The notes under the pieces were generated by a model, which was given only the letters and a program-made list of their open reading frames with translations, did no database searches and was not told the origin of the DNA. A program made the position numbers and the translations under genes. From assembly GCA_017654935.2 (NCBI GenBank), contig CM065690.1, positions 9,600,906 to 9,664,905 on the forward strand: a DNA stretch of 64,000 nt, written 5' to 3'. Positions 1-64,000 of this stretch are shown in pieces (position 1 is the first letter of the stretch; each line of letters begins with the position of its first letter). The stretch is from Phymorhynchus buccinoides. Its lineage: Eukaryota > Mollusca > Gastropoda > Neogastropoda > Raphitomidae.

Positions 1-89
1 AGGAAAGGGGGTGGGGAAGTAAATGCTGACCAAATGACAACTTTTTCGTTGCCACTGGGTTTAACGTGTGCTAAGTGCATGGGCACACG

Positions 90-122
<33 letters not shown>

Positions 123-236
123 TCCATGTTCAGACCGTAAGGCCTAGTGCAAAGTGAGAGGAAAAATCTCCTGTACCCAGGTTTGAACTCGGGTTTACTC
201 GACAAGGCAAACGCGTTACCTCTGTGCCACTGTACA
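1..236 (-). mobile_element. tRNA-derived SINE (left-truncated by window)
   Basis: Read on the minus strand from 236, the head has an A-box-like GTGGCACAGAGGTAACGC and a B-box-like GAGTTCAAACCTGGG, followed by a unique body. A longer copy lies at 32713-33056 and body fragments at 44200, 51492 and 56090. Confidence 0.75.
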
Positions 237-311
237 CCTTAAGAGTAAGTACTCCACTGAAAAACAAAATGCTAATTCGCTAAGAAAACAGTTGGAGCCC
301 TGGTGACTTAC

Positions 312-15386
<15,075 letters not shown>

Positions 15387-15494
15387 GGTCACTGGTTAAG
15401 GCTAGGAGACCTCTCCCTGTACATAAGGAGAATGAACATTCAGCAAGGAAAGTGCAACGCAAGGGGTTGATGGGTGGGTGGGTGTGCAGAGAGC

Positions 15495-15560
15495 AATGCG
15501 TCCCAGTTTGAAGCCCTCTGTAGCATGGGGCACCCACACCTTCTTGCCCCCAGGCAACTG
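15495..15560 (-). pseudogene. Duplicate of MYO6 exon 1 (copy B)
   Basis: About 110 bp upstream of the start codon the sequence again encodes PGGKKVWVPHATEGFKLGRI in an open frame, but has no ATG at the matching place. It is a tandem copy of the start exon, either decaying or available as an alternative internal 5' exon. Confidence 0.85.
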
Positions 15561-15767
15561 AGACCTCTCTAGTAGAGCTCTCTGTGAATGAAAATGAGGT
15601 TCAACGTCCACTCGGCTGCAAGCAGCACATGTGAGATGAACCATCAACCAACCACCATTTACAGCTCTCTGAACATACACTGATACAGGGAATAGTTAAA
15701 TAGTGAACCATTCAGCAAGTACAAAGCAAGGGTGGGTTAAATGGGTGGGTGGGTGGATGTGAAAAGA

Positions 15768-15835
15768 GCAATACGACCCAGTTTCAACTAGAAGCCCCCA
15801 CACCTTGTCGCCTCCATCCATTGTTCACTGGCTTA
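15768..15835 (-). pseudogene. Degenerate copy C of MYO6 exon 1
   Basis: The plus strand keeps the order seen in the real exon (ATACGACCCAGTTT, AAGCCCCCACACCTTGTCGC, CCATCCATTGTTCACTGG), but with indels that break the frame. The flanking GCTAGGAGAC and TGTACATAAAGGAGAAT blocks also match the real exon's upstream flank. Confidence 0.7.
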
Positions 15836-15945
15836 GGCTAGGAGACAGGTCTCTCTCTGTACATAAAGGAGAATAGTGAACCCTTCATCAAGACCCCCCA
15901 AAAGTGCAACCATGGTTGGTTGGGAGGCCGTGTGTGGGGTGGATG

Positions 15946-16012
15946 TGCAAAGTATTCCAAGTTTGAAGCCCTGTCACTGTGGGGTGGGGTACCCACGATG
16001 GTTCACTACAGT
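15946..16012 (-). pseudogene. Degenerate copy D of MYO6 exon 1
   Basis: The blocks CCAAGTTTGAAGCCCTGTCA and GGGGTGGGGTACCCAC, then GGTTCACTA, follow the order of exon 1 and its flank; the frame is lost. Confidence 0.6.
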
Positions 16013-16079
16013 GTTCAGACTAGACCTCTCTCTCTGCACAGCGGATTACATAGTAAACATTCAGCTTTAACAAACGCAC

Positions 16080-16149
16080 AGAGAGGGGGGGGGGGGGGGG
16101 GCAAAGAGAGAGGGAGGGGGAGAGAGAAAGAGACAGGCAGAGAGAGACA

Positions 16150-16243
<94 letters not shown>

Positions 16244-16262
16244 CACAAACACACAAACACAC
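16080..16262. repeat. Poly-G, (GA)n and (CA)n microsatellite
   Basis: About 20 G, then imperfect and perfect GA repeats to 16238, then ACACAAAC repeats. It splits the array of MYO6 exon 1 copies. Confidence 0.95.
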
Positions 16263-16284
16263 ACAGAGAAACTTAGAATGAGAG

Positions 16285-16350
16285 GGCAATACATCCAGTT
16301 TTATTCAAACCTCTGATGGGCAGGGCAACCACAAATTCCTTTTCACTAAT
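16285..16350 (-). pseudogene. Degenerate copy E of MYO6 exon 1
   Basis: The most decayed member, beyond a (GA)n tract: GCAATACATCCAGTTTT, CAAACCTCTGATGGGCAGGG and CAAATTCCTTTTCACT keep the order of the exon 1 unit with many substitutions. Confidence 0.5.
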
Positions 16351-16435
16351 TCAAGCTAGTCGGAGACGTCTATCTGCATAAATAAATATGCAAACTTGTG
16401 TAAAGCAGAGAGAAAAGAATGCATGAATGAATTGA

Positions 16436-16500
16436 ATGTGTGTGTGTGTGTGTGTGTGTGCGTGTGCATGCGTGCGTGTGTGCCTACGTGTGTGCATGTT
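16436..16500. repeat. (GT)n tract
   Basis: GT-rich microsatellite upstream of the exon 1 copies. Confidence 0.9.
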
Positions 16501-16831
16501 CTGAATGTGAGTGACCAAGTGAATTGTGGGTAGTACTACTACTAGTAAAGGTGGGTAAGACAAGGAAAATTGGGTGGGATGAGACATCTGACCTAGTCCA
16601 TTTCGAAGAGGAAGGAGAAAAGACAGAAAAAGAGAGTGAGAGATAGTAACTAAAACACATGTTTCTTTGCACATGTATAACTGTCATGGACATTATGATA
16701 AAAACCATACTTATAGGCAAAGAAACTCTATGGAGAGCCGTCCGGATGACAATGAAGTTATTTTCCCCCCAGATAATTATGAAAGGATAATTGATATATA
16801 TATATTGCTAAACAATAATTTTCTGCTTTCT

Positions 16832-17069
16832 TTAACCCTTTCACCGCCAGCCATATTTCAGCCAAAAATTGCTCCATTAAATTTACCTAGGTAGAGAACA
16901 AAATCCATCTGCAGTATTGGGGATTCTTCTGTGACATAAGGTCTATCCTTACTTCCTAAAACTAAGACAATAGTGTCTTTGGATAATAAACCCAAATTGA
17001 TGCCTTTTAGTGACATAGGTGTTAAATCACTGTGGTGCTAAAATGCGACTTTGGCGGTGAAAGGGTTAA
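16832..17069. mobile_element. Palindromic MITE family M1
   Basis: Second complete copy, same orientation as the one at 13.66 kb, in the intergenic region. Confidence 0.85.
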
Positions 17070-17470
17070 AAAAAAAGAAGTTTAATGTACTTTCCAAAAA
17101 TGTATGTCTTAATTGTCAAAAAATTATATAAATTTTGGCTGCTGGCACTTACTACTCATACACTGATACAGTCATAGTCATTACTTTTGGATAAAAAGAA
17201 GTCACCTTTAAAGCCACATAGCTCAGAAGTACACACAAACACTGGTCACACTGTGTTGAGGTTGTGAATATCAGGTATGTAACTCTAAAATTGCCAGCAT
17301 GATTCACGTACACTACCAATGTCAAGTGCTAGGATGCTTCAAATAAACCGTGGTCACGAAATGAAGATAACATTAACAGATAGCAGGGAAAGCTTCCTGT
17401 ATCAACATGCTTGCAAAGCAGACTATACTACTGGGTACCACCATTTGCAAAAGGATCACAAATGATAAAG

Positions 17471-17533
<63 letters not shown>

Positions 17534-18290
17534 CTTGCGTTTAAATGCTATTCCTTGTTTAATTTAGTTTACTTGAAATAGCAGGCAACAAGTATGGGTG
17601 TTTGTGTGTTTTTTTCTTTCTAATATATGCTATTCCTCATTTCTTGGGGGATGAGGGTGAAGGTGGGTGGGTGAGATGAGGTAGGGAAGGGGAACAGAAA
17701 CAAGCCTTTGTACATTTGTACTTACTGGTACCTATAAAAAATAAAGTCTACCAACAAAAAAAAGCCATGTAATTAAATGAGTTTACATGAATTTACGCAT
17801 GACATATATTTAATCTTAAAAAAAAAAGATATATGTAAAATAAAATAAAAGGATAAAGACACTCACAGAAACACATGCTGGGTATACATGTATTTATCAT
17901 TTATGTATGCTCAAGTTTACACACACACACATAGTAACATACACAGTACACACACACACACTCATAAACCCAGCCTGATTAGTAGCAAACAAAACCATGT
18001 AATGAGAACATTAACTTTTAGTTTACTTTAAGGTAAAGTCAAACTCTATTGTGTTATGTGTGCAGTACACAGTAAGCTTACCTGGTCACAACTTCAACAA
18101 GATACGACTCTCGCACACAGACCTAGCACCCTGCCAATTAAGTAACTGGTACTGGTAGGTGTGTAATTATCTTTAGTGAACCTCCCATAATTAGTAAGAA
18201 ACGTTACTTATTAACTGTTAGTGATCACCACTGAAACTACTATGCCTTGGCTTCTTGTATGAGTGTGCAAAATAACTCTTTAGACAACTG
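17070..18290. other. Intergenic, no gene seen; (GT)n at 17473-17531
   Basis: AT-rich DNA with a 29-unit GT microsatellite and short CA tracts near 17.92-17.97 kb. No open frame with coding character and no splice-supported exon was seen. MYO6 5' non-coding exon and promoter could be here but cannot be recognised. Confidence 0.6.
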
Positions 18291-18291
18291 T

Positions 18292-18404
18292 CAGCAGTGA
18301 TGTCCCGAGGCCCCGGTCATAGGCCATTGACCTATTAAAATTGAAAATGACCTATTGTGTTCTCCCCTGTCAGGACAAATGTTTGATTACATTTTTAACA
18401 CTGG
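18292..18404. repeat. Partial MITE (GCAGTGATGTCC family)
   Basis: GCAGTGATGTCCCGAGGCCC and TTCTCCCCTGTCAGGACAAA match the left half of the element at 25088-25313. Confidence 0.75.
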
Positions 18405-18477
18405 GTTCCTTCAGATAAATCTAACGTTATCAAAAAAAACAACGAAGACCAACGCATAGAACACCTTAGTGCGGCCA

Positions 18478-19500
18478 CATCTGGAAATTCCAGAGTGGAA
18501 TACTGCTCAACTGCATGGAATCCACACACCACCAAATCAATTACGAAAATTGAAGCAGTCCAACGAAGAGCGGCAAGATATGTCAGCAACAACTATGACA
18601 CTACCAGCAGCATCACCGCCATGCTTTCTGACTTGAAATGGGAAAACTCAGAGGCAAGAAGAACCAAGCATCAACTGATCAAGTCACCATGCTATGCAAA
18701 ATTGTCAATGGCCTCGTGTGGAATCCGTTTAATTGGCCATCGGATAATCGGCCAAAGCCGCTTAATTGGCCAATTGCATCTGGAACAGAATTTTTTCTTC
18801 TTTAAAGCATGTGTTATTTTGTTCGTTTTTACGCCCAAGGCTGAAATCTTCAATTTCGCTTTATTGGCCACTTTTTCTCTCTATTTTTTCCTCTTTACCC
18901 CCCAACAACAGAGGCAGACAAACTGACAACACGCTTTTGACGTTTACATGGTTGAGTGTGAAGTTGGAAGGTGAGCTGTTGTCAATTGACAGACCCTGCA
19001 TGGCGTTAAAATCACTCAATAAAACAAAATCATTATCTTTTACTCGTGCTTCTGTCAAGTTGTAGGATTAATACACACACACACATCACAAAAAGGGAAA
19101 TAATTTGAATTTGAACTGCAACATTTAATTTTGATGTCATTGCTTTTGACTTGCATAATTGCGTCATACAGTATCTCGATGTTCGTTTTATCAGCCGATT
19201 CGCTTTATCGGCCATATTTTTCCTGGTCCCAAAAGTGGCCGATTAAGCGGATTCCACTGTATATCCCAACTGACATGTTTCTCCTCCCTGGCAATACCCG
19301 CACCAGATCAAGTCATGCACTAAAATATAGGCAAATAGCAGCAAGAACAAATACCTTTAAGTACAGCTACTTCCCTAGAATAGAATCATCCCTGTATGGA
19401 CTCCCTACCACTACCAGCACAAGCAGCTGAGGCTCCCTCAGTGGTACTCTTCAAGAGGGAGCTCAAAAACATCTCCTAGTTAGAGAGTTACATTCTAGTT
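18478..19500 (+). mobile_element. CR1/jockey-like LINE 3' end, interrupted
   Basis: The frame VEYCSTAWNPHTTKSITKIE followed by AVQRRAARYVSNNYDT is the C-terminal signature of non-LTR retrotransposon ORF2. After a DNA-transposon insertion (18716-19259), the frame resumes as RSSHALKYRQIAARTNTFKY and FPRIESSLYGLP. A non-coding tail to about 19650 ends A-rich. 5'-truncated and dead. Confidence 0.85.
18716..19259. mobile_element. Tigger/pogo-like MITE inside the LINE
   Basis: Inverted ends TGTGGAATCCGTTTAATTGG and CGATTAAGCGGATTCCACTG followed by TA, the pattern of CAGTGGAATCC-ended pogo-type elements with TA target. No transposase frame was recognised in its 540 bp. The LINE reading frame continues across it. 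Confidence 0.75.
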
Positions 19501-19649
19501 AGGGGGTCAAAGATCAAAGTAGTGGTAAATGAAGGGAGGGAGCTGTGCCGGTTGGGGCTTTTTGCACGCGACAGGGCTTGCCCCCGGGGACCGCTACGGT
19601 AGCCGGATTGATACTGCGAAAAAAGGTCTATGGCTCAATAAATAAAAAA

Positions 19650-20930
19650 AAATAAAAAAAAGAGAGTAGAGAGAGAACTATTGGAATTAGGATTTTTGTT
19701 TTTCCCCACATTGCGCATCCCATGACAGTCACTCAATGTCTAATGTGAGACGGCGTGACGAAAAGAATTTGAAGATTTGAAGACTCCTTGGCTGTGTCCA
19801 CATGCCATGGCACATCAAGAACATGATCATGATGATCATGATGATCTATCACACTCAGTCACAGTATATTACATTTCTTCAAAACAATCATCACCAAGTC
19901 ACAGCCTAGTTATAGAATAAATCAGACAAAAATTGTAGACTAAAATCAAACACAACAAGAAATCACCTTGTTTTTAATTGTCCTGTAGGCCCTATGTTGG
20001 TTTATAAATTTCCCTCCTCAGCAAGTAGGCTAAAGGTGGCAAGAGTGGGTGGACATTGTGGGCGGAGAAATGGAACTGAAATTAATCCGCGTACTGTCGA
20101 AACATCAAAACATAGTCCAAGAATAAAACGGTTCCTTTACTGATATTTCAGAAACAAAACAAAACTGTAATGGTTAAATGGTCAAGTATTTAGTTGTGTC
20201 AAATGAACCTTGAACTAGTATCTATGTACATTAAACAAATATACGTAAAGGAAACAAAATCACCCCCCTCCTACCCCCCTCCCACCCATGCCATCCTTTC
20301 TCGTTTCACTTTCGAAACTATTTTTGTGTGTAGTGTTTTTCAATTAACATTTTAAATGCAAATGCACTAAGAGATTGGCACAAGATGTTTTCTTTTTTGT
20401 ATATCATCCATTGAATATAAATAAAAATTATAATAAATATGATAGACTACAACTTTCGGTTTTCAACGCGAGTTTAGAAACCGGTCACGGGAGGTAACTT
20501 CCATGTCATACCTGCAGATTCGTAAACTTCTAAATTTAGCTGAAGATTCAGAAACTTGAGTTGGGCAGACAACTTTTGAAGATCGTTGACAACATTGCGA
20601 TTTTGATCGGAACAAATTGTTGTGCAAACCATCTTTTAAAATGTAAGTTACTGTAAAATTATGCTCATCTTGTGCACCGTCAAATGCTACTGTCGTACTG
20701 ATAGTGTACGGTTGTCACCGTTGTGCTCAGATGAATCTTGCAAGACTTAGTCTAGTCTACGAAAGTTCAGAATTTACTAGATTTAAACTAAAGAGGAAGT
20801 AACGTTGGTATTAATAATACTATTATGGTAAGGCATTTTGAGGGGAACAAAACATCCTGTTTCAACTTAAAAGAAGCCTGCCCTGTTTGAAGCATTTACA
20901 TTTGCAGCAGAATCTTCAACATGATGAAGA
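19650..20930. other. Intergenic, nothing recognised
   Basis: AT-rich sequence without coding frames, clear repeats or splice-supported exons; a C-rich stretch at about 20270. Confidence 0.5.
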
Positions 20931-21059
20931 TTGTTTTAGACTGATATGATATGATATGAAATGAAATAATGCTTAACGCCCTCTTTACCCTTTCGGCCAT
21001 GTGGGGCAATGATATGAAATAAGGCTCTGTAGGCTTTTTATAGCCTTTTGCCCTCTACA

Positions 21060-21465
21060 TATTGACTTCATTCGTTTTTGATAATCGGCGTAAAAACCGA
21101 TGGCTACTTAGCAGTTGTGTTATACTACTGATCCATTTTTGTAAAATTCATTGCATACACAATATTTTGAAAGTGCTTATCTATTGAATTTTTAAAAGCA
21201 TTTAATGATTTTGCATTTACTGCCTCATTGGTTAGATCATTCCATGCATTAACAATCCTGTTAGCAAAGAAAGTTTGTGCCAATTTAGTATTAGTAGTTT
21301 TTTTTTAAAGTTTATAATTATGTCCACGTGTTCTATCCTCCTCGCACAGAGTTAATAAATTTGTTGTGGTAGTATGATCATAAAGGCCATGTACAATTTT
21401 ATACACTTCAATAATATCACCTCTTAATCTTCTATACTCCAAACTTGGTAATTTTAAGTACTGTA
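21060..21465 (-). mobile_element. LINE ORF2 C-terminal fragment
   Basis: Minus strand reads LPSLEYRRLRGDIIEVYKIV, HGLYDH, EDRTRGHNYKL and FFANRIVNAWNDLTNEAVNA, the usual end of CR1/jockey-like reverse transcriptase ORFs, with stops. Confidence 0.82.
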
Positions 21466-21512
21466 GCCTATGTCAATTGGTCTGACATCCTTGGCTTAAG
21501 CCAAGGCAGAGT
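21466..21512. repeat. End of an interspersed element (TTAAGCCAAGG end)
   Basis: TATGTCAATTGGTCTGACAT and GGCTTAAGCCAAGGC match the right end of the element at 45755-46057. Confidence 0.6.
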
Positions 21513-21577
21513 TTTCCTTTAAAATGTTTAACTAAAAAAAAACCACCTGTGTGTCACTGTCAGCGGTCAGGTGAGAA

Positions 21578-21994
21578 TCTAAATATATAAACGAGCTGTG
21601 TGTGTGTGTGTGTTTTTTTCTCCGAATAAAACCATATTTAACGTGGTTTTATCGCCGCCAAACTTTCATTGTATCCAGATGGATGATCCCGGGTCAACAT
21701 AGGGTACATTACAAAATTTACATTTTGCAACACGCTCCGTAATTAGCGTAATTAGTCAAAGTCAATTTGAAAGCGATCGCAATAGCAAGATACAATAGCC
21801 TAATGGTTAAGTCATCGCATACTGACACAAACGTTCCGGGTTCGAACTGGCGTTACGGGTTCGAACCTGGCTCCGTCAAAGTTTTTAAAACAAAAATTTG
21901 TTAACAATCAACCCAACACGCAAATAATTATACAGTGGATTCTTAATACAGTTGATTATGCTTATTATCCGCGAAGCGGGTAGTAACCGGCTAG
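21578..21994 (+). mobile_element. Non-autonomous Helitron (417 bp)
   Basis: Begins TCTAAATATATAAACGAGCT after an A and ends CCGCGAAGCGGGTAGTAACC GG CTAG before a T: the A|TC...CTAG|T boundaries and a GC hairpin 10-12 bp before the end that define Helitrons. No Rep/helicase frame. Inside, 21792-21850 is tRNA-like (TAGCCTAATGGTTAAG as A-box, GGGTTCGAAC as B-box). Confidence 0.82.
21792..21870 (+). other. tRNA-like module within the Helitron
   Basis: A-box-like TAGCCTAATGGTTAAG and B-box-like CGGGTTCGAAC are spaced as in a tRNA, and the B-box is repeated 21 bp later (ACGGGTTCGAAC). No convincing acceptor-stem pairing was seen. It is probably a tRNA-derived SINE piece, not a functional tRNA gene. 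Confidence 0.5.
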
Positions 21995-22084
21995 TTTGCT
22001 ATGTTTTGTGATGCACTGGCCAGACATCCATTAAACATCGGATGGGAGATTTTCATAGACACACATCTGAACCTAAGAATTAAC

Positions 22085-22254
22085 ACTGAGCCCTAGATCA
22101 GATCATATCACTCCGGTTCTTCATTCCTTACATTGGCTCCCAGATCAATCTCGTATTCGCTACAACATTCTCCTCGTCTTCAAGTCACTGAATGATCAGG
22201 CTCCCTCACTTCTCTCTGAGCTTCTTCATCTCTATGTCCCAGCTACGCTCATCT
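22085..22254 (+). mobile_element. LINE C-terminal fragment (left part, host of nested insertion)
   Basis: Reads LHWLPDQSRIRYNILLVFKS and LNDQAPSLLSELL, the L2/CR1-type end. It continues at 24173-24280 (RLKSAGQHSFSCQTPSLWNS in another frame) and at about 24407-24480, after insertions. Confidence 0.8.
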
Positions 22255-24165
22255 TCAGATGGACTGGTCTGGTCTGGACCCAAATCCCCGAGGCCCTACT
22301 TGCCACTCAGTCATCATTTCACTGCCAGGTGTCAAGAAACTTCTGCAAGAACTGGACCCCAGCAAAGCGCCAGGCCCAGATGGAATCATCCCCAGACTGC
22401 TGAAAGAGTTAGCAGATGAGCTTGCTCCTGCCCTGACGCTCCGGTCTACCAGTCTTCAGTGAACACCGGCATTGTACCAGAGGACTGGAAGATGGCAAAT
22501 GTGACGCCTATCTTCAAAAAGGGTGAAAGGTACAGACCGGAAAATTACCGTCCCATTTCACTTACCAGCGTGCCCTGCAAAATCCTCGAGCACGTCCTGG
22601 TCAGCAAGATTATGGGTTTCGCTGAGGCAAACAAAATCCTGAGGGAGGAGCAGCATGGCTTCAGGAAAGGCCATTCTTGTGAGAGCCAGCTTCTCGGGCT
22701 GATGGACGAGCTCACGTACAACATGGAGAGAGGCAAGCAGACGGACGTCTTGGTGATGGATTTCTCCAAGGCGTTCGATAAAGTCAACCACTCCATGCTG
22801 GTCCACAAGCTCCGACATTATGGCATCACCGGGCAGATCAACTCCTGGATCAGCAACTTCCTCACGGACAGGAAACAAGCGGTGGTTGTGGACGGCGCCA
22901 AATCGGAAACGATCCCAGTAGAGTCAGGAGTCCCCCAGGGATCAGTGTTAGGGCCTACCCTTTTCCTGCTCTACATAAATGATCTCCCTGAAAAACTGTC
23001 CTCAACCTCCAGGCTCTTTGCTGACGACACCCTGTGCCATAAGACCATGGAGTCTCAGAGAGACCAGTACAGGCCTCTCTTCAGCAAGATCTGGACCGCA
23101 TGGCTGACTGGGAAGAAAAGTGGAGGATGAAGTTCCATCCCGAAAAGTGCCAATCTATGCACGTATCCAGAAAAAAAGACCCCTCAAGCTGGCACTTATC
23201 ACCTTCACGGCCAGAGACTACAGACAGCAGAAGAAGTCAAGTACCTGGGTGTCACAATCTCCCAAAATCTGTCATGGGACACCCACATCAACAACACCGT
23301 AAACAAGGCAAACAAGACTCGAAATTTGAAGATAGGCTCCATCTCCGTCAAGGAAACTGCCTACAAAGCCTTAGTTCGTCCCACCCTTGAGTATACTGCT
23401 TCTGTCTGGGACCCTCATACAGCCAAAACCACCGGCAAGATTGAGAGGGTCCAGCGCCGCGCAGCTAGATGGGTCGTAAATCGCCACCGCCAAACATCCA
23501 GCGTGGACAACATGCTGACCCAGCTGCAGTGGCCTCCACTCAAGGACAGGCGACGCTCCGCTAGGCTGGCCACCTTCTTCAAGTTCCACCATGGAGAGGT
23601 GGCCATCAACACCCCACACGCAGCCAGTCCCCCATCCTCCCCCCCCCCCCTCCCTCATCAGGGTGGCGACAGGTGCGACAGACTCACTCACAGGCCTACC
23701 TAATACACCAGCCAATCCCCCATCCTCCCACGACAGATGTACAGAACAAATTACAGGAAGTACTCATTCTTTCCAAGGGCTGTGAGTGAGTGGAACTCTC
23801 TTCCACCTGAGGCAATATCATCAGCCTCGGTGGAGGAATTCAAATCCCAGATCTGAGCTCCCCCCCCCCCCCCCCCCCCACCCATTCCCCCCCCCCCCCC
23901 ACTCCTCCTCACCCTTCCGTTGTCTCAACGGAGTCAATTCCATACCCCCTGTCCAGGCCTCCCCCTCCCCCAAAAAATCATGCCCTCGCCCCCCCCCCCC
24001 CCCTCACCCCACCCATTCAATCCCGCATTGAGCTGACCATCCGGGCAGCAAGTCCTTCATACAAGATCCTGATTAGTTGGAAACCCCCCATGTCGTAAGC
24101 GTCATAATCATCAAATTGTTGATGGAGGATGCTATATCAGTATATGCAAGAAGAAGAAGAAGATA
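22255..24165 (+). mobile_element. CR1/jockey-like LINE, 5'-truncated, inserted into another LINE
   Basis: Reverse transcriptase frame: LDPSKAPGPDGIIPRLLKEL, then NYRPISLTSVPCKILEHVL, DFSKAFDKVNHSMLVHKLRH, SGVPQGSVLGPTLFLLYIND and FADDT (catalytic). It breaks by frameshift after FADDT and continues in other frames as FHPEKC and VRPTLEYTASVWDPHTAKTT, ending EWNSLPPEAISS...FKSQI and a stop near 23857. The 3' tail is C-rich and ends in (AAG)n. CTCATCT stands on both sides (22248 and 24166), a likely target-site duplication. Confidence 0.9.
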
Positions 24166-24172
24166 CTCATCT

Positions 24173-24280
24173 CCTTTTCCTTCCCTCCAACCGTCTCAAA
24201 TCTGCTGGCCAACATTCTTTTTCCTGTCAAACACCATCCCTTTGGAATTCTCTGCCTTCTCCTCTCCGACACTCCAGGCC
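24173..24280 (+). mobile_element. LINE C-terminal fragment (right part)
   Basis: Continuation of the 22.1-kb LINE fragment after the nested LINE; reads RLKSAGQHSFSCQTPSLWNS. Confidence 0.75.
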
Positions 24281-24407
24281 TATCCTTACATCCCAAAATT
24301 AAGAAAATAGGGTCTTTGGATAACAGGCCCTGATTTGATGCCTTTTAGTGACATGGGTGTTAAACCATTGTGGTGCTAAAATGCGACATTGGCGGTGAAA
24401 GGGTTAA
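24281..24407. mobile_element. Partial M1 MITE
   Basis: Right half of M1 (TAGTGACATGGGTGTTAAAC, GACATTGGCGGTGAAAGGGT) inserted in the LINE remnant; the LINE resumes as KLKTHLFLL after it. Confidence 0.8.
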
Positions 24408-24561
24408 AATTAAGTTAAAACCCATCTTTTTCCTGCTGCACGCTAAACATTTGCTGCGCCCTTATGTTCAGTTGTCTATTTTTGTGTGCACGTGAGGAGA
24501 GATTGAATAGAAGGTATGTTTTGTGGTATGTGTATGTGTGTGTGTGTGTGTGCATGCATGT

Positions 24562-25064
24562 GCAGGGCTCCCCATTTTGTTTGACCATAGAGGGTATTTT
24601 CACCCCCAGGAAGCAGCTATAGAGGGTCTATTCACCCCCAGGGTGAACTTATAGAGGGTGAAAAATCAAAACAAAATAAGCATAAAATTCCTCAGATCCC
24701 TAATTTGTAAAGTGACAAAATAGTCAACGCAGTCACCCAAAGGAAGGAAGAAAGAAAGGAAGGAAATTGAGGGCTCCATTGGACTTAGCGAGTAGAGGGG
24801 TGGAAGAAGAAGGGTCTTTATCTTCTAACCTAAACAGACAGCAGTGGTACCAGACTCGTAAACTTTGGGCTGACATGCCTAATTGGTCTAGACCGGCTTT
24901 TCGCACTGGGTGAAATGGGAGACGGGCTCACGCACTCGGCAGATTTATAGTGCGTCTCATAACCCTCGAGTAGTAATTATAGTGCGTTGTTTCACGCCCA
25001 GTACGAAGTTTTAATGCGTCTGTCACGCACATTTGACGCACAGACGCACAGAATGGGGAGCCCT
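24562..25064. mobile_element. MITE-like element with CAGGGCTCCCCATT ends
   Basis: GCAGGGCTCCCCATTTTG and GAATGGGGAGCCCTGATG are inverted, about 500 bp apart. The interior has AGAGGGT repeats and GACGCAC-type motifs; no frame recognised. Confidence 0.7.
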
Positions 25065-25087
25065 GATGTGTGTGTGTGTGTGTGTGT

Positions 25088-25313
25088 GCAGTGATGTCCT
25101 GAGGCCTCGGTCATAAGCCATTGACCTATTAAAATTTAAAATGTCCTATTGTGTTCTCCCCTGTTAGGACAAATGTCTGATTACATTTTTAACACTGCCA
25201 CACTTTGTCCTATTAGTATTGATGAACTTAGAGCCAGGACATTGTCCTATTGATTTTTCTCGTCTCAGGACAGTTTGTCCTATCACATTTCGATCCTCGG
25301 TGCATCACTGCAC
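25088..25313. mobile_element. MITE with GCAGTGATG ends
   Basis: Left GCAGTGATGTCCTGAGGCCT, right CCTCGGTGCATCACTGCA, inverted. The inner part repeats GGACA.TGTCCTATT motifs. Confidence 0.78.
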
Positions 25314-25773
25314 TGTGTGCATGCATGTGTGTCTGTACATGTGTATGTCACTATGTGTCACTGTGTGTGTATCACTGTATGTGTTTGTGTGTGTGTGTGA
25401 GAGATGATGAATGAGTCTGTGTCTTTGTGTGTGTCCGTGTATGTGTGTGCGTGCGTGCATGTATATTTGTGTGTGTGTGTACATCCGTGTGTGTGTGTGT
25501 GTGTGTGTTTTGGTTTGTACATGTATGCATTGTTGCTGGTTTCTGTCATTCTTAAATACTATTTTTGTTGTCTGCTTGTTGATGAGCATTTGATTGTAAA
25601 GCGCTTTGGGCTCATTTGAGGTAAAGCGCTATATAAATGTACTATTGTTATTATTCCTTAACAAATAATGCACATTAAATATGTATCATCATGACCATGA
25701 CATCTCACTCTCCCCTCCATCTAACAATTGCTGTCTTCTTGCTCCCCTCCCCTCTACCCTTTTCTCCTTCTCC

Positions 25774-25950
25774 TACATCGTATTTTACAGACAATAAGGC
25801 GCACCTCATTATAAAGCGCATCCCCCAAATTTTACACAAAATTCAGATTTTGTTATTACAGTTTCTTACTATTTTATCAGTCACATAATAAGGCACAGGG
25901 GTATCTGTCTAGGAAAAAAAGTATCGCCTTAAGTTAAAGTCCGTACAATG
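25774..25950. mobile_element. MITE with CGTATTTT...AAGGCGC ends (partial)
   Basis: CATCGTATTTTACAGACAAT and AAGGCGCACCTCATTATAAA match the complete copy at 37445-37619. It lies 140 bp upstream of PARP4 exon 1. Confidence 0.7.
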
Positions 25951-26091
25951 CGGTATATTTTGCATAGATTTCAGTAATAAAGGATTTGACAATTTAATAA
26001 AAGAAACTTGAAAAAAAACCCAGTAGAGAACTTATGACTGATCTGTCAAAAATTCTATGCAGTTAACTTTTGACAGTTGCTTTGATTTCAG

Positions 26092-26226
26092 ATGAAGATG
26101 TCATTGTTTAACGACTGTCAGATTGCTCTCGACCTCGGCTACAATGTTGGTTTTAAGAAGAAGGCGGAGCTTCGCAAAACCATCATTGAGCATGGGGGCA
26201 TAGTGTCCTACATCGTCACCAAGAAG
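26092..26226 (+). CDS. PARP4: PARP4 exon 1 (start codon, BRCT N-terminal half)
   Basis: 135 nt directly after a TTGATTTCAG acceptor encode [20 protein letters not shown] and then [14 protein letters not shown], the first half of a BRCT fold. Since an acceptor precedes the ATG, an upstream non-coding exon is expected. An alternative start is the Met two codons on. Confidence 0.88.
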
Positions 26227-29200
26227 GTAAGAATGCAGCTGATGATTGTGGTTTAAAGTGAACCTTTCCCATGTTTTGAACTAGGCATTTAATTTTTTTG
26301 CTGTACACAATCATGATCTATTTGTTGTGAACACAAAAATGTAATATATACATTGAAAGTGAAGGAACTCCGTAATATTAATTTGATTTAATGATGTTAG
26401 AAGATTCTGCATACCTACTGTTTGAACTTTGATATAATTTAAGTAAATGCATGCATTATTGTTGTAAAAAGTAATCTGAATTTGATTTGATTAGTGGCAA
26501 GCATTAGTCTGATTTAATTTGAAAAATACATCTACCTCAAAGGATAATCTATTGTGTTAATCTCAAAATATATTTCAATGTCCCCCCCTCCCCCCCCCCC
26601 CCCCCCCCCCCCCCTTAAAAAAAAGTGAAAGACAAAAGGCTTACAGTTACACTCTACAAAATTTTATAAAAATATGTTGTAAATTTTAGAAATAAAGTTG
26701 ATAAAATATCAGATTAAGATTGTAATAAGATTAAAATTATAGTCCCGTCAACAACTAAGGCCATATCAGGGCTGTCACCACGTTAAATCTTACAGCGTAT
26801 ATAAAAAATACCGGAAATTATAACCTCATTGCACATAACCTCATTATAACCTCATTGCACATAACCTCATTATAACCTCATTGCACATATCCTCATTATA
26901 ACCTCATTGCACATATCCTCATTATAACCTCATTGCACATAACCTCATTATAACCTCATTGCACATAACCTCATAACCTCATTGCACATATCCTCATTAT
27001 AACCTCATTGCACATAACCTCATTATAACCTCATTGCACATATCCTCATTATAACCTCATTGCACATAACCTCATTATAACCTCATTGCACATATCCCTG
27101 AATTGATAAATTGGACAATGTCCAGTGGATAATCCACCTTTACCCACAGGAGGACATGTGTTGATTGAAAAAAGCTTTGGTAAGATTATTTCCATTTATG
27201 ATTTTTTTTTTTACGGGGATAAATGTAGACATTACCATAAATCAATCATAAATCAGGCAAAAATAAATGTTAGCAGTCTAAATGTTTGTATATATATATA
27301 TATATTATTTAAATTTATTTTTTAATGACTTCCAGAGTTCCTTCGTGGTGGCCAGTGACCCCGAGAAGTGCGACGTGTCGTCCAAGTGTCGCATGGCGGT
27401 GAAGTACGGCCTGCCGGTGGTCAGTCTGGACTACATCGGGGACTGCGTGCGCGCCAACAAGCGCCTCTCCGTCGACCGATACACCATCGGAGGCAAAAGC
27501 AAGGCGCTGGACTTCCGCTCCGGCAAAATCTCAGGTGCTCATGTGCTGAGTGTTTGGGTTTTTGTCATAATTGACAAGAAAGAATACATGACAAGTGATA
27601 AAAAATGAACCAGCAAACTTCATCCTTGATGTGAGAAAAAAATTCGGTGATCGCGCTATGAATTTTGAAAACCAGTCCCTTCAGTAACAGTTGTGTGTAA
27701 CAGTATGTTTCTGCATGTGTGCGTGCGTGTGTGTGTGTGTAAAAAACCCCACAATATCAAAGCCTAGCAAAAACATATCAGTCCCTGGGACTCACAGGTC
27801 AAATTTGTTTTCTGTATTTTGGTTTTGCAATCAATAGCTTACCGATATTTGCCAGTAAACGCGATCACTGAAAATACTAGCATTGGTTTACATGTCAATG
27901 GTTTGAAGTTTGTGTATGACTTTTGTCTTTTGCGTCTTTAGTTTTGAAAATGGGATGGTCTGATGTAAACAATGTATTAAAGAAAGTATGCTTGTTTCAT
28001 ACGGACATCGTCTATATACTGGTACATTGTTATCAAAGTATGTTTTCAAAGACAGTCTGACTTATTCAAGTAATTGGCTTTAGAATTTAATATGCCTGAC
28101 TAAAATTTTTAATTTGCCATGTGCTTTTTAAATGTATCTAATCAACCAATGTCGATAATAAGCAATTTAATTGTTGTTGTCATACCCTGGCTAAAAGACT
28201 CCAGGGATCATCCGAACAGCCAAAACACTTGAACATTATGGTACAAATGCATCGTCTAGGGATGAGAACATTACATGTGTGACCGTTTTGATTACCTCAC
28301 CACATGGGTAGCCACACTCCGACTTCAGGGGAATAAGCAGTTTTAATTTTGCTTTGTTAACACAGCTACCGACTCGTCCAAATCGACGACAAGCGGAAGT
28401 CGCTTCAAAGCGAGGCCTGCCTTCAACGTGCGCAGCGTGCCGGTGTGGCGCCCAGGTCAGCCCGACGCCCCTGTCTTCCAGGAGGACAACTATGAAGTGG
28501 CCAAATATGCCATCTTTGAGGTATAGATAGAGATGGGTTTTTATTGTTTGTTTTTTGGTTTCATCAGATTTAAGTAGACAGTAGAATCCCAGGAGTATCA
28601 TGCCTCACAAATACCCCCCTGGGGATACTGGTGTCACGATAAATAAGTACCTGCCATGAAATATCTACCTCTCGCATGCGAACTATGACCATCTAACCCT
28701 AACCCTATCCCTAACCCTAACCCTAGCCCTATCCCTAACCACGGAAAGAACCAAGAAATAGAGCAGGAGGGTGTAAATCTACATATTTGACGAGAAATCG
28801 ATGCACTTAGTTTCGTAAAATTCACAATGGCGGACAATTCTGATTGGCTAGGCGCCGGCTAGGCCTACTTATTTCATGAGGTAGGATATTCTCTTCACAC
28901 CGGGTACAAATTTGAGAGGGAGGTGTGTGTGTTTGTGTGCGTGCGTGTGTGTGTGACTAATGTATAAGATAGACAATGATTGTTTTTGAGGGTCTTAGAT
29001 TTGATCAGATCAGGCGTATTTGAAGCCTAAGAGCAGTAACACACTGTATCGTTTTTATTGCCATCAGATCTGTGACAGAAGAAATATTTATCGACATATC
29101 TATAGATACAATATTCACCATTGTTTTGGTTTTTTTATCGTAAAGATGGCAAATTGAACTGTTATTATCTCCTAAATTAGTAAGAAATCTACAGAATTAT

Positions 29201-29528
29201 TTTCTATTCCTTTCAATCCTACTCTGCGTGTTGAGCACATTCATTCATTGTGTGCTTGTTATGCTGTGTGCATTGGGATATGTTTTTTGTTGTTGTTTGG
29301 CCTAAGTCCAAGGTGAAATTGTGTGGTTCAGGGTATGAAGAAGAAGGCGGACGCTGCCACTTTCTGTTGCCTGGAGATTCACGTGGCGTGTGGAGGGCAG
29401 GATCCTCAGACCCATGACAGCAACGCTCCTAAATATCGACTACACTCACACTTTGGAAATCTTCACGATGTGATGGTTAGTGAGGAAGGAGGATTGGTGA
29501 TGTGTGTGTGTGTGTGTGTAATAACGCA

Positions 29529-29577
<49 letters not shown>

Positions 29578-29873
29578 TGATGCAGTGTATGTGTGAGAGG
29601 GAGAGAGTGTGTGTGTGCATGTGTACATGCTTGTGTGTAGACTCTACTCCCACTTAGGAAAACTTCAGGATGTGCTGGTTAATGGATTGGGGTGTGTGTG
29701 TGTGTGCGCACGCGCCTGTGGGCGTGTGTGCGTTGGTGTGTAAATGCAAGAGTGCATTCGTTTGTGTTAGTGTGTTTGTGTGTGTGTATGTTTGTGTGTG
29801 TGTGTATGTTTGTGTGTGTACGTGTGTGCATATGCGCGTGCATGCATGTGCACATACGTCAGTCCCTGTCCAT

Positions 29874-29912
<39 letters not shown>

Positions 29913-31612
29913 ATGTGTATACAACCACGACCATAGCAGATTTTTTAATGCTGAATTGCAATGCAAACTACAGTCATCTTTTAGCAAACCATTGTATGCA
30001 GGCTGGCAAGGCGTGCACCACAGAACTGCGCTACGTGTCCTCAGCCGACCAGGCCGTCACAGGGTACGCCACTCTCTACAAGGAGCAGGTCACCGTGCAC
30101 AAGATGGATGTTGTAGAGGGCGCTTTCCCATCATTCATCAGGAATGTCGGATCAAAAAAACTGAAGCAGGTATTGCTGTATTGTCTTTACTTACTAAGGT
30201 TGTTTCTGTCGACACTGAAGGCTATATTAATCTTTTTTTTTATCTATCATAATAATTATTGTTGATCAAACAAGTTAGAAATTAAAGAGAAGCGCTGATG
30301 GATTAAAAAACAAAAATTGGAGGCAAAAAATGATCCCCTCAAAGAACATCTCATTACATTTTAATATACCGGTAGATCTCTTTTGTTGTTGTGGTTACAT
30401 TTTAATATAGATGTTTTGGGTTACGTGTTAACATAGATCTAAATTGTCATTTGGATTGATGAAAAGATGTGTCTTGGATATTTGTTGTCAGGATCACTTT
30501 AATTTGGTGTGCATGGATTAGAATGATTTTTTTAAATTTAAAGATTTACTATGAAATCTCAGAAATAAATGAGCATGATCATTCAAATAAAGTAATCCAT
30601 TACTCATTAATAACAAATTAAAAAATATAAAAATAATATTAATGAAAGATGTGAACAAATGTGCCTGTAGGATATGATCACTTGTCTCACTGCTGTTTGT
30701 TTGCACTGTCTCAGTGCTTTCTTGTGTCTGTTGCCTTTACTATTTAAGATTTGTATTATTTAAAGCACTAAGTACAAAATACGTGTAGCAGTGCCATAGC
30801 CGACGAGGTTTAGCCGAGGCGTGGTTACCGCTACACCTATCTGTATTAATAAAAAAATCGGGACTTTACTGGTTTCGTACTGCCTCCGGGCATTGCCTCC
30901 AGTATTGTTCCCACCATATTTGTATTTACAAATGTCCCATATGTGTCTGATTCAGACCAAGAGGACGTAAAACACCATTTTGGTCGCCCAAGGTGAAAAG
31001 ACAAACCTAATAGTAATACTGAGACTGTTTATATTTGTTCCAAGGCAATATGTGTATGTACCAGTATTGTCTTTCTGCCTTGCTTCCCCCTACCTGTTTG
31101 TTCTGGGCCCATAATCATGTGTGCTGTTAAAGAGTTAACAAGGGTGCTTACATTCAAATAAGAAGTTTGGGCAGTTTAGTACAGTTTAAGTTTTACTACC
31201 CGTGTTGACTGCTTAACACGCACATATGATTACGGGCCCTGGAGATTTGTTTGAAGAACAGAGGTTATTTGGATGTGGCAGATTATGTCAGTGTTGGAGA
31301 GTGAGGTTGGAGAAGCCTCTCCGGCTGTGTCGGAGATTGTGGAGCACATCTGGAGAGAGGCTGTCGGAGAGGTGGAGGCCATATTGAGGACGCCCGTCAC
31401 TTCGGTGAAAATTGATCAGGTAGGGGCCTTTGATTGTTCAGTTGTGTGAAACCTATCAATGTGTTACAGTGTGTTCATTCAATTCATTAATGTTTGTTTT
31501 GCTCACTTGCGTTTCCTTTCTTTGTTACCATTTGGTCTGTGTATGTATGCTTGAACAGTTGGAAGTGTCAGGTAGCTGGCTCAGGGAAAGGTAAAACAAA
31601 AAAGACTGAGAT

Positions 31613-31648
<36 letters not shown>

Positions 31649-34376
31649 CACTTGATGGTGATGATGATTACAATAGTGATGCTGATCTTTTTCTTCTTCT
31701 GTGGTGGCCACCAACTTCTTTGTATAGACGTATCTGTACGCACTTAGGGATGTGACCTTACAAAAGGAAAGAAAGATAAAAGAAACAAAGGGGTGGGGCT
31801 GGGGAAGCGCTTATAGTGATTTGATGATTTACTAATCTTTGTTGATTATTAGGTGTTGTTGACACTGACAGTCTTGTTTATGAAGCGTTGGTGGTGATGA
31901 AGATGATGATTACAATAGTGATGGTGATGATTACAATGGTAATGATGATGATGATGACACTTCATGGTGATGATGAAGATGATGAATACAATAGTGATGG
32001 TGATGATGAAGATGATACTTACAATGACGGTGATGGTGATAATGAAGATGGTGATTACAATGGTGATGGTGATGATGAAGATGATGATTATGATGATACT
32101 GATGATGATGACAAGGACGAGGATGATGATAATGAAGATGATTTTGACAGTGACAATGATGATAACAATGATGATGATTGATGGTGATGTTGATACTTAC
32201 ATTGACAATGATGGTGATGATGACTATGATGTTGATAATGACAACGACAATGATGATGATGATGACTGCGATGATGATGATGACTGCGATGATGATGATA
32301 ATGATATTGATGATGATGACGATGATAATTATGATGATGATGACGACTGTGAACTGCAGGTGGAGAAGGCAGAAGCCCTGATGAAGATGAGATGGACTGA
32401 TGATAAAGGAGTTATGATGATGATGACGACTGTGAACTGCAGGTGGAGAAGGCAGAAGCCCTGCTGATGAAGATCCGAGATGGACTGAAGAACAAAGAGG
32501 ACAACGACGTGGCCGAGGCTGTGAAGGAGTTCTACTCCACCCTTCCCCACAGGGCAGAGTCCGCCTCCTCCGTGAAGCCTTCTGTGGCCTGGCTCTCCAG
32601 GAAGCAGGACCTGTGTCAGGTGAGCATGCAGCTACAGACGCTGCTTTGGTGCTGCTCTTGTGTGTTATGTCTACCGTACTTTTTTGACTATATGTAAGAT
32701 GCACCATGTTATTAGGTACTTTATTGTCACAGAGGCGACTCTGTAAAATTTGGGTTGCTCCCACCTGGAGAGCGTGTCGCAGCCAGAGGCGCGCCACCCA
32801 ATTTTTTCTTTTGCATGCGATTGAAAGGGGGGGGGGGGTAAATTTTGACCAAATAACAAACTTTTTCGTTGCCACTGGGATTAAGTTGTGCTAAGTGCAT
32901 GGGCACACGGGATCGCAGTTTATCGTCTCATCCAAAAGACTCCACGTTCAGACCGTAAGGCCTAGTGCAAAGTGAGAAAAAAAATCCCATGTACCCAGGT
33001 TCAAACTCGGGTTTACTTGACTCAAGGCGAACGCTTTACCTCTGTGCCACACCTGTGGTGTGTGTGGGTGGGTGTGTATGTGGGGTTGCCATTTTGTTTC
33101 TATTAGGCGCACCTCCCCAAATTTTACACAAAATTCAGATTGTGTTATTACTTATAGCACTTTCATCACCATTTTGTTCGTTATTTTACAAGGCGTATGG
33201 GTCTCAGACTGGGATATACACCACACATGCATGCACGCACGCGCGCAGACGTACACACACACACACCCAGATTTCTGAATAGCTATTGATTTCACTGCTA
33301 ACTGCAGGCCTTTGATGGATATTTCTGACTAGCACACACATATATACATACTGGCTTTCTGTGTGTGTAGTTGATCAAGGACATGATTTCGGTGAGCCCA
33401 CGATTTCTGAATACCGAGCTATTGATTTTCACTGCTAACTGCAGGCCTTTGATGGATATTACTGACTAGCACACACATATATACATACTGGCTTTCTGTG
33501 TGTGTAGTTGATCAAGGACATGATTTCGGTGAGCGAGGCCACGTCGTGGTCTGTGCGGCCAGGGGTGCAGGCCAAGTACCGAGCTCTACGATGCAACATA
33601 GCCTGCGTGGACACCGACACTGCAGAGTTCAAGAACGTCCGCGAGGACTTGATGGCTTCTGTTGACAGGTTGGTGATTGTGACTGATTGTGGGGATATTG
33701 TTTTTGGTATAAGTGCGATGCAACATAGCTGATTGTGCAGCACTGCCTACAGCACTGACACTGCAGAGTACAAGATCGTCCATGAGGACTTGATGGCTTC
33801 TGTTGACAGGTTGGTGATTGTGACTGATTGTGGGGATATTGTTTTTGGTATAAGTGCGATGCAACATAGCCTACAGCACTGACACTGCAGAGTACAAGAT
33901 CGTCCATGAGGACTTGATGGCTTCTGTTGACAGGTTGGTGATTGTGACTGATTGTGGGGATATTGTTTTTGGTATAAGTGCGATGCAACATAGCCTACAG
34001 CACTGACACTGCAGAGTACAAGATCGTCCGTGAGGACTTGATGGCTTCTGTTGACAGGTTGGTCACTCAGTGATTGTGATGCAGTGTCTTTGCTGTTGTC
34101 TTTCTCCTTTAAACAAAAAATTTTTGGGGGGCATTTTACTTTTCAAACATGGTGCACATGACATAATAGTACAAACACAAGCAGCATGCTCACCCATGCA
34201 GACACACATACACATACTCAGACACACACACAGATATAGATATACCAGTACACTCACACACAAACATGCACACACACAGAGACACAGACATACAAACACA
34301 CACAGCGTGCACACACACACACATACATACACGCACGCATGCACACACACACGCATGCATGCATGTTGCATATTGC

Positions 34377-34409
<33 letters not shown>

Positions 34410-35978
34410 CTGTCTGTGTGTGTGTTGTTATGTTTTTCGTACAAGATATAAAGACTTGAACACTGCTCATGTGTTTGTCTAAGTTTATTGTCACTAGAGA
34501 GCTTGACTGTAATAACGCTGTTATGAGGGGCTGGCGAGGAAGTGTGCACATGCACACATAATTAGCGTGAAGGCCATTAACTGTTACTAAGCAACGCTGC
34601 ATGTGTGTGTGTTTGCGAGTGTATGTAAGGTGTGATGGCCTGTTCTTGTTCATATTTATGGATGCATTAGATATTATTTAACCCCTTCGATGCCAAGCCT
34701 GTTTCCCGTTCTGAGGCAACTATTTGCCAAGCCGTTTTAGGTTGCGAAGTCTATCGCAAAAAGGATAGAAAAAGGGAAACTCTTAGAATAACCCTATGAC
34801 GGATATTTCCGTGATGGGGCAGTTTATAGGTTACCGGAACTTGACGGAGATATCCGTGACGGGGCAGTGAAGAGGTTAATGATTGTTATTCCTTTGGCTG
34901 TGTAATCATTGCAGAGACATTGGCTTAAGCATCACCAGTGTGTATACCGTTCAACGACCCATCGAGGATCAGGCCTTTTGCCATGAGCTGCACAACAAAC
35001 GACACCTCTACCACTCTTCCAAAGTGGAGAACTTTCTGGGAATTCTGTCCAGGTCAGTTCCATCTCACAATCTTGTCAATTATGTTTTGGTGTTTTCTAT
35101 TACCACAGACTTGTGAAATTCGGGTCGCTCCCGCCAGGAGAGCGTGTCGCTGCTAGTGCAGTGCAACTCATTTTTGCCATGCTATGTGAGTTTGCGTCAT
35201 CCATCCCACCGACACAACACGGCCTACTTCTACAGAATAGTGGAATGGGCTTTAACGTGTGTGGGCAAGATCTTGTGCATGCGTTCACGTATGGGACCGC
35301 GGTTTTAAGTCTCATCTGAAGATCTAGGAAATAGGAGTAAAGTGTCTTTCCCAAGGACGCAACACTGCGGATGGAGCTGGGTTTGAATCCCCGCACTCGC
35401 AAACTTGTTGGATTATGAGCCGGCGACTAACCAACCGAGCGGGCGACTAGCCAACAGTAAAAGTGTGTGTGTGTGGTGTGTGCGTGCGTGCATGCATGCG
35501 TGTGTGTTGATATTGCGAAATGTAGGATTTCCGATCAGATTGGTGTGTCTAATGTTTGTTTTCCACATTTTGTTTTGTTTGTTGTTTGCCCTTTGACACC
35601 TTGTTCATGTAAGTCTGTTGTTTGTTGGTTGGTTGGTTTTTCAATATCTTGTGAAGCGCAGAATCATGTAAAAGTTTGATTGGTGATGCAAAATAGTTGT
35701 GTGAAACAATCAGTGGTCTGTTTTTTTCAGAGGGCTGCTGCTGCCCAAAGTTGTTGTGGACGACCATGGGGGGACAAGGTCAGACCCCGGCATGCTTGGA
35801 AGTGGCATCTACTTTGCCAGCGCCGCCAGGTGAATATTGGATATAGCATTCTTCCTATGTGACATTATTATATAATGTCTGTTGTGATAAATATTGAATG
35901 ATAATACACACACACGCACACACGCACGCACGCATGCACGCACACGCACATGCACACGCACGCACACACACACGCACA

Positions 35979-36013
<35 letters not shown>

Positions 36014-38252
36014 TGAAAGGAAGCTGTTCTCCTTGTACTACATTCAGACTTACTCACTCACTCACTGGTCCCTTGGCCGGGGATGGTCGTGGGGTCGCTG
36101 TGCTGACGAGAACACCAAGCTCCTCCATCCATGCCCATCATGTGCCAGTGCATGGGTTTCTGCAAAGGTCTTCTAGGTCCATTCAGTGATGTTGTCGGCT
36201 TATATGATTCATGAGCCACGAATCACATAGTCATATATTATTATATGCATGCAGACTACACCAGCTTAAAAACCCAGACACTTTTTCTCTTTCCCAGCAC
36301 CAGTGCCAAGTACTCCACCCCCAGCAAAGCGCGCTGCACACGCCTGATGCTGGTCAGCGAGGTGGCACTGGGGGAGTGTCGTGACGTCACTGCCACTGAC
36401 ACCAGCCTCACCCAGCCCCCCGACGGCTACCACAGTGTGCACGGAGTGGGCAAAAAGCATGACAACGCCTCACAGTTTCAGGTCAGTCATAATACACAGT
36501 GTTCATTCTGATGCACATTTGTGCATTTCTGATGCTCAAAACGTGCTATATGACGCACTGGGTTTTACACCAGTGCGTCATAATTAAAGAATTATAAACA
36601 GAAAATACAGTGGAGTACACTCAACACAAAGCTGGATATCACAAAATATTGGTTAACACACAAAGATCTGTTTGAACAGACAAAATCCTTTTTTATTTTT
36701 TTTTCAGATTATTATTAGGTACTTTAATGTTAGATGGCATGAACAGTTCACAGATTTGCTCTCCTTATAATTGCTTGGCCATGTCGTATTATCAGCTATC
36801 CTTTTACCTGTTCCAGGATGACGAATATGTGGTGTATAACGTCAACCAGCAGCGACTGCGCTACCTGGTGGAGTTCACCGTAGGGAAGGAAACTCCAGGC
36901 GCCCGTCTGCAGATTGAAGACACAGACGAACTGATGGACACTTATCTCCCCACACTGATGGCTGATGTTGGTAGGTTGGCCTGTGTGTTAAGTCAACATT
37001 TATTTCGCTTACGCAGTTTTGCTAACATGTATTTCTGACTATTGACCACTGCAAGTAGGGTTATTAACACCCTTGATGACAAGAGTTAAGCCCTTGTTGA
37101 TCAGTATCCAAAAGGGCATTCACTCTTGCAAAAGCAGCCATTAAGTGGCGACAGGAGTTAAAAAAATGTTTGGTCAGTAAATACTTCGTTTTTGCTACTA
37201 AATACTTCAATTGGGGGGCTTTTCAGAGTTTTTTGTCTCTGACAATATTTGAGGCCTGCCTCAATGGCTGCTTTTGCAAGAGGGAATGCCCTTTTGGATA
37301 CTGATCAACAAGGGACCCACTCTTGCATTCAAGGGTTGTTAATAACCCTTCTTTGCAGTGGCCAATAGTCAGAAAACCCCCCAGAAATGTTAGGGTTCTG
37401 TTTGCCTATCTTTTATTTAGCTTGTGCTGTTCTTCTGAATCAGATACCGTATTTTCCGGACAATAAGGCGATACTTTTTTCCCAGACTGAGACCCCTGCG
37501 CCTTATAATGTGGCTGATAATACAGTAAGAAAATAGAGTAACAAAATCTGAATTCTGAGTCAAATTTGGGGGGTGCGCCTTATAATCAGGTGCGCCTTAT
37601 AGTCCGTAAAATACGGTATGTCATGAAGGCAGTCTAGTGGCTGACAAAGCCTTGGGACAGTGAAGCTGAATGACTTTTGACGAGTGTTGAGTTGAGTGTA
37701 TGTTTCGTTGAACGTGGTCTGTGGCTCAATGTGTGTACGACGTGAAGAACCTTTCTGTCCCTCTGAGCTGGGTGAAGGCAGACCTGGTGGCTGGTAAGGC
37801 ACAGGTGCAGCTCAGAGCATCAGTGACTGTGCCTTGTTTGTGTGGTGAATTGGAAGGGACTGTAGCTCTGTGTGTGTGTGTGTGTGTGTGTTTAAGTGTA
37901 AAGTTGTGTGACATTTTGGTGTGTTATTTACATTAGAGTTATCTTTTGTAACTGTTTTCAATTGTTGCATTAATTTTGTATTTGCTTGATAAGCCCTCCA
38001 TGCCCCAAAAGGGGTCAACGGATTAAACAATCTTTGAATCTTTGTGTGTGTGTGTGTGTGTGTGTGTGTTTCAAGTTCAAGTTCAAGTATACTTTGATAT
38101 ATCCAAAAGATAAATTCAGGTTAGGTGCAACAACATGACATAGATACAACATAACTGAAAGAACAATAATCAAACGTGTGAAACAAAATTATACCAACCG
38201 AATAATTATCATTAAAATTCATTGCATCAACTTAGAAATGTGCACTTTTGAA

Positions 38253-38324
<72 letters not shown>

Positions 38325-41300
38325 ACTGACAGACAATGAGAGAGAAAGAGAGAGAGAGAAGAGAGCAGATGAATAACCATTATTAACACATGTTTGTGTG
38401 TGTGTGTTTGTGGGTGTATGTGTGTGTGTTGTAGATCTGGGTGACGTGGAGAACATCACAGACCCCCTGAGCAAGGTGAAGGCCGGCCTGGTGGCTGACA
38501 AGGGACAGGTGCAGCTCAAGGCTGTTCATGTGCGTGCCAAGCTGGTGGATCTGGCGGCCCAGGTATGTCGGTGCTAGGCATTCCCTTACGCGTAGACTGT
38601 GTTGCTGAATTGCCTCTTTCTGCTCTGAAAATTAGGTGGATGATCTTGTCTCTGTGGTCACACTCAGCCTTCATTCTTCTTACTATCATCTACTATTGTT
38701 ATGCCTTATTGGCCCATTCTCCTGCCCTTTTACCCCCAAAAAAGTCCAAATATTTGTTATAAGTTTGAGCTCCTCTAATGTGATGGCTGAATGCAGTAGG
38801 GGAGACCAGTGAAAACTGAAAACCGGACACATACGTACCTCAGCTCACCCATTATGGCCATATGGTTTGAGAACGCGGAAGAATAAGAATCGCCACTTCC
38901 AGATTTATTTCAATGATGGAAGATAGAGGGAGAGGAATGAAGCTTGAAAGAAAGAAAAGAAGGAAAAGAGAGAAACAAACAAAAAAGGAAGGAAAAAAAG
39001 AAGGAAAACATTTTTTTGCATTTATCTTGATGCGATTTCATAGAAAGAGCGAGAGAGAGATAGAAAGAAAGAAAAGAAGTAAAAAAAACACCCCAAAAAC
39101 TTAAAATAGAACTACATCCGAACTTCAATCTCCTGTCACACAGGTGGTGGTTCTGCAAGAGTACCACAACCAGAGCCCCACAGCCATCGAGGCGAAGTAC
39201 GTGTTCCCCCTGGGGGAGGGCGCGGCGGTGTGCGGCTTCGAGGCCTTCATCAACGACAAGCACGTGGTGGGCCAGGTCAAGGAGAAGGAGACCGCCCACA
39301 GAGAGTACAAGCAGGCCATCAGTGAGGGCCACGGGGCCTACCTCATGGACCAGGATGAGGAGACGCCGGTAAGGATGCAATATGAAACAATGCGGTATAG
39401 TACAGTATCGTGCAATACAAAACAGTGCGGTATAGTACAGTATCGTGCAATACAAAACAGTGCGGTATAGTACAGTATCGTGCAATACAAAACAGTGCGG
39501 TATAGTACAGTATCGTGCAGTACAAGTACAGTGCGGTATATGGTACAGTATTGTGCAATACAAAACAGTGCGGTATAGGTACAGTATCGTGCAATACAAT
39601 ACAGTGCGGTATGGTACAGTATCGTGCAGTACAAAACAGTGCGGTATGGTACAGTATCGTGCAGTACAATACAGTGCGGTATGGTACAGTATCAGTGCGG
39701 TATGGTACAGTATGTGCACAAATACAGTGCGGTATGGTACAGTATCGTGCAGTACAATACAGTGCGGTACAGTATCGTGCAGTACAATACAGTGCGGTAT
39801 GGTAGTACAATACAGTGCGGTATGGTACAGTATCGTGCAGTACAATACAGTGCGGTATGTATGTGCAGTACAATACAGTGCGGTATGGTACAATAATACA
39901 GTGCGGTATGGTACAGTATCGTGCAGTACAGTGCGGTATGGTACAGTATACAGTGCGGTATGGTACAGTATCGTGCAGTACAATACAGTGCGGTATGGTA
40001 CAGTATCGTGCAGTACAATACAGTGCGGTATGGTACAGTATCGTGCAGTACAATACAGTGCGGTATGGTACAGTATCGTGCAGTACAATACAGTGCGTAT
40101 GGTATGTGCAGTACAATACAGTGCGGTATGGTACAGTGCAGTACAATACAGTGCGGTATGGTACAGTATCAATACAGTGCAGTACAATACAGTGCGGTAT
40201 GGTACAGTATGGTGCAGTACAATACAGTGCGGTATGTGTACAGTATGGTGCAGTACAATACAGTGCGGTATGGTACAGTATCGTGCAGTACAATACAGTG
40301 CGGTATGGTACAGTATCGTGCAGTACAATACAGTGCGGTATGGTACAGTATCGTGCAGTACAATACAGTGCGGTATGGTACAGTATCGTGCAGTACAATA
40401 CAGTGCGGTATGGTACAGTATCGTGCAGTACAATACAGTGCGGTATGGTACAGTATGGTGCAGTAGTACAATACAGTGCGGTATGGTACAGTATCGTGCA
40501 GTACAATACAGTGCGGTATGGTACAGTATCGTGCAGTACAATACAGTGCGGTATGGTACAGTATCGTGCAGTACAATACAGTGCGGTATGGTACAGTATC
40601 GTGCAGTACAATACAGTGCGGTATGGTACAGTACAATACAGTGCGGTATGGTACAGTATCGTGCAGTACAATACAGTGCGGTATGGTACAGTATCGTGCA
40701 GTACAATACAGTGCGGTATGGTACAGTATCGTGCAGTACAATACAGTGCGGTATGGTACAGTATCGTGCAGTACAATACAGTGCGGTATGGTACAGTATC
40801 GTGCAGTACAAAACTGCGGTATGGTACAGTATGGTGCAGTACAAAACAGTGCAGTATGGTACAGTATTGTGCAGTACAATACAGTGCAAGTGCAGTACAT
40901 ACAGTGAGTGCAGTACACAGTGCAGTACAATACAGTGCGGTACAATACAGTGCAGTATGGTGCAGTATCGTGCAGTACAATACAGTGCAGTACAATACAC
41001 ACAAGCACCATCACCACACACACACACACACACACACACACAACACAACACAACACAACACAACACAACACACACACACACACACACAACACAACACAAC
41101 ACAACACAACACAACACAACACAACACAACACACACACACACAACGCACACACACACACACACACTGAATCATTTCCACAAGTCTTAAGCAGTCCTGTAC
41201 AGTCACACCTTTCGTAAAAAACATATGCCCCAATGCTTCGCCCTCCCCCCAAACCCACTTCCCTCTTCATGCACAGAGCCTTATACCATGATTCTCCCTC

Positions 41301-44300
41301 CTCAGGACGTGTTCACGGTGAGCGTGGGCAACCTGCCGCCCAGGGCCACGGTGCTGATCAAGATCACCTACGTGGCTGAACTCCAGGTGGAGGCTGAGCT
41401 CATCAGCTTCCGTCTGCCGGGCAGCGTGGCCCCCTGGAAGGAGGAGTCTGCCGCCAGAGAGAAGACGCAGGTCGGTTGTGTGCTGTACTATTGTCCTACT
41501 ACGTGTAGTCTATTGTAAGTTTGTAAATCATGTTGTCTTGCGTTTTCATGTGTGCTATTACGAAGTGTATGTTATATGCCTATTATGTTTTAGTAAGTAA
41601 GTTTTAATCTGTTGTTATCTTATGAATGTGTTGTCGTTTGTGGTATGTGGACCATGTTATCTTGTAATTTCTTATCAAGTGTATGCTATTCGTTATTTGT
41701 TATTTTCCGATTTTACTTCATGTCTGATGTTCTATTTATATTTCAATTTGTAAAGTGCACAGAGCATGCTTCTAGTGTGGAATGTTAGCGCTATACAGTC
41801 ATGGGAATTGTCCGCGAATTCGCGGATTTCCGGGAATTTGTTTTTGAAATTGTTACTAAATACTTCGTTTTTGTTACTAAATACTTCATAGTTTTTTGTC
41901 TCTGACAATTCCCATGCCTGGGTATAGCAAATAAAACTTTATTATTATTATTACTATTCGCTCAGACAGCTCAGTTTTTTTGTGGATGTTTGCACTGTGT
42001 CTGTGCTTTCCAGTTTTAAAAAAATAGCAAAATTTTCTTGCAGGATAAACTGAGCACTCACAAAGTGAAGAGCGGTCAGACTAGTGTCCAGGTTGCCGTG
42101 GAGATGCCCTTTGACATCAAGAGCCTGGAGTGTCCTACCCACCCAGTCAAGGTCAAGGTGAGCAGAGGTGAAAGGGCAAAGGTCATAAGGCGTTGTAGAT
42201 ATTGAAGCCCAGTTCATAGATTTCAGACAGGGAAAGTAAATAAATCATAAATAAATGTAAGTATGTACATAGACTCTCAAATGCACATGTATGCAAAGAC
42301 AGTAAGAGACGGAAAGAGAGAGAGAGAAGAGTAATGCAGTTGGAGAAGAGAAAAAAAGAGTTAGGGAATATAAGGGGTGGGGATGACTATTACGCAAACA
42401 TACAGTTTAGGCCCCTTGTTCGACTGCACATTTGCATATTTTCCACCATCCAGTAAAGTGTTCTCCATGTATGCTAATTCTCAAAGAGAACAACAACTTA
42501 CTGCTTGTTGTTTTGTTTGTGTGTGTGTTTTTGAGAAAGCATCTTCTAAAGCAGTGGTAAAATTGTAGTGTGGTCGAGGTACCCTATTTCGGTGGACAGT
42601 TTGATCATTACTGGCCATCACACAGCCGCAATCAAACTTCGCTGTGCAGAAAATGTACATAGATCTATGCGATCGGCGAATAGGGCAATTTTCAAGAAAA
42701 ATCTGTCAAAAATTAAAGAAAAAGAGGTGCCCTCTATACAGTTTATAAGGCGGGAAGCCCTCCTTTCAAATTGCTATTTACGAAGCACTTCCGTTTGTGC
42801 CACTTTCCTTACCTGTTGTGGTACCGGTTGGACTTTTCTTATGCGACCAAAAAAATAGAATTATGGCATTTTAACGGAACTCTGTCAAAGCGCTTGTGTG
42901 TATAAGGCGATGCTTTTTACATCTGAAAAAATGAAGGGTTCGTGGCATATCTGAAATTGGAGAAAAAGTATATCACCTTATATTCGGAAAATGACGATCC
43001 TTGAACAAATGTACAACTGTTTCCTGCTTAGTAATGTCTGTTGAGAACGGCGTCCAAGGCTCGTGAGTCCAGGGAGGGGAGGACAACTGTCAATGTACAA
43101 CTGTCAATGGACAACTGTCAATGTACAACTGTCAATGGTCAACTGTCAATGGACAACTGTCAATGGACAACTTTCAATGTTCAACTGTCAATGGGCAACT
43201 GTCAATGTACAACTGTCAATGGCGTCAATGGGTCAATGACAACTGTCAATGACAACTGTCAATGTAAACTGTCAATGCAACTGTCAATAGTCAACTGTCA
43301 ATGAAACTGTCAATGACAACTGTCAATGTCAACTGTCAATGGACAACTGTCAATGTACAACTGTCAATGGACAACTGTCAATGGACTGTCAATGTCTGTC
43401 AATGAGAACTGTCAATGGACAACTGTCAATGGACAACTGGTCAATGGACAACTGTCAATGGACAACTGTCAATGGACAACTGTCAATGTACAACTGTCAA
43501 TGGACAACTGTCAATGTAGAACTGTCAATGTACAACTGTCAATGTACAACTGTCAATGGACAACTGTCAATGTACAACTGTCAATGTACAACTGTCAATG
43601 GACAACTGTCAATGTACAACTGTCAATGGACAACTGTCAATGGACAACTGTCAATGTACAACTGTCAATGGACAACTGTCAATGGACAACTGTCAATGTA
43701 CAACTGTTTCCTGCTTAATGTCTGTCAATGACAACTGCGTCCAATGGCAACTGTCAATGGAGCTGTCAATGAGGGGTCAATGGACAACTGTCAATGTACA
43801 ACTGTCAATGGACAACTGTCAATGGACAACTGTCAATGGACAACTGTCAATGGACAACTGTCAATGTACAACTGTCAATGGACAACTGTCAATGGACAAC
43901 TGTCAATGGACAACTGTCAATGTACAACTGTTTCCTGCTTAATGTCTGCCAGAGAACGGCGTCCAAGGCGGTGGTGGAGCTCCAGGGAGGGGAGGACAAC
44001 TGTCAATGTACAACTGTTTCCTGCTTAATGTCTGCCAGAGAACGGCGTCCAAGGCGGTGGTGGAGCTCCAGGGAGGGGAGGACATCCAGGAGGGCTTCCA
44101 GCTGCTGGTGGGGCTGGCCGAGATCCATGTGCCCCGGATGTGGGTGGAGCGGCACCCGCAGTCGCCAGATCACCAGGTGAGCATATCATTTGCTGTTTGG
44201 TACTTTATAGTCACAGAGGCGTCTCTGTGAAATTTGGGTTGCTCCCACATGGAGAGCACGTCGCAGCCAGAGGCGCGCCACCCTTTTTTTGCATGCAACT

Positions 44301-47300
44301 TTTGTGTGACTGACGAGGAATGAGGGGGGGGGGTGGGTGGGTGTTGAAACAGACACAGAACATGATTGGGAAATTCCATTTCTTGACATCAAAGTCCAGT
44401 AAACTGGGATGAAGCAATGAAAACGACTGGACACTGGACACCTACACACACTGATCAGTACCTGCATTTCAACTCGAATCACCCACTACAGCAAACGCTC
44501 AATCGTCAGAACCCTCCTTCACTGAGCCCAAACCCAGTGTACCACTGAAGAAAACAAAAACAAAGAGGAATACAACATCAGAGCAGTACTCAAAACCAAT
44601 GGTTACCCCCATCCCTCCCCTGGATTTTTAACGCCTGAAATCCAAAGTATAGACAGTCCACCGATAGAAAGAACATCACCGTCAGTGCACCTTATGTGAA
44701 AGAGGTTTCAGAACATCTGGCAAGGGCTTTCAGCCAACATGGTGTTCAACTGTCACATATAACCTGTCAATTCAATCATTTCACGGGTTACAAAAGTGAA
44801 AGACAAAACAGACATGGACAAGAAAAGTGGTGTGTGTATCACATTTAATGTGATGAATGCTGTGAGGACTATATTGGGGAAACAGGAAGGCAATTAAGGA
44901 TCAGATTAAATGAGCATACTTCCAGAGCATCCTCAGCATCTTGTGAACACCTCACAACCACAGTACACCAAACTTCAAACTTCCAAACCAACATTCTGGC
45001 CACTGAACCACAACTCACTAAAAGAAAAATGAAAGAGGCCATTGAAATCAAAGGGAGGAGACCCAGCTTGAATAGAGACTTTGGATATGATTTACCCCCC
45101 ATCTACAACAGCATACTGAACTTCAATCAAACCAGCTCTGACAACAACTCAGGAGGCAAAAACAACAGCCCCAACTCCAAGATACCCAGCTCAGTATATG
45201 TTGACAAAGGCCAGCAGTAAGCTGGCTGAAAATTTCCCAAAGTATGTAATTTTCTTTTTTCTTTTCATTGACTCTGAGTTAGAACAAAACTAAGCAAGGT
45301 CTCCTTTCAATTTGATAATAATAGATAAGATAATTTCTCAGAGTTTTTTTTCTGGCAGTGAAGGAATACAGATAAATGGAAAATCTGTGTGCATTGGTCT
45401 GCACACAAAAGGTGTGTGTCTGTGTGTGTGTTTGTGTTTATGTCTATGAATATGTAATCATATGCATACGTACTCACCTGTTTGTGCAGGCGTGCATGCT
45501 GACGTTCTACCCCGAGTTTGAAGTGGGGTCGGCGGCCTGCCCTGAAATGGTCATCCTTCTGGACGTCTCCAACTCCATGAAGGGGGCGCCACTCCAGAGC
45601 GCCAAGAAGGTGGCGCTCCTCGCTCTCAGCAAAATGGACGCTGCCTGCACCTTCAACGTCATTGTGTTTGGCACTCGTGAGTGGCAGTGCTTGTTTCTGT
45701 TGCTCATGAGTGCGATTGCTTTGTTCATGTATTTGAGCGTGATGTTGTTGTTGTTGTTGTCGTACCCTGGCTTAAAGACTCCAGGGATCATCCCTACAGC
45801 CGAAGCACTTGAACACTACGGTACAAATGCGCCTGGTAGGGATGAGAACATTACGTGTGTGACCGTTTTTGATTACCCCGCCACATGGGCAGCCACACTC
45901 TGACTTCGGGGGATTTTGGATACTGATGATGTTATGCTAGGAGCTTGTCATGGCTAATGACAACCCCCGCAAACTATGCAGAGCATAGCAACATTTTGAT
46001 GTAGCCTTGGTGTTCTAGTCTATGTCAATTGGTCTGACACAGCATTAAGCCAAGGCGAAGTGTGATTGCTTTGTTGGTGTGTTTGAGTGTGATTGGTTGT
46101 GTGTTTGAGTGTGATTGCTTTGTTGGTGTGTTTGAGTGTGATTGGTTTGTTGGTGTGTTTGAGTGTGATTGGTGTGGTGTGTTTGAGTGTGATTGGTTGG
46201 TGTGTTTGAGTGTGATTGCTTTGTTGGTGTGTTTGAGTGTGATTGCTTTGTTTGAGTGTGATTGGTGTGTTTGAGTGTGATTGCTTTGTTGGTGTGTTTG
46301 AGTGTGATTGGTGTGTTTGAGTGTGATTGCTTTGTTGGTGTGTTTGAGTGTGATTGGTGTGTTTGAGTGTGATTGGTGTGTTTGAGTGTGATTGCTTTGT
46401 TGGTGTGTTTGAGTGTGATTGGTGTGTTTGAGTGTGATTGCTTGTGATTGGTGTGTTTGAGTGTGATTGCTTTGTTGTGTGTTTGAGTGTGATTGGTGTG
46501 TTTGAGTGTGATTGCTTTGTTGGTGTGTTTGAGTGTGATTGCTTTGTTGGTGTTTTTGAGTGTGATTGCTTTGTTGAGTGTGTGTTTGAGTGTGATTGCT
46601 TTGTGTGTTTTGAGTGTGATTGCTTTGTGTTTTGTTTGAGTGTGATTGGTGTGTTTGAGTGTGATTGCTTTGTGTTGTGATTGTGTGTTTGAGTGTGATC
46701 GATTTTGGCTCTCGGCTATCTCGTACCTTACTCACACCCCCTCAAATTTTCGCATTGAACACTTTCACTGAGAATTTGTGAATTCTCACTCTGTTTTTTT
46801 TCTTCTCCAGGCTACAAAGAGCTCTTTCCAAGTAGTCAGCCTCGAACTGATGCAAATGTCGCTGAAGCTGAAAAATTTATCAAGGTATGTACATGTTTGT
46901 TTTTTGGAGTTCTGTTTGCTGTATGGGTGATGAAAAATCAAGCTTGAGATGAGGAGAGAAATATTGCTGTCTGCGATGCACCTTCATGCCTGTATCCTTC
47001 ACATGTTTGCATTCAGCTGCAACACCCCTTCTACTGTCAAAACGTTTAGCACAGCTCACGAATTCACCACATTCTGACAGCATTTACTTTCGCCTGAGAG
47101 CTATTTGTTTCAAGTTATTTTCTTTCAACACGCAAGTATTCTTTTCAATGATTGTCGAAATGGATAGGGAAAGACATTACAAGTGGTATGCTACAACAAA
47201 AAACGGGATACAAACTTTGGAATGGTTTATACTGGTGATGAGTTCTAAAAATAGGCATGAACTAAAAGCAGTTAAAAACGAGTGCTGTGTTATCCGTTAT

Positions 47301-50300
47301 TATTATTATCATCTTTTTTTGTAGTCATATTTCTTCTTCTAAAAGTACTCTTCATTTTGGGTTTTTTTGATTGGAATGGGAAGGTTGTCAGTACAGACAA
47401 ACCCCTATTTTACGTGTTGCTTTGGTGTGCTTTCTGTTTGGTGCAACCACCTCTCATTTGAGACTGGATTTGTTGGCACAGATGCATTTTACTATGTAAA
47501 CGACCTCTCTTAAACAAATTTTCCTCTAAAACGTTCACTTACGACCGCCATTTTGTTGGTTTTTACTACCGTTGTTGTCGTCTGCATAGACTTGAGCAAA
47601 GGGAAACAACCACGGTCAAGGGCCTGAAAGCGGAGTCGCTTACCTTGTTGTAGAAAAGATGGCGGAAAGCGTAGGAAAAGCACGAAAACCTTCACTGACT
47701 TTGAAAAAGAAAACCTACTGACTTTGGACGAGAGTGGAGGTGATTAACAGAAGTCTGCGAAGTGAAACTGTAATACATCGATTGCACAATCCTATGGAGT
47801 TGGAAAGACCCAAATCCAGTTTTAATATGTCATGGTATGTGTGTGCATGAAGAAGAGAGTATGAACTGTGCTGAACTTTTTCTTTCTACGGCTGCCAGTG
47901 AAAACCTCCGTCATACGACCCCTCCAATTTACGACCTTTTTTGATTTTTCTTCCGGACATTTTGGAAGTCTTTGGTTGGAAATAGAGGGTTGTCAGTATC
48001 TGCATGCTCAAAGTGCTGTTAACAAAGACAATGATCCCTGTAGACATTAGTTAGGGGTGTTTGTAGATATGGGATGCACACAATAACGGGTCATATTCAT
48101 AATCCATTCAATTAGAGAATCTTGCGTGGTAGAGGGAAAAAACGTTCTGTGGACAGCTTTCTCCACGGTCAGGCTAAAGAGAACCAGTGCCACATCTTAC
48201 TGGGATAAACATATTGCCGCAATACAACATTGACCCAATTTGTTGCTTCCTCTAATAAGTAATTCATGTTTTTTCAGCAAGTAAACAACGGAAGGTATGC
48301 TTATTTTTTCTTGATGTTTATGGTTTGATCTTTTTCTGACTGTCCGGTGCATCATATTATAAGGCATGCCCCCAAACTAAAAAAACAACAAATAAGATTT
48401 TGCTTTAACAGTTTCTTAGCATAATTATTAACCCTTTCACCGCCAAAGTCGCATTTTAGCACCACAGTGATTTAACACCTATGTCATTAAAAGGCATCAA
48501 ATTGGGGTCTATTATCCAAAGACCCTATTGTCTTAGTTTTGGGAAGTAAGGATAGACCTTATTTTATATATGTCACAGAAGAATCTCCAATACTGCAGAT
48601 GGATTTTATTCTCTACCCAGGTAAATTTAATGGACATTTTTCGCTGAAATGTGGCTGGCGGTGAAAGGGTTAATCATATAATAAGGCGCAGGAGTCTCAG
48701 ACTTGAAGAAAAATATATCGCTTTATAGTCTGTAAAATACGGTATTTAATGAAAACCAACAAAACTTTGTTCAGGTTGCCTGGGCTGACATGGGAAACAC
48801 GGAGGTGTTTCGTCCCCTGCACGCTTACTTCCTCCTTCCCCCTGCAGAGGGCAGCACCAGAAACGTGCTGCTGATATCGGACGGGCACCTGAACAACGAA
48901 ACGGCGGTGCTATCCAGCGCCCGCAGGAACTACCAGAGGACCCGCATATTCACCTTCGGCGTGGGGTGAGGCAGGAAGGGAACAGTGTGGCTGTGACATG
49001 CTTGAATGTGAGAGAAAGTGTGGTGAGGCTTGAGTGAAAGGCAGGTTATTAGTGATGCAACAGTCTATGAATGCATAAGTCTGTATGTATTGACACGTGT
49101 GTGGTGTGTGTCAAGTCAAGTCAAGTCAAAATTTTATTTCCAGATGGAACATTGAATAAGCAAATAATGTGTGTGTGTGTGTGTCAAAGTCAAAGTCAAT
49201 TTTTTTATTTTCAGATGGAACATTGAATAAGCAATAATGGTTTGCTTTGTTTACATCAAGCCATCTATAACGCAACAATTAAAGAAGGAAATAAACATGA
49301 TCCCCCCACACACACACAAAAAAAAAGCATTAATAAGTTCATGCACACATACCCCCCCACCCACCCCCACTAACTTACTCTAATATGCCACACTCTTTGA
49401 CTCTGCCTTTTCCCTTTGCCTTCTATCATGTGCTATCTTTCTGACTTATTGGCCCATTCTCCTGCCTTTTGTTTTTCAAAAACAATCTTCCAAATAATTT
49501 TTCTCCTTTGAGCTCCTCCGAAATCGGAATGTGTCGGCTGTGCGCAGCGGGGAGACCAGTGAAAACTGAAAACCGGACACATACGTACTTTACCCATTAT
49601 GGCCATATGGCCTGGGAACGCGGAAGAAGAAGAAGAAGAAGAAGAAGAAGCTGCTTTTCTTTTCAGCTCCACCTGCAATGCCTACACCCTGAAAGCCTTA
49701 GCGCGGGTGTCGGCCGGTGACTACGAAATGTTCGACACCAAGGCCAAGTCCAAGTGGGAGGAGAAGGTGGCGCGCCAGCTGGCCAAGGTGGGCCAGCCGG
49801 GGCTGACGTCGGTGGCCGTGGAGTGGCGTCAGTATGACCACAACTTGCCCCCCCCTGTGCAGGCCCCGCGGCGGATCACCGCTCTGTTCAACGGCACGCG
49901 CCAGGTCGTCTACGGCTTTGTGCCCAACTGCACCATGGTGAGTCCTGGCAAACAAGGTTTGTGGGCAATGTGGTACTTTAAGCACCCCCTTCCCCTCAAA
50001 TGTTCACATTGAACATTTTCACTGAGAAGGAGCATTCTGCCATTCGTGAAAAAAAGGATAGGGTTAGGATCAGCCTAGAGCTATTGTCATGAAATTGAAA
50101 GAAGCAGACTTTGAGATTGAGAGTTGTAAACATGAGGTGGATGTCTAAAGTACATGTTTGCCCTTTTGTATCCCATGATGTTGCTGACGGCCTGATCAGC
50201 TTGACTCAGCAGGTTATCTAAGGCTTTGTGCCAAATCGTACAGTGGTGAAGATCATCAGGGCTCCCAGGGACCCCCCCATTTGGGGGTCTATGAAGTACT

Positions 50301-50863
50301 AAAATTCTAAAGGACCCTCTCAAAGTATGTGCAGGGGGTCCCAGAGATGCACTAGAAAAATTCTTTTTAGCATTCGCAATGCCACTGGGACCCTCTATCC
50401 CGCCTCTAGGACCCTCTATACTGTAAGTGAAGGAGTCCCTGGGACCCCTTGTTTTGCGGGACGATTGGGAGCCCTGGTCATGTTAAATTGGTTTTGGAAC
50501 CTTGTCTTGATTTTACAAGGAAAAAAAAAAGGAAAAGAACACTTTGCTGGTACGGCCATGTAGCAAGATCCTACGGCCTTGCCAAAAAACGATCCTCCAG
50601 GGAACCCTGATGGACTTGTCTAAATATTATGATGATTATTTGATGTAAATAATATTGTCACATGCATGAATGAACAGAAACTGAGAAGAAACACATGCTG
50701 CTTTTTCTATGCCTTTATATAGTAGGTGTCTGTACAAATAAATTAGTAGGTGTCTATAGAGTTGTGAGATGTACATTTAAATCATTCCAAGGACTATGCT
50801 AATGTTATGTAATGTTTCTGTACATTCATCATGCATGGTCACAAGAAATATTGTCTGTATTGC

Positions 50864-50901
<38 letters not shown>

Positions 50902-50951
50902 GTGTGTCGTGCGTGCGTGTGTGTGTGTGTGTGTGGTGTGTGTGTGCGTGC

Positions 50952-51033
<82 letters not shown>

Positions 51034-54000
51034 TGTGTGTGTACGTGTGCACGCATGCATGTGTGCGTGTGTGTGTCTGTCTGTCGTGTCTGTCTGAGTG
51101 TGTGTGTTTATGACTGTGTATGTGGTTGTGTGAGTATGTGCGATTGTGTGCGTATGTGCATGCACATAAATGTGTGTGTGTGTGTGTACACATGTATGCA
51201 TATGTGTGTGCTTGCATGCGCTCATGAGTACACGCATGCCTACATACACGCGTATATGTGTGTATAATGGTGTCGGTGCAGGCGTTCCTGTCTGCAGTGG
51301 TGGGTGGACAGGAGGTATCCACCGTGGTCTCCACCTCTGACCTGGCCGTCACCTCAGGATTGGTGAGTCACTCACCACACACAGTAATTTAAACTAGCAC
51401 GTAACTTTGTGTTCACTCTGATGCAGTCGACCCCCGCCTAACAGGCACCTCACTATCGCAGATACCGTGGTAATCAACAACAAAAAAAAAGGGTGGCACG
51501 CCTCAGGCTGCGACGCGCTCTCCAGGTGGGGGCAACCCCGAATTTCACAGAGATGCCTCTGTGACTATAAAGTACCGGTACTATAAAATATAAAGTACCA
51601 AAAGTATAACAAAATTCTGGACAGTTTTGTCGCTCTTTTTTTTTTTTTTTTTTTTTTTTGTCCCATCTTCTGGGCCGTACAGTGGCGTTGCTCCCACGCC
51701 GCTCATTCCGAATCCCAATTCGCAGCCACACCTCCGCACGTTCAGGTCGCAGAATCTTATTCATTACTAAAAGAGTTCAGTATAGCGACCACCTCACATT
51801 GATGGGCAGTTTTGGCCAGTCTGTAGGGTGGTCGCACTACTGAGGTTCCACTGTAGTTTTATCTAGAAACAGCGCCATTCAACTTTGGGGATGGGGAGAA
51901 GCTAACGAGTTTTGCAAATGGGTTCACAGGCATGGGAATTGTCCGCGAATTAAAAAAAAAATTTGGGCAAAGTTTTAGTTACTAAATACTTAATATTATA
52001 TTATGTTTTAATGCTGTAAAAATGAGGGGGGGGGGGGGGCTTTTCAGATTTTTGTGTATCTGACAATTCCCATGCCTGGTTAAACTAAAGTTTCCATAGC
52101 TGTTGTTTGTCTTTAGGGGCTGTGAAACCATCGTTTAACCCTTTCACTGCCAATGTCGCAGCTTAGCACCACAATGGTTTAACACCCTTGTCACTAAAAA
52201 GCATCAAATCAGGGCCTGTTATCTGAAGACCCTATTTCATGATTTTGGGAGGCCTAATGGTATTCATGTCACAGAGGAATTCGCAATATTGCAGGTTTTG
52301 TTTTTTTCTACCCAAGTAAGTTTAAAGGTGTTTTTTGGCTAAACAATGGCTGGCGGCGAAAGGGTTAATGCTTGAATGTGGGGTTCATCATCTCTCTCCT
52401 TCTAATGGCTTTCCCTGAACCACCAGTGTCTTTTCCAAGGACATAGAGTGGAGCTGATATGGCTAGCGGACAATGTCAGGTGAAGAGGTGTAGTCTCAAT
52501 GCGATCAGCTATGCCTCAATAAACTTACTCACGGTTATGAGAATGAGGATGAGGATGATGAAAATAATGAGGATGATGAGAATGATGATGGGAATGATGA
52601 TGATGATGATATAACATATGTTGTTCATCCCTTTTTTTTCTTCTTTTTGAAACTCCTAACTTGCTCAAATCATATATTGGTGTATCTAAATGCTGATTGG
52701 AAATGTTTGGAAAATGTTTATGTGCTGTTTATGTTCGGTCTCATAAATGTTAAATTGTATAATGTGTACGGGCACGATATAAGCCGAAGGCTTGTTGCTG
52801 CCCTTTATTCTCATATTTATTATTTTGTTACGTTAGAAGGAAGAAATAAAGAAGTTTAAACCATATAACACATGTATTTCTTTCATTAATGTTGTACACA
52901 CATGTACAAACAGAGTGACAGACAAAGACATACCATTTCCCTGACCTTCAGATTGTCAGAGGGCCCCGGGTGAACGACCTGTATTTTTTTAAAAATTGAC
53001 CCTTCATTTTGTGCCGCTAGGGGTCAAATGACCCTAGACATTCTTGAACAATTTGAAGCTGTGGTTACTGTCTGAGTGAAAGCGATAAAATGGCACTTCC
53101 ATGAAGGGCGGCCCACGCATTGAATGAAGGTGAAGTGAGTTGAAGAAGAAGTCCTGCGCAGGTGGTGCATCGACTGACAGCCCGGGCCCTCATACAGGAC
53201 TGGGAGGCTGGACTTCTGTCCGACGACCGCACACGACACGAGGTATGGTGATGGAATTCTGTTTTGTTTCTTTCATTTTTTTTGTTCTCCCAAGCATATT
53301 TTACTTCTTTTTTTTCGAATGAAATTTAGGGCTTTACGTCCTCTCGACCTGGGAACGCACATATAAAACTTCTTTTTTTCCCTTTGTTGGTGCTGTGCCA
53401 ATTACTTGTAGCGGTGCCATAGCCGATGAGGTTTACCCGAGGCGTGGTTACCGCTACACCTATCTGTATTAATAAAAAAAATCGGGACTTTACTGGTTTC
53501 GTACTGCCTCCGGGCATTGCCTCCAGTATTGTTCCCACCATATTTGTATTTACAAATGTCCCATATGTGTCTGATTCAGACCAAGAGGACGTAAAACACC
53601 ATTTTCGTCGTTGTTGGTGCTGTTTTATAGTATTTAGTAGGAACTGGATTGGACTGTAGAGGGGAAGTATTTTTTTTGGAATTTTTTTTTTTATCTTGTT
53701 GATTTTTTGCTCCTTTTATTGCCTGCTTTTTTCTCCTTTTGCTATATTTGCTGTTTGCTGTTTTCTTGTTTGTGTGTGTCGATAAAGGCGCATTCGCCGA
53801 AATATCCAGTAGTTTTGTTTTTTGTCTCTTGTGAATAAAATAACGTCACTTTCCACTTGTCGTGTAGTTGTTTGTTTGTTGTATATACATGTAGTAGGAA
53901 CTGCCAAACATTTTATAAATAATAAATATTTGATATTTCCAGGGTTAAAAACATGTAGAAAGGAAGCAAAACAAAGAAACAATGAAATGAAAGAATAAGG

Positions 54001-56320
54001 CCGTGTACACATACATGCTGATGTTCCGCGCAGAAACCAGTGTGCAATCAGTAAATAAGTAAAAGGAACAAGGGGAAAAAATATACACACATGTCCGTAT
54101 TTCCCCATATCCATCTATTTGTTTCCTTCTTTTACTTATTGATTATTTCCGCGTGGAAAATCAGGATGTACTGTGTACTAGGCTTAAGAATGAAAGTGTC
54201 TTTTCTTCCCGCAAGAACACAACATTGAGCTGAGCGGGATTCATCGGTACCATCAATGGCCTGACTATAAGTATGAAATATATACGTGAAAAGTTGCCAC
54301 ATCAGGGGAGTTTGGTATCTTTTTGTTCTGGTTAAGCAAAATATGAAAGGCAGAAATTTCAAGATAGTTACAATAAGGCCGGGTTCACATTAGATGTGTA
54401 ATTTCTGTACGGAAAACCCTAAATAAATGAAAGAAAGAAGGATAAAAGTTTACGCATATAGGGGAAATTCGGACACGTGCGCAAATCTTTTCCCTTCTTT
54501 GTTTCACTTATTTATGGATCGCGCACAGGTTTCCGCATGGAATATCCGCTTATGCGTGTACACGGCCTAAGAATGAATAACTGCAAGCATGTTGTGTGCA
54601 TGCTGTAGTTTTTGATAGATGCCATTGGATTAGTGCTAACTCCAGTAGCACTGAAGCTGCTGCGCTGTGTTGTGTTGTTGCAGCTGGCCAAGATGAACGA
54701 GAAGCAGGACATCGTAGAGCTGAGCAAGGAGTACTCCATCGTCACCCAGTTCACCTCCTTCGTGGCCATTGAGAAAAGAGACAAGGTGGGTGTCTTGGGA
54801 CAGTAGCCTGAACTTTGGGCCAGCAGTAAAGTGAGAGGGATGAGAGCTGTACGACACATTCAACCCAAACTGGTATAGAAGTATTCCTCTACGGTCCCTT
54901 AACAGTTTTCTAACCATGAAATGACTTTTAGTCTATTTTAAGGTTGGTAATGAATGAAAGCGAGTCACTACCCCCTTCTTCTTTGTCATGCTTTTTTTGC
55001 AAAACGCCATTAATCGGCCTGTAATAAAAATTTTACTTTGGAACTTTAACAGATGTTAGCTTTTATTATTATAAATAATGCCACAAACTTTTAAAACTGT
55101 GCCATTAAGCATTATTTTAAAACTAATTTTTATGTAATGATGCAAACCTGCCTAGTGTTGAAGTGTGCGAGATGCATGCTATAGCGTACTCTTGTGTAGA
55201 GAGTTTTTATTGCTTCATTAATAACATACATCTGTATTGTTAAAAATTCGGGACTTTCCTGGAGTTGCACTGCCTCCGGGCATTGTCTCCAGGATCGTTC
55301 CCACCATCTTTATATCTACTAATGTCCCATATGTGTCTGTTTCAGACCGGAGGACGTTAAACGGATTTTCATTCATTCGTGTAGAGATTTAAAAAAAATA
55401 TGCTTTAAAAAAATTATGTAGATCTTCATCAATTAAAAATTTGGGACTTTCCTGGTATTGCAGTACCTCCAGGATCATCCCACTATCTTTATATATATTA
55501 TTAATGTCCCACATGTGCCTGTTCCAGGCCGGAGGACGTTAGTCGGATTTTCTTTTGGTGTAGAGAGAGTTAGAGTTAACAGAGGCTGTGCGTGTGTGTC
55601 TGTTACCAGGACGAAGACCTCAGTCAGAAGAAAGGACCGCAGATCATGGACCTGGTCAACACAGAGTCTGTGGACATCCTCAACTACATGGCCTGGCCAG
55701 AGGTCAGTCTGTCTGTCTGTCTGTCTGTCTGTCTCTTTCTTTAATGGTCAACACAGAGTCTGTGGACATCCTCAACTACATGGCCTGGCCAGAGGTCAGT
55801 CTGTCTGTCTGTTTGTCTCTTTCTTTAATGGTCAACACAGAGTCTGTGGACATCCTCAACTACATGGCCTGGCCAGAGGTCAGTCTGTCTGTCTGTTTGT
55901 CTCTTTCTTTAATGGTCAACACAGTCTGTGGACATCCTCAACTACATGGCCTGGCCAGAGGTCAGTCTGTCTGTCTGTCTGTCTGTCTCTTTCTTTAATG
56001 GTCAACAGAGTCTGTGGACATCCTCAACTACATGGCCTGGCCACAGCCTGAACAGGTCAGTCTGTCTGTCTGTGCGGTAGGTATTATTAGGATTTAGGTA
56101 CATTATAGTCACAGAGGCGTCTGTGTGAAATTCGTGTTGCTCCCACCTGGAGAGCGCGTCACAGCCAGATGCGCGCCACCCAATTTTTTTTTCAAAAAAA
56201 TTTTCATGCGATTTTTGTGTGACTGATAAGGAAGGAAAGGGGTGGGTGGGTAAATTTGGACCAAATGAAAACTTTTTCGTTGCCACTGGGTTTAACATAT
56301 GCTAAGTGCATGGGCACACG

Positions 56321-56351
<31 letters not shown>

Positions 56352-59300
56352 TGTGCCTGTCTGTTCTCTGCCTGTCTGCCTGTCTCTTTCTTCCTTTTCG
56401 TTTTCCCTTCCTTACACCCATCCTTCTTTTCGTTTTCCCTTCCTTACACCCATCCTTCGTTTCGTTCTTTCTTTCTTTTCGTTTTCCCTTCCTTACACCC
56501 ATCCTTCTTTTCGTTCTTTCCTCCTTTTTTTGTTATTTTTCTTTCTTTCTACCTGGCTAAGAAAGGTTCTTTGGAAATGTTGAAGTACATTGTGTGGCCA
56601 GAGCTGGAACAAGCTGGTTGGTTGGTCTGCTCGTCTGCTTCTTTGTTTGTTTCTATCTCTTTTTTTTAGATTTGGTCGAGACAGAGTGTGTGGACATCTT
56701 CATCTATTTGTCTTTTCATCCATCCATCTATCCATCCATCCCATCATCTCACCACATCACACCCACCCACTTATTTGCCTATCTGTTTTTTGGGTCTTTT
56801 TTCTCTGGTTGACCGTCTGTTGATCTGTTTCTTTCCCTCTTTTCCGCCTCCCTTCAGTCGTTTAATTGCTCTATCATTCTTTTTTTCTTTTTTTTCTTCT
56901 TCCTTCTTTGATACTAATAATAACAATGAATATTTAGGGCTCTTAATCTTGACAAAATCCCTAAGCGCTTACAATCATAATAGAAAAGAATACTAAAAGA
57001 ATGAAGCAATAAATAACATACAAACGCTCACACTCAGACACACATACACACAAACACACATATGCGCGCTCATGCGCCCCCCCCCCCCCCCCCCCCCCTC
57101 CCCCCCCCCCCCCCCCTCCCCTACAAGCACACACACCCCACACTTGGGGCACACAGACACACTTTCATTTATTTTGTTATTTATCTAGCCAGAGAAACGG
57201 TCAGCGACGGTCAAGCTGTACGTGAAGACCCTGACAGGAAAAACAGTGACAGTGAGCTCTGAGGACAGCCAGGCGGTGGAGGACCTGAAGCGACAGATCC
57301 AGGACAGGGAGGGCATCCCCCCGGACCAGCAGCGCATCGTGTTTGCCGGCAGGCAGCTGGTGGACGGCAGACTGTTGTCCGACTACAACATCACTGACGA
57401 GAGCACCGTGCATTTAGTGCTCAGGCTGAGAGGTAGGCCAAACCTGCTCCCCTTTGGTAAGCTTTTGGGACTGTCTTCCCTGCCTCTGTTGAGACTGTCC
57501 TTCCTGCCTCTTTTGGGACTGTCTTCCCTGCCTCTGTTGGGACTGTCCTTCCTGCCTCTTTTGAGACTGTCTTTCCTGCCTCTTTTGAGACTGTCTTTCC
57601 TGCCTCTGTTGAGACTGTCTTTCCTGCCTCTTTTGAGACTGTCTTTCCTGCCTCTTTTGAGACTGTCTTTCCTGCCTCTTTTGAGACTGTCTTTCCTGCC
57701 TCTGTTGAGACTGTCCTTCCTGCCTCTTGAGATTGTCCTTCCTGCCTCTTTTGAGACTGTCTTTCCTGCCTCTTTTGAGACTGTCTTTCCTGCCTCTTTT
57801 GAGACTGTCTTTCCTGCCTCTTTTGAGACTGTCTTTCCTGCCTCTTTTGAGATTGTCTTTCCTGCCTCTTTTGAGACTGTCTTTCCTGCCTCTTTTGAGA
57901 TTGTCCTTCCTGCCTCTTTTGAGACTGTCTTTCCTGCCTCTTGAGATTGTCCTTCCTGCCTCTTTTGAGACTGTCTTTCCTGCCTCTTTTGAGACTGTCT
58001 TTCCTGCCTCTTTTGAGACTGTCTTTCCTGCCTCTTTTGAGACTGTCTTTCCTGCCTCTTTTGAGATTGTCTTTCCTGCCTCTTTTGAGATTGTCTTTCC
58101 TGCCTCTTGAGATTGTCCTTCCTGCCTCTTTTGAGACTGTCTTTCTTTCCTGCCTCTTTTGAGACTGTCTTTCCTGCCTCTGTTGAGACTGTCTTTCCTG
58201 CCTGTCTTCCTATTTTAGGCATGAGGTTTTTCACCCTTTATACTCATTTCTGCCTTTTCGATGGCCCCCAATAATATTTTTTGAGATCGAAAAGAAACTA
58301 ACCAAGTGTATAATTACTTCTTATGAGTATAATATGTAAAAAAGACTAAATTATATATCAAGTTTTTTAATGTTGTTTTCAAGGCTTAGCCCCTTCGCCG
58401 CCAGCCATTTTTTTAGCCCAAATTACCCAATGTTTGATGCATGGCATAGTTGTAGCGGGTCATGTGGCCTATACATTAATATTTTTGAGTATTGAGTATC
58501 TTTTTCTAAATATTTACACAGGCGCATATGCAAAAAATATCCACTTTGAAGTCAAAATCAATGTTAAAATCTTATTTTGAGATGAACATTAAATAAACAA
58601 AGATGATTTGCTTTTTTTTTTCATCAGCGTGTGTAATGCACGTTGAGTCTTTTTCTTCTTGTGAGTTATGAATGGTCGACACGAGACGCACTCAAAGATC
58701 TGTAAATGTGGGTTGGGCAGAATCCAAACTGTATGTGTGTTGTGTCTTTGCACGTTGTTTTTTGTCTTTGTTGGTCCAGGAGGGCCGGGACCGGAGGAGC
58801 TTCAATCACAGAACAGTGAGTGCCTCTGTTTCTGCCTTGCTTCTGAAGAAAATGAATAATGTATGTGCTGCATTGTTAGTATAGGAATGAACAGGCTCTC
58901 TGTGTTGTGTAGTCCTCTTCATAAGTCATAGGCTTCTGAGGAAAATGAATAATGTATGTGCTGCATTGTTAGTACAGGAATGAACAGGCTCTCTTTGTTG
59001 TGTAGTCCTCTTCATAAGTCATAGGCTTCTGAGGAAAAGGAATAATGTATGTGCTGCATTGTTAGTACAGGAATGAACAGGCTCTCTTTGTTGTGTAGTC
59101 CTCTTCATAAGTCATAGGCTTCTGAGGAAAATGAATAATGTATGTGCTGCATTGTTAGTACAGGAATGAACAGGCTCTCTTTGTTGTGTAGTCCTCTTCA
59201 TAAGTCATAGGCTTCTGAGGAAAGTGAATAATGTATGTGCTGCATTGTTAGTATGAACAGGCTCTCTTTGTTGTGTAGTCCTCTTCATAAGTCATAGGCT

Positions 59301-61737
59301 TCTGAGGAAAATGAATAATGTATGTGCTGCATTGTTAGTACAGGAATGAACAGGCTCTCTGTTGTGTAGTCCTCTTCATAAGTCATAGGCTTCTGAGGAA
59401 AATGAATAATGTATGTGCTGCATTGTTAGTACAGGAATGAACAGGCTCTCTGTGTTGTGTAGTCCTCTTCATAAGTCATAGGCTTCTGAAGAAAATGAAT
59501 AATGTATGTGCTGCATTGTTAGTACAGGAATGAACAGGCTCTCTTTGTTGTGTAGTCCTCTTCATAAGTCATAGGCTTCTGAGGAAAGTGAATAATGTAT
59601 GTGCTGCATTGTTAGTATAGGAATGAACAGGCTCTCTGTGTTGTGTAGTCCTCTTCATAAGTCATAGGCTTCTTTCTTTATTGTCCACTGGCATTGTACA
59701 ACGCACATGGGAAACTTGTCTTCCAACGTGTAAAATAAGATGAGATATATCAAAATAAAAATATGGGTAAAGGTCAAGATGTGCAACCCCCCCCCCCCTA
59801 CCTATCTCGGTGAATTCTATTTTTCCGTTATTGCCTTTCTTACCATACATAAAGCTCTATTTTAGGAACATTTTTAGCTAATAACCTTTTTGGAATACTA
59901 ACCCTAACCCTAACCCTAGCCCTAACCCTAACCCTACCCCCCACCCTATAAGACGGAAAAACGCAACGAACCACAACTGTGACAAATCGCGGTGTACTGC
60001 AGTACATAGTGGGGGGTAGGGTTAGGTTTAGGGCTAGGGTTAGGGTTAGTATTCCAAAAAGGTTATTAGCTGAATATGTTCCTAAAATACAGCTTTATGT
60101 ATGGTAAGAAAGGCAAAAACGGAAAAATAGAATTAACCGAGAAATGCAGGGGGGGTGGCACATCTTTACCTTTGCCAAAATATGAAATACAAATAAAAAT
60201 CTTCCCCCTATTCCCTTTATTGGCTTTATATAAAAACACACAATGGCAGCAACAACGAAAAAGGATTCAATAAGAAATGCAACGCTAACCGCAGTTTTAA
60301 ATCTTAACGTTTTGATGTCATGATTCTGCCGTCCACGACGTATATATACGTCCTCTATAGCGCTTCAGTACTTGCCACCGACGTATATATACGTCGCCGC
60401 TAAGTAGCGATATTGCCTCGTTCAAATATTGCGCGGCAAGCCAGCGGCACATGCGTAAGTAGTAGGCGGCAGCGAAGGGGTTAATTCACATTAGGCCTTG
60501 TGCCCAGAAGATCCGCAATCGGCAAGTTCCATACGGAAACCCCACACACTTATCACACTTATAAGAACTAAGCGGATGGGATTACGGAGGGGTTTCCGCG
60601 TGTAGTGGGCACACTCTTTCATATTTCTTACTTCCTGATATGTTTGTGGATTGTGCATGTGTTTCTGTGCGGAACTTGCTTGTATATGTGTACACTGCCT
60701 AAGGCTTATGATGAATGTTTCTGAAAACTACATGTGCTTCTCACAAGGTGGGGTAATTGGATCGGGGTAATTAACGCACAGACAAAGTGGGCAATTGGAG
60801 TGTTTGCTGCACTAGCACAGGACATGTTTTAGTGCTGGTTGGGCTTTTGTTGTGTGGGATCTGACCACATGCCGTCACTCACCGATAATTACATCCCTTT
60901 GCTTCTCCCTGATATCCAAAAGTTCTATGGAAACGCAAAGAACAACAACCCTTTAGATCTGATGACATGCCGTCACTCACCGATAATTACATCCCTTTGC
61001 TTCTCCCTGATATCCAAAAGTTCTATGGAAATGCAAAGAACAACAACCCTTTAGATCTGACGACATGCCGTCACTCATCGATAATTACTCCCCTTTACAT
61101 CTCCCTGATATCCAAGAGTTCCAGGGAAATGCAAAGAACAACAACCATGAGAAACTCTGACGACATGCCGTCACTCAATAATTACAAATCCAAGAGTTCC
61201 AAAACATTTAGATCTGAACTCATCGATGCATCTCCCTGATATCCAAGAATGTGTCCCATTCTATAAGAGCACGATGGAACACATTGGTGTTTAGTGCACG
61301 CAGAGTGAAACCTGCACCTAACCATGACCTAAGCCACTGATGGTTTTATTATTTTCAAGCTTGTACGCTTGCAGGAGCCCTCAAGCAGACAGCACATTTG
61401 TCCACGGGAGGTAGTGCTCCTCCCCCCAAAGCACTGGCTTTTCAGAGAAGAGCGATGATTGAAGAGAGTTCAGAGTTTGATGATTGGAGTGATGAGAGTG
61501 GTGAGAGTGCTGCTTCCTCAACCTCTTCAGAAGGCGAAATGGCAGAAGATGGAGAAGAAGAAGAATCAGAGTCTGGAGAAGAAGAAGAAGAAGAAGAAGA
61601 ATCAGAGTCTGGAGAAGAAGAAGAAGAATCAGAGTATGGAGAAGAAGAAGGAGGCAAGGGGAAGGGGAGGAAGACAAAGCCACCCAGATTGGAGGAGATG
61701 GATTCTGACGAAGAAGCTGGAGCGTTTGAGTGCCTTG
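26092..61737 (+). CDS. PARP4: PARP4 (vault PARP) with embedded ubiquitin-like domain (28 exons, 3' end outside window)
   Basis: Mono-ADP-ribosyltransferase that in vertebrates is a component of the vault ribonucleoprotein particle. Twenty-eight exons join in phase into 1448 codons plus one base. Domain order: BRCT (about residues 1-105); linker; PARP regulatory helices (about 268-395); ART catalytic domain (about 426-600) with the H-Y-E triad kept in YHSS, GSGIYF and DDEYVVY; VIT domain (about 618-830); vWA domain (about 884-1060) with MIDAS DVSNS; the PARP4-typical region after vWA (to about 1234); a 76-residue ubiquitin-like domain (1242-1317); and an acidic Ser/Glu segment (1328-1448). The order up to the vWA and following region is that of human PARP4. 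The ubiquitin-like part is not present in human PARP4 as I know it. The MVP-binding C-terminus would lie right of the window. Confidence 0.95.
26228..26820. other. PARP4 intron 1, left part
   Basis: AT-rich intron with a poly-C run (about 26587-26614); nothing else recognised. Confidence 0.6.
26820..27098. repeat. 26-bp minisatellite, about 11 copies
   Basis: Unit ATAACCTCATTGCACATA(A/T)CCTCATT in PARP4 intron 1; the A and T variants alternate. Confidence 0.95.
27336..27534 (+). CDS. PARP4: PARP4 exon 2 (BRCT C-terminal half)
   Basis: 199 nt encode [40 protein letters not shown] and [18 protein letters not shown] is the Trp/aromatic-type end of a BRCT domain. The donor reads GTGCTC, a poor match, so the exact exon end is less certain, but joining exon 3 here keeps the frame. 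Confidence 0.88.
28187..28336. repeat. Interspersed element, left part
   Basis: CATACCCTGGCTAAAAGACT and GAGAACATTACATGTGTGAC match 45755-45910; it ends 30 bp before PARP4 exon 3. Confidence 0.75.
28366..28520 (+). CDS. PARP4: PARP4 exon 3 (linker)
   Basis: 155 nt encode a basic and Ser-rich linker followed by [12 protein letters not shown], matching the EVAKY block that precedes the WGR-like region of PARP4. Confidence 0.9.
28697..28741. repeat. Interstitial telomere-like repeats
   Basis: About 45 bp of CCCTAA-type hexamers with two variant units (CCCTAT, CCCTAG), in PARP4 intron 3. Confidence 0.9.
29332..29475 (+). CDS. PARP4: PARP4 exon 4
   Basis: 144 nt encode [20 protein letters not shown] and [14 protein letters not shown], fitting the region between BRCT and regulatory domain. 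The donor is GTTAGT. The exon end with its donor is imperfectly copied at 29636-29690. Confidence 0.87.
29515..29940. repeat. (CT)n and GT-rich microsatellites
   Basis: A CT tract to 29574, then long GT/GC-rich stretches, interrupted by the copied exon 4 end. Confidence 0.9.
29636..29690 (+). pseudogene. Imperfect copy of PARP4 exon 4 end
   Basis: ACTCCCACTTAGGAAAACTT and GGATGTGCTGGTTAATGG repeat the end of exon 4 and its donor with about one change in five, 165 bp downstream across CT and GT tracts. Confidence 0.7.
30002..30169 (+). CDS. PARP4: PARP4 exon 5
   Basis: 168 nt encode [20 protein letters not shown] and [15 protein letters not shown]. The acceptor is TATGCAG and the donor GTATTG. 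The homologous human part ends in a similar Lys-rich helix. Confidence 0.88.
30783..31006 (+). mobile_element. SINE-like repeat ending AGGACGTAAAACACCATTT
   Basis: Contains AGCAGTGCCATAGCCGACGA and CCTCCGGGCATTGCCTCCAG; near-identical copy at 53404-53609, tail-only copies at 55205-55372 and 55424-55552. Confidence 0.78.
31282..31419 (+). CDS. PARP4: PARP4 exon 6 (regulatory domain start)
   Basis: 138 nt encode [20 protein letters not shown] and [14 protein letters not shown], aligning with the PARP4 helical segment that has the Ile-Trp-x-Glu-Ala pattern. The human protein has about 30 more residues just before this; they are absent here or lie in an unrecognised small exon. Confidence 0.9.
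31612..32358. repeat. GAT-rich microsatellite region
   Basis: (GAT)n blocks at 31614-31650 and from 31890 to 32350. Long Asp- or Met-rich open frames here are repeat artefacts. Confidence 0.92.
32360..32442 (+). repeat. Copy of PARP4 exon 7 acceptor and exon start
   Basis: The acceptor GTGAACTGCAG and the next 20-odd bases of exon 7 occur twice, 83 bp apart, with GAT-rich sequence before each. The upstream copy runs into an in-frame TGA after a few codons, so the downstream one is taken as the exon. Confidence 0.85.
32443..32619 (+). CDS. PARP4: PARP4 exon 7 (regulatory helices)
   Basis: 177 nt encode [32 protein letters not shown] and SRKQDLCQ, matching the FYR.IPH...K.DLC pattern of the PARP regulatory domain. 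The acceptor lies at the end of a (GAT)n-rich stretch and is duplicated 83 bp upstream. Confidence 0.94.
32713..33056 (-). mobile_element. tRNA-derived SINE, near-complete
   Basis: From 33056 leftwards: a tRNA-like head, a body with GGGCACACGGGATCGCAGTT on the plus strand, a poly-G tract, then the tail with GAGAGCGTGTCGCAGCC. It lies in PARP4 intron 7. Confidence 0.8.
33097..33275. repeat. Fragment of CGTATTTT-type MITE and CA tract
   Basis: TTAGGCGCACCTCCCCAAAT and ACAAGGCGTATGGGTCTCAG match the 37.45-kb element; a CA microsatellite follows. Confidence 0.6.
33272..33507 (+). repeat. Duplicated intron end and acceptor before PARP4 exon 8
   Basis: About 105-130 bp ending in the acceptor GTGTGTGTAG, plus the first 26 bp of exon 8, occurs twice in tandem (acceptors at 33370 and 33507). 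The first copy breaks off after the codons for LIKDMISV. Confidence 0.9.
33508..33668 (+). CDS. PARP4: PARP4 exon 8
   Basis: 161 nt encode [30 protein letters not shown] and FKNVREDLM, matching LIRDM...KYRALRC of PARP4. Both edges are duplicated: an extra acceptor at 33370 and three further donor copies up to 34057. Confidence 0.94.
33713..34057 (+). repeat. Three tandem copies of PARP4 exon 8 3' end with donor
   Basis: Units of 124 bp (the first spacing is 141 bp) each contain the last 70-80 bp of exon 8 and a CTGTTGACAG/GTTGGT donor. Exon-like ends fall at 33809, 33933 and 34057, after the true one at 33668. Confidence 0.93.
34185..34430. repeat. CA- then GT-rich microsatellites
   Basis: ACACACA-rich sequence to 34370 followed by a GT tract; the two could pair as an imperfect hairpin in PARP4 intron 8. 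Confidence 0.9.
34678..34880. mobile_element. MITE with TTAACCCCTT-type ends (M3)
   Basis: Ends TTAACCCCTTCGATGCCAAG and GGCAGTGAAGAGGTTAATG; the body carries two GACGGATATTTCCGTGA/GACGGAGATATCCGTGA motifs. It ends about 35 bp before PARP4 exon 9. Confidence 0.65.
34915..35052 (+). CDS. PARP4: PARP4 exon 9 (ART domain, catalytic His)
   Basis: 138 nt encode [16 protein letters not shown] and [16 protein letters not shown]. The His of YHSS is the first member of the H-Y-E triad; the usual HGS is HSS here. The donor is GTCAGT. Confidence 0.93.
35103..35455 (-). mobile_element. SINE with the same tail but a different tRNA-like head
   Basis: The tail (CGGGTCGCTCCCGCCAGGAG, GAGCGTGTCGC) is shared with the family at 32.7 kb. 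The head on the minus strand reads TTGGTTAGTCGCCGGCTC and GGGGATTCAAACCCAG, an A/B-box pair of another tRNA type. It is in PARP4 intron 9. Confidence 0.7.
35461..35510. repeat. GT-rich tract
   Basis: GT/GC-rich microsatellite directly after a SINE head. Confidence 0.85.
35731..35829 (+). CDS. PARP4: PARP4 exon 10 (ART domain, catalytic Tyr)
   Basis: 99 nt encode [18 protein letters not shown] and [11 protein letters not shown], a close match to the RGLLLPKVV...LGSGIYF block. The Tyr of GIYF is the NAD-stacking residue of the triad. Confidence 0.95.
35905..36012. repeat. (CA)n microsatellite
   Basis: CA tract with interspersed CG in PARP4 intron 10. Confidence 0.93.
36298..36481 (+). CDS. 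PARP4: PARP4 exon 11 (ART domain)
   Basis: 184 nt encode [31 protein letters not shown] and [12 protein letters not shown], matching K.Y...R.LL..VALG.C and the GY.SVHG motif before the donor loop. Confidence 0.95.
36817..36970 (+). CDS. PARP4: PARP4 exon 12 (ART domain, catalytic Glu)
   Basis: 154 nt start with [20 protein letters not shown]; the Glu of DDEYVVY is the third triad residue. The acceptor is TGTTCCAG and the donor GTAGGT. Confidence 0.95.
37033..37374. repeat. Long inverted repeat (hairpin)
   Basis: Arms of about 115-125 bp: CTGACTATTGACCACTGCAA and GATCAGTATCCAAAAGGGCA on the left; TGCCCTTTTGGATACTGATC and TTGCAGTGGCCAATAGTCAG on the right. The loop (about 37150-37245) contains ACTAAATACTTC repeats also found in the elements at 41799 and 51929. 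Confidence 0.88.
37445..37619. mobile_element. Palindromic MITE, complete (CGTATTTTCCGGAC ends)
   Basis: Left ACCGTATTTTCCGGACAATA, right TATAGTCCGTAAAATACGGT, with AAGGCG/CGCCTT motifs inside. Fragments at 25774, 33097, 42890 and 48345. Confidence 0.85.
37620..37675 (+). pseudogene. Decayed fragment of PARP4 exon 13
   Basis: ATGAAGGCAGTCTAGTGGCT then GGACAGTGAAGCTGAATG follows the order of the GTGAAGGCCGGCCTGGTGGC region of exon 13, with a stop codon and indels. It adjoins a palindromic MITE. Confidence 0.6.
37733..37838 (+). pseudogene. Decayed copy of PARP4 exon 13
   Basis: Reads [20 protein letters not shown] and AQVQLRAS in the exon 13 frame, against [20 protein letters not shown] in the real exon 700 bp downstream. 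No proper acceptor or donor was seen. Confidence 0.8.
38041..38430. repeat. GT and GA microsatellites of PARP4 intron 12
   Basis: (GT)n at 38044-38070, about 32 GA units at 38257-38321, and a GT tract at 38392-38431 that ends next to the exon 13 acceptor. A short AAGTTCAAGTTCAAGT repeat is at 38073. Confidence 0.92.
38435..38562 (+). CDS. PARP4: PARP4 exon 13 (VIT domain start)
   Basis: 128 nt encode [20 protein letters not shown] and [14 protein letters not shown], the first strands of the vault inter-alpha-trypsin (VIT) domain. Decayed copies lie upstream at 37620 and 37733. Confidence 0.92.
38690..38888 (+). mobile_element. Interspersed repeat family B
   Basis: PARP4 intron 13 copy: GGAGACCAGTGAAAACTGAA, CCGGACACATACGTACCT, ending GAACGCGGAAGAATAAG. 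Confidence 0.75.
39144..39368 (+). CDS. PARP4: PARP4 exon 14 (VIT domain)
   Basis: 225 nt encode [37 protein letters not shown] and [17 protein letters not shown], the diagnostic VIT signature. A 1.6-kb, 35-bp minisatellite begins directly after the donor. Confidence 0.96.
39375..40990. repeat. 35-bp minisatellite, 1.6 kb
   Basis: Unit GTGCGGTATGGTACAGTATC plus GTGCAGTACAATACA, about 45 copies with deletions and variant edge units, beginning 6 bp after the PARP4 exon 14 donor. All or most frames are open on both strands, so very long predicted proteins over it are artefacts of composition. Confidence 0.96.
41018..41165. repeat. (CA)n and (AACAC)n microsatellites
   Basis: CA blocks alternating with AACAC repeats, following the 35-bp array. 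Confidence 0.95.
41306..41470 (+). CDS. PARP4: PARP4 exon 15 (VIT domain end)
   Basis: 165 nt start with [20 protein letters not shown] and continue TYVAEL...RLPGSVAPW, nearly identical in pattern to the vertebrate VIT end. The donor is GTCGGT. Confidence 0.96.
41799..41917. mobile_element. Short MITE with CATGGGAATTGTC ends
   Basis: CATGGGAATTGTCCGCGAAT left, CTGACAATTCCCATGCCTGG right, and two ACTAAATACTTC motifs inside; a relative lies at 51929-52077. Confidence 0.82.
42044..42157 (+). CDS. PARP4: PARP4 exon 16
   Basis: 114 nt encode [20 protein letters not shown] between VIT and vWA, matching the conserved E-M-P segment. The acceptor is TTCTTGCAG and the donor GTGAGC. Confidence 0.92.
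42890..43004. repeat. Diverged fragment of the CGTATTTT MITE
   Basis: GTATAAGGCGATGCTTTTTA and ATATCACCTTATATTCGGAA fit the element loosely. Confidence 0.45.
43024..43085 (+). pseudogene. Copy of PARP4 exon 17 acceptor and start (distal)
   Basis: CTGCTTAGTAATGTCTGTTG, then GAACGGCGTCCAAGGC and GGGAGGGGAGGACAAC, repeat the exon 17 start but lack the AG acceptor and diverge into the 14-bp minisatellite. Confidence 0.8.
43045..44030. repeat. 14-bp minisatellite, about 60 copies
   Basis: Unit CAACTGTCAATG(G/T)A, with G and T variants intermixed, from the distal exon 17 copy to 16 bp before the real exon 17. Frames over it ([10 protein letters not shown] type) are artefacts. Confidence 0.96.
43933..43999 (+). 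pseudogene. Copy of PARP4 exon 17 acceptor and start (proximal)
   Basis: Starting TCCTGCTTAATGTCTGCCAG, this is identical to the true exon 17 start through the GGGAGGGGAGGACA codons, then joins the CAACTGTCAATG minisatellite. It has a usable acceptor 100 bp before the real one. A shorter trace with the same TCCTGCTTAATGTCTG block lies at 43707. Confidence 0.88.
44039..44176 (+). CDS. PARP4: PARP4 exon 17
   Basis: 138 nt encode [20 protein letters not shown] and [12 protein letters not shown], matching the CKAV...PRMWVE.HP block. The acceptor and first 40-50 bp of the exon are copied upstream within a 14-bp minisatellite. Confidence 0.94.
44200..44345 (-). mobile_element. SINE tail fragment
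   Basis: Shares GTCACAGAGGCGTCTCTGTG and GGAGAGCACGTCGCAGCC with the 32.7-kb SINE; the tRNA-like head is missing. PARP4 intron 17. Confidence 0.75.
44455..45230 (+). mobile_element. Penelope-like element remnant with GIY-YIG domain
   Basis: Broken frames read [15 protein letters not shown], then [40 protein letters not shown] and [16 protein letters not shown]. This is the C-terminal GIY-YIG endonuclease region of Penelope-like retroelements (pattern Y-I-G-E-T-G-R...R..EH...EAI.I....P.LNRD.G). Stops are frequent; it is a dead fragment in PARP4 intron 17. Confidence 0.82.
45490..45676 (+). CDS. PARP4: PARP4 exon 18 (vWA domain, MIDAS)
   Basis: 187 nt encode [29 protein letters not shown] and [14 protein letters not shown] is the DxSxS metal-ion-dependent adhesion site of a vWA domain. 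Confidence 0.95.
45755..46057. mobile_element. Interspersed element with CCCTGGCTTAA / TTAAGCCAAGG ends
   Basis: GTACCCTGGCTTAAAGACTC left, CAGCATTAAGCCAAGGCG right. A left-end copy is at 28187 and a right-end copy at 21466. It splits a GTGTGATTGCTTTG repeat. Confidence 0.75.
46058..46695. repeat. 27-bp minisatellite of PARP4 intron 18
   Basis: Unit GTGTGATTGCTTTGTTGGTG plus TGTTTGA with deletion variants, over 20 copies. The intron sequence right after the exon 18 donor (GAGTGCGATTGCTTTGTTCA) looks like a founding unit. Confidence 0.94.
46811..46884 (+). CDS. PARP4: PARP4 exon 19 (vWA)
   Basis: 74 nt encode [20 protein letters not shown] and EKFIK, continuing FGT-xYKELF of vWA. The acceptor is TTCTCCAG and the donor GTATGT. 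Confidence 0.93.
46886..48340. other. PARP4 intron 19, left part
   Basis: No recognised gene. GGTTGTCAGTACAGACAAAC at 47385 and AGGGTTGTCAGTATCTGCAT at 47986 may mark an element, but I could not find inverted ends. Confidence 0.4.
48345..48745. mobile_element. CGTATTTT-type MITE split by an M1 MITE
   Basis: CGGTGCATCATATTATAAGG left half; ATAATAAGGCGCAGGAGTCT and GTCTGTAAAATACGGTATTT right half; M1 sits in between at TTAA. The right end lies 30 bp before PARP4 exon 20. Confidence 0.8.
48428..48673. mobile_element. Palindromic MITE family M1, nested
   Basis: Complete copy in reverse orientation, splitting a second MITE (family with CGTATTTT ends) at 48345-48745 in PARP4 intron 19. Confidence 0.83.
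48775..48965 (+). CDS. PARP4: PARP4 exon 20 (vWA)
   Basis: 191 nt encode [28 protein letters not shown] and RIFTFGVG. The MGNT threonine and the SDGH aspartate complete the MIDAS set. Confidence 0.94.
49108..49260. repeat. Two copies of a short retroposon end
   Basis: TCAGATGGAACATTGAATAA occurs at about 49141 and 49213, each preceded by TCAAGTCAAGTC or TCAAAGTCAAAG repeats and a T-rich run. Confidence 0.7.
49400..49651 (+). mobile_element. Interspersed repeat family B abutting an acceptor
   Basis: The most complete copy. It ends in (GAA)n directly before the CTGCTTTTCTTTTCAG acceptor of PARP4 exon 21. Confidence 0.8.
49667..49937 (+). CDS. PARP4: PARP4 exon 21
   Basis: 271 nt encode [34 protein letters not shown] and [14 protein letters not shown], matching PARP4 after vWA (...R.L....VYGF.P.CT). 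The acceptor lies directly after the (GAA)n tail of an interspersed repeat. Confidence 0.94.
50258..50479. mobile_element. MITE with AGGGCTCCCAGGG ends
   Basis: TCAGGGCTCCCAGGGACCCC left, ACGATTGGGAGCCCTGGTCA right; inner GGACCCTCT motifs. PARP4 intron 21. Confidence 0.72.
50862..51230. repeat. GT-rich microsatellite region
   Basis: Long GT runs with GC interruptions; all predicted Cys/Val-rich or His/Thr-rich frames here are artefacts. Confidence 0.95.
51282..51362 (+). CDS. PARP4: PARP4 exon 22
   Basis: 81 nt encode [20 protein letters not shown] and LAVTSGL, matching the MVSTTELQ...TG segment. The donor is GTGAGT. Confidence 0.9.
51492..51590 (+). mobile_element. SINE tail fragment, opposite orientation
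   Basis: The tail of the same SINE family in reverse (GCGACGCGCTCTCCAGGTGG, then ATGCCTCTGTGACTATAAAG), in PARP4 intron 22. Confidence 0.72.
51600..51760 (-). repeat. Interspersed repeat family C
   Basis: Reversed copy; the minus strand reads GATTCTGCGACCTGAACG and GTGGCTGCGAATTGGGATTC. It begins after a poly-T tract. Confidence 0.7.
51929..52077. mobile_element. Short MITE with CATGGGAATTGTC ends
   Basis: Same ends as at 41.8 kb with a poly-G tract inside, PARP4 intron 22. Confidence 0.82.
52136..52367. mobile_element. Palindromic MITE family M1
   Basis: Diverged copy in PARP4 intron 22; ends TTTAACCCTTTCACTGCCAA and GGCGGCGAAAGGGTTAA. Confidence 0.8.
52370..53160. other. PARP4 intron 22, right part
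   Basis: A (GATGAT)n stretch at 52545-52612 and AT-rich DNA; no gene seen. Confidence 0.55.
53162..53242 (+). CDS. PARP4: PARP4 exon 23
   Basis: 81 nt encode [20 protein letters not shown] and DDRTRHE, matching the H.LAARALI.D.E.G.L block. The acceptor is CTGCGCAG and the donor GTATGG. Confidence 0.92.
53404..53609 (+). mobile_element. SINE-like repeat ending AGGACGTAAAACACCATTT
   Basis: Near-identical to 30783-31006 (AGCGGTGCCATAGCCGATGA...GGTTACCGCTACACC), in PARP4 intron 23. Confidence 0.8.
53695..53885 (+). repeat. Interspersed repeat (AT-rich, TGAATAAAATAACGTCAC end)
   Basis: Shares TTGCTGTTTGCTGTTTTCTT and GATAAAGGCGCATTCGCC in reverse with 11.0-11.16 kb. Confidence 0.75.
53995..54186. 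mobile_element. MITE family M4
   Basis: AATAAGGCCGTGTACACATA at the left and GTACTGTGTACTAGGCTTAA at the right; the interior is itself palindromic around AAGTAAAAGGAACAAGG. Confidence 0.75.
54375..54571. mobile_element. MITE family M4
   Basis: AAGGCCGGGTTCACATTAGA left, GCGTGTACACGGCCTAAG right; shares GTTTACGCATATAGGGGAAA with the 8.05-kb copy in reverse. Confidence 0.8.
54684..54785 (+). CDS. PARP4: PARP4 exon 24
   Basis: 102 nt encode [20 protein letters not shown] and [14 protein letters not shown], the strongly conserved [16 protein letters not shown] motif shared by VIT/vWA proteins. Confidence 0.96.
55205..55372 (+). mobile_element. SINE-like repeat, tail fragment
   Basis: ATTCGGGACTTTCCTGGAGT, GCCTCCGGGCATTGTCTCCA and CGGAGGACGTTAAACGG; diverged relative of the 30.8-kb repeat. 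Confidence 0.7.
55424..55552 (+). mobile_element. SINE-like repeat, tail fragment (second)
   Basis: TTTGGGACTTTCCTGGTATT and CCGGAGGACGTTAGTCGG, ending 55 bp before PARP4 exon 25. Confidence 0.68.
55610..55702 (+). CDS. PARP4: PARP4 exon 25
   Basis: 93 nt encode [16 protein letters not shown], fitting the VD.LPYM.W segment at the end of the conserved region. The first donor (55702) is used because reading on meets a stop within about 15 codons. Four further copies of the exon end follow. Confidence 0.9.
55744..56055 (+). repeat. Four tandem copies of PARP4 exon 25 3' end with donor
   Basis: Copies of the last 45-50 bp of exon 25 plus the GTCAGT donor and a (CTGT)n tract end at 55794, 55878, 55960 and 56055, after the true end at 55702. 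The third lacks 4 bp. The last has a different end (WPQPEQ instead of WPE), closer to the Q-rich vertebrate sequence, so it may hold the ancestral exon end. Confidence 0.92.
56085..56352 (-). mobile_element. SINE, head-truncated
   Basis: Body and tail of the 32.7-kb family (GTCACAGAGGCGTCTGTGTG; GGGCACACGGGACCTCGG; CGTCTCATCCGAAAGACT) without the tRNA-like head, directly after the exon 25 repeat array. Confidence 0.78.
56380..56560. repeat. CT-rich tandem repeat
   Basis: Units with CCCTTCCTTACACCCATCCT and TCTTTTCGTTTT repeated four times with variable lengths. Confidence 0.85.
56565..56720 (+). pseudogene. Possible further decayed copies of PARP4 exon 25 end
   Basis: GAAATGTTGAAGTACATTGT followed by GTGGCCAGAGCTGGAACAAG resembles the [12 protein letters not shown] unit, and AGAGTGTGTGGACATCTTCA at 56687 resembles TESVDIL. 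Similarity is partial. Confidence 0.5.
57074..57120. repeat. Poly-C tracts
   Basis: C runs broken by single T, 70 bp upstream of the ubiquitin-like exon; a sequencing-unstable stretch. Confidence 0.93.
57189..57432 (+). CDS. PARP4: PARP4 exon 26 (ubiquitin-like domain)
   Basis: 244 nt encode [19 protein letters not shown] and then a full ubiquitin fold with [31 protein letters not shown] and VLRLRG. Together with the first codons of exon 27 it aligns to ubiquitin over exactly 76 positions without a gap. K6, K11 and K27 are kept; positions 33 and 48 are Arg, 29 is Gln and 63 is Asp. The L8, V44, H68, V70 surface is kept. It is preceded by exon 25 and followed by exon 27 in phase, so it is read as part of PARP4 rather than a separate gene: there is no ATG at ubiquitin Met1. 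Confidence 0.9.
57455..58205. repeat. 24-bp minisatellite, about 30 copies
   Basis: Unit CTGTCTTTCCTGCCTCTTTTGAGA directly downstream of the ubiquitin-like exon. Because 24 is a multiple of three, the frame of the ubiquitin-like exon stays open into it for about 170 codons. Confidence 0.95.
58385..58440. repeat. End fragment of an M-type MITE
   Basis: TAGCCCCTTCGCCGCCAGCC resembles the left end of M1 to M3; no matching right end was found nearby. Confidence 0.4.
58780..58815 (+). CDS. PARP4: PARP4 exon 27 (Gly-Gly mini-exon)
   Basis: A 36-nt exon after TTGGTCCAG completes the codon split at exon 26 to give LRLRGG followed by [10 protein letters not shown]. It ends in phase 1 before GTGAGT and joins exon 28 in frame. 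It is too short for gene finders relying on length; its support is the exact restoration of the ubiquitin Gly-Gly end. Confidence 0.78.
58845..59672. repeat. 93-bp tandem repeat, about 9 copies
   Basis: Unit CTTCTGAGGAAAATGAATAA, TGTATGTGCTGCATTGTTAG, TACAGGAATGAACAGGCTCT, CTTTGTTGTGTAGTCCTCTT, CATAAGTCATAGG, starting 30 bp after the exon 27 donor. Confidence 0.95.
59758..60185. mobile_element. Large palindrome with telomere-like repeats in both arms
   Basis: Left arm 59758-59945 and right arm about 60010-60185 are nearly perfect inverted copies (left TCTTACCATACATAAAGCTC and AGCTAATAACCTTTTTGGAA; right TTCCAAAAAGGTTATTAGCT and AGCTTTATGTATGGTAAGAA). Each arm ends towards the centre in CCCTAA/TTAGGG-type repeats. 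The loop is about 65 bp. A MITE-like element is the simplest reading. Confidence 0.9.
60310..60485. mobile_element. MITE-like element with ACGTATATATACGT palindromes
   Basis: Two GACGTATATATACGTC palindromes and a GGCAGCGAAGGGGTTAATTC end similar to M1-M3. PARP4 intron 27. Confidence 0.55.
60483..60706. mobile_element. MITE family M4
   Basis: ATTCACATTAGGCCTTGTGC left and GTGTACACTGCCTAAGGC right, with GGGTTTCCGCGTGTAGTG inside. Confidence 0.7.
60855..61240. repeat. 115-bp tandem repeat, three to four copies
   Basis: Unit with GACATGCCGTCACTCACCGA, TAATTACATCCCTTTGCTTC and TGATATCCAAAAGTTCTATG; the last copies are shortened. Confidence 0.92.
61375..61737 (+). CDS. PARP4: PARP4 exon 28 (acidic Ser/Glu-rich)
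   Basis: 363 nt after GCTTGCAG stay open in the phase set by exon 27. They encode a short basic stretch, [20 protein letters not shown], runs of Glu with SESGEEE repeats, and [18 protein letters not shown]; the donor is GTAAGC. The Glu runs come from GAAGAAGAA microsatellite-like DNA. No domain is recognised; it is probably a disordered, CK2-phosphorylatable linker. That it belongs to the same transcript is inferred from phase. Confidence 0.75.
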
Positions 61738-61794
61738 GTAAGCTTGAGCATGTTGTCAGTTTGTCCCTGGTTTTGCTATGTTTTCCTGTGTTGA

Positions 61795-62205
61795 GGCACT
61801 TTTCGCATCAAAGAGACACCGTTGTTGGTTTGCCTGTCAGTATCTGTTTGTTTGTCAAAGAGACACCGTTGTTGGTTTGCCTGTCAGTATCTCTGTTTGT
61901 TTGTCAAAGAGACACCGTTGTTGGTTTGCCTGTCAGTATCTCTGTTTGTTTGTTAAAGAGACACCGTTGTTGGTTTGCCTGTCAGTATCTCTGTTTGTTT
62001 GTCAAAGAGACACCGTTGTTGGTTTGCCTGTCAGTATCTCTGTTTGTTTGTTAAAGAGACACCGTTGTTGGTTTGCCTGTCAGTATCTCTGTTTGTTTGT
62101 TAAAGAGACACCGTTGTTGGTTTGCCTGTCAGTATCTGTTTGTTTGTTAAAGAGACACCGTTGTTGGCTTTCCTGTCAGTATCTCTGTTTGTTTGTGGAA
62201 ACACC
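61795..62205. repeat. About 51-bp minisatellite (first block)
   Basis: Unit AAAGAGACACCGTTGTTGGT plus TTGCCTGTCAGTATCTCTGT and TTGTTTGT, eight copies, starting 60 bp after the exon 28 donor. Confidence 0.95.
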
Positions 62206-62695
62206 AACTTTTGCATGGAATGTTATTGTGGATAAGTGAGGGTATGTACGTCAAAGAGACAGATTGGCGGAATGTGCCCTATTTGTTTCCTTCGTGATAG
62301 CACCTTCGGGGTTTCACCTGACTGTTTTAAAATTGTGCGGATCTGAATGTCAATCATGGTTTGGACTGTAGCTAGGTATAATTGCTTTCAGTAAGGCTGA
62401 TATCAAAAGCTATTGATCTTTGTTGATTTATTTCTCTTGTAGCAGTAGGATATGTCCTTTTTGCAAAGGTCTGCATTGTTGGTTTGCTTTTTCAGTTTCA
62501 TTTCACTACAGAGAAACCCTTATTCTAAGACCCTTCCTTGTCAGTGTCTGTGAAGGTGCCATTTGTGCCAGACAATTCAACGTTCCAAAATGCCTTCTCA
62601 GTGACCACTGTCTGCAAGAGCCCTCCATTTTATGGCCAATTTGTTTTTCAGTTTTTGGAAGTTTAAGAGTTTGACTGTATTTTGAGCCTGCCTAA
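62150..62695. repeat. Direct repeat partner 1 of a 550-bp duplication
   Basis: From the last minisatellite unit through TTTGCATGGAATGTTATTGT to TTTTGAGCCTGCC; repeated at 63432-64000 in the same order with small indels. Confidence 0.93.
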
Positions 62696-63071
62696 AAGTA
62701 TCTGTCTGTCCAAGATCTGGTTATATTCTTATCTTCAGTATTTGTAAGCCCATCCTGACAGAAGTCCTCATTACCATGGAAATTGGTTTGTTTGTTTGTT
62801 GTTGGGAGGGGTTTAACCGTTGTTTTTTTGCCTCTTCAGTTTTTTGTTCTTTTTTTTCTTTAGTTGGTTTTGTTATGTCAAGTGGTTTAGTGTAATAACT
62901 CTGAGAAGAGAAAGTGTTGTAGTTTGCCTAGAAGCTATGATTTCATCATGTTAAACCGTTCAAACAGTAACAGTGGAGAAGCAGGTGTTGTTTAGAGCTG
63001 GGTCTTATGTAAAACATTTGATTGATTGGTTGATTGATTAATTGGTTGATTGCCTGATCAATCATCTGTAG

Positions 63072-63485
63072 AAGTTTGTTAAAGAGACACCGTTGTTGGT
63101 TTGCCTGTCAGTATCTCTGTTTGTTTGAGGAAGAGAAGACCGTTGTTGGTTTGCCTGTCAGTATCTCTGTTTGTTTGTGCGAAGAGACACCGTCGTTGGT
63201 TTGCACAATCTCAGTATCTCTGTTTGTTTGTTAAAGACTAAGAGACACTGTTGTTGGTTTGCCTGTCAGTATCTCTGTTTGTTTGTCACAGACAAAGAGA
63301 CACCGTTGTTGGTTTGCCTGTCAGTATCTCTGTTTGTTAAAGAGACACCGTTGTTGGTTTGCCTGTCAGTATCTCTGTTTGTTTGTTAAAGAGACACCGT
63401 TGTTGGTTTGCCTGTCAGTATCTCTGTCTGTTTGTTAAAGAGACACCGTTGTTGGCTTTCCTGTCAGTATCTCTGTTTGTTTGTG
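63072..63485. repeat. About 51-bp minisatellite (second block)
   Basis: Same unit as at 61.8 kb, with inserted bases in several copies. Confidence 0.94.
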
Positions 63486-64000
63486 GAAACAACAACTTTT
63501 GCATGGAATGTTATTGTGGATAAGTGAGGGTATTGAGGGTATTGTCGTCAGGTAGAAGGCGGAATGTGCCCTCTTTGTTTCCTTCGTGATAGCACCTTCG
63601 GGCTTTCACCTGACTGTTTTAAAATTGTGCGGATTTAGAGAATCACAATCATGGTTTGGACTGTAGCTAGTTGTATAATTGCTTTCTTGTAAGGCTGATA
63701 TCAAAAGCTATTGATCTTTTGCATGATTTATTTCTCTTGTAGCAGCCTAGGATATGTCCTTTTTGCAGAGGTCTGCACTGTGTCAGTGCTTTTTCATTTT
63801 CATTTCACTACAGTCAAACCCTTATTCATAAGACCCTTCCTTGTCAATGTCTGTGAAGGTGCCATTTGTGCCAACAATGACAATTCAACGTTCCAAAATG
63901 CCTTCTCCTCTGACCACCTCTGCAAGAGCCCTCCATTTTATGGCCAATTTGTTTTTGGCTTTTTGGAAGTTTAAATGTTTGACTGTATTTTGAGCCTGCC
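63432..64000. repeat. Direct repeat partner 2 of a 550-bp duplication
   Basis: About 93-95 percent alike by eye to 62150-62695, about 1.28 kb downstream. Both contain the minisatellite end, so the unit is minisatellite plus unique DNA. Runs off the window. Confidence 0.92.

What the first reader, a model, noticed from the sequence alone, without database searches (positions are those of the whole stretch)
57189..58815. A complete ubiquitin-like domain inside PARP4, ending in Gly-Gly
Exons 26-27 add a 76-residue, gap-free match to ubiquitin after the vWA-associated region. LRLRGG is restored across an intron by a 36-nt mini-exon. Residues forming the hydrophobic patch (L8, V44, H68, V70) and K6, K11, K27 are kept; K48 and K63 are replaced by Arg and Asp, and Met1 by Val. 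Human PARP4 has no such domain as far as I know. A PARP carrying its own ubiquitin-like module could recruit ubiquitin readers or proteasomes to vaults, present Gly76 for ADP-ribosylation, or be cut after Gly-Gly by a deubiquitinase; the residue after Gly-Gly is Pro, which usually slows such cleavage. That the exons are one transcript rests on phase and order.
Basis: partly seen in the sequence, partly recalled or inferred. Interest (0 to 1): 0.88.

Follow-up and report, generated by a model that had tools for sequence, protein, structure and literature searches.

The report
Ubiquitin look-alike inside vault enzyme PARP4
A snail's version of the vault enzyme PARP4 appears to carry a built-in copy of ubiquitin, and relatives carry pieces of other core cell proteins in the same region, which suggests that the enzyme may use them as baits.

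Summary
Exon 57189-57432 plus a 36-nt exon (58780-58815) encode a gap-free 76-residue ubiquitin-like domain (51/76 identical to ubiquitin; Pfam 2.1e-25), in phase inside a PARP4 gene. A pseudogene is unlikely: skipping the exon breaks the frame, and 34 of 201 retrieved PARP4 proteins (24 of 67 named non-vertebrate genera: molluscs and one sponge) carry the domain after the vWA region. LRGG is kept in 26 of 30 aligned domains although identity to ubiquitin falls to 22-57 of 76; Pro follows GG in 16 of those 26, so an in-line ubiquitin that is mostly not cleaved is likelier than a precursor. The wider result: the PARP4 tail is an array of pieces of ultra-conserved proteins. Different species hold actin 2-72, 14-3-3, calmodulin, Hsp70, synaptobrevin, histone H3 and H4 tails, and the ribosomal P-stalk tail. 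The window itself has an H3-tail-like peptide 11 residues after GG. I infer a bait or integrated-decoy array; binding is untested. Ubiquitin-related, 14-3-3 and actin domains in some PARP4-like proteins were reported in 2014; the theme was not found in my literature searches.

The parts
26092..27542 (+). PARP4 N-terminal and BRCT exons (matches at 26092-26274 and 27333-27542)
   Evidence: tblastn with Babylonia P0149 and Nucella P0001; Pfam BRCT_2 1.7e-4 on the second piece, below its curated cut-off
31273..36969 (+). PARP4 regulatory and catalytic exons; the H (YHSS, near 35000), Y (GSGIYF, 35732-35827) and E (DDEYVVY, 36817 on) of a PARP H-Y-E triad are kept, read by eye
   Evidence: tblastn; triad positions recalled from human PARP4 and read
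39141..41470 (+). VIT domain (two exons)
   Evidence: Pfam VIT 2.4e-26 on the first exon and 2.5e-4 on the second; a joined piece matches solved human PARP4 at 2.3e-11
45487..49937 (+). vWA domain and following exons (45490-45676, 46783-46884, 48775-48965, 49667-49937)
   Evidence: tblastn; Pfam VWA_2 1.5e-4 and VWA_3 8e-3 on single exons, below the curated cut-offs
54684..55702 (+). two exons just upstream: ...YSIVTQFTSFVAIEKRDK and DEDLSQ...SVDILNYMAWPE (phase 0 at 55702)
57189..57432 (+). ubiquitin-like exon, residues 1-75 of the domain (Gly75 is split by the intron); 244 nt, enters phase 0, leaves phase 1
   Evidence: Pfam ubiquitin 2.1e-25; PDB ubiquitin matches of the joined domain; phases and frame test
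58780..58815 (+). 36-nt exon that completes GlyGly, then PGPEELQSQN
   Evidence: AG|GAGGGCCG...AACA|GTGAGT, phase 1 to phase 1; GGP tail shared with relatives
61375..61732 (+). next exon in phase: ALKQTAHLSTGGSAPP, like the histone H3 tail, at 61377-61424, then an acidic stretch; the 3' end of the exon is my choice
   Evidence: best match to H3 2-17 in all six frames of the window (score 45, next 30); 1 of 20000 shuffles of the region reaches it

Best explanation
The domain is a conserved ubiquitin copy fused in line into PARP4 (shown by sequence; expression not shown). It is one module of an array of fragments of ultra-conserved host proteins that lies C-terminal to the vWA region of invertebrate PARP4s (shown by sequence). 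Most likely it works as a bait: it presents the ubiquitin hydrophobic patch and the RLRGG tail to ubiquitin-directed proteins, pathogen effectors being the candidate selective force, while Pro after GG keeps the module from being cut off (inferred). The PARP catalytic domain, which keeps its H-Y-E triad here, or the vault partner TEP1 could then act on or report the captured protein (inferred, untested).
For: The domain lies after the vWA region in 34 of 201 PARP4 proteins (33 of 174, 1 of 27). Its distance from the YMxW motif is steady within lineages: 8-14 residues in caenogastropods, 134-137 in heterobranchs and Gigantopelta, 84-91 in bivalves, 117 in Dysidea; 28 of 33 proteins fit (P0013 reads 5, P0160 a stray motif far upstream, and P0158, P0159 and P0169 no motif) (group names recalled). 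LRGG is kept in 26 of 30 rows; mean identity of columns 72-76 to ubiquitin is 0.91, reached by 0.0004 of 20000 random 5-column draws (rows are not independent). Panel matches by genus, of 67: actin 24, ubiquitin 23 (24 with Crassostrea), 14-3-3 11, calmodulin 5, Hsp70 5, VAMP 3, H3 3, H4 1; of 151 panel hits, 89 lie after the vWA-associated motif, 0 before it, and 62 are in proteins where the motif was not found; reversed sequences give hits only for the RNA polymerase CTD (8), shuffled ones none, and I do not count the CTD. Dreissena holds H3 residues 2-17 exactly, Mercenaria H4 4-22 at 18 of 19. In 7 of 7 pairs compared the modules are more alike than the rest of the tail.
Against: No binding, cleavage, expression or infection data. 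Very conserved proteins are the ones easiest to recognise, and the panel was my own choice, so the set may be biased. Modules being more conserved than linkers is expected of any folded domain beside disorder. Babylonia and Bradybaena have lost the tail, and Batillaria and one Dysidea isoform lack GG. 21 of 67 genera show none of the eight panel modules, some perhaps because their proteins are truncated. The domain tree is mostly unresolved and places ubiquitin itself among the PARP4 rows, so repeated capture is not excluded. That these proteins are common effector targets is recalled knowledge, not tested here.
Confidence: 0.45

Rival explanations
1. An ordinary integral Ubl: the module docks host ubiquitin receptors (proteasome, p97 adaptors, deubiquitinases) and so brings vaults or PARP4 to protein turnover.
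For: L8 in 27, R42 in 26, H68 in 21 and V70 in 28 of 30 rows are as in ubiquitin; Ile44 in 14, mostly Val otherwise.
Against: Does not explain the actin, H3, H4, calmodulin, Hsp70 and VAMP pieces in the same region. Integral Ubls usually lose the GG tail (recalled), but 26 of 30 keep LRGG.
Confidence: 0.3
2. A processed precursor: a deubiquitinase cuts after Gly-Gly and splits PARP4, freeing a GG-ended N-terminal part that could be conjugated.
For: LRGG kept in 26 of 30 rows; 7 rows have GGG, 2 GGL and 1 GGH, which could be cut.
Against: Pro follows GG in 16 of 26 rows, the window included; Pro at that place usually blocks deubiquitinases (recalled).
Confidence: 0.12
3. Substrate or regulator mimicry: the modules imitate normal substrates or partners of PARP4 and tune its own ADP-ribosylation.
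For: The pieces sit in the same chain as an apparently intact catalytic domain.
Against: Sets differ strongly between lineages and between two PARP4 proteins of one species (Mercenaria P0007 and P0162, Nucella P0001 and P0145), odd for a conserved self-control.
Confidence: 0.1
4. An artefact: a processed ubiquitin pseudogene or a gene-model fusion.
For: Only genome sequence is at hand for the window, and the relatives are mostly predicted proteins.
Against: Open, in phase, required for frame, and present in the same region in 24 genera.
Confidence: 0.02

Closest known systems
Human PARP4 / vPARP
   Same: BRCT, PARP catalytic, VIT and vWA order (recalled sequence); flanking sequence on both sides of the insertion can be aligned by eye
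   Different: no ubiquitin-like domain and no H3-like peptide between vWA and the C-terminal part, in the recalled sequence
Clade 5 PARPs with extra domains (Perina et al. 2014, PMC4245714; passages and section 3.1.2 seen)
   Same: that paper reports 14-3-3, actin and, in two Acanthamoeba proteins, ubiquitin-related domains
   Different: no hit for 'mollus' in its main text; the section seen names no LRGG tail, H3, H4, calmodulin, Hsp70, VAMP or P-stalk pieces and draws no common theme
Plant NLR immune receptors with integrated decoy domains (search listings and abstract openings only)
   Same: domains like those of host target proteins fused into one receptor family, varying between lineages
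   Different: no NLR core, no proven effector binding, and pieces of ultra-conserved proteins in an ADP-ribosyltransferase of the vault
Integral Ubl domains such as those of Rad23, USP14 or parkin (recalled)
   Same: in-line ubiquitin fold inside a larger protein
   Different: closer to ubiquitin itself (51/76) and keeps LRLRGG

Membership tests
PARP4 (clade 5 PARP) | BRCT, PARP catalytic, VIT and vWA in this order | tested here: met
   ordered exon matches to PARP4 proteins; Pfam on single exons, only VIT above its cut-off
PARP4 (clade 5 PARP) | PARP H-Y-E catalytic triad | tested here: met
   read by eye against recalled human positions; activity not tested
PARP4 (clade 5 PARP) | C-terminal MVP-interacting region | not testable with these tools
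   not found in the window, where the gene may run past the end; the tool for the window's own genome was unreachable
Ubiquitin family domain | match over the whole ubiquitin profile above the curated cut-off | tested here: met
   88.7 bits against a cut-off of 25.4, profile 1-72 of 72
Ubiquitin (conjugatable modifier) | C-terminal Gly-Gly that can be freed | tested here: inconclusive
   LRLRGG present if the 36-nt exon is used; Pro follows
Ubiquitin (chain former) | Lys48 and Lys63 | tested here: not met
   Arg and Asp in the window; K63 in 1 of 30 rows, K48 in 18 of 30
Integrated decoy receptor | homologues of host proteins fused in one region, differing between lineages | tested here: met
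Integrated decoy receptor | the fused domain binds an effector and triggers defence | not tested

The most novel reading that the evidence does not exclude
Invertebrate PARP4 is a vault-borne immune receptor whose tail is a changeable array of integrated decoys: ubiquitin, the actin N-terminal part with its D-loop, histone H3 and H4 tails, calmodulin, 14-3-3, Hsp70, synaptobrevin and the ribosomal P-stalk tail. Each imitates a host protein that pathogens attack, and capture is coupled to ADP-ribosylation or to the vault NADase TEP1. The snail gene in this window carries the ubiquitin decoy followed by a decayed H3-tail decoy.
Probability: 0.35. Interest if true: 0.96.

Novelty: new variant of a known kind. 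Interest (0 to 1): 0.82.

Why it matters
Vaults are abundant and conserved, yet their function is unknown. A 2026 preprint (PMC13174449, passages seen) reports that the vault protein TEP1 is a TIR-like NADase and proposes a role in innate immunity. An array of host-target look-alikes in the other vault enzyme, PARP4, would supply a sensing side and makes the question directly testable in molluscs. A ubiquitin that keeps its tail but is shielded by Pro would also be a natural example of an in-line, mostly uncleavable ubiquitin.

Tried and rejected
Pseudogene or assembly artefact: unlikely, by frame and by relatives. NEDD8 origin: 34/76 against 51/76 for ubiquitin. A ribosomal P-stalk-like stretch in the window (EMDSDEEAGAFE): not convincing, 487 of 20000 shuffles reach it. 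RNA polymerase CTD repeats: not counted, because reversed sequences give 8 hits, although Pfam's own repeat model passes its cut-off in Antedon. Tree of the short domains: 7 of 29 inner branches well supported; ubiquitin falls among the PARP4 rows, so it neither shows nor excludes one single origin. No structure prediction was run, since 67% identity to ubiquitin leaves little doubt about the fold. The first script for the motif scan timed out and was rewritten.

Limits: the three protein searches list only the best 120 of 986, 852 and 273 hits. The genus table was made from the 177 proteins of the first two searches (174 after 3 polyubiquitins were dropped); genera were read by me from the listed names, and vertebrates and unnamed proteins were left out of it. 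27 further proteins were scanned. The 30-row table is the window plus 29 proteins; it drops P0005, P0009, P0011 and P0167 as second models or isoforms and does not include P0178. Some genera have only short proteins that may stop before this region (Pomacea 1175, Haliotis 1249, Candidula 1139 and 827, Lottia 990 residues), so absence is not shown there.

Full report
What is there. The exon at 57189-57432 and a 36-nt exon at 58780-58815 together encode a 76-residue ubiquitin-like domain. The match to Pfam ubiquitin is 2.1e-25; 51 of 76 residues equal ubiquitin and 34 of 76 equal NEDD8. The gene around it is PARP4: tblastn with Nucella P0001 and Babylonia P0149 gives an ordered chain of exons from 26092 to the domain, and a recalled human PARP4 gives the same order from 31279 to 55696. 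Pfam finds VIT above its cut-off and BRCT, PARP and vWA pieces below theirs on single exons. The nearest protein is Nucella lapillus, 75% identical over 95% of the query, so the organism is probably a related snail.

Is the exon part of the transcript? No RNA is at hand. Three sequence arguments say yes. The exon enters in phase 0 and leaves in phase 1; leaving it out, with or without the 36-nt exon, brings a stop at codon 71 or 59 of the joined piece. The next exon, from 61375, is in phase. And the same domain lies in the same region of annotated relatives. The Gly-Gly is less certain: a donor at 57456 scores about as well as 57432 (4.6 against 4.1), and the 36-nt exon can be skipped in frame; both variants lose LRLRGG.

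Relatives. Three protein searches gave 204 proteins, the listed best of larger hit sets; three are polyubiquitins and were dropped. Of the other 201, 34 carry the domain by the local panel scan: 33 of 174 and 1 of 27. They fall in 24 of 67 named non-vertebrate genera (23, plus Crassostrea): gastropods, bivalves and the sponge Dysidea. None of the 34 is a vertebrate protein. I aligned 29 of them with the window, leaving out second models. Identity to ubiquitin runs from 22 to 57 of 76. LRGG is kept in 26 of 30; the four without it are Batillaria, one Dysidea isoform, Babylonia and Bradybaena. After GG comes Pro in 16, Gly in 7, Leu in 2 and His in 1 of the 26. The five tail columns average 0.91 identity to ubiquitin; 0.0004 of 20000 random five-column draws do as well, though the rows are related. 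K27, G10 and G47 are invariant; K63 is kept in 1 of 30.

The wider setting. Hits with a domain E-value under 1e-3 include actin residues from 2 to about 73, 14-3-3 residues about 120-240, calmodulin 7-147, Hsp70 383-535, VAMP 29-91, H3 pieces 2-28, 5-32, 18-45 and 30-58, and H4 3-22. By genus: actin 24, ubiquitin 23, 14-3-3 11, calmodulin 5, Hsp70 5, VAMP 3, H3 3, H4 1, of 67; 21 genera have none of these eight. Of 151 hits (the RNA polymerase repeat and P-stalk tail included), 89 lie after a motif that marks the end of the vWA-associated region, none before it, and 62 lie in proteins where the motif was not found and so were not placed. Reversed sequences give hits only for the RNA polymerase repeat (8), shuffled ones none, so that repeat is not counted. 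Pfam was run on 26 of these proteins. Above the curated cut-offs it finds ubiquitin, actin, Hsp70, EF-hand, 14-3-3 and synaptobrevin pieces, and in addition Snf7 (Dysidea, Mytilus), clathrin propeller (two Mytilus) and PDZ (Branchiostoma). Acidic ribosomal protein and Prp8 pieces stay below their cut-offs. Several of the 26 show no extra family at all (for example Patella P0134, Sinanodonta P0126, Lineus P0146, Trichoplax P0163).

Short peptides. Against one shuffle per protein, with a margin of 3 above the best shuffle, 9 of 174 proteins have an H3 2-17-like stretch and 37 of 174 a ribosomal P-stalk-tail-like stretch. Dreissena P0133 has RTKQTARKSTGGKAPR, which is H3 2-17 exactly; Ylistrum P0158 has five copies of an H3 2-31-like piece; Mercenaria P0162 has H4 4-22 with one change in 19. 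In the window the exon that follows the ubiquitin-like domain reads ALKQTAHLSTGGSAPP, 11 residues after GG. It is the best H3 2-17 match in all six frames (score 45, next 30) and 1 of 20000 shuffles reaches it. Littorina P0002 has RTNQTARMSTGGKAPA 15 residues after its GG. Nucella P0001 shows no such peptide (it scores 17).

How it may work. Shown by sequence: the domain, its place, its tail and its company. Inferred: the module is not cut (Pro after GG), presents the ubiquitin patch and tail, and binds ubiquitin-directed proteins. A single docking role for ubiquitin does not account for the other pieces. One idea covers them all: they imitate host proteins that many pathogen proteins attack (recalled knowledge), and lineages swap them. 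That is the logic of integrated decoys in plant NLRs (listings only). The 2026 preprint on TEP1 (PMC13174449, passages) reports an NADase in the vault and proposes an immune role, which would give such a sensor an output. None of this has been tested by experiment.

What is known. Citarelli 2010 (PMC2964712, passages) describes clade 5 with BRCT, PARP, VIT and vWA. Perina 2014 (PMC4245714, passages and section 3.1.2) reports 14-3-3, actin and, in two Acanthamoeba proteins, ubiquitin-related domains. Public databases already list the Pfam ubiquitin family for many of these mollusc proteins, so the domain itself is not hidden. Searches for PARP4 with ubiquitin-like domain, decoy, integrated decoy, histone H3 tail, bait and the named modules listed no paper that, from what was shown, draws the modules together. 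Of the listed papers I looked into four by passages; the rest were not opened, and most subscription papers are not held.

Verdict. As a domain in PARP4 it is a new variant of a known kind; the decoy-array reading would be new, with a probability near 0.35.

Noticed in passing
window 55735-56051 and about 56570-56640: Several partial tandem copies of the exon 55610-55702 (TESVDILNYMAWPE) follow it, and a diverged copy (SLEMLKYIVWPELEQ, by eye) lies further on; possible alternative exons or a repeat born from the exon.
   Followed up: partly
window 9701-10018, minus strand: Looks by eye like a myosin motor exon (SIVVSGESGAGKTESTKYILRYL) on the opposite strand; other minus-strand pieces between about 219 and 5870 may belong to it.
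   Followed up: no
window 22420-23700, plus strand: Reverse transcriptase-like reading frame of a LINE-type element, by eye.
   Followed up: no
window 57460-58200 and 58870-59660: Tandem repeats fill much of the intron after the Ubl exon and of the intron after the 36-nt exon; a CCCTAA-rich stretch with what look like inverted arms lies at about 59840-60110 (by eye).
   Followed up: no
Dysidea avara P0031 and P0039: Two models, listed with contigs of the same length, carry different ubiquitin-like domains at the same place (55 and 39 of 76 identical to ubiquitin), perhaps alternative exons; P0031 also holds a copy of the actin C-terminus (DDEGPSIVHRKVF).
   Followed up: partly
fish PARP4 P0085 (Fundulus) and P0100 (Anableps): Ribosomal P-stalk-tail-like stretches (ESDDDMGFGAFD, ESDEDMGFGLFD) also occur in some vertebrate PARP4s.
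   Followed up: partly
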